Virus record (IMG/VR): IMGVR_UViG_3300025674_000131
Location: 1-38,365 of that record
DNA length: 38,365 nucleotides
Strand: one strand, 5' to 3'
From: a virus
Shown: one piece after another, positions 1 through 38,365 of the stretch
Numbering within the stretch: position 1 is the first letter of the stretch
Layout of the letters: every line of letters starts with the position of its first letter
Notes under the pieces: generated by a model
The model's input: the letters and a program-made list of their open reading frames with translations, nothing else
Told to the model about the DNA's origin: nothing
Databases searched by the model: none
Position numbers and translations under genes: made by a program

Positions 1-2
1 AT

Positions 3-146
3 AGAGGACCTGCAAGCCCTCAAAATAGAACTAGCATGGGGGCAGGTGCACCGTTTTCTAGTGTTCAACAAAGAGGTCCTCAAGCCGGTGGAGTTCAGCA
101 GGCTAGTCAGAGTATAGCAAATGCTAGAAATCCAAGAGGGGCATGA
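3..146 (+). CDS. C-terminal tail of an upstream protein (5' end outside window)
   Basis: An open frame enters from the left edge and ends at the TGA at 144-146. The visible 47 residues are rich in Gln, Gly, Ala, Ser and Arg (for example AGGVQQASQSIANARNPRGA) and look like a flexible, low-complexity C-terminus. The stop overlaps the next start as ATGA, so the two genes are probably translationally coupled. In HK97-type gene orders a portal protein usually lies upstream of the protease, and portal C-termini are often flexible, so a portal is a reasonable guess. No portal-specific sequence is visible, so this is inference from position only. Confidence 0.6.
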   Translation, partial: RGPASPQNRTSMGAGAPFSSVQQRGPQAGGVQQASQSIANARNPRGA

Positions 147-520
147 GAAGGTTAAAGGTAAGTGAAGTGGTGGCGTTTTGTATGGACTTGTTAAAACTTG
201 ACCCTATGGCTAGAAAAATGCGTACTCACATTGATGCTTTTTACAAGGCGTTAGATGAGCAAGATGCAATGGGTGCACGTTCGCACATTAATGAAATTAC
301 AAAGTATGCAGATTATCTGTCTCATGATGTAGAGAATGCAATCAAAAAGCAAGACACTGCTGCTGTAGGAGTTAATGATATCTTTGCAGGTGGCGTACCA
401 GTCATGAAATTCAATTCTGTTGAAAAGGTGCACAAAGCATCTAACAGTGTCCTGCCGGGTACTATTCGTACAAGCAGAATCGGTAGCATCAAGCGACAGT
501 TGAACAACCGTACACTTTGA
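143..520 (+). CDS. Small helical protein of unknown function, pre-capsid region
   Basis: This 125-residue protein is not one I recognise. The first 75 residues are mostly predicted helix with many charged residues (MRRLKVSEVVAFCMDLLKLD, then an EITKYADYL stretch). The C-terminal 50 residues are basic and probably extended (RTSRIGSIKRQLNNRTL). It has no signal peptide or membrane segment. The ATG overlaps the preceding stop as ATGA and has a GAGGGG stretch one base upstream, so coupling with the upstream gene is likely. Its place between the putative portal and the head genes suggests a head-assembly or virion role, but nothing in the sequence proves it. Confidence 0.7.
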   Translation: MRRLKVSEVVAFCMDLLKLDPMARKMRTHIDAFYKALDEQDAMGARSHINEITKYADYLSHDVENAIKKQDTAAVGVNDIFAGGVPVMKFNSVEKVHKASNSVLPGTIRTSRIGSIKRQLNNRTL

Positions 521-530
521 GTTGAGCGTC

Positions 531-890
531 ATGAGTGAGGGAGAGAACACAGCGGAGAAACTGATGGGGGCACTCATCAGTAAGATGGAAAATATGGATA
601 GCGATTTGAGAACACTGAAGCAAGAAAACCTCAATTTGCGAAAAGCAATAGCAGACCCTATGAATATGCTAAGAAAAGCAGGGTTTGTTATGGCTAGAAC
701 AGAAACTCCTACTGGAATCCCACAGGATGATTTCAGACCTATGGGGGACGATATGGTAATCAAAGGCGTAGATATCGATATGCCTAGCACTAATGAGGAA
801 TTCCATCAAATGGAATGGTCAGAAATTCACGCACTGGCAGAATCTGCTAAGAGTGCAGGATCTACTGGCAACAATATGGGAATGGAGTGA
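531..890 (+). CDS. Small coiled-coil protein with the same C-terminal peptide as the protease-scaffold protein
   Basis: The protein has 119 residues from ATG 531; a TTG at 522 in the same frame would add three. Residues 11-41 form a likely coiled coil (SKMENMDSDLRTLKQENLNL). A flexible middle leads to residues 85-105, where PSTNEEFHQMEWSEIHALAE closely resembles the last 23 residues of the protease-scaffold protein (PSTEELANMSWDEVHSLAGS). Because scaffold C-termini often contact the major capsid protein, I infer a capsid-binding or prohead-targeting tail, making this a candidate second scaffold or a cargo protein. It ends in a TGA that overlaps the region driving the next start. Exact function unknown. 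Confidence 0.72.
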   Translation: MSEGENTAEKLMGALISKMENMDSDLRTLKQENLNLRKAIADPMNMLRKAGFVMARTETPTGIPQDDFRPMGDDMVIKGVDIDMPSTNEEFHQMEWSEIHALAESAKSAGSTGNNMGME

Positions 891-891
891 T
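884..891 (+). promoter_or_regulatory. Ribosome binding site GGAGTGAT that decides the start at 896
   Basis: GGAGTGAT lies four bases before ATG 896. A GTG at 887 in the same frame would lie inside this site and has no binding site of its own, so ATG 896 is the better start. The site overlaps the stop of the preceding gene. Confidence 0.55.
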
Positions 892-895
892 TATA

Positions 896-1336
896 ATGAA
901 ACCAAGATTTGAACCTAGAGATGAAGAATTCGTAAACCTTCTGCAGAAGGCTAACGAGTTGGCTGACAAAGTTGAAAAGGCAAAGTCAGAAAGAAGTAGT
1001 CAACCTGAGTATTCTGCTAAGGAAGGCTCTGAGCAGGGTTATGAGTTTAGAACTCAATCCGCTGGTAAAGACAATGTCAAGAACCAATACTTCTCTACTA
1101 ACAACCATTTGATAGAAGTAGAAGATGTCAAAAACAAGGGTGCTACTATGGAGAACAGCGATGTTACAACAAGGGCTTCGCCTTACTATCCTACTGCATT
1201 CAGCACAACAGGTGCACTTGAAAACTTCACAGGTGGCGAAGGTCCAGTTCTAAAATCCGCTGGCGGTAACATACAGAAGTACCAAGACCAGCAAATCAAA
1301 AAGAGCATCGAAGAGTTATCTCGCCGCATAAACTGA
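896..1336 (+). CDS. Hypothetical protein, pre-capsid region
   Basis: This 146-residue protein is not recognised. It opens with a charged helix (residues about 8-34, EFVNLLQKANELADKVEKAK), has a polar Ser/Asn/Gly-rich middle that is probably disordered, and closes with a short amphipathic helix (QQIKKSIEELSRRIN). No transmembrane segment is seen. A VLKSAGG sequence near residue 120 matches the L-K-S pattern seen in several other putative head proteins of this window. The start is chosen from the binding site at 884-891. It sits in the same tight cluster as the preceding small genes, so a structural or assembly role is likely. Confidence 0.68.
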   Translation: MKPRFEPRDEEFVNLLQKANELADKVEKAKSERSSQPEYSAKEGSEQGYEFRTQSAGKDNVKNQYFSTNNHLIEVEDVKNKGATMENSDVTTRASPYYPTAFSTTGALENFTGGEGPVLKSAGGNIQKYQDQQIKKSIEELSRRIN

Positions 1337-1341
1337 GCGGC

Positions 1342-1348
1342 GGGTGAT
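1342..1348 (+). promoter_or_regulatory. GGGTGAT ribosome binding site supporting a TTG start at 1352
   Basis: GGGTGAT lies three bases before TTG 1352. The next in-frame ATG is about 93 codons downstream, inside continuous coding sequence, so the TTG is the likely start. The ATG at 1347 is in another frame and stops after two codons. Confidence 0.55.
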
Positions 1349-1351
1349 GGC

Positions 1352-4300
1352 TTGATTGAGACTCCTTTAGATATTCTCGATATTCGTAGAGAAACTTTTG
1401 CTAAGTCTCTGTTTGATGGCATTGGTTTTTCAGAGGCAGCATCTGAGTATCTTGAAGCACATCATCTTGTAACAAAGGCTGACCTTTATTATCAGCCACC
1501 TGTTTTTGAATCTTGGTTGCTTGATATTGCGAAGCAAGAAAATCCTGACTCTGTTACTGGGGGTGTCTTCGTTGGTGGTCAATTGTCTGCTGAATCGGGA
1601 GGACTGGGTAATCCAAATGTGTTTGAAGAAGACATGTATCAAGGTCAGTTACAATATCTTCCTGAGTTTGCAAGGACCATGGATATTCAAGGACCTGTGC
1701 AAGAAAACCCTCACCTGCAACATATGTTTGAAGAAGTTGAGCATACGTTTCACAATGGTGAAACAAAGAAAGTCCCCAAGTACATTGCCCACAATTTCAA
1801 CTATTATGCTCCTAGTGATGCTTACGGTGGCTTATCTCCAGCAGATTATAACAATAGGCGATTACAAAACAAATACAATTGGGGTGTAGAAAATCCTACT
1901 CAAAAAACTGTATTTACTGAGGGCATATTTGACAACTTCCCAATAGATCGCCACGAGCCTACGATAAAACACCATGAAGATAACCCTCATCCTAACGACG
2001 AAAATGTAAGGCACATGTTGGAAAATAGATATTTGGATGGGGATGTTCCATCATTGAAAGATGTTTTATTCGGAACTGCCCATTTACCAGCGTACAAAAG
2101 AAAAATGTTGTATGACAGAATTTTGGAACTAGGTGGTATAGACCAAGGTGCAGAATCCGATAGAGACCATAACGGATCTTATGGTGCACAAGGCATGCCA
2201 TTCGGCAGGATGATAACCAACCTGTACAAAAGAGCATTACCTCTGTTTAGAAAATTGATATCTCCTGATGAAATAGGTGCAGATAATCAACATGGTGTTT
2301 TAGAAAATATGCCTGAAGATTACAGAACAGCACCTGATGCTGTGTTCAAATCACTTCGTCCCGATGAGTTAGAAAGATTTCACATGAGTGTACTCAGTGG
2401 TTTAGGTATATTTGATGACAACGCTGGACTTATAGATGGCCTTACTAAGTACGCAATGGAACTGTACCCTCAAGATGATGAAGCCACTGCTAGAAGAAAG
2501 GCACTGCTTCAGTTTAGTCGCAATTACGATTTACCTGAATACAGTTCAAAAGATAAGAAGTTCACTGTCAAAAAAATAGGTCACAACAATTTGTCAAGAG
2601 GTAGGTGGCACGAATCTGTATCTAAAGAAAATCTAACATACAACGGTCTTTTGGCTGGTTTACACTATGATGAAGACGGAGGAGAACTCTACCCCTATCT
2701 TAACAAAGACAACCCTTCGGGTTTGAAATATGACCCTGCTTATGAGATAAACCCTATTACTATTAAGCAGATATTAGCGGGTATAGAGAAGACAAACCAA
2801 AGTATGTACACTGGTGCTAACTTAAGAAGAAACTCTGCTGGATTATTGCACCCTTATGTGCATCGTGATGAGATGCAGCCTTGGATGAATAATGACCCAA
2901 GAAGCCTAACTCATTTTTGGACTCAGATGCATCATGGTATAGCAGGTCATGGATTAGAGCCTAACAACGCAGCGTTAGTTATGGCGCACATATTTCAACA
3001 TGGTGACGATAATTTGCTATTCGACATGAACCATCCTGAAGATGAAGACAACTTCATACACCCAAAGGGACCTGCTAAGAAAGACAGTGATAATGCAAAG
3101 TCAATAGGTGGTGCTCATAAGGCTCTAGGGTTTATGGGTCAACAGCAACAACATATTGTTGTAAGACCATACTTCGATGTGCAAGAAGTCCTTCAACATA
3201 AGAAATCATTTGATAGAGGTGAAGAGGGAACTACGAACTTTATTCCACATCCAAACATAAAGGGTTACAAACGTGTACCGGTCAATCAATCTACAAGGTC
3301 TCTTAGTTACGGTTACTATCAAGGTATGCCTAGATTTATGCAAATGCGAGTTGAAGCGGCTGATAAAGTTGGAAGTGAGAGCATACCCTCTTTTGCACTG
3401 TCAGTAGGTACCCCTGCTTTAACCGGTATCACAAGGGCAGGCCAAGAAATAAAGAAACACCCTACTATGTTTTCAAGAAACCCGGAGGCAGATGCAAATA
3501 GATTCAAGGCACATCAGGTTAATCTAAAGGCACCGGCAGGACAAGTAGACAAGAAACACATAGACATACTTCGCAATCGAGGTAAGTTTGGTAATACAAT
3601 AGATGGTACTCGTATACACTCTAATACTAACATCAAGCATGTAGGTGAAATAGAACATCACGACAGAAACATTTGGTTAAAGAATAAGAGAGGCATGTCG
3701 ACTGGTGTAATCACTGGAGAAAAACATTCTCCTTTGTTTCCACAGGCTACCCATACTGTTGACTTTGACGATGAGTTGATGAATCACTATGGGGATAAGT
3801 TAGTCACAGATATACTTAGGCGAGATCAAGATGACAACACACCTGCGAAAGGCAAGGTAAGTAACTACACTGCCACTTTAAGCAAATTAGAGCAGTATTT
3901 TAACGAAAATAGAGAGAGACTAAAGGCTCACAGAGATGAAAAGGAAAGTATAGAGTGGCAACTTGACAAAAGGCAAAACCCACAACATGTTAGAAACTTT
4001 GAGCAAAGAGCAGCGTTAGAACAAAGACTCACTGAACTTGAGCCATTGCTCGCAGAAGAAAGGAAAAAAAGAAGCGAACACAAAAAGACACTTAAATGGC
4101 TTGATAGTAATCCTCGACATGACATAAATGAATTGTTTGAGATGATAAATAATCGAATAGACGGTGCTTCGGGTTTAGAAGGTCTTCGTTTAGAACAAGA
4201 ACGTGGAAGATATGAGCGTGGTAGACGTGGAGGCTTCAGTTATAATAAAGGCCGAGAAGGCAACAAGCAGGCTGTTAAGCAAGCAGACTTTGAAGCGATA

Positions 4301-6388
4301 ACAAACATAGCAGAAGATGAAAGAAATAAGTGGATTGATTCACAGGGGCTATCATTCGGAGACCCAAATAACATTCCTTTGTATCTAGGTAATCTTAGTA
4401 TTTTTATTAGGGCTATGGAAAGAAGACTGCACTCTGAAGATACTGGTGGAAAGTACAAAACTCTGCAGAATCATTATGACCATAACACCGATAGAGGCTG
4501 GACTGAGTTAACACCAATCACACCCAAAGGTAATATCGACGGGAAAGGCACATTCAATTATTTTGGGCACCACGGCTCTAACGGTTCTAACATTGGTTTG
4601 GTTTCAAATATCAAACCCGTTTACAATTCTCGCAATGAACTAGTTCGCTTTGAAGAAGTCGAGCCTTACTATTATGTGGGTAGAACCTTAACAAGACCTA
4701 TGTATAAGCAAGTAGGCCATGAGTATGAGGCGATGTGGGGCGGACACATGGATAGAGGAGAGGAATATGGTGAAGAATTTGGAATTGAAGGAGGCTACAG
4801 GAAGATGGTAAGAAAGCAAGAAGACGCTACATTGTTGCTTGCGTCACTCTCTAATCCTGACATTATGCTCAAGAAAGATGGTGAATATCCAATCCTTCAA
4901 CCGATGCATCGCATATTCAAGTTAGAGGACTTAGAACATCTGCGTGGATTTAGCGGAGACTGGATTGTATCTGCTATGCCTGAAGGTCCGAGAGCATTCG
5001 TAGAGAAGAAGGATGACAAAATTACAGTCAGGGGCGATTTCGATCTTGATGATGACACCAAGAAAAACTTCTCCAAGATAACCAAGAAGGACTTTATTGT
5101 AGACGTTGTCCTTGCAGACAAGGAGTATAATGTCATAGATATTGTTGATTATGATGGCAGCGATGTACATGATATGCCTTTGCAAGAGCGTATCAAGATT
5201 CTAAGAGGCACTATGGAAAGCACAGAAAACGTGTTGATGCCAGCGGCACACAATCTCAGGTTGACAGACGATGTTGGCTTAGAGGCAATCGTCAAAGATT
5301 TGATGAAAGAGCACAAGCGTTTGGTTTTGAGAGATGCCAATTCCACTTACATGAAAGGTGAAAGTAGACATCCAAAGTGGGTTCTGTATGATGAAGGACA
5401 AGATGTTAATTTAATGGTATTGGACAGAAAGGGTACATCATCTTACACATATCGATTAGGTACTGGCCCTATTACTCATGAAGACTCTCTAGGAGATCGT
5501 GCTGCAGAATATGAAGGTGATACTTACATGGATGTAGGTACATCATTCCAATCCAAAGATAAGTATGAGGTTGGAGATATAGTGACAGTAAATGTCGACA
5601 GTGTCTCTGTAACTGAAAATGTCGAAGGTGCTGACATCTATACAGTGAACAGTAATGAAATCAAAGGCGAAGCAGAAGGAGAAGGAGTTTCTAGTGTAGA
5701 AACACTTTCAATGTTTACAAAGTCCGAACCTATGATGTGGCCTCATGAAATAGATAGAGATGGGGACAGAATTGTAATCAAGATGGCAGCAGGTGACGTT
5801 AGTTACCGTGCTGCTTCAATCGATGGTGAATGGTTTATGTTCAATCCAAAGGCTGACAATGGTTGGCTGATTAGACTATCAGAAAGCCAAAGGCCATTTT
5901 GGTCTCCGGTAGCAGGGGTTATGCTCAAAGCAGATTTATCTCTATTAGATGAAGAGTCGAAAGCAGAAGTCCATGAATCTAAAAACGATGGCAAACCTTT
6001 GATACCTCCAAAGAAAGTTGCTAACACTAACTTTTGGGAAAGTGAAGTAGACGATGCAATAGAGCACAGAAAGAAAGTCAAGAGGCTATTAGCAAAGAGT
6101 TTAGCCTTAGCATCTTCGATGTTGAAGTCAGGGGTTGGTGCTGTAGGAGATTCTAGTACAGGTGCTATGGGTCTCGGTATAGATTATGCTACACCTATAG
6201 AATCACCAAGCGGTCCTACAAGTATAGTAGGTTCTAGTACTCTGCCTGACCATGACGCTAGAGATGTCGAGCGTGATAACAAGCGTCGTGCTGAAGATAA
6301 GAAAATGGGTTACATAGAGCCTGATGGCGAGGATGAAGGTGGCCTTTTGTCTATAGATAAGGACAAGGCGACCTTCGTATCTTATTAA
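1352..6388 (+). CDS. Very large head-region protein with a degenerate ATP-dependent DNA ligase-like domain
   Basis: The protein has 1678 residues. Residues 1 to about 830 are His/Asp/Asn-rich and unrecognised. About 850-930 is a charged coiled coil (LEQYFNENRERLKAHRDEKE). Residues about 1185-1345 follow the order of the nucleotidyltransferase core of ATP-dependent DNA ligases: AMPEGPR at 1208-1214 in place of KxDGxR, DIVDYDGSDVHDMPLQERIK (1263-1282) resembling the ligase YDLLYLDGxDLxxLPLxER stretch, KRLVLRD at 1322-1328 in place of EGLVxKD, and SRHPKW before 1344 in place of motif V. About 1370-1450 resembles the following OB-fold (KYEVGDIVTVNVDSV, then SSVETLSM). The lysine nucleophile is Met1209 and the other motif lysines and glutamate are changed, so it should not catalyse ligation. 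The C-terminus is helical, then Gly/Ser-rich and acidic. Its location beside the protease suggests a virion or packaging role; a DNA- or nucleotide-binding structural domain is inferred. Confidence 0.75.
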   Translation: MIETPLDILDIRRETFAKSLFDGIGFSEAASEYLEAHHLVTKADLYYQPPVFESWLLDIAKQENPDSVTGGVFVGGQLSAESGGLGNPNVFEEDMYQGQLQYLPEFARTMDIQGPVQENPHLQHMFEEVEHTFHNGETKKVPKYIAHNFNYYAPSDAYGGLSPADYNNRRLQNKYNWGVENPTQKTVFTEGIFDNFPIDRHEPTIKHHEDNPHPNDENVRHMLENRYLDGDVPSLKDVLFGTAHLPAYKRKMLYDRILELGGIDQGAESDRDHNGSYGAQGMPFGRMITNLYKRALPLFRKLISPDEIGADNQHGVLENMPEDYRTAPDAVFKSLRPDELERFHMSVLSGLGIFDDNAGLIDGLTKYAMELYPQDDEATARRKALLQFSRNYDLPEYSSKDKKFTVKKIGHNNLSRGRWHESVSKENLTYNGLLAGLHYDEDGGELYPYLNKDNPSGLKYDPAYEINPITIKQILAGIEKTNQSMYTGANLRRNSAGLLHPYVHRDEMQPWMNNDPRSLTHFWTQMHHGIAGHGLEPNNAALVMAHIFQHGDDNLLFDMNHPEDEDNFIHPKGPAKKDSDNAKSIGGAHKALGFMGQQQQHIVVRPYFDVQEVLQHKKSFDRGEEGTTNFIPHPNIKGYKRVPVNQSTRSLSYGYYQGMPRFMQMRVEAADKVGSESIPSFALSVGTPALTGITRAGQEIKKHPTMFSRNPEADANRFKAHQVNLKAPAGQVDKKHIDILRNRGKFGNTIDGTRIHSNTNIKHVGEIEHHDRNIWLKNKRGMSTGVITGEKHSPLFPQATHTVDFDDELMNHYGDKLVTDILRRDQDDNTPAKGKVSNYTATLSKLEQYFNENRERLKAHRDEKESIEWQLDKRQNPQHVRNFEQRAALEQRLTELEPLLAEERKKRSEHKKTLKWLDSNPRHDINELFEMINNRIDGASGLEGLRLEQERGRYERGRRGGFSYNKGREGNKQAVKQADFEAITNIAEDERNKWIDSQGLSFGDPNNIPLYLGNLSIFIRAMERRLHSEDTGGKYKTLQNHYDHNTDRGWTELTPITPKGNIDGKGTFNYFGHHGSNGSNIGLVSNIKPVYNSRNELVRFEEVEPYYYVGRTLTRPMYKQVGHEYEAMWGGHMDRGEEYGEEFGIEGGYRKMVRKQEDATLLLASLSNPDIMLKKDGEYPILQPMHRIFKLEDLEHLRGFSGDWIVSAMPEGPRAFVEKKDDKITVRGDFDLDDDTKKNFSKITKKDFIVDVVLADKEYNVIDIVDYDGSDVHDMPLQERIKILRGTMESTENVLMPAAHNLRLTDDVGLEAIVKDLMKEHKRLVLRDANSTYMKGESRHPKWVLYDEGQDVNLMVLDRKGTSSYTYRLGTGPITHEDSLGDRAAEYEGDTYMDVGTSFQSKDKYEVGDIVTVNVDSVSVTENVEGADIYTVNSNEIKGEAEGEGVSSVETLSMFTKSEPMMWPHEIDRDGDRIVIKMAAGDVSYRAASIDGEWFMFNPKADNGWLIRLSESQRPFWSPVAGVMLKADLSLLDEESKAEVHESKNDGKPLIPPKKVANTNFWESEVDDAIEHRKKVKRLLAKSLALASSMLKSGVGAVGDSSTGAMGLGIDYATPIESPSGPTSIVGSSTLPDHDARDVERDNKRRAEDKKMGYIEPDGEDEGGLLSIDKDKATFVSY

Positions 6389-6391
6389 ATA
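6382..6391 (+). promoter_or_regulatory. Possible archaeal TATA box upstream of the capsid module
   Basis: TTATTAAATA is centred about 28 bases before ATG 6415. An archaeal TATA box sits about 26-27 bases before transcription starts, so transcription could begin almost at the ATG. The gene lacks a clear ribosome binding site, which fits a near-leaderless transcript. A single AT-rich match at the end of a coding region can arise by chance, and no clear purine-rich BRE is seen. Confidence 0.25.
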
Positions 6392-6414
6392 GTATGAGCG
6401 TAGTATCTTAGGGC

Positions 6415-7911
6415 ATGGCAAATGCTGCGGCACTCAGGGCTTCTACCCCCGTGCACTCATCTAGCATTTCCCTTCTAAAGTCTTCAAACGACTTGATTAT
6501 TGCTGGCTACGCATCCGTAGAGATGGTAGACAAGCAGGGTGACCTGATTACCCGTGGAGCACTTAGAGATGCCTTTGGTAAGTTCATGAAGGCAGACGGT
6601 TTCCGCAATGTACAACTCGCACACTCCAACATACAAGTTGGAAGTGTTATACCATCTTATACAGACTCAGATGGTAGACTATGGAAGTCCGGTGTCGATG
6701 ACGCTGGGATGTTCGTTGTCATCAAACTTAGAGATGACATTGAGAAGGCTCGTGAAGTAGCCAATGAGATTCGCAAGGGTAACCTAACTGGGTTCAGCAT
6801 TGGAGGACAGGCGTTCAAGCGCATTAATAAGTCCGATGCAAAGCATGGAAACTATACTGAGATTTCCAAGTTAGAACTACATGAAGTTACTATTTGTGAG
6901 AAGGGGATTAACCCCGAAGCATCCTTTAGAATTCTGAAGGAGGACACTACTATGACAAACGAAGTAGACGCATTGGGTGAATTGGCATCCGTAATCGATC
7001 GTTTATCTAAGCAGTTGGATGACATGGACAAAGAAGATGAACAAAAGGGTATGATGGATAAGAAACCTGATTACATCGATATCGACGACGACGAAGATAG
7101 AGAAGAAACCATGGAAGAAGCATCTGAAGACCGTGACGAAGACGATGATGACGATAGGGATATAGATAGACCAAGGAAACCTGAAGACCTAAAATTAGCC
7201 GAGGACGACAAAATGGCAGACAAAGACGATAAGAAAGACGAAGAAAAGAAAGACAAAATGTACAAGGATGACATGGAAAAGTCAGAGTACAGCGATGTCA
7301 TTACTAGTGAATACCTAGACTGGATGGAGAACACTTTGAAGTCCGCTGGTGTAGACACTGGTGCTGCTCGTGCACACTTTGACGGTATTAACAAGGCTAA
7401 CCTTGGTAGTACCCCTGAGCAAATTGGCGATGGAGCAGACTACTTTGCAGGTCAAGTAAAAGGCCGTGCAACAGAAAATGGCTCACCATCAACAAATGCA
7501 ATTTCCCGTGCAGGACTAGGTGGAGGCGGCGAAGTCGCTAAGTCTTACCTAAGCCCTGACAATGTTTCCCCATCTGAGATTGAAGAAGCATATGAGGTCT
7601 TTAAGGCAGCAGCACTAGAGCAACAGTTCAAGAACAACTTGAACGATGTGTTCTCAGAGCGTTTGCAGAAAGAACTAACATCAGAAGCACAGACTCGTGC
7701 AGCAGCAGAGTTTGACGCTCGTGGCCCTCTCGCAACTATCGAGAAAGCAATTTCACAACTAAGTGAAAGAATCGATAACATCGGTTCTTCAACAACTGCG
7801 GAAATCCGCAAATCAACAAACCACTCCACAGTAGAAATACCATCTACAGAGGAACTAGCAAACATGTCGTGGGACGAAGTACACAGTCTCGCAGGAAGTG
7901 TTTGGAACTAA
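6415..7911 (+). CDS. HK97-family prohead maturation protease fused to a scaffold-like region
   Basis: The protein has 498 residues. Residues about 25-175 match the HK97/XkdF-type prohead serine protease: GYASVEMVDKQGDLITRGAL near the start, His70 in QLAHSNIQVG, Ser128 in GNLTGFSIGG, and ELHEVTICEKGINPEA (154-169) as the final conserved strand. His70 and Ser128 are the expected catalytic pair. After residue 175 comes a very acidic segment (about 200-290, runs of D/E/K), then a helical region with a coiled coil around 425-455, ending in PSTEELANMSWDEVHSLAGS near 476-495. The capsid protein downstream has only a short N-terminal arm, so this C-terminal half probably supplies the scaffold function, cleaved out by the protease during maturation. 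The C-terminal peptide recurs in the protein encoded at 531-890. Spacing to the capsid gene is 15 bases. Confidence 0.88.
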   Translation: MANAAALRASTPVHSSSISLLKSSNDLIIAGYASVEMVDKQGDLITRGALRDAFGKFMKADGFRNVQLAHSNIQVGSVIPSYTDSDGRLWKSGVDDAGMFVVIKLRDDIEKAREVANEIRKGNLTGFSIGGQAFKRINKSDAKHGNYTEISKLELHEVTICEKGINPEASFRILKEDTTMTNEVDALGELASVIDRLSKQLDDMDKEDEQKGMMDKKPDYIDIDDDEDREETMEEASEDRDEDDDDDRDIDRPRKPEDLKLAEDDKMADKDDKKDEEKKDKMYKDDMEKSEYSDVITSEYLDWMENTLKSAGVDTGAARAHFDGINKANLGSTPEQIGDGADYFAGQVKGRATENGSPSTNAISRAGLGGGGEVAKSYLSPDNVSPSEIEEAYEVFKAAALEQQFKNNLNDVFSERLQKELTSEAQTRAAAEFDARGPLATIEKAISQLSERIDNIGSSTTAEIRKSTNHSTVEIPSTEELANMSWDEVHSLAGSVWN

Positions 7912-7926
7912 ATGGAGGAATGATTA

Positions 7927-9054
7927 ATGGCACGAAATTATACACGCACAGTACAAGACATGGAACGCTACTACTATGGAGCAGGCACTAACATGGGATT
8001 CGGTTACTCCGGTAGCGAACTTCTCAAGGCAGACGCTCCAATGCTAAGCACAACCGCTGGTACCTACCAAGCAATCTACGGACGCAAAGTATGGTCACAG
8101 TTGAACCAAGAGTTTAACGCATTCTCTATCCTTCCTAAGAAGCCTTGGGACCGCAGTGGATGGAGAGTCGTAACTGCAAAGCCTTCGACAGCAGTCGGCG
8201 GCGGTATTGCAGAGAACGGCACACTGCCTGACACCACCAAGCCTACATTCCAAAATGTTGCAGCAAAGCCTAAGACTATCGCACACTCATTCGATATGTC
8301 CGAGGTTGCAATCTTCTTGAATGACAAGGATGACGGACTTGGCGACATTCGCTCTGTCCTAAAGGAAGAGATGGGTAAGCACCACGCTGAGCACATCAAC
8401 CAAATGCTATTGGAAGATGTTACAACTGCAGCAGGTAACGACCTTGAATCACTTGACAGAATTACTACTGGTAACAACAGCATGACATCCGGCACTCACT
8501 ACGATGCTGGTGACGAAGATATTTACAGTATTGACCGAAGTGCAAACACTTGGTCCTTTGCTGAAGATTCTGCTGACAGCGGCTCTGCTAACAGAACTCT
8601 ATCATTAGACCACCTAGACGAGATTTTCAGACTTGTTTGGGAGCGTGGTGGTAATCCAAAGGTTATGCTAACAGGATATGACACTCTAATGAGAATCCAG
8701 CAACTATTGCAGGCTCAACAGAGATTCATGGAAGAGAAGCGTGTTGTACCAACATACAACGGCGTTAAGGGTGTACCGGGTGTTGAGGCAGGATTTATTG
8801 TCGCAACCTACAACGGTGTACCAATCATCCCATCTAAGGATGTAGCAAAAGACGGCATCAGCAGAATCTACATGCTTGACACCGACTACATGTACTACAG
8901 TACTGCGAAACCAACTCAATACTTTGAGTCCGGTATCGAAACTGGCGATCCATTCGCAATCAACAGACTAGGACAGGAAGGACTTTACCGCACAATGGGT
9001 GAAGTTTGGACTACTTTCTTTGGAGGTCAAGGTTCAATCCGTGACCTACAGTGA
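7927..9054 (+). CDS. Major capsid protein, HK97 fold
   Basis: This 375-residue protein forms the icosahedral shell. Recognition rests on its place directly after the protease, its typical length, and segments typical of HK97-fold capsid proteins: an E-loop-like region followed by KPKTIAHSFDMSEVAIFLND (about 114-133), comparable to the VKTIAH helix entry of HK97 gp5; an A-domain pattern with GNPKVMLTGYDTLMRIQQL; and a C-terminal YNGVPIIPSKDV strand. The N-terminal arm is short, and LLK34-A35 followed by DAPMLSTTAG could be a maturation cut, as Lys103-Ser104 is in HK97. No large delta domain is present, consistent with scaffold being fused to the protease. A strong GGAGGAATGATT site precedes the ATG. 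Confidence 0.9.
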   Translation: MARNYTRTVQDMERYYYGAGTNMGFGYSGSELLKADAPMLSTTAGTYQAIYGRKVWSQLNQEFNAFSILPKKPWDRSGWRVVTAKPSTAVGGGIAENGTLPDTTKPTFQNVAAKPKTIAHSFDMSEVAIFLNDKDDGLGDIRSVLKEEMGKHHAEHINQMLLEDVTTAAGNDLESLDRITTGNNSMTSGTHYDAGDEDIYSIDRSANTWSFAEDSADSGSANRTLSLDHLDEIFRLVWERGGNPKVMLTGYDTLMRIQQLLQAQQRFMEEKRVVPTYNGVKGVPGVEAGFIVATYNGVPIIPSKDVAKDGISRIYMLDTDYMYYSTAKPTQYFESGIETGDPFAINRLGQEGLYRTMGEVWTTFFGGQGSIRDLQ

Positions 9055-9092
9055 GGTTCTATTGAGGATTTAATAATAGGAGATGAAAAATT

Positions 9093-9719
9093 ATGGCAAC
9101 AACAACACACAGAGGAATTACCTACACCACTAGTAGCAGCGCAGGAATCGATGTATTACTCGATATGCCACTACAAGGCGGAGTAGACCAAGACAAGACA
9201 GAATGGCTGAACGGCAACAGTGGTGGCTCTTATCCGGGTTCACTAACTGGCTTTGTCGCTAACAACGCTGATGGTTCAAAAATACAGAACCCACGACTAT
9301 TGGTTGTACATATTAGTACAATGGTTAACGATGAAACATTGACTCTTTCAGGAGAGTGCACAGAAATTATGCACACCTCTTGCCAGTGGGCAGAAACCAA
9401 TGCTGCACCGGGTCTATCTCAACACGCAGCAAGTGGAGTTCTAATTAATGACGGTTCAAACTTTTTGACAAGCGAGTCAACAACCGCTGTTGACGGAACT
9501 GATGCAACAACACAATTTAGTGTTGGTGACTTTATTCTTAATTCAGAGGGTGCAATAGTAGGAACATTAACTGCTGTTGGAGCAACAAGTCTAACTATTG
9601 CGGCTAATGCAACTGTTCAAATGAATGACGACGCAGCGGTTCACAAGAGAACCCCACTTGTTCTCAAGAACACATCGGGAACTACTGAGTCGGTTACTCT
9701 AATGATGCTAGTCCGTTGA
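9093..9719 (+). CDS. Candidate capsid decoration or head-stabilising protein
   Basis: The protein has 208 residues, is rich in Thr, Ser, Ala and Gly, and looks all-beta. It follows the capsid gene, a position commonly held by decoration proteins. The N-terminal 100 residues include HISTMVNDETLTLSGECTEI, a beta-sandwich-like pattern. Residues about 132-186 hold a small beta module (FSVGDFILNSEGAIVGTLTA, then SLTIAANATVQ) that recurs in the tail tube, a tip paralogue and the giant protein here. A good AGGAGATGA site precedes the ATG. Tail spike or fibre function is less likely from position. The family was not identified. Confidence 0.65.
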   Translation: MATTTHRGITYTTSSSAGIDVLLDMPLQGGVDQDKTEWLNGNSGGSYPGSLTGFVANNADGSKIQNPRLLVVHISTMVNDETLTLSGECTEIMHTSCQWAETNAAPGLSQHAASGVLINDGSNFLTSESTTAVDGTDATTQFSVGDFILNSEGAIVGTLTAVGATSLTIAANATVQMNDDAAVHKRTPLVLKNTSGTTESVTLMMLVR

Positions 9720-9725
9720 GGTGAT
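9718..9725 (+). promoter_or_regulatory. GAGGTGAT ribosome binding site overlapping the previous stop, for TTG 9731
   Basis: GAGGTGAT begins inside the TGA stop of the preceding gene (9717-9719) and lies five bases before TTG 9731. The same stop-plus-site arrangement occurs at 10480-10487 and 17504-17512, supporting the TTG start and tight coupling. Confidence 0.6.
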
Positions 9726-9730
9726 TCAAC

Positions 9731-10135
9731 TTGCCTACAGTGACATACATCGGCTCTGCAGTTTGGCGCAGGCGACCCGATAACGGGGAGTACTGGGAAC
9801 GCAGAATACCTGTAGAGGTTAGCCAAAGTTGGCTAGACCAACACAGGGTTGCAATCTGTACTAACCCTACTGCTTTCAAAGTAGAGGGTGACGCAGCAGT
9901 TACAACAGACGAAGGCGATGACGGAATACCTGACGCAGGCTGGACTAAGAAAGACATCAGCGCATGGCTCAAGGCTAAGGGTGCAGAGTTCGGTGGTTAC
10001 GCTACAAAAGCGAAACTACTCGGACTTGTGGAGGAAACACTAAATCCTCCGGCACCTGAGCCTGAGCCAGCAGTTGTCGAAGAGCCAGTGGCAGAAGAGG
10101 CAGTTGAAGAAACAATTATAGGAGATGAAGAATAA
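9731..10135 (+). CDS. Small head protein with an HeH/LEM-like domain and acidic tail
   Basis: The protein has 134 residues from a TTG start. Residues 1-50 are probably beta (YIGSAVWRRRPDNGEYWERR). Residues 70-105 (WTKKDISAWLKAKGAEFGGY, then ATKAKLLGLVEE) match the helix-extended-loop-helix pattern of HeH/LEM/SAP-like domains, which bind DNA or other proteins and are found in small proteins encoded next to phage capsid genes. The last 30 residues are rich in Pro and Glu and probably disordered. It may be a head completion or minor capsid component. The TAA stop overlaps the next ATG by one base, so the two are likely coupled. Confidence 0.68.
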   Translation: MPTVTYIGSAVWRRRPDNGEYWERRIPVEVSQSWLDQHRVAICTNPTAFKVEGDAAVTTDEGDDGIPDAGWTKKDISAWLKAKGAEFGGYATKAKLLGLVEETLNPPAPEPEPAVVEEPVAEEAVEETIIGDEE

Positions 10136-10482
10136 TGGCAGTAACAATAGATCCAAGACCGACATATTTCGGTGACAGAATGATAGTAACAGGTAGTTAT
10201 GAAGCAGGTGACGCAGCAATAGATTTGTCTAGTCTACTTGCTAGTATTGACTTTGCAGGTGTAAACCCTTCAGGCGTACATGCTTTTGAAGCGATTGGAG
10301 ATACAGGTGGTGGAACTGGTGGCACTCAAAATGTAGTTTTTGCACCTAAAGCAAGAATTGACGGCACTACTATACGCATCGGTTCTGCTGTTGCAGATAT
10401 AACCGACCCTGACTCTACCGATACAGCATTGATAGCAATAGGGGAAGCAGGTACTTTCTTAGCAATTGGTCGCCGCTCTTGA
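10135..10482 (+). CDS. Small beta-rich head-module protein, function unknown
   Basis: The protein has 115 residues and follows the previous gene with a one-base TAATG overlap and an AGGAGATGA site. It is rich in Gly, Ala, Asp and Thr with alternating hydrophobic residues (YFGDRMIVTGSYEAGDAAID, ARIDGTTIRIGSAVADI), suggesting a compact beta fold, possibly a decoration or capsid accessory protein. There is no signal peptide, membrane span or catalytic motif. I do not recognise the family; the structural role is inferred from location between capsid and neck genes. Confidence 0.62.
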   Translation: MAVTIDPRPTYFGDRMIVTGSYEAGDAAIDLSSLLASIDFAGVNPSGVHAFEAIGDTGGGTGGTQNVVFAPKARIDGTTIRIGSAVADITDPDSTDTALIAIGEAGTFLAIGRRS

Positions 10483-10493
10483 GGTGACCAGTT

Positions 10494-10700
10494 ATGGGAA
10501 GTGCAAGTCTAGGTGGCTTGAAGTCTAAGGTGGTAGGTCCACTACCACCCGGTGACTTTTCAGGTGCATCTGCAATACAGACGCTACTCGATGCAGGGTT
10601 TGACGCAGTAACTGATGCTAACACAGCAGATACGATCGCTGGCCTTGAAATGCTCAACGTCTTAGGAAATGCTTATTTGGTAATCATTTACAAGGCCTGA
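10494..10700 (+). CDS. Short hypothetical protein in head module
   Basis: The protein has 68 residues. A Gly/Pro-rich start (LKSKVVGPLPPGDFSGASAI) leads into a short helical segment and a hydrophobic C-terminus (MLNVLGNAYLVIIYKA) that is too short and mixed to call a membrane anchor. A GAGGTGA site overlapping the preceding stop supports ATG 10494. Function is unknown; the tight spacing on both sides supports it being a real gene. Confidence 0.58.
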   Translation: MGSASLGGLKSKVVGPLPPGDFSGASAIQTLLDAGFDAVTDANTADTIAGLEMLNVLGNAYLVIIYKA

Positions 10701-10711
10701 GTGGGATTGGC

Positions 10712-10996
10712 ATGGAGTCACATAACACTCTTGGTTTAGACGACATCGAACGCCTTCAAAAACGAGGAATACGGTTAGCCGAGTCCTACGGGGCCGGTAC
10801 CGTATTCAATGAAGATAAGCCGCTTCAAGGTATAACCAAGAAGCAACGTAATCGTAATAAGAAGGCCGGTGATGTCCTTAACATCGGGTCCGGCACACGT
10901 TGCAAAAACTGCGGCATGCTCTACTTCATGTGGGTAGACAAGTGCAGTACCTGTGGTCGCCAAATGGAATATAACTTAGGACAAAGGGAGGAATGA
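10712..10996 (+). CDS. Small zinc-ribbon protein
   Basis: The protein has 94 residues. The C-terminal third carries Cys64-x2-Cys67, ten residues, then Cys78-x2-Cys81 (RCKNCGMLYFMWVDKCSTCG), a classic four-cysteine zinc ribbon or rubredoxin-like knuckle. The N-terminal 50 residues are charged and helical (LDDIERLQKRGIRLAES, then KKQRNRNKK), a possible nucleic-acid or protein contact. It ends four bases before the next gene. Its location inside the head block is unusual: it could be a virion protein, an assembly factor, or a regulator placed among late genes. The zinc ribbon is clear; the role is unknown. Confidence 0.75.
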   Translation: MESHNTLGLDDIERLQKRGIRLAESYGAGTVFNEDKPLQGITKKQRNRNKKAGDVLNIGSGTRCKNCGMLYFMWVDKCSTCGRQMEYNLGQREE

Positions 10997-11000
10997 TTTC

Positions 11001-14000
11001 ATGGGTGATGTTTTAGTTAAGTCGAGAGCCGACACTGAGGCCGAGAGGCAGGCAGCAGCAGCAGCATCCTTTGAAGGTAAAGGTGACAGACGTGACCTAC
11101 CCATCCCTCTTTCTATGAAGAAATTACCAACCTTTAGAAGGACTTATACTGCTAAAGATGGTAGTAAGAAAAAGGCTAGTTTAGAATCCTTAGTAATAAT
11201 GCGTGAGAAAAACAGGTCCGGTAGGGATTTGAACAGAGAAATCGTAGACGCAGAAGCAGCAGGTGACACTAGTAAAGTTACATCTATTAAGAATGAAATA
11301 AATGACTTAGTCTATGCAGAACTCGATGACGATGAAAAGCAAAGGGTAGAAAGCATACTTGAAAATAACAAAAGATACGAACAAAGTCTTCTTGAAAACG
11401 TAAGAGATGAAGACCAAGAAGAAGAGCAACCTAGACCCGGAATAGGTGTACCGGAAGCAGCAAAAGAATTAGGTATTGATTTACCTGAAGAAAAACCGAC
11501 AGAAGAAGTTAAGCCGTTTATATCAACATCATCTGCTGCTGATGAAGCGTTGGGCATAGGTGACCCTTCTAAAAGAAAACCTGTTGCCGTAAAAGACGAA
11601 CCTGAACTAAGTCGAAGAAGACAAACTTTAGTCGGCGTAGAAGGTCGTGCACAAGAAGCAGCAGAAGCGAAGGGTCTTGATTTCAATTTACTACAAACTA
11701 GAGCACTTAACGAAGTTAAGCGCATGGCTAGAGAGCAGGGCATCCCTGTGCCTAGTGAAAAGGCAGGGAAAGAGCGACTTGAAGGTGATGTCGATCCTAG
11801 ATATAGAGAACTCTTAGAGAATAATTATCAAGACATCTTAGAGGGCATGATAGTAGGTAGGACACCTACTGCTGAAATGAGACTTGATGATGAAGGTAGG
11901 ACAAGAGAAGTTGGCGTGTTACCTCGTACAGAGACAGCAAGAGAGGTCGCTGTCGAACAAAGAGGAGATAAGCAAGCAAGGGATGACGCTTTAGTTGCTA
12001 TCTATGGATATCAACAGCAGCGAAGAGATGCACTAGACCAAGGTAATGATAAGTTAGTCGCTGTCTTGGATTCTGCTATAGAGGAAGAGGCGAAGGTTTT
12101 CCCACCTGAATCTCGTGAAGATGTAATGTCAAGGCCTGTTAATTTAAACGAAATGGCTCGAAGAATGGGCGGACAGGCTATGGAAACAGAGGCAACTAGG
12201 GCGACAAGTAGAGACAAAAAAATTGACAGACTTGAGTCTATGTTGAACGAGCCTTACATCATTGCAGGTGACGGTAAAGGTAACATCGACCCTGTACACG
12301 CTATGTTCAATGAAGAGCGAATAAAGGCTCAGATGCTTTTGCGTGAAGGTCAAGAAACAGGCGACCAAGCCAAGATAGACGAGGCTAAGGATGCTTTGAA
12401 TGTATACTTCCAAATGATTGCACAGGATGAAAAGGTCAAGGAACAATTGCCTGTGGATGAAGAAACAAACAATAGGATTCAAGAAATCGATGAACAACTT
12501 AGAGGTATTAAATCCGAAGGTCGAACTATGACAGGTGGATTGATGGCGCAGAATCCTGAAGATAATCCCGAAGTTAGAGAACAGATAGAAAGGCTAGAGC
12601 AAGAAAGACAAAGTCTGTTATCTTCCCGTGAGTTACCAAAAGGTAGTAGCGGTATAATGAGAAACGTCCCTGCTGGCTTAGGCGGTAGGATTACAATGAC
12701 ATCTCAAGGATTTGATATCGCTTCTGATATTGCTGCACCTGTACCTGCTAGACAATTTTTCCTAGACCAAATGCTCGGTAGACCAACTACAGGTGCTAGA
12801 TCTGCAGGTGGTAGGGGCGTAGGTCGTGATTTAAGTGCTAAGTCTCTTAGAGATATGCAGATGATACTTGACAGGATTGGGCCGACTCTTCGTCACAATA
12901 TAGATGAAACCAATGAGAAAAGAAAAGAATCAGGTCTACCACCACTATCTCCTAAAGATGAAGAACAAATGCTAGTTCACTGGGATTTCAAACATGACCC
13001 AACCTTTGTTGCAGAGGCAGAAGCACTTGGTCTTGAGGTGCCCTCATACAGAGAGGCTTTCCAAGAAGGTAAAATGCTTGCAGAAGACCAAGTAGGTAGA
13101 AGTGCTGACGCTAGAAAGTTTAGAGGAAGAACTGATACCACTCAGAGAAGGCAGTTAGATAGATTGATGAAAGAATCAATCGCACGTTTCCTCGCACAAC
13201 ACATTACTACTCCTGAAGGTGCTAGAGAGGTATTAGGTGGCAATTATGCTACATTCATGCCTGCCGATAGACCTGAATTGATTGCAGACTTTGACCCTGA
13301 AATAGAGAATAAAAAGTTGCAGAAATTGCTAGAAGAAAGAACAGACGCAGAAAATTATCTAGCAAGCAAAGACCCTGAAAAGCGAAGAGAAATCTACGAA
13401 AGAAGGCAAAACGCAATTCGCCAAAAGGAACACGGGATGACAGAGAGGGCTATTCAAACGGCTGCTGAAAATTACGCTCTTGGCAAATCGGGTATGCTTG
13501 ACGCAATGAAGGGTATCGGATTTGGTGGCAAGTCTGCTGACGAAATGAGAGAAGCCCAAGCACTAATCTTTGCTGGTGCAACAGCCAAAGAAGAAGCAGA
13601 TATGGCATCCTTCTTAGGAAATGATGCTCCGATAAGGCAAATGATGAACCGCATCCAATTCCAATTACAAAGCAAATATGGATATCCACCAAATTATATT
13701 GAAGGTACAGACATAGGTGATTTGTATGCTCATGCAGATGAACTTACTGGTAGAGCCGATGAGTTAAACGCAGCAACCCAAGAACTCAAGCGACCAGTCG
13801 AAATCAAGTTTAGGGAAATCTACAATCAAATGCAGGCTTTCAATGAAGGTGCTGGTGGGGCTAAGCCTATACGAATAGGTAGTGATGCACCTCTACCGAC
13901 GCTTGACATGAATCCTGATGTTCCAAAGAAGGAAAGAGGATTTGACATAGAGCAAATGCAGATGGATAGACAGATAGCCTTAGAGCAAGGTGATACTAGA

Positions 14001-15425
14001 AGGGCAGCCGAACTATTACAGTCTATCAATGCTGCAAAAGCAGAAACTGGTGATAAACCTACTTTAGATGAGTTGGAAGATAGACTAAGGGAGGCTGAAA
14101 ACTCAGCCTTAGCGATGGGCATCAAGCCTTCTGAATCTGAAGTAGTTCGACGCATCATGGAAGACATCAAAGGTTACGGTAAAGAAAAGACAACATTCAC
14201 AGGTATGGGCGACCAAACAAGAACCCGTGTCGACTTTGGTCAGAGAGCACCGCCAACTCGTGTAGGTCAGGCTGGTGGGGCACAAAGAACTCACGGAGAT
14301 ATTCTTGATGAAGTTTCAAGAGAACTAGAAAACCGTGAGCAAGAAATTGACATAGTCGCTAGAGAGTTAGGGGCGCAGCGAGACCTCGGAATTACTCAAG
14401 AAGAGTTTGGCGAAATGCCTGCTGCTGCTCGATTGTCCGGCGAAATGAGAAGTCGTGAAGGTATGGGGCAGGCTAGTAGAGCAGCCCTTGAATTAGCACG
14501 ACCTAATGACGAAACTGGTTTCTTACAAATGCCTAAAAAACGTGAAGATGAATCAGAGGCAGGACAAAAAGACATTCGTGGAAGAGATAAGCGTCTTGAC
14601 GAAACCGGTCCAAAGCGTTCACTAGACGCTGCCGTTAGAGCAGGGGAGGCGGAACCACTGTCTAGGAGAACAGGGGCTGAGACAGATAGCAAAGCAAGGC
14701 TTCTCGGTATGGACAAAGACCTCACAAGTAACATGGCACAAACTATGGGGCCTGAACAAATACAAGCCCTCCTATCAGATCCAAGGGTACAAGCACTGGG
14801 CCAAATCCCTGAGTATCAAAGAGCAAGTCAGCGTGACAAGATAGATATGATGCAAGCAGTTGCTAGTGGTGCTCTTAGCATAGAAGACTTACAACCAGCA
14901 GCGGCACCTGCGCCAACACCTGAACCTGAACCTGCGCCAACACCGCCTCCTGCAGCACCGCCTGCGCCGCCTGCACCGGGGGAGTCTGCCTTTGCAGGAG
15001 AGCCACCGAATCCACTTTCAGCCATGCAACAACAAGGAGGTCCTGTAAATGTATTCCCTCAAGAACAACAAGTAGTGCCTATGGACACTACTGCAGGGGA
15101 GCAGCCTGAAGTTATAGGTGAGGCACCGCAACCTACACCGTTTGCGACTACTCCACAACAACCACAAGCACCGTCGCCCGGTACTCAGGTTACGGCAGCA
15201 CCGGCTGGTATAAATCAAGAACAACTCGCAGCAATGATACAGCAATTAGGTTTGACAGACCCTGCATTTATACAATCTCTCGCAGGTAAAAGTTTAGAAG
15301 AGATACAGCAGGAAGTTCTCGCAAGAATGATGCAAAAGTCCGAGTCAATGCGTCGCTTCGATGCAACTGTTGGTGACGACTTGCTGAAGAGTATCAAAGA
15401 CCGTATTTGGCGGCAGGGTTATTGA
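11001..15425 (+). CDS. Very large helical, charged protein between capsid and neck genes
   Basis: The protein has 1474 residues, is extremely rich in Glu, Arg, Lys, Ala and Gln and almost lacks Cys, predicting long helices and coiled coils. A loose helical-hairpin motif with a central G-D or G-N turn recurs: EAAGDTSKVTSIKNEI near 84, ALDQGNDKLVAVLDSAI near 345, QETGDQAKIDEAKDALN near 451, LEQGDTRRAAELLQSIN near 994. Residues about 1300-1420 are Pro/Ala/Gln-rich (PAPTPEPEPAPTPPPAAP), followed by a helical C-terminus (KSLEEIQQEVLARMMQKSES). The composition could suit a tape measure, but it lies before the connector and tail tube genes, so an internal head protein or ejection protein is equally plausible. 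A GGAGGAATGATTTC site precedes the ATG. Confidence 0.7.
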   Translation: MGDVLVKSRADTEAERQAAAAASFEGKGDRRDLPIPLSMKKLPTFRRTYTAKDGSKKKASLESLVIMREKNRSGRDLNREIVDAEAAGDTSKVTSIKNEINDLVYAELDDDEKQRVESILENNKRYEQSLLENVRDEDQEEEQPRPGIGVPEAAKELGIDLPEEKPTEEVKPFISTSSAADEALGIGDPSKRKPVAVKDEPELSRRRQTLVGVEGRAQEAAEAKGLDFNLLQTRALNEVKRMAREQGIPVPSEKAGKERLEGDVDPRYRELLENNYQDILEGMIVGRTPTAEMRLDDEGRTREVGVLPRTETAREVAVEQRGDKQARDDALVAIYGYQQQRRDALDQGNDKLVAVLDSAIEEEAKVFPPESREDVMSRPVNLNEMARRMGGQAMETEATRATSRDKKIDRLESMLNEPYIIAGDGKGNIDPVHAMFNEERIKAQMLLREGQETGDQAKIDEAKDALNVYFQMIAQDEKVKEQLPVDEETNNRIQEIDEQLRGIKSEGRTMTGGLMAQNPEDNPEVREQIERLEQERQSLLSSRELPKGSSGIMRNVPAGLGGRITMTSQGFDIASDIAAPVPARQFFLDQMLGRPTTGARSAGGRGVGRDLSAKSLRDMQMILDRIGPTLRHNIDETNEKRKESGLPPLSPKDEEQMLVHWDFKHDPTFVAEAEALGLEVPSYREAFQEGKMLAEDQVGRSADARKFRGRTDTTQRRQLDRLMKESIARFLAQHITTPEGAREVLGGNYATFMPADRPELIADFDPEIENKKLQKLLEERTDAENYLASKDPEKRREIYERRQNAIRQKEHGMTERAIQTAAENYALGKSGMLDAMKGIGFGGKSADEMREAQALIFAGATAKEEADMASFLGNDAPIRQMMNRIQFQLQSKYGYPPNYIEGTDIGDLYAHADELTGRADELNAATQELKRPVEIKFREIYNQMQAFNEGAGGAKPIRIGSDAPLPTLDMNPDVPKKERGFDIEQMQMDRQIALEQGDTRRAAELLQSINAAKAETGDKPTLDELEDRLREAENSALAMGIKPSESEVVRRIMEDIKGYGKEKTTFTGMGDQTRTRVDFGQRAPPTRVGQAGGAQRTHGDILDEVSRELENREQEIDIVARELGAQRDLGITQEEFGEMPAAARLSGEMRSREGMGQASRAALELARPNDETGFLQMPKKREDESEAGQKDIRGRDKRLDETGPKRSLDAAVRAGEAEPLSRRTGAETDSKARLLGMDKDLTSNMAQTMGPEQIQALLSDPRVQALGQIPEYQRASQRDKIDMMQAVASGALSIEDLQPAAAPAPTPEPEPAPTPPPAAPPAPPAPGESAFAGEPPNPLSAMQQQGGPVNVFPQEQQVVPMDTTAGEQPEVIGEAPQPTPFATTPQQPQAPSPGTQVTAAPAGINQEQLAAMIQQLGLTDPAFIQSLAGKSLEEIQQEVLARMMQKSESMRRFDATVGDDLLKSIKDRIWRQGY

Positions 15426-15461
15426 AGAGTTATAGCGTGGCTTTGGTGAGGGGAATGAAAG

Positions 15462-17063
15462 ATGCCAGTTATATTCTCTCCCGGTGAGGCAGAAACACGA
15501 CCTCTTGACCCTGAAGCAATCGTCTATACCACTGCTCAAAAGGTAGCAGATTTACTTGGCATTGGTCCTCAAGAAGCAGTCCTAGCCAGTGCTAATTCAG
15601 TTAGTGATGGCGTATTTGTTACTGGTGGAGACTTCAGAAACACTGGATTTAGTGCTAATGATACTGTTCTCATATACAGTGATTTAGACCCTAAAGGCGT
15701 AGAACTCACTATTGATTCTACCGCTAACGGCGGAGCAAGTGGAGTAAAATTGGTTACAAGTACTTCATTCACTCACACTAATTTTACCACTGCTGCTAAT
15801 ACCTACATACAGAATCAGGCTTCATTTACCAACGGCAAGACTCGTGGAATGACAAGAGCAACCGTTGAAGAGTTCATCAAGCGCACTCAAGATCGCATAG
15901 ACAATGACACTCACAATGCTTGGCGACCTACGATGGTTCACGCTGAGTATATCAACTTCGATACTTACAAGCCGTATCGCCGCCGGTACTATACAGATTA
16001 TGTTGGTACATCTCCTCTGCTGTTCAGAAATGTACAGCAGGTTTTGAGGCTTGAAGTATGGCAGGGTGATGACTACAGGGATTTGTGTGGCTCTGAGGCT
16101 AGACTTGAGATAGTAAATGAGGCTGGTTTGAAAGGCGACTCTATTTGTATAGGTATGGCAAACGGCAGTGTTGCTACTCTTGCTGAACACAACGGTGACA
16201 ACTCAACAAGCAAATGGAGAGCAGACTTCGATAAAGTTAGTACTGCTCAGAATCTCGCTGACTTAATCAACAAAGAGGACAGAGTAAACAAAGCGGCTGT
16301 AGAGTTTAGTCCAGCCTTTACATTAGAAGGTTCAACTAGTAACATAGCAGTTCACAATGAGATACTTGCTACAGCAAACTCTGACTATGGTAATGGCAAA
16401 GTCAAGATTACAAGTCTGCGTCAAACTAAGGGTGGAGAAACAGTTAGCATTGCTTCTACAGACTTGACAAACTTGACGATATCTCAAGTGACCGAGGCTA
16501 GCACAACATCAACCAGTGTATCTAGCGATACTGTAAATGTAGCGTCAACCAGTGGCTTTGCCAACGGTGGTGTGTTGATGGTAGGCTCAGGAGATTCTGT
16601 AGCCATTTTAAGATACACTGGCAAGACTGATACTTCTTTTACAGGCTGTGTAAATGTGATAGGTACTCCTTTGACAACACTAGGCTCATCAGGTACAACT
16701 GTTTTCCAAAGGCTACTTCAATCAGATATTGGGGCATTCTCTGACTTAGGAGGTGACCAAGGTCGTTTGAAAGACTGGTGGATTGACTACGAAATGGGTA
16801 TCATCTACTTCAACAACTCTTATCCGTACTTTGAATGGAACGCTATCAAAGTCGCTTATATCTATGGGGAGCGTTATGTAGAGAAGGCTATTGAAGAAGC
16901 GGCTACAAAGATGGTTGCATCTGACTTGCTCATGTCGGATGACCGTTCAGTGCTGATACCTGAAGGCTCTCAAAACGTAGACCTTGGTGCAAAGATTCAG
17001 ATATTCCGTAATCAAGCCAAGGCTATTCTAAGTAGATATAAGGAGATAGTGGTGTTTGAATGA
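15462..17063 (+). CDS. Head-tail connector (adaptor)-like protein with a large beta insertion
   Basis: The protein has 533 residues. The ends look like a connector of the HK97 gp6 kind: an N-terminal TTAQKVADLLGI helix, a TRATVEEFIKRTQDRIDNDT helix near 130, and C-terminal helices (YVEKAIEEAATKMVASDLLM, then IQIFRNQAKAILSRYKEIVV). Between them lie beta-rich inserts, including about 350-397, whose VNVASTSGFANGGVLMVG, LRYTGKTDTSFTGC pattern recurs in the giant tip protein. WWIDYEMGIIYF (about 443-455) resembles a common connector strand. It should sit between portal and tail at the neck. It overlaps the next gene by ATGA, typical of connector and terminator pairs. Confidence 0.68.
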   Translation: MPVIFSPGEAETRPLDPEAIVYTTAQKVADLLGIGPQEAVLASANSVSDGVFVTGGDFRNTGFSANDTVLIYSDLDPKGVELTIDSTANGGASGVKLVTSTSFTHTNFTTAANTYIQNQASFTNGKTRGMTRATVEEFIKRTQDRIDNDTHNAWRPTMVHAEYINFDTYKPYRRRYYTDYVGTSPLLFRNVQQVLRLEVWQGDDYRDLCGSEARLEIVNEAGLKGDSICIGMANGSVATLAEHNGDNSTSKWRADFDKVSTAQNLADLINKEDRVNKAAVEFSPAFTLEGSTSNIAVHNEILATANSDYGNGKVKITSLRQTKGGETVSIASTDLTNLTISQVTEASTTSTSVSSDTVNVASTSGFANGGVLMVGSGDSVAILRYTGKTDTSFTGCVNVIGTPLTTLGSSGTTVFQRLLQSDIGAFSDLGGDQGRLKDWWIDYEMGIIYFNNSYPYFEWNAIKVAYIYGERYVEKAIEEAATKMVASDLLMSDDRSVLIPEGSQNVDLGAKIQIFRNQAKAILSRYKEIVVFE

Positions 17064-17506
17064 CGGCAGAATACACTGAGCCGTTGGACTCTATTATCAC
17101 CGTACTAGGTGATTGGAACAGGGCTAACACAGAAAACATCAAACCTGTCATCATTGATATCGCTGACCATAGTCCTGAGCGTGGTAAGCGTTTGGATTTA
17201 CAGCGTAGCGACTTTGTGCTATGTTACGAAACTGCACACAGTGAAGAGCAACCCGATTTGTTTTACAACTTTGTTACAACAAGAGTAAACATCACGGTTG
17301 ACATAAGAACTGCAGTCAGTAGAACTAGACTTAGGAAAATGGAAGATGAATTCCGTCGTTTAATTCATACTAAGCGCAAGGGTGACGGTGTTAATTACGA
17401 TAGATTAATCATCAAAACTCGCACCGATCTTAGTGACAGAACCAAGCGTTTGTTTAGACATACCTTCCAAGTCGAGGTAGTGATACTGGCTGAATTGATT
17501 CCATGA
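17060..17506 (+). CDS. Tail terminator or tail-completion protein candidate
   Basis: The protein has 148 residues, starting inside the connector's stop (ATGA overlap). It has an alpha/beta pattern: an N-terminal helix (DSIITVLGDWNRANTENI), strands around DFVLCYETA and VNITVDIRTA, a helix KMEDEFRRLIHTKRK, and a final strand pair (RLFRHTFQVEVVILAEL). This resembles small neck proteins that cap the tail tube in siphoviruses, and its position between connector and tube genes is right for one. The sequence is too divergent to name the family with certainty. Its stop overlaps the GAGGTGAT site for the next gene. Confidence 0.6.
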   Translation: MTAEYTEPLDSIITVLGDWNRANTENIKPVIIDIADHSPERGKRLDLQRSDFVLCYETAHSEEQPDLFYNFVTTRVNITVDIRTAVSRTRLRKMEDEFRRLIHTKRKGDGVNYDRLIIKTRTDLSDRTKRLFRHTFQVEVVILAELIP

Positions 17507-17515
17507 GGTGATTAG

Positions 17516-19513
17516 ATGGGAGGGTTCGCAGCACACTACAAGGGAGATGTCTCTGAGGCAACGATGGGTCATGAAACTGGGCTTTACATTGAGCACAATG
17601 AGCCTCTAACTTGGTCAGCAACTGATGGTGCAGACCACACTGTAATTACATTTGCAACTGCTGCAGGTGCTGCAGGCTCAATAGGTTCTAATACAGCAGC
17701 GGGTGTGTTAAGTGTACCAATAGGTATGTTAATTGGTACTAAAATGACATTTCATGGTGACACTGGCAATTTCTCTGCTCATTATTATGAGGCAGTCAGT
17801 GGTAAGATATTCAGCATTGTAGACCATACCTTTGAATCGGGTGTAACTAAAATTAAGATAGTACCTGCAATGAACCTCGGAGGGACTGTTAATAGTTTTG
17901 ATACTGACGTTATCTTTGTCCACTCTCTCGGTATGCCTACCGTTGGAGTAACTACGGCTATCGATGCTAGTGCTGCTGCATCTGCTGAAGTTAGTTTAAT
18001 CGACCAATTCATAGGGCTGTCATCATTCATGACTTTACCTGATATGACTGTAGACATACACAAGTATCACGTTGTAGGTTTAGGTAGGCAGGTTGCAGTG
18101 CAGCAAACGGGTAAGGTTCACCACATGGGCGGTGTACTTGAAATGCCATTACATAGTCCACGCTGGCTGTACTATAGTCTTGGGAGAGAAGTGGTAGACG
18201 CTTACAACTGTGGCTCTAATCCAACGGGTCATACTTCTAAAACCAGTTTGACTTACACCGTTGCCCCCGGTCAGACTTTCATCGATTTAGATAGCCTAGC
18301 GTTTGGCTCTGCTACAGCGGCAGTGGGTGATTACATTCTCATCAAAGACACCACTCGGACACCGACAGTCACTTACAAGACTCCTGACATAGCGACTACA
18401 GACTATTGGCCTCCTGCTAGTGCTAGTAGTTTAGGATCGGATGCCCATCACTTTGAGTGGACAGAGACTAGTGAGTGTCGCAGGATTGCGGCAATAGAGC
18501 CTTTGGCTAGTGGGCACAGGGTCTTTGTTGATGACCCTTGGCAGTTTGAGCACAGTAACGATGAGGTTTTACTAAGAAAGTATGATTCGACAGGCCCAAG
18601 TATTGCGACAACAAAAGACATAACAAATCCTGTTAGGCGTTTACTATTCTCAAGTGACACCATTCCATCATTCTGTTTAGAGCATAGCATTCGCAATCGA
18701 GATGTTGGGTCGTACAGTACAGAGCAGACATCGAACGCACCGGGCGGTGCTAATGATAGCAAACAACTGACACGCATCTTTAGAGGATGTAAAGTTGTAG
18801 AATACGAATTGTCATCTACTGTAGACGCTGAATTAAGATACAGATGTATATTCGATGCCCTTTCTACTTACACCGACACTGGTAGACTGGAGACATCGAA
18901 CAAGGGTGACAGATACATTGCACACAGAATGTTCCAAAACACTGCAACTGACGATGCATCGAGAAAGGCATCAGGTATTGCAAGTGGCTCTGAAAAGCCG
19001 TTTATGTTTTACAACGGCAGCGTAGAGGCATTCGGCTCCAGTCTCGGCATGGTCAGTGCGTTTGAGTTAAGAGGAAAGACTGGAGTAGAACTCTTCCACA
19101 CTATACAGAGCAACCCCATTGCTGAAACACTTGATACAAACAACCTATCTACAAAGCAAGTACCGTATGGTGGCACTAGAAACGCATCAATCATTCGTGA
19201 AGGTCGTGAAGAGTTTGAGATGGAAATAGACGTAATTTTGACTGATGCTACCCTGCTTCATCGATTGCGTAGTCACCTTGAAACTGGTGGGACGGTTGGT
19301 GAAACGGGTAACCTAATTCATTTGCATTTCACGAAGCCAATTGTTAGTGGTGGCGGTAGCAATGCTCAATCACTTAGAATCCTCATAGACGATTATGTTA
19401 TTACTGAAGTACCTGTTCCCGTACCTGATGGAATGGGACTATTGCATTCCAAAATTAGGCTGGAGCCGAGAAACGTCAAGGTAATCAGTCAAGATACGTT
19501 ATACCATTGTTGA
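17516..19513 (+). CDS. Major tail tube protein candidate, enlarged
   Basis: The protein has 665 residues, much longer than typical tube proteins of 150-350. The segment IPSFCLEHSIRNRD then RIFRGCKVVEYELSSTVDAE (about 385-445) matches the pattern of phage tube proteins in which an EHS strand is followed by a G-C-hydrophobic strand. The end (ILIDDYVITEVPVPVPDG) also fits a tube strand. Extra beta domains are inserted, including AAVGDYILIKDTT near 268, a module shared with other proteins here. A GAGGTGAT site three bases before the ATG supports the start. Chaperone-like genes follow closely, as expected after a tube gene. A sheath or spike protein is a less likely alternative. Confidence 0.62.
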   Translation: MGGFAAHYKGDVSEATMGHETGLYIEHNEPLTWSATDGADHTVITFATAAGAAGSIGSNTAAGVLSVPIGMLIGTKMTFHGDTGNFSAHYYEAVSGKIFSIVDHTFESGVTKIKIVPAMNLGGTVNSFDTDVIFVHSLGMPTVGVTTAIDASAAASAEVSLIDQFIGLSSFMTLPDMTVDIHKYHVVGLGRQVAVQQTGKVHHMGGVLEMPLHSPRWLYYSLGREVVDAYNCGSNPTGHTSKTSLTYTVAPGQTFIDLDSLAFGSATAAVGDYILIKDTTRTPTVTYKTPDIATTDYWPPASASSLGSDAHHFEWTETSECRRIAAIEPLASGHRVFVDDPWQFEHSNDEVLLRKYDSTGPSIATTKDITNPVRRLLFSSDTIPSFCLEHSIRNRDVGSYSTEQTSNAPGGANDSKQLTRIFRGCKVVEYELSSTVDAELRYRCIFDALSTYTDTGRLETSNKGDRYIAHRMFQNTATDDASRKASGIASGSEKPFMFYNGSVEAFGSSLGMVSAFELRGKTGVELFHTIQSNPIAETLDTNNLSTKQVPYGGTRNASIIREGREEFEMEIDVILTDATLLHRLRSHLETGGTVGETGNLIHLHFTKPIVSGGGSNAQSLRILIDDYVITEVPVPVPDGMGLLHSKIRLEPRNVKVISQDTLYHC

Positions 19514-19522
19514 GTTGAGAAT

Positions 19523-19729
19523 ATGCCGATGAAGTTTTGGAAAGCCCTTCATCCTCGTATTGAAATCGATGTTATGGACGAAGAAGAAGAGGGAGGAGAC
19601 TACCTCTTCGACCCTGAAGCAGGGAGAGCCAGCGATAATCCGTTCGCCCACCTTGCTTCACAGGATGCCCCCGAACAGGCTGCATCCGAGGACGCAGTGA
19701 GTAAGTATGTCGCAGGAGAAGAAGAATAG
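19523..19729 (+). CDS. Short acidic protein preceding the tail chaperone gene
   Basis: The protein has 68 residues with a basic, hydrophobic start (MPMKFWKALHPRIEIDVMD) and a very acidic, Ala-rich remainder (DEEEEGGDYLF; ending KYVAGEEE). It is probably disordered. Its last 23 bases overlap the next gene in another frame. It may be a small tail assembly factor. No family is recognised. The binding site is weak (GTTGAG), so expression may depend on coupling to the tube gene ten bases upstream. Confidence 0.5.
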   Translation: MPMKFWKALHPRIEIDVMDEEEEGGDYLFDPEAGRASDNPFAHLASQDAPEQAASEDAVSKYVAGEEE

Positions 19730-20075
19730 TATTGAAATTGAAATAAACGGATTACTTCATGAGATATCAGCAAAGCCCTTGACATTTTTCGATGTTCAAG
19801 CAGCGGCCCCTTTGCTGATGAGTGGCACCATGGACTTTTCTGATTACTGGCGACATGCTTTCAGGAATTGGTTATTTTATGACGATTACTTTGACGTGGA
19901 AAGACTGACTCCTGAAGAAGGAAAGGCACTTGCCTCTATACTTCCTGAACCTAGTGAGGTGATGGAATGGTTACTTTTTCGGGAGCCGAAGTCGGACAAA
20001 TCAAACACTTCATCAACGGCAGGTCCGTTGCCAACCGACTTCGGTACCAACGAGAAGGGATGGAATACCTTCTGA
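19707..20075 (+). CDS. Tail assembly chaperone, first frame (G-like)
   Basis: The protein has 122 residues, with an N-terminal beta hairpin (SIEIEINGLLHEISAKPLTF) and helices (FFDVQAAAPLLMSGTMDFSD, then EEGKALASILPEPSEVMEWL). Size, location directly after the tube gene, and the overlap with a second frame match the tail assembly chaperone genes of siphoviruses, which cover the tape measure during tail assembly. From about residue 87 the frame overlaps the -1 frame at 19967-20236, and its last 30 residues are polar, low-complexity and look like a simple read-out tail (KSDKSNTSSTAG). That is what is expected if the functional long form shifts frame. Confidence 0.62.
   Translation: MSQEKKNSIEIEINGLLHEISAKPLTFFDVQAAAPLLMSGTMDFSDYWRHAFRNWLFYDDYFDVERLTPEEGKALASILPEPSEVMEWLLFREPKSDKSNTSSTAGPLPTDFGTNEKGWNTF
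19956..19979 (+). promoter_or_regulatory. Candidate -1 frameshift signal or internal start in the chaperone overlap
   Basis: GAGGTGAT (19956-19963) is followed at 19975-19979 by five T bases. In the first frame TTT at 19977 can re-pair with TTT at 19976, moving to the -1 frame that opens at 19958 and runs to 20236. A ribosome-binding-like site 10-14 bases before the slip is a known stimulator of -1 shifting (as in dnaX). The same site lies three bases before ATG 19967, so separate initiation is an alternative. The T run is not a perfect X-XXY-YYZ heptamer, and no stem-loop was established. Confidence 0.4.
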
Positions 20076-20236
20076 TGACACACTATAACATGGGGCTGAA
20101 CGAAGTGAGAAATCTTAGCGTAACAGATGCCAAACAGTTACTATACTGGGCGCAGGCCTCTAATGACGAATCAGAGGCTTCAGCAAACGCAGTTTACTTG
20201 GGGTATGACGTTGTGCCACCATTGGAGGAGATATAA
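19967..20236 (+). CDS. Tail assembly chaperone, second frame (T-like extension or separate small protein)
   Basis: This is the -1 frame relative to the first chaperone frame. It encodes 89 residues if started at ATG 19967, or a C-terminal extension of about 85 residues after a shift at the T run. The sequence is helical (VGQIKHFINGRSVANRLRYQ, then LLMTHYNMGLNEVRNLSVTD), followed by AKQLLYWAQASNDESEASAN. In lambda and relatives the long GT form binds the tape measure, and the gene after this one is tape-measure-like. A GAGGTGAT site before the ATG also allows independent translation. Its stop overlaps the next ATG (TAATG). Confidence 0.6.
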   Translation: MVTFSGAEVGQIKHFINGRSVANRLRYQREGMEYLLMTHYNMGLNEVRNLSVTDAKQLLYWAQASNDESEASANAVYLGYDVVPPLEEI

Positions 20237-20655
20237 TGGTAGACGGCAATATCGATCCTAGAAGCGTAGAAGCGATGGAGAACTTCAAAGATTATACCGA
20301 AGAGGCGCAGAAAAACATGAGGGCTTTGCAGGAACAGATGGACAAGTTCACTAATTCTATGGCGATGACTAAAGCACATAGTAACGACCTGAGAGAATCG
20401 CTCAGACAGACTAGTAAAACAGAAGGCTTCAGCCAACTGACAAGTCCTTCCACAGAAAGAACCCAAGCAGGTTTAGGTGCTACTCAAGAAACACCGGGCG
20501 ACATCACTGTAAACCTCCGCATAGATGTCAGCGGTGTAACTGATAGAAGTGATAAGAAGGCACTGGCTAAAGAAATCAGTGCTATGGTTCAAAAGGAATT
20601 ACGATCTAAAATGGGTGGTCCACTCAATCAAAGCGGATTTAGTAGGAGTGGTTGA
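20236..20655 (+). CDS. Very short tape-measure-like or tail scaffold protein
   Basis: The protein has 139 residues. It starts with a coiled-coil helix (residues about 10-60, EEAQKNMRALQEQMDKFTNS), has a Ser/Thr/Gln-rich linker, then ITVNLRIDVSGVTDRSDKKA followed by LAKEISAMVQKELRSKM. That last pattern, a short strand ending in D-V-S-G-V-T-D and then an amphipathic helix, is common at the C-terminus of phage tape measure proteins. Its position after the chaperones is also that of a tape measure. With about 0.15 nm of tail per residue in siphoviruses, 139 residues would specify only about 20 nm. It could instead be a tail-tip scaffold. Confidence 0.5.
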   Translation: MVDGNIDPRSVEAMENFKDYTEEAQKNMRALQEQMDKFTNSMAMTKAHSNDLRESLRQTSKTEGFSQLTSPSTERTQAGLGATQETPGDITVNLRIDVSGVTDRSDKKALAKEISAMVQKELRSKMGGPLNQSGFSRSG

Positions 20656-20657
20656 AA

Positions 20658-23198
20658 ATGGCTGACGGGGAGAGAGTGCCTGTGCGACTAGTACAGGAAA
20701 ATGGTAACACCATCTCCCTAGATGCGACTAGCATAGACATGGTTGTAGAAAGACAACAGTCTGCCTTTGGTATACCTTTGGCTGATGCAAAGAAAATGGC
20801 GATTGATTTGAACCAAGCAGTTGTAGGTTTTGAGATACAGGGTGTGTTTACCGATGACGAAGGACAAGAGGCCTCTTCTCAAGCAAAGGCCGTAGTTGAT
20901 TTGAATCATACCCAAACGCTATTTGACCAAGAGGCTGCAGCAGCCTATGCTGAAGCCAACAGTGGTGGTAAACAACAGGCAAGGGGCGTTGGTAATAAAA
21001 GAGGCCTTGGCGGTAGACCTACTAGCATACACGTTGCTCCAAGAAGAAGAAGAACGGATTGGTTAAAATGGCACGGCAAATACATGTCCTTTCCAGTTGC
21101 ATACTGGGTAGAACAAAATCAAACGGCGACAGGTGGGTTACCCATTACATCGGGTCTTAGTGTCAGATTTAGTGCAAGTGATTTGTCTGCTACTAATATG
21201 GTAGGCGGAGTTTTAGAGCACGGTGCTACTGTAAACACTTGGGTAGATTCTATTTCTAGTGTAACTGCAAACAAATCAGGTTCACCTATATACAAACAAC
21301 ACGGTGCTGGAGGACAACCTTACGTTTACTTTGATGGCTCGTCTAGGTTCGATGTAGCCTACAACGCTGCACTGCACCCTCAAAGTAAAACTGTATTCAT
21401 TGTAGCAAATAGTACAGACCGCAACGCTGACTCAGAGCAATACGTGATTAACACTAGAGAAGGTTCTAATAAAGGTTGGACTATTCGTTATAGATTTGGT
21501 AGTAACAATAAGATTAGATTAGCACTTTACAATTCAGGTAGCGACGAAGTATCAGATTCAACAACAGTGCTTGTAGCAGGTGTTCCACAACTACACGCCC
21601 ACACTGCTGATAGGCAAGGCGATGGTACATACCATACTGAATTGTATAATAGGGGCGAATTAGAAGATACCGATACTGGGGATGACTACGATATAGTTGA
21701 TGACGATGCTACACAAATAGGGTCAGGTAGTAGTGGTGATTTCTTAACGGGTAACATTTACGAAATCATAGTTTATGATAGAGTGCTTGCTAACTTTGAA
21801 AGAGAACAAGTTGAAGGCTATCTTTCAAGCAAATACAACATACCAATAAATGGCATTTTTGAAGGGGAGCACCCTTACAAATTTTTCAGTTTTAGAGAAG
21901 ATGCAGACTCTGTCAAAGTAGTCTTTGATGCTAAAAGAGTTCCATCTAAATTAGAGCCTTATGGTTTTGTGAATAAAGTAAGACCAATGCAAGGTGTTTA
22001 CGTTGGTTCCACCGATTATGATGGGGCTAAAGTCAATTTTGAAATCACCACGACTGACGATCCTAGAGAGTGGATTGAACTTACCAATAGCACTTCACCT
22101 ACAAACTTGAAATTTAAAGACCCATCAACTGGTGCAATAAGAAGTGATGCTACAACTGGTGATTTATTAGTGAAAGTGACTGCACTTACTGCATCTACGA
22201 TTAACTGTGAAATAGTTAGCGGGTTAGGTTCCACTTTAAATGCGAACGACGAAATACACTTAGCACCAGTCTTTGGTCCTGAGTATGAGTCTTCGCTTTA
22301 CGGAGGTCCGGTACTAGTTCTTCCTATAGAAAACGCATTCGCAGAGTTCACTGCTCACGGTCAAACTGTAACTTACGTGGACTTCCCTAATTATGAAGAC
22401 GGAGAAACTAGAACCGAGGGCAATTCGCAAATACCTACTCATCCAAGTATTCATCCACCGGGAAAAAGAGCAGACGAATATATCACATATCTATTATCCA
22501 ATTTACTTACTCAACCCGGTTTAGAAATAAGTCAGCGACCAGTCAATGCGGTGGGTGATGTAGCAATAGATAGTGTATTTACAACTGCTATCAAGAAAAG
22601 CGGAGATGGTTTTGAAACAAGATTAGAGATAACTCAAGTCCATGCTACATCACTTGGCACTGTCAACAACCAAATTCGTCACAACTTTGGAGTCGGCACT
22701 TTACCCACAGTGCAGGGCTTTACAGGAGGCAGGGCAGGCAAGAGGGTTAAGTCCGCTGGTGATAAAGTGCAGGACATCTTGGGTATACTTGGTAATAGCA
22801 ATAGTTTTGATGTGACAAAGTCAAACAATAGTCTAGGTAATTTTATTTTAGATGTCGCCAGTCTTGCCACACAGACATTTTATGGTGAAAGAAATAGAGG
22901 GGATTACATATACGCTATCCAAATACCTTACAACACCAATGTCACAAAGGGCAACAGTAGTTTAGATGAGCAAGTTGCACAAAGAAATCACTGGGTCATG
23001 ACTGACGATGCACCAACATTTGAGAAGATGGCTGTAAGTAACGATACTCATGCATCAAAGGATTACGCACCTGAGCATGATGACAGCAGGCGTAATGGCA
23101 TACACGGCATAATCACAGACTTCCATGTACATAGAGATGCAGAAATGAAAGCCTACGAGTTTGCTTTAAAATTCGTAGCGGCTAATATAATAATTTGA
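20658..23198 (+). CDS. Tail tip protein, paralogue 1, with inserted lectin-like (concanavalin/LamG) domain
   Basis: The protein has 846 residues from ATG 20658, supported by AGGAGTGG at 20644-20651; a TTG at 20652 would add two. Residues 1 to about 75 (SIDMVVERQQSAFGIPLADA, then AVVGFEIQGVFTDDEG) and a C-terminal block from about 698 (KSAGDKVQDILGILGN, IQIPYNTNVT, MKAYEFALKFVAANII) match the next gene, so the two are paralogues. Residues about 165-395 are a concanavalin A-like jellyroll insert, with FDGSSRFDV and the very typical ending NIYEIIVYDRVLANFEREQV and then EGYLSSKYNI. Such domains bind carbohydrate or protein and suit a host-surface contact. A tail distal, hub or baseplate role is inferred from order. 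Confidence 0.68.
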   Translation: MADGERVPVRLVQENGNTISLDATSIDMVVERQQSAFGIPLADAKKMAIDLNQAVVGFEIQGVFTDDEGQEASSQAKAVVDLNHTQTLFDQEAAAAYAEANSGGKQQARGVGNKRGLGGRPTSIHVAPRRRRTDWLKWHGKYMSFPVAYWVEQNQTATGGLPITSGLSVRFSASDLSATNMVGGVLEHGATVNTWVDSISSVTANKSGSPIYKQHGAGGQPYVYFDGSSRFDVAYNAALHPQSKTVFIVANSTDRNADSEQYVINTREGSNKGWTIRYRFGSNNKIRLALYNSGSDEVSDSTTVLVAGVPQLHAHTADRQGDGTYHTELYNRGELEDTDTGDDYDIVDDDATQIGSGSSGDFLTGNIYEIIVYDRVLANFEREQVEGYLSSKYNIPINGIFEGEHPYKFFSFREDADSVKVVFDAKRVPSKLEPYGFVNKVRPMQGVYVGSTDYDGAKVNFEITTTDDPREWIELTNSTSPTNLKFKDPSTGAIRSDATTGDLLVKVTALTASTINCEIVSGLGSTLNANDEIHLAPVFGPEYESSLYGGPVLVLPIENAFAEFTAHGQTVTYVDFPNYEDGETRTEGNSQIPTHPSIHPPGKRADEYITYLLSNLLTQPGLEISQRPVNAVGDVAIDSVFTTAIKKSGDGFETRLEITQVHATSLGTVNNQIRHNFGVGTLPTVQGFTGGRAGKRVKSAGDKVQDILGILGNSNSFDVTKSNNSLGNFILDVASLATQTFYGERNRGDYIYAIQIPYNTNVTKGNSSLDEQVAQRNHWVMTDDAPTFEKMAVSNDTHASKDYAPEHDDSRRNGIHGIITDFHVHRDAEMKAYEFALKFVAANIII

Positions 23199-23207
23199 GG
23201 GAATGAA

Positions 23208-25181
23208 ATGGCTTTACCTATACGATTAATTGTTGGGCCGGATAACTTGATGGAGATACCATTGGAGGCACAATCCCTAGATATCTCTGTAGATCGTAAT
23301 GCTTCCGCCTTTCCGACACCTAACAACATTGTAGGGAGAATAGCAATTGATACAAACATACCTAGTATTGCGATAGACATAGGGGGTGTGTTCCAAGATG
23401 ATACTAGTGCTAGTATCGATGTGGGTACAACTAAGTCTAAAATAAGTGGGGGAGATATAGTTTTCAATTTTGCATCTGCTATGCCTACTTCTAACTTAGC
23501 AAACAATGAATCGTTATTGTCAATATACGGTAATAATGACGTTTACATAGTGACTAGATTCAAAGAAGACTTTGCTAAGTCAACATCATCCACCACAGGT
23601 GACATAGACATTTACGACATCGACAGCGAAGATTTTGCTCTCCGTGTATTAACTTCTACACTCGATAACAGTTCTGACAGAAATTCTGTAGACCATCCCT
23701 CTGCTAGTTCTTATGCTGCTGGCTCGACTAGTATACAGGTTGATGCTGGTAGCGGGTTTAAAGTAGGGGAGAGAATACACCTGTCTAACGGTACATTTGT
23801 TGGTACAATTACTGGTATTAGTGGTGACATTTTGAGTTTTGCAAACGGCACTCTTGTTACCTTGGCAGATAACACTGACTTACATTCCTATTCTACGACT
23901 CTATACACGACTAAAGGACAGATAGTAGGTAGTGTAGTAGGCGTTAAAACTAATGCAGATGTAACGAAATTGAGAATAAAGGAAATCGAATTAGATAGTT
24001 TCGCTCAACCTGTTTATGATTATGTCGATTATTATATGGTTTTAGGTGGTGCTAGTGCACCAATTGAAAGGGTACTTGACCAAAAAGTAATCGAACTGTA
24101 CCCTAATTTTTGGCGTATAGATACTGTCAGCAGGACGAATAATGCTGGCTTTGCTCCTGCTAGGCCAAAACCGATAGCAGTACAATTACAATTTTCAGAT
24201 GATATGGCCCATACAGATTATCAAAACGAAGGGACCACTGGCTCTTATCCATCCGTAACTCAACAAGGAAAGCATATACCTAGTACAGTCAATGGTGTAA
24301 GGTCTTCTACTAGTAATGGCAAGGACGTAATCATAAAGGTACCAGTAGGAGGAATAAGCACACATTCTGTAAATGGTAATCCTGCAGAAACACTTGCGTT
24401 AATCGTAAAGAAAGCGTTAGAGTTGACCTCAGATGCAATGGAAATCGGAGACTTTGATGGAGCGTCAGGTTCAGCAGTATCAGATGCCTTTGAAGTATCT
24501 GTCTCAGGCCCTATGCTAAAAGTCAAGCAAAAAGTTGAACCTTTGAACAATACGTTGCTGTCTGTTTTAGAGCCTTGTAGTCAGGTACTTAACTCTCAAA
24601 ATTATGACATTGGAAGCGAGTTGGCACAAATAGAGTTCTTTACTGACAATTACAGTACCTACTCTGTAAGTGTAAATTCAAAGTCTGCAGGTGATAAAGT
24701 GCAGGATTTGATTGGACTAGTATCAAATGCTAAAAAGAATAGGGATTTAATCAGAGGCATACAAATACCTTATGATAGTTTGATACAAAGCGATGCAGTA
24801 ACGCCAACTGCAAGAAATTTCTTCTTGACTTTTGGAGAGCAAGACCCTGAAGCAAAAGGTTCCTCCGGTAATACTATCCCAGCGTCACGTACAATGATAC
24901 CGGGCTTACTACCGGGAGATTTAGGCGGTGACCCTTTACCAGATCGGGGTTCGGGTTTGCTTGCTAACATTGCTGAATTTGGTGATGCACTTTTGGCTCT
25001 TGGGTCATTTGTTACAAACTTTGTTGGTGATACATTTCTAACATTACTTTCTGACCCTCACGGAAACGAAGGTGGAATGAGGATTATTCCTGAAAAACTA
25101 CATGTACGCTATGATGCTGGCAACAACTACTACGCATTCAATTTGAGATTATTAGCGTCTGACTTTGTAATAGGGGTGTGA
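23208..25181 (+). CDS. Tail tip protein, paralogue 2
   Basis: The protein has 657 residues. It shares with the preceding gene the N-terminal domain (SLDISVDRNASAFPTPNNIV, then IAIDIGGVFQDD) and the C-terminal block from about 492 (KSAGDKVQDLIGLVSN, RGIQIPYDSL, ending YYAFNLRLLASDFVIGV). The lectin insert is absent; instead residues about 163-229 hold the small module SGFKVGERIHLSNGTFVGTI. This suggests a duplicated tip scaffold in which one copy gained a binding domain. It lies nine bases after its paralogue and two bases before the giant gene. Dit- or hub-like function is inferred from place after the tape measure; no catalytic domain is visible. Confidence 0.65.
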   Translation: MALPIRLIVGPDNLMEIPLEAQSLDISVDRNASAFPTPNNIVGRIAIDTNIPSIAIDIGGVFQDDTSASIDVGTTKSKISGGDIVFNFASAMPTSNLANNESLLSIYGNNDVYIVTRFKEDFAKSTSSTTGDIDIYDIDSEDFALRVLTSTLDNSSDRNSVDHPSASSYAAGSTSIQVDAGSGFKVGERIHLSNGTFVGTITGISGDILSFANGTLVTLADNTDLHSYSTTLYTTKGQIVGSVVGVKTNADVTKLRIKEIELDSFAQPVYDYVDYYMVLGGASAPIERVLDQKVIELYPNFWRIDTVSRTNNAGFAPARPKPIAVQLQFSDDMAHTDYQNEGTTGSYPSVTQQGKHIPSTVNGVRSSTSNGKDVIIKVPVGGISTHSVNGNPAETLALIVKKALELTSDAMEIGDFDGASGSAVSDAFEVSVSGPMLKVKQKVEPLNNTLLSVLEPCSQVLNSQNYDIGSELAQIEFFTDNYSTYSVSVNSKSAGDKVQDLIGLVSNAKKNRDLIRGIQIPYDSLIQSDAVTPTARNFFLTFGEQDPEAKGSSGNTIPASRTMIPGLLPGDLGGDPLPDRGSGLLANIAEFGDALLALGSFVTNFVGDTFLTLLSDPHGNEGGMRIIPEKLHVRYDAGNNYYAFNLRLLASDFVIGV

Positions 25182-25183
25182 AA

Positions 25184-28100
25184 ATGACTATACTGATTGA
25201 CCCCGGACACGCTTTACTTTTCAACGGCATAACTGATGGTGTATTGGTTCCCCCGAATCTTAACATCGTACACGGCAAGAATGATGGAGGCCTCAAGACT
25301 TTACCTAACGTATTACGTTCGTTTACTTTAGAAACTTGGATAGTACCTGACTGCGGTGGCATTGTGTATGAATACGAAAATGTCATGCGATTGAGTGTAG
25401 GTACACCATCCAGTCCTGCACCTGCAACCTTTGAAATAAATTTAGAAAATGTAGCCGCTGGTACTACTAGTGTTTATTCTTTGAATAGTGCAAAGCCTGT
25501 ACACAGTCCTAATGGAGATTTGGCTTATTGGGATGGTGTGTTGTTCCCAACTCCTCATTTGAATGCTCATAATTCATATGTGTACATAGATGCTGATTTA
25601 AATGACCCCACTGCTTTGAACGATGGTCATAGAGAATTACTGAATGTTACAGTTACCTTCACAGGTAGAAGATTAACCATGCATATTAATGGTGACCTAG
25701 TGGTTTCCAAGGCCTTTGATGAAGTGCAACAGGTTGTACTAAATCCCTCAAACATGTTTCTTGGAGGTAAAGGTGGTGAATACCGAGGAACAATAGAAGC
25801 AATTCATCTCTCAAGAGGTGTCAAGCCTTCAGGTAAAGTTGCTTATGCTCCTATGAAAAGTGATGATACAATAGCACTTTGGAGGTTTGAAGAGCCGATT
25901 GAGCCAATAGCCACGCAAGTTGTTACTCCATCGATTTCAGCATCGACTAGTGCTAGTTCTACAATCAATATAGGAACAAACGCTGCTAAAGCACTAGCGA
26001 AAGAATTAGCAGGAGATGGTGTAACAGAAAGTATTGACTTTACTACAACTGCACCATGGAATTCACAGGGTTCTTACACTGTAAAGAAATATGCCGCAAC
26101 ATCTACTAGCGACATTACCATTCCAAAAGTACCTTACAACATCATAGTTAATCCTTTAGGTTACAACCCAACAACTGGTAAGCCTACTGCAAAGGCACCT
26201 GAACGCCTCCGATTGATGGCGATCGATGGCAGTGCAGGTACAGTAACAGTTGAATCAATTCATCTCGATTTTGGTGCAACTTCTAATGGGAGAAGAGGGG
26301 CACTACAAGCACACGACGCAGGTATATTTGTTGTCGTTACGGGAGACTGCATAGTAGATGGTGGAAATGGTAACGACTTCCAGCCACAAGGTAGTGGTAC
26401 TCAATTTTCTCACAGGCAGGGCCAAGTGTGCATTGATGAAAGTGATTTTGAAAACCACGGCATTATGTTTTCAATGAGCATGTCGATCGACTCTGATAGT
26501 TACAACAAGTTTTCAGCATCCTCTGCTAATCCCGGCGACGGGTTTTACATAGGTCATTCGGGTAGACATACTCTCAATCATGTCAAGAGTCATCCTTTCA
26601 TGGGTACTTTGCCACCAGTTTCGGATTTAGTAGTAGACAAAAAATTAGATGCATCGGCTGATGTAATTTCTGCATCTTTCGACTCTCAGTACTCAGATAT
26701 CAAAGACACAGTTCCCGTCAACTCAAAGATATCTGCTTACGATTCACATATTAGCAACCCATTAACTAACGTGACCTTTAGCACAAAGGTAAGCCAAGTA
26801 GTAGAAAACGGCATGAGCGATATCTCTGATACGCAAAGAGGCATGATTGGTATAGGTGGTGTTAGATTTGATTCAAGTCTATTTAGTTTGAAGAGTGTAG
26901 GTGGCAATGCTACTCTAAATGATTCGGTGGAGGCTGCTAGGCATTTAGTTTCGTCCGATGAGTCAAGGATTGCTATACTAGATTTACCTTCACTTTCAAC
27001 TTATAACTACGCTCCATTTATACAAGTCCATTACAATGCTGTTTCTCATAATTCTGAGAATTTTTCCGTTGCTGCTGCGTCTAGGATAGACTCATCCTTT
27101 ACCAGTACATCTACAGTTATCAAGTTGGAAAGTATCAAATCTTTTGGCAAAGACGGAGCCGTTTTGTCCGCAGCCAATTTCCTTATAGGTAGCACTCCTG
27201 CAACTACAGACCCTTCAATTACTGCTACATTAGACCACACTACTAAGAAAATCACATTTAGTTCGGCTACAGATTCAGCATTCCAGTCTGCTGACACTAC
27301 TGGTGCTATAGTAAAATTAAGAATGAATGGTCCGTCATTAATGGTAACGAAAACTGTACCCGACGTGAGTACGGTTGTTACTGGTACTACCTCCATTCTC
27401 GATCTTATCCATACTGCATTAGACGCAGGAGACTTAGACATACATTCACCCGGAGGTAGAATTGAAATAGATATGCCTGAAAACTTTGGATTCACTGAAG
27501 GTGACTTAGAGGGAGATACCGAAGAGGGTACAGTCGCAGAACCAAAGTTGGACTTCACACTCTGTCCTGAAAACTATCTACCATTGACTTCAACAGACAC
27601 CCCTGCTAAAACCCCTCAAAGTATAGCATTGGCTGATTCTAATCTATCAACTAAGTCTTCTCAGTTTAGTAAGGTCATTGTTTCTCGTAGTTACAACTCC
27701 AGTAATTTAGAAGAAGTTGAGGATATGACTAGGCAATTGCCAACTAGCCATAGACTTAGGACTGGCTTACTAATTAACAATAACGGAGGTTATGCGGCTA
27801 GTACTACTACTGCACTAACCGTAGACGGTGTAGATGCTAGGACAGTGTTTGTCGATGGGGACATAGTCTACAAAGCGGACGGAACTAAGGTCGGCACAAT
27901 TAATCACACAGTAACTGAGACTACTATCCGCATATCAGGTAGTGGTGGAACAGCAGTTGCTCTGCAAGATAACGAAGAATTGTTTATCGGTCCTATTGTT
28001 TTAGGAACCGGTACAACAAATCAGTCTACAGGAGTTTACGAAATCTTTGACATTATTGAACACCAAGTTTTAGGTAAAAAGGTAGTTCTTACAGTACAGC

Positions 28101-31100
28101 CGAGTGACCGCAGGCGTTTCTCTCAGTTAGCAAAGTTGAGGTCGGATGCATCTACACCTAACTCGATTTCTATCGAATATCTTGTTTCAAGAGGCAGAGT
28201 ACTATCGTTTGGTGATGAGCCTGATGGAACTTCTAGTATGCTGGCCTACGGACTTGTATCTGATATTGCGAGTGCAAGCGTTAGTGCAAAGGGCGACGGT
28301 GCACCTGATTCTCACATAGTCAAGGAAATCATGCCCGGTGCACCTGTGGTTACAGTTACATTGGGTGGCCCCGGACAAGGTGCAATCAATACCAAAGAGA
28401 CTTGGGATCCAAGTCCTACCGCTAGACTTGCTTGGAGCACAAGGCGCGATTGTGTGACGAGTGGCATTGCTGTTGATACAAGTGCTAGAACTATAACGGT
28501 CTCTCCATTAAACAATCGTGCGTCAGACCTACAGTCTTGGGGTACGTATTGTTTCCCGAAGGTAGGTAGGGTGTATCTTGAGTTAAGTAGGTCAGATGTA
28601 AACGAACCTATTCGTTTTGCCTCTGCAGAATATACATCTAAGACTGGTAACAAGTTTACTTTCCCTTCCGGTAGCCAAAGAGGTAACGGCGTGTTCATGC
28701 TCGCTGACGGTAGCGAATCAGATACATTCTCTGATTGGGTCACAGCGGTTGGTTCGACCAATATAGTTGGAGGTAATCTTCATGTGGATGACAAATTCCT
28801 AGAAGAATCACTGTGTAATGATGGAACAACTATTAACGATAGGCTTTTCCAAACACTAGATACTGTTCAGCACGATTACCAATTAGGTACTCAATATGCA
28901 AGTACTCGTGCACTAGTCGAGATTCCATTATTCCCTGACCAGTTCTTCAAAAATGAGGCAGAGGGTATATTCCCCGGCCCTGACAACAGCATGAAGTTGC
29001 ATGTAGACGCAACACACACTGCTAGCAATTGGGCACCCAATCCTGTTGGCAGAAGACACGATGCCATTTCACCACAAGACCCTGAGATATTCGGTGCATT
29101 TTCCTACACTGTTTCTTCTAACAGTCACAGATTAGGCACTAAGATTACTGCTCCTTTTACTGATACAAGTGCTCCAATTTTGATTCATGTTGAAGATGCA
29201 AGCATATTCCCTATTCCTACTGCTGGCCCTGTCACTGTTGCAGGTATAGATGGTAGTGCTCGTTACCGAAGGGCATTTTTGCCAAGCGGAGAGTGGGTGC
29301 TTTACATTGATAGAGATACAACTAATAATACAATCACAGCAGCGTCAGCGGCAACTGCTGGTGGTAATTTTGCAATGAGTAAAAACTTCGTCAAAGAGTT
29401 CGCAGTGGGTGTACAGTTAACTCCGGGTCCGGGTTACCAAGACATGAATTACAGCCCTATCGCAGACAACCCATTACTAGAGAGTGCCGGATATGAGGGT
29501 AGGCGTTCATTCTACTATGATAGGTCGAACGTAATGACACAAGGTGGCAACGTAGATTATGGTATGAAGCAATACGTCAGTGCGGTTGAATTTAGAGCAG
29601 GACCTCGTGTCAATCCTCACCTTGACAGAATTCAAAGTGGTAGGGCGAAAGGTGTAGTTTTGGCTTTAAATACAAGTACAAATGTGCTGAATCTAAAAGA
29701 TGCTAGTCTTTTCCCTGAAGATAGAGAAGGGGTAGAAGGTTACGCAGGCTATCGGTACCGATTAGCATACAGGAATGCAAGTGGCACTGTCAGTTATGCA
29801 CATTACGAATCAAGAACTAACACAACAATCACTCTCAACCAAAGAGATACAGCCTTCACTCCATCTGAGGGTGATGAAGTCGTACTAGTTGACATGCATG
29901 CAAGTCCGACTACAATATATCCTGAAGTAAATGAAAAGGCATTCTTGAATAGAAGTTGGGCTTATCCTTACGCACCGGGAGGTTTGCGTGATGGTGACAC
30001 AGTTTGGATGAACATGCACTATACTAATCCTCATTCGATTGAGGGTCTATTCTGTAAAAGTAGAGGTACGCTAAACGAAGGTAAAGTGTGGACAGGATTC
30101 AACGGTGGGCAAGGTGCAATGAATGCAAACCCTAGAAGCAGTACACCGTTGGAGAACTTTTTGATTGGTAATACTTGTATTGAAACTGCAGAAAACTTCG
30201 TACAGCACGTCAATAAAACAATTGAGTTGAACTATGAAGCACTAGGTTTGTCCGCTGATTTAGCACCTACAGTTGCCTACATAGATCCGTACCAGTCATC
30301 TGATGAGCATGCCCGTGTCCTGCTTTATGATGTAGCGCATGACCGTGAATTCATCGCATTCCAAGACTTATGGATGCAAGTACAAAGTAGCGCAGATGCA
30401 ATCAAGATAGGAACTGAACCTAGTACTACTGCAGGTGCTATTTCTCATAGTGACGCAGATTCCGGCTCTCAATTAGATGTAGCCTCCGGTTTCCCAAGTC
30501 AAAACAAGTACCTTACTTCAACTACTAAGTCTCAGTTTATTGAGGCTGCATATTCACACAAGAGCACATGGAACGCTAGTACGGGTACAATCCTCTCACC
30601 GCATGCACCGGATGTAGGCTCTAAATACGCCACAAATAACGGAATGCCTAGAACTAATGACGCAGTAATTAACTCAAATGATGCTGGTCTATTACATGAG
30701 CAAATTGATAAAGACTCAAGAGAAGTATCTACTTTCTTCGATACTCCTGATGGAACTCGTGCTATACCTGCGTTCCTTGCACTGAAGGGTATTCGTTCTT
30801 CAGCGTTAGATTTGAGTGGGCATGAAGAAACCCGTCTACAGCATTTAGACCATTGGACACAAATGGATTTCGTTCGCAGATTGACTGTTGATTTGGGCGA
30901 AGTCGCTTTGAAAGATGGTGTAACTAACATAGAGTCTGCTGCTCTTGAAGTTGTCAGACTAATCAACCAAGCAGGTGCTAAGAACGGTAGAACTCATATC
31001 AAAAAGACAGCAGAGCAGCACTTGGGTAAAAGCACTGGTTCTACTCACGACCCAGCACCATTTTGGGATGTTAAGAAAGGATTCTCTAGCCATGACAAAG

Positions 31101-34100
31101 GGACGCACATGGGTTATGTACGTGCTCACTTAGGTAGAGTTATGTTAGATTCCAACGGCAAGGAAGGATTTTCCATTGTCATTCACTCTACCGTTCCGGG
31201 TGCACAAGGCAGGAATTTCTGTGTTTGGTTAGACAATAGTCGTGCGCAGAGTCCTTATCGCCCACAGTACCTAATAGGTCACGGTGGTAGATTTAGGAAC
31301 TATTGGTGCCAGCCTGACGAAATGACAGGAGAAAACATGCACCCTGCACCTATGCCTATCAACAGATTCGGTAGGCCATTTGCACCTATTACTACGCTCA
31401 AAGAATTCATACCCCCTGAAGAGACCCTAGACTCTTTTGAAAACAATTTGAGTCTTGGGCCTGAAACCGTCGCTGGATCTACGCAGAAAGCAGATACATT
31501 CCGAGAAAACGCATCGGGAAGAAACTCAAACACAGTTATCAACGAATCGTTTGAGACAAAGAGTCCATCTTCTACACTCGTAGATGGACTCAGAGTTGGA
31601 ACTTCTGCAAAAGCCCGTATTAATTTCGGTGGCCTTACACAGGCTGGTATTCCCGGCTGGGCACCTAATACAGGTAAATGGGGAGTTGGTAGAGATGGGG
31701 ATGCTCGGTTTGAAGCGATTTATGGGAATGCTGCTAATGTAACAACGCCTATGCTGGGTACCACCATTTTCAACGCTACTAGTAGCACCACTGGCTATAT
31801 ACCTGAAGACCAAATGAAGCCTACAAACATAGGCGACGGCAACCTGTATGGTATTCGATTTACTGACCACACAGGTAACAACCACACTGTCCGAATGGTG
31901 TACAAAGAATGCGGTCAGCCATTTGGCAATGACTTGACCATGGTTCCTCCTACATTTGATGAAGAAGTAGTAATCTACTTTGATGACAAAGATGTAGCAC
32001 AAGGTGGCTTTACAATCGGTAAACACATGATAGGTAAAGGAGAAGTATGCGGCGAGAAAACTGGCGGTACTCTTCAATCCTTCAAAGGTAATCTTTGGAA
32101 TAACTACCCATCACCTGCTGTAGGAATTCATGTCAATGCTAACAAACCCATTGGAACCGGGCAAACTCTCGACATAGTATTTACTGCTCCTTATGATACG
32201 GCTGGTACACTGTCTCATCCTGACATACTTGGTTACTTAGGGTTCCCCGAATCAGGTATGATACAACTTACAGATGATGCTAGTGGTAGTCCATTAGGAG
32301 ACCAAGGTATAACTATTCATTATACAAGTCGTTCTCATTTTGACAAAGATGGTGATACTGGAGCATCTAACAAACACTACTTCTATGGCTGTACAGGTGG
32401 TCGTGCTATAACTGGAAGTGAAGGTTTACTAATCAGTCCAAGACTAAATTTCACTAGTGTTCTCACTGATGAGGTGATTGCTGCAGCAGTAGAATACGCC
32501 CTAACCATGAGCGATCCTAGTGACCAAAGTGTAGAGGCAACTAGTTTCGACTGCACTGATATGTTTGCACCCGATGGTCGCACGTTACGTGAATGGGGAG
32601 TAAGCCCTACTGCTATTAGAATCAAAACTAGTACTAAGAGTCAAATTCCTCTCAGCAAACTGTTTGAAGTCAGCAGAGGTAGAGATTGGGGACTACTAGA
32701 AGGTGCGAGCAGTGATGCTGTCGTTTCTAGTAAGCACACTGGTGGACTTAGTGATTCGGAAAGGGACGATGGCACTAGATTAGACGTGGGCTACATACCT
32801 TACACGGTTTTGCACATCACTACTCGATATAAGGGGACTAACGCTAACACAGCCACACCTATACTAGTCGACAGCCAAAATAACCCTGTTGATACATCTA
32901 CATGGCAAAGAAACCTTCGTGGTGAAAACTACACTAGTGTTGCCGGTGACCACATAATTCCAAAGGTAGATAGTCCTATGATTACTTTAAGTTCAATTTC
33001 GAGTGCTCATTTGGTTTTAGCAAGTAATACTTACATGTACTCTATTTGTGTACCCGGTTCGGATAACGCAGAAAGTTGGGGCGAGCGGTTTACTCTTTGG
33101 TTAGGTTCTAATGAATATGCAGAAGTAAAAAGTCACAGGGGTGGCTCTGATGCAGAAATAAAATTAGATTATTCTGCCGCTACAGGCACTAGTACCAATT
33201 TCAATAACTCTACTATTTCCGGCACTGAAATTCTCATGCGGAATGGAGATGTCAAAAACGGTATGAAAACGGATGGCATTCGTAGAGCCGGTAGTAAAAT
33301 GTCTAGTCCATTCCTTTACTTCAGAGGCGGTAGAGATAGTCCTGACCACTGGGTACCACTTTACTTTGGTGGTGGTTTTAGTGGAGTAGTAATGGACATC
33401 AATGACGGTACGCAAAATGATTACGGTGAATTCTACACTCACCCATACGCTGGTGGCCCAACAGGTTCTGCTGGTCTACAAAATGTTGGAGAAATCGCTG
33501 GTTCCTATGCTTTACTTGACACTAACGCTATGTTAGCAATGTTCCCCGGTACACCCTACTTAGATGACCACAAAGGGAAAAACAATCCACCGATGTTCAA
33601 CCAAGATGGTATTTTGACGTTTGATATGGCAAAAGGTGCTAACACTAAGGCCACTGGTATTACTTACACTGATTTAACAAACACAGTTTCAACTAACATA
33701 CCTAGCCCAATCATACTCAGATTTGCTCACCCTCATGCAAGATATAGTGCAGAAGGTGACACTTTGGACCAAACTGTGTACATGGTGTTTGGTCCCGGCC
33801 AAGCATTCCCTCACAACACCGCTGCATTTGAACCACAAGGATCGAACATAGTCACTACAGGGAACGGGTACAGTGCCGTTCCAATTTATACAACAGGTGA
33901 CTCTCCGTCATTCTTACCAAATCAATTAGCGAATGGGCATGATACTTCAAGCGGATTTAATCGAACATTGGCTGCATCTGCACACTTGCCACGAACGTCA
34001 TTTTTCCAAAAGAACAAAGTTAGAGGCTTTAATTACGATATGAATTGGGAACCAACTAAAGGACTCCCTAGTGTTCTCGCTAGCGGTACTGGAGAAATGC

Positions 34101-37100
34101 TTCAGACTTACGATAAGGCATTTTATTACGAAGGTACAGACTTACAATATCCTAGCGGCTTGACTGCACCATCTGCTCATCCTTTCAACTATCCTTTTAC
34201 TGATATTAATGGTAACCATTTGGAAAGTAGCACTTACCCCACTACCAAAAAGGCATTTGCGATTTGGCACATGGATGGTGGTTACCATCCCGGAGGACAC
34301 TTCCTCGATAACCATATCAATCTCAATCCTAAACATCCTATTGAGACAGGTAGGCTTGCTACAGGTAGTGCTAACAAACACAATGTGTCTGCGTTTAGAC
34401 CATGTGGTTTGTTAGCCGAGGCCTATCTAGCGGCCTATGGAAGTGGCTCTGAGGATAGCCAACTGAGTGATGCTAACATAGTTTTGATAGACGCTACCCG
34501 TGTACAGAATGCAGAAGAATTAGGTGCAGTAATTAGCGCATCTATCAACACATTCCCCGGTAAAGATCCACTAAAAGCAATTGGTGGTACATTCCTGCCT
34601 TCTATGCAAAACGCACACAAGCAGGATAGATACGGTTGGGTAGAACTTGCAGTAAATCAGTATACTGCGGAGTCAGGTGGTACTGCTGCCAGCGTTAGAG
34701 TAACAAGCACGGCTACTACTTTACCTGATTATGGTTGGCTCAGATTTAGCGGTAGTGAAGCAGGGTTCGCACCCTATGTCAGTCAAACAATTAGTTCACC
34801 TAACACTACCTTTACATTAGGCAAAGGACCCACAACTACCTCTGTCTCTGCAATTTCAATCATCAGTCCAGCAGGAACAGGTGGATATACAGCGGCAAGT
34901 AATGTAGTCACTGATGGCTCCGGTGGCTCACAGAACGGTAATGGTTTGACAGTCGATATCACAGTCAATGGTTCGGGACAAGTAACTGGTGTAACAATAA
35001 ACAATCCGGGTTCAGGGTATGTTCCCGGCGAAGAAGTAATTATTATTCAACCCGGTGCTAGCGATGATGCTAGAGTAACAATCGATGATACTACTGGTAA
35101 CACCAACGTCACCAGTCCTGTTACAGGGGCAGATATTACTATTGATAGTAATTACAAAGCATATGTTTGGACAAAGGCAGGAACACACAGACACAATAAC
35201 GACAGTAGTGTTACTTCAAGAGACCACATGTGCCAAGTGCATTACAACGGCTTGATTGATGCAATTGATAGAACTAAGCCAGTTGGCGCAGTAGGGTGGG
35301 CTGGCGAAGCATATTCCTATCTCAATTCATACACCGGTACTCAAATAGGTTCAGGAGTTTACCCTGCTGGACTTGGTGCTTGGCATCCGTTCCTCGGCTT
35401 CAATCCGTATGGCGCAGCAGAAACATGCCTTGCATCTTCAGCCCCTGTAGGTACGGGCGATGTTGCTACCGCTACTTTCTCAGAAGCCTGTGTAAACGGA
35501 TTATCATCGAGGCATTTGATTGCAATAACTAATGAAAGTGAATTACCACTGATTGCCAAAGCAGACAGAGATGGCATTCTATGTTCAGGCGATTGGTTAA
35601 TGGCAAAGGAAAATGGTAACATTCTACATGCCGGTACTATTCAATGGGACACTGACAAAGTCCACAATAAGTCTAGGTATGTTGCTTATGCTAACGCTGG
35701 CCCTCGTGTAGAAGCACAAATGCACACCGGCTTCACAAGGCCTTTTGACAACTCAGATTATCCTGCTTCCGGCAGCGCACCTACTGACGCTGAATGGCAT
35801 CGCACTATACAGTCAGGTGATATGGTACAAGCAAACCCTTGTCTGCATCCAACTGGTGATTTGTTTTGGGATGAGAGTATAATTAAAGGCTCAAACTTCC
35901 ATGAGGATTTTGGTACATACGGTGTGGAATGTATAGGTAATAGCGGACTAGACGATTACTTGAATCCTTCAGCAGCAGTCACCGCTATGCCTCATCCCGG
36001 TCTATTTGGTTACTATGAAAAGCGAAGTGCTGCTCGTAACTTTTCGGCTGAACACATCGTTTGGAAACGAATGGATGGTGGTAGCCTGACTATGCCTGCT
36101 GCTAATGCAAGAGGACTAGGTGCTGTACCTTGGGTAAAGCGCAAAGACGGCAGTGATTACAAGTTAGTCGGAGAGAAGGTGCTGGGCAACGTCAGGTTTA
36201 GTTTTGAATCTACTAACTCCGCCATGTTCCCTGTAATACAGGCTCAGGAACTGTCTCACCCACAACTAGCAGAACAACACCCAATAGAAATTAAGAACGC
36301 ACTAATGATTCCAAACGAGGAGTTACAGTTCCAAAGCATGACTGTTGTTGACGATACAGGTCAAGAGCACAGGCTAGAGGGTGGCTCTCCGCTAGGCACA
36401 GTCATCATGGACTTTAGACATGTCAGTGACAGAGAAATACAAGGTTTAGCACCAGCCCTTGCAGGTACAGGTGTCTCTCCTAACATGAAGATTAGGTTAC
36501 CTAATCCTGACGAAATACCCGGCAATGTCATTGTGAGGCCCGGATTCGATCGCATCCAAGCCTATCAGAATGAGACTATTGGTTCAGGTGGTTTACAACA
36601 TCCAGCACAACCAATACAACATATCACGGATATGTTCGATAATACATATGCAGGTCCCCGCCTTTGGCCTACTTGGGAAAACAATGGGTGGGAGCACTTG
36701 AGCCAAGACTTAGTTGATGTTGATATTGATAAGAATGAACATAGGTTGAATTTCCCTGCATCTACTTCAGAAGGCTGGCAAGACCACACAGGTAACAAAC
36801 CACTCTCTACTTCTTATGAGCCGCACGACAGGAGTTTGTATTTCCATGTAACAAAAATGGGCGTGAGTATGACTCACAGAGATGATGTTGATGAATTGAC
36901 ATATTCTAGTTACAGTGGTTCCGTCATTACAGTTGGTAGTGCTCCTGAATCTGCTACTTGGTTAGATACATCAGAGCAGAGTGGCGGTAGATATTTCCTC
37001 AGAGTTTACGACCCTAATACTGACAAGGGAGTGATTGCTTCTTACACAGGTGTTTCAGGTAGTACCTTTACAGGAGTAGTATACTCTCCTGACTTTGTAG

Positions 37101-38365
37101 AATTTGTTACAGGTAAGACTGGTTTGAAGGTTGTTCCTTCTTACTACATGCCTGCAGGTAGCACTCGCATATTTGCATCTCGCAGACTCCGTGACCACAG
37201 TGAATACAGTGGTGCAAGTCCTGATATGAAAATTACAGATTGGCACACCCTTTACACTAATTTACCCGCAAATACCGGTGCCATGGTTAAGCCGTTCTCT
37301 ACTGCCCATGATAATCTAACTAAGCCTAAGATGACACCTATGCCTATTCCAAGAATGGGCCATCACTATGTCAATCCAACTATGGCTTTGCTGCCGGGTC
37401 ATTACGCTCACCCTGCTTATCAGAGGCTGTATCAACTGAATCAAAGTTGTAGGACATCCAATAACGCACCTGCAATAGACAGTTTAGTTGGTACAAATGA
37501 AGCAACTAGAACTAGCGGTACTGCAACTACAACTACACATGAACCGGGTCGAGACCCTTACATCTATTTCTCCGGCCCAACTGCTGCATTCTCTCCATCC
37601 GATATACACGGTGGAGGATTTACACTGTTGACTGAAACCAAAGTCAAGTACGAAGGCTACGGTATCGCTGCATCTGTAGGAGATGCAGGTACAAAGAATG
37701 CTGCTGGTGGGCACGAATTAGTGTTAGAAGCGGCTGGCACATACACACTCAACAACCATTTCCCCGATCCGATGGAGGTAGGGGCTTATCAAATTGTAAT
37801 ACAGCCTAACGTCTTCAAGCAACAACTCAAGGGCTTCCATGCAAACGGACCTGCAGCAGATACACCTGATGGCTCGGTAGTGGAATTGACAGGGCAACAG
37901 GTAAACACAGTGATTGCAATTGAGCAAGATATCAGTACAAACGGAGCACACACGCTTATCTTGGCTGAGGCAATAATGGCCGATGTTAGAGGGTGTGAAG
38001 TAATAATCAACGAAGTTATTCTCGACATCGAACCTGATTCCGGCAGTCATTTCACAAACATGCCTACACTTGGACTTTACAACCCATTAGGTGTACAAGA
38101 GACTACTTCTTCGTCACTGACTCGCAGAAGTTTGCCATACAGACCGGGAATGTTTAGCAGTGCTACTCCGGGTTACACTGTAACCATTCCTTGGTGGGGC
38201 ATATTGCACAAAGGTGGTGCTGGTAGTGCCGGTGCTAGTAAATTCAAACATTTGGAGTGGCACAAGCCTGACAACTATTACGAATTCTGTAGAATGTCTT
38301 ACGGTTGTGTAGGTGCACAGATTACAATTGCTGGTTATCCTACATCTTTCATGGATATCTATGAA
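25184..38365 (+). CDS. Giant tail tip or adhesin-like protein, open at the right edge (at least 4394 codons)
   Basis: The frame starts at ATG 25184, with GGGGTG at 25173-25178, and has no stop up to base 38365; I read every line of this frame. At 4394 or more residues it would exceed about 480 kDa. Residues about 47-216 form a LamG/concanavalin-like domain (FTLETWIVPDCGG, RRLTMHINGDLV, YRGTIEAIHLSRG), followed by ALWRFEEP. The rest is beta-rich, in Ser/Thr/Gly/Asn, with repeated small modules: VGD-like near 874-940; DASIFP and DASLFP units near 1331-1390 and 1500-1570; GF-x3-G...YT units near 2347-2406 and 3914-3966; a G-x-G-Y phage repeat near 3227-3303. A His-rich stretch (H3029, 3035, 3039, 3044, 3051) may bind metal. 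No signal peptide or enzyme motif is recognised. A host-binding tail protein is inferred. Confidence 0.8.
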   Translation, partial: MTILIDPGHALLFNGITDGVLVPPNLNIVHGKNDGGLKTLPNVLRSFTLETWIVPDCGGIVYEYENVMRLSVGTPSSPAPATFEINLENVAAGTTSVYSLNSAKPVHSPNGDLAYWDGVLFPTPHLNAHNSYVYIDADLNDPTALNDGHRELLNVTVTFTGRRLTMHINGDLVVSKAFDEVQQVVLNPSNMFLGGKGGEYRGTIEAIHLSRGVKPSGKVAYAPMKSDDTIALWRFEEPIEPIATQVVTPSISASTSASSTINIGTNAAKALAKELAGDGVTESIDFTTTAPWNSQGSYTVKKYAATSTSDITIPKVPYNIIVNPLGYNPTTGKPTAKAPERLRLMAIDGSAGTVTVESIHLDFGATSNGRRGALQAHDAGIFVVVTGDCIVDGGNGNDFQPQGSGTQFSHRQGQVCIDESDFENHGIMFSMSMSIDSDSYNKFSASSANPGDGFYIGHSGRHTLNHVKSHPFMGTLPPVSDLVVDKKLDASADVISASFDSQYSDIKDTVPVNSKISAYDSHISNPLTNVTFSTKVSQVVENGMSDISDTQRGMIGIGGVRFDSSLFSLKSVGGNATLNDSVEAARHLVSSDESRIAILDLPSLSTYNYAPFIQVHYNAVSHNSENFSVAAASRIDSSFTSTSTVIKLESIKSFGKDGAVLSAANFLIGSTPATTDPSITATLDHTTKKITFSSATDSAFQSADTTGAIVKLRMNGPSLMVTKTVPDVSTVVTGTTSILDLIHTALDAGDLDIHSPGGRIEIDMPENFGFTEGDLEGDTEEGTVAEPKLDFTLCPENYLPLTSTDTPAKTPQSIALADSNLSTKSSQFSKVIVSRSYNSSNLEEVEDMTRQLPTSHRLRTGLLINNNGGYAASTTTALTVDGVDARTVFVDGDIVYKADGTKVGTINHTVTETTIRISGSGGTAVALQDNEELFIGPIVLGTGTTNQSTGVYEIFDIIEHQVLGKKVVLTVQPSDRRRFSQLAKLRSDASTPNSISIEYLVSRGRVLSFGDEPDGTSSMLAYGLVSDIASASVSAKGDGAPDSHIVKEIMPGAPVVTVTLGGPGQGAINTKETWDPSPTARLAWSTRRDCVTSGIAVDTSARTITVSPLNNRASDLQSWGTYCFPKVGRVYLELSRSDVNEPIRFASAEYTSKTGNKFTFPSGSQRGNGVFMLADGSESDTFSDWVTAVGSTNIVGGNLHVDDKFLEESLCNDGTTINDRLFQTLDTVQHDYQLGTQYASTRALVEIPLFPDQFFKNEAEGIFPGPDNSMKLHVDATHTASNWAPNPVGRRHDAISPQDPEIFGAFSYTVSSNSHRLGTKITAPFTDTSAPILIHVEDASIFPIPTAGPVTVAGIDGSARYRRAFLPSGEWVLYIDRDTTNNTITAASAATAGGNFAMSKNFVKEFAVGVQLTPGPGYQDMNYSPIADNPLLESAGYEGRRSFYYDRSNVMTQGGNVDYGMKQYVSAVEFRAGPRVNPHLDRIQSGRAKGVVLALNTSTNVLNLKDASLFPEDREGVEGYAGYRYRLAYRNASGTVSYAHYESRTNTTITLNQRDTAFTPSEGDEVVLVDMHASPTTIYPEVNEKAFLNRSWAYPYAPGGLRDGDTVWMNMHYTNPHSIEGLFCKSRGTLNEGKVWTGFNGGQGAMNANPRSSTPLENFLIGNTCIETAENFVQHVNKTIELNYEALGLSADLAPTVAYIDPYQSSDEHARVLLYDVAHDREFIAFQDLWMQVQSSADAIKIGTEPSTTAGAISHSDADSGSQLDVASGFPSQNKYLTSTTKSQFIEAAYSHKSTWNASTGTILSPHAPDVGSKYATNNGMPRTNDAVINSNDAGLLHEQIDKDSREVSTFFDTPDGTRAIPAFLALKGIRSSALDLSGHEETRLQHLDHWTQMDFVRRLTVDLGEVALKDGVTNIESAALEVVRLINQAGAKNGRTHIKKTAEQHLGKSTGSTHDPAPFWDVKKGFSSHDKGTHMGYVRAHLGRVMLDSNGKEGFSIVIHSTVPGAQGRNFCVWLDNSRAQSPYRPQYLIGHGGRFRNYWCQPDEMTGENMHPAPMPINRFGRPFAPITTLKEFIPPEETLDSFENNLSLGPETVAGSTQKADTFRENASGRNSNTVINESFETKSPSSTLVDGLRVGTSAKARINFGGLTQAGIPGWAPNTGKWGVGRDGDARFEAIYGNAANVTTPMLGTTIFNATSSTTGYIPEDQMKPTNIGDGNLYGIRFTDHTGNNHTVRMVYKECGQPFGNDLTMVPPTFDEEVVIYFDDKDVAQGGFTIGKHMIGKGEVCGEKTGGTLQSFKGNLWNNYPSPAVGIHVNANKPIGTGQTLDIVFTAPYDTAGTLSHPDILGYLGFPESGMIQLTDDASGSPLGDQGITIHYTSRSHFDKDGDTGASNKHYFYGCTGGRAITGSEGLLISPRLNFTSVLTDEVIAAAVEYALTMSDPSDQSVEATSFDCTDMFAPDGRTLREWGVSPTAIRIKTSTKSQIPLSKLFEVSRGRDWGLLEGASSDAVVSSKHTGGLSDSERDDGTRLDVGYIPYTVLHITTRYKGTNANTATPILVDSQNNPVDTSTWQRNLRGENYTSVAGDHIIPKVDSPMITLSSISSAHLVLASNTYMYSICVPGSDNAESWGERFTLWLGSNEYAEVKSHRGGSDAEIKLDYSAATGTSTNFNNSTISGTEILMRNGDVKNGMKTDGIRRAGSKMSSPFLYFRGGRDSPDHWVPLYFGGGFSGVVMDINDGTQNDYGEFYTHPYAGGPTGSAGLQNVGEIAGSYALLDTNAMLAMFPGTPYLDDHKGKNNPPMFNQDGILTFDMAKGANTKATGITYTDLTNTVSTNIPSPIILRFAHPHARYSAEGDTLDQTVYMVFGPGQAFPHNTAAFEPQGSNIVTTGNGYSAVPIYTTGDSPSFLPNQLANGHDTSSGFNRTLAASAHLPRTSFFQKNKVRGFNYDMNWEPTKGLPSVLASGTGEMLQTYDKAFYYEGTDLQYPSGLTAPSAHPFNYPFTDINGNHLESSTYPTTKKAFAIWHMDGGYHPGGHFLDNHINLNPKHPIETGRLATGSANKHNVSAFRPCGLLAEAYLAAYGSGSEDSQLSDANIVLIDATRVQNAEELGAVISASINTFPGKDPLKAIGGTFLPSMQNAHKQDRYGWVELAVNQYTAESGGTAASVRVTSTATTLPDYGWLRFSGSEAGFAPYVSQTISSPNTTFTLGKGPTTTSVSAISIISPAGTGGYTAASNVVTDGSGGSQNGNGLTVDITVNGSGQVTGVTINNPGSGYVPGEEVIIIQPGASDDARVTIDDTTGNTNVTSPVTGADITIDSNYKAYVWTKAGTHRHNNDSSVTSRDHMCQVHYNGLIDAIDRTKPVGAVGWAGEAYSYLNSYTGTQIGSGVYPAGLGAWHPFLGFNPYGAAETCLASSAPVGTGDVATATFSEACVNGLSSRHLIAITNESELPLIAKADRDGILCSGDWLMAKENGNILHAGTIQWDTDKVHNKSRYVAYANAGPRVEAQMHTGFTRPFDNSDYPASGSAPTDAEWHRTIQSGDMVQANPCLHPTGDLFWDESIIKGSNFHEDFGTYGVECIGNSGLDDYLNPSAAVTAMPHPGLFGYYEKRSAARNFSAEHIVWKRMDGGSLTMPAANARGLGAVPWVKRKDGSDYKLVGEKVLGNVRFSFESTNSAMFPVIQAQELSHPQLAEQHPIEIKNALMIPNEELQFQSMTVVDDTGQEHRLEGGSPLGTVIMDFRHVSDREIQGLAPALAGTGVSPNMKIRLPNPDEIPGNVIVRPGFDRIQAYQNETIGSGGLQHPAQPIQHITDMFDNTYAGPRLWPTWENNGWEHLSQDLVDVDIDKNEHRLNFPASTSEGWQDHTGNKPLSTSYEPHDRSLYFHVTKMGVSMTHRDDVDELTYSSYSGSVITVGSAPESATWLDTSEQSGGRYFLRVYDPNTDKGVIASYTGVSGSTFTGVVYSPDFVEFVTGKTGLKVVPSYYMPAGSTRIFASRRLRDHSEYSGASPDMKITDWHTLYTNLPANTGAMVKPFSTAHDNLTKPKMTPMPIPRMGHHYVNPTMALLPGHYAHPAYQRLYQLNQSCRTSNNAPAIDSLVGTNEATRTSGTATTTTHEPGRDPYIYFSGPTAAFSPSDIHGGGFTLLTETKVKYEGYGIAASVGDAGTKNAAGGHELVLEAAGTYTLNNHFPDPMEVGAYQIVIQPNVFKQQLKGFHANGPAADTPDGSVVELTGQQVNTVIAIEQDISTNGAHTLILAEAIMADVRGCEVIINEVILDIEPDSGSHFTNMPTLGLYNPLGVQETTSSSLTRRSLPYRPGMFSSATPGYTVTIPWWGILHKGGAGSAGASKFKHLEWHKPDNYYEFCRMSYGCVGAQITIAGYPTSFMDIYE

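Follow-up and report, generated by a model that had tools for sequence, protein, structure and literature searches.

A predicted DNA-ligase fold without its catalytic residues in a giant head-operon protein of magrovirus-like archaeal viruses

Why would a virus encode a DNA-ligase-like domain that lacks the catalytic lysine, inside a giant protein situated between the portal gene and the prohead protease gene? This question was raised by the 38,365-nucleotide stretch of the IMG/VR virus record IMGVR_UViG_3300025674_000131 (positions 1 to 38,365), which is hereafter called the window. The earlier note, made from the sequence alone, claimed that residues about 1185-1450 of a 1678-aa protein follow the motif order of ATP-dependent DNA ligases (nucleotidyltransferase plus OB fold), that Met1209 replaces the KxDG lysine, that the EGLVxK motif reads KRLVLRD, and that motif V lacks its lysines. 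This observation was confirmed.

The giant protein is encoded at 1352..6388 (+) and starts with TTG. The start is supported by a ribosome-binding-like stretch, GGGTGAT, just upstream, and by relatives which have TTG, GTG or ATG at the same place. The window begins inside the portal gene, and 12..143 (+) encodes the last 44 residues of the portal protein. The prohead (head maturation) protease at 6415..7911 (+) and the HK97-fold major capsid protein at 7927..9054 (+) follow the giant gene with short gaps, and thus this is a compact head operon. The position between portal and protease is as the earlier note described.

Several methods indicated that residues ~1180-1455 form a ligase-type nucleotidyltransferase fold (residues 1180-1350; 4889..5401 (+)) followed by an OB fold (residues 1351-1455; 5402..5716 (+)). 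The Pfam family PF01068 (DNA_ligase_A_M) matched residues 1256-1343 with 27.5 bits against the gathering cutoff of 26.2 (E = 2.9e-6), and 49 of 50 aligned relatives matched it when they were scanned one by one. A single-sequence search of PDB chains ranked an archaeal DNA ligase first (4eq5, E = 2.7e-4). Profile-profile comparison with seven ATP-dependent DNA ligases using hhalign gave an E-value of 1.4e-5 and a probability of 80%. In the AlphaFold model, block pLDDT is mostly 80-94 over the nucleotidyltransferase part and mostly 70-89 over the OB part, and the 50 PDB matches listed by Foldseek are all ATP-dependent DNA ligases (best E = 1.7e-11). The overall confidence of the model is moderate (mean pLDDT 67.7) and whole-chain TM-scores to ligases are low (0.24-0.35), indicating poor superposition beyond the single domains; the fold assignment therefore rests on the E-values, the sequence evidence and the agreement between methods, not on a close superposition. 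Together these lines make chance very unlikely. In contrast, the curated score cutoffs of NCBIfam for active ligases were not reached (e.g., TIGR00574, 16 bits against 217.8), the N-terminal DNA-binding domain of archaeal ligases was not found by Pfam search in this protein or in 37 N-terminal regions, and no consistent PHROGs family was obtained for the domain. No homologs were found with tblastn in annotated phage records, or in the bacterial and archaeal genome collection.

The catalytic motifs were then compared with those of ligases. The profile alignment pairs Met1209 (ATG at 4976-4978) with the KxDG lysine, Lys1322-Arg1327 with EGxxxK, and Leu1345 and Asp1347 with the two motif V lysines. 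Motif I reads MPEGPR (4976..4993 (+); KxDGxR in ligases), motif III reads DVV with the loss of Glu (5102..5110 (+); DGE in ligases), motif IV reads KRLVLR (5315..5332 (+); EGLVxK in ligases), and motif V reads KWVLYD with both lysines lost in this protein (5375..5392 (+); WxKxK in ligases). The stretch between motifs III and IIIa is shorter than in the ligases used for comparison. The OB part carries a conserved acidic run EAEGEG (residues 1440-1445; 5669..5686 (+)) where ligases have the basic motif VI, although this placement is inferred. Compared with the archaeal ligases of Thermococcus sibiricus (4eq5) and Pyrococcus furiosus (2cfm), the domain order, the predicted fold, the Gly and Arg of motif I, the Asp of motif III, the Arg of motif IIIa and the SxY..G....W stretch are kept.

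Whether any relative keeps an intact KxDG had been named beforehand as a check, and no relative examined does. Among 96 distinct domains, 90-92 of which cover each motif, the nucleophile lysine is present in 0/90 (Met, Trp, Tyr, Phe or Leu is observed instead), the motif III Glu in 0/90, the first motif V Lys in 0/92, and the motif IV Lys in 2/91 (Arg in 89). Meanwhile, Gly1212, Arg1214, Asp1251 and Arg1280 are conserved in 90/90, and Asp1328, Ser1331, Tyr1333, Gly1336 and Trp1343 are invariant where covered. One clade, represented by 11 distinct sequences, has a lysine one residue before the aligned position (KWYDG), and it could be imagined that the domain is a still-active nucleotidyltransferase using this shifted lysine or another nucleophile. 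This is very unlikely, because that clade also lacks the motif III Glu and the first motif V Lys, the other clades including the protein in the window have no lysine at or next to the position, and the OB fold is dispensable in another clade (L076, L078, L079, L094 and L095 among the loci of relatives), which has lost it entirely. The dN/dS of the nucleotidyltransferase part is 0.02-0.06 where dS could be estimated. The possibility of a degenerating ligase remnant without function, suggested by the missing catalytic residues, is contradicted by this strong constraint, by the invariant non-catalytic residues, and by the presence of the domain in every locus with enough flanking DNA. By sequence, the domain is a maintained pseudoenzyme of the ligase superfamily; its inactivity is inferred from sequence.

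The capsid protein is 33-35% identical to those of Haloarcula viruses of the Druskaviridae. A capsid-profile scan of IMG/VR revealed 420 relatives, of which 80 loci were fetched. These loci were chosen by capsid protein and not by the ligase domain. The giant gene was found in 74 of the 80, always upstream of the capsid gene, with the protease directly after it in 73 and the portal before it in all 54 with a portal hit; the other six have less than about 1.8 kb of DNA upstream of the capsid gene. Fifteen large relatives (73-109 kb) all encode PolB and 14 of them encode a chaperonin, and in the 109-kb relative the replication and structural genes run in opposite directions. PolB is split into two open frames in two relatives (G006 and G007, the records of L068 and L071). 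These features match the descriptions of Magrovirales (PMC12999244, PMC10768690) as tailed viruses of about 90-110 kb with a Druskaviridae-like capsid protein, PolB, a chaperonin and opposing replication and structural modules, although the window itself covers only the structural module, and the assignment as magrovirus-like rests on these features, not on comparison with the classified magrovirus genomes (OR863078, ON649702).

Magroviruses are abundant viruses of uncultured marine Poseidoniales archaea; their founding paper is PMC5434244. Published accounts state that almost all magroviruses encode a DNA ligase as part of a nearly complete replication set (PMC10160649), and an ATP-dependent DNA ligase is listed for Apasviridae (PMC12999244) and Aoguangviridae (PMC10768690). 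In one published group A magrovirus, the "ATP-dependent DNA ligase" lies beside the prohead protease (PMC7318539). In 30 related records analyzed here, PF01068 matched nothing but the giant gene, and NAD-dependent DNA ligase and RNA ligase families were absent from the 12 relative genomes tested. As a positive control, the ligase of the halovirus HGTV-1 scored 93 bits in the same search. Thus, the replication ligase reported for magroviruses is probably this protein, which the earlier note did not recognize. Contigs may be incomplete, and a ligase on missing DNA cannot be excluded for any single record. If the same holds for the published genomes, these viruses would have to use the ligase of the host, and the annotation of a working replication enzyme should be corrected.

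The giant protein consists of a constant ligase-like C-terminus of ~520 residues and a hypervariable N-terminal part of ~1100 residues, an architecture which the earlier note did not see either. The C-terminus is about as conserved as the portal, terminase and capsid proteins. The first ~40 residues (1352..1471 (+); M[IR]E..LD..DR.R..F..S) are moderately conserved, more so than the rest of the N-terminal region, while residues 41-1149 (1472..4798 (+)) are hypervariable, mostly helical in the model and partly disordered. Searches of the N-terminal region with Pfam (37 N-terminal regions), PDB sequences and Foldseek gave no known domain, including no MuF or effector domain. Downstream from the OB fold are a small beta-rich element (residues 1456-1530; 5717..5941 (+)) and a predicted disordered tail with a conserved motif, MGLGIDYATPIESPSGPT...LPDHDAR (residues 1606-1637; 6167..6262 (+)), which is near-invariant among relatives (GLGID...SP.GPT...PD.D) and is a possible docking peptide. 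No second copy of this motif was found in the window or in the relative G002.

Two relatives, L001 and L002, share 94-99% identical portal, terminase and small neighboring proteins, and the dS of their nucleotidyltransferase part is 0.10, yet their N-terminal regions are only 25% identical in protein and 42% identical in DNA. Of 50 pairs with C-termini at least 85% identical, 17 have N-termini at most 50% identical, while no pair shows the reverse (N-terminus at least 85%, C-terminus at most 70%). This suggests exchange by recombination, though very fast divergence is not excluded.

In related haloviruses, the same slot between portal and protease holds large proteins with zeta-toxin, ADP-ribosyltransferase and Mu F domains, such as, in the Druskaviridae, HVTV-1 gp115 (L023:12623-16564; zeta toxin plus ADP-ribosyltransferase) and HCTV-5 gp114 (L026:12812-16693; zeta toxin). 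BLASTP detected no homology of the giant protein to HVTV-1 gp115, HCTV-5 gp114 or vir519 gene 22, and the domain profile had no match in those records. The Druskaviridae proteins are large and multidomain and carry recognizable enzyme domains rather than a dead ligase. Polyvalent and MuF-type proteins delivered from phage heads (PMC5512222, PMC5576092) also occupy a head-module position and join a constant part to a variable part, but here the constant part is C-terminal and the variable part is N-terminal.

The explanation favored here, with moderate confidence, is that a magrovirus-like virus has turned the catalytic core of an ATP-dependent DNA ligase into a non-catalytic module of a giant protein of the head operon, one that does not ligate DNA. 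The analysis itself establishes the ligase fold, the loss of the nucleophile and most other catalytic residues throughout the family, the very strong purifying selection, the fixed position between portal and protease, and the joining of a constant C-terminal part to a hypervariable N-terminal region. It is only inferred, from the operon and without virion proteomics, that the protein is a late head or virion protein, that the pseudo-ligase core and the disordered tail dock it to the prohead or portal region or to packaged DNA, and that the N-terminal region is exchanged between viruses as a variable cargo or host-facing part, probably carried in the head; because no known domain was found there, "cargo" is a guess. 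In this view the likeliest role of the C-terminus is a constant head-docking or retention module, as suggested by the position, the constant C-terminus and the near-invariant disordered tail motif. It would be a clear case of a replication-enzyme fold turned into a head or virion component, tied to a hypervariable region. A more speculative extension, which is possible but doubtful, is that the dead ligase core is the constant docking module of a giant head protein whose N-terminal cargo of ~1100-1450 aa is exchanged between viruses and delivered into the archaeal cell, a mirror image of polymorphic, head-delivered effectors.

The interpretation in the earlier note was only partly supported. 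It proposed that the pseudoenzyme may hold DNA ends or nicked DNA, or act as a purely structural element at the packaging vertex. The pseudoenzyme nature by sequence and the position between portal and protease are supported, while the holding of DNA ends or nicks and the location at the packaging vertex are not shown. Nucleotidyltransferase plus OB is a DNA-clamping pair in ligases, and near-invariant basic or polar residues remain around the former active-site motifs (Arg1187, Arg1214, Arg1280, Arg1327, Arg1339, His1340 and Lys1342), suggesting that a binding site is kept. However, the nucleotidyltransferase and OB parts are acidic (median net charge -12 and -11), the acidic run lies where basic motif VI would be, one clade has lost the OB fold, and no ligase N-terminal DNA-binding domain was found. 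These observations argue against simple nick holding but do not exclude DNA binding, and the charge argument is weak because live haloarchaeal ligases are acidic, too. A non-catalytic clamp on DNA ends, nicks or packaged duplex at the packaging vertex is considered unlikely. It remains possible, though tentatively, that the protein is a pure protein-protein scaffold for head assembly in which the fold only provides a binding surface and the N-terminal region varies because it is loosely constrained, not because it is delivered. The location beside the protease and capsid genes, the helical and partly disordered N-terminal region and the acidic domain are consistent with this, whereas the clustering of near-invariant residues at the old active-site motifs suggests a retained ligand site, and the N-terminal differences within near-identical C-terminal backgrounds look like exchange rather than drift.

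Other features were observed elsewhere in the window. A second hypervariable ORF (11001-15425; 1474 aa) is 33% identical to the relative G001, and only its last 43 residues align to G002, while several neighbors are 80-99% identical. An ORF of at least 4396 aa (25178-38365) runs off the window end, and in G002 ORF picking gives two large ORFs (1652 and 3702 aa) over the corresponding stretch. A block of about 75-95 residues recurs in different structural proteins, like a shuffled surface domain; it was found at 9093-9719, in the ORF at 25178-38365 (residues 842-937), and in G001 inside the homolog of 15462-17063.
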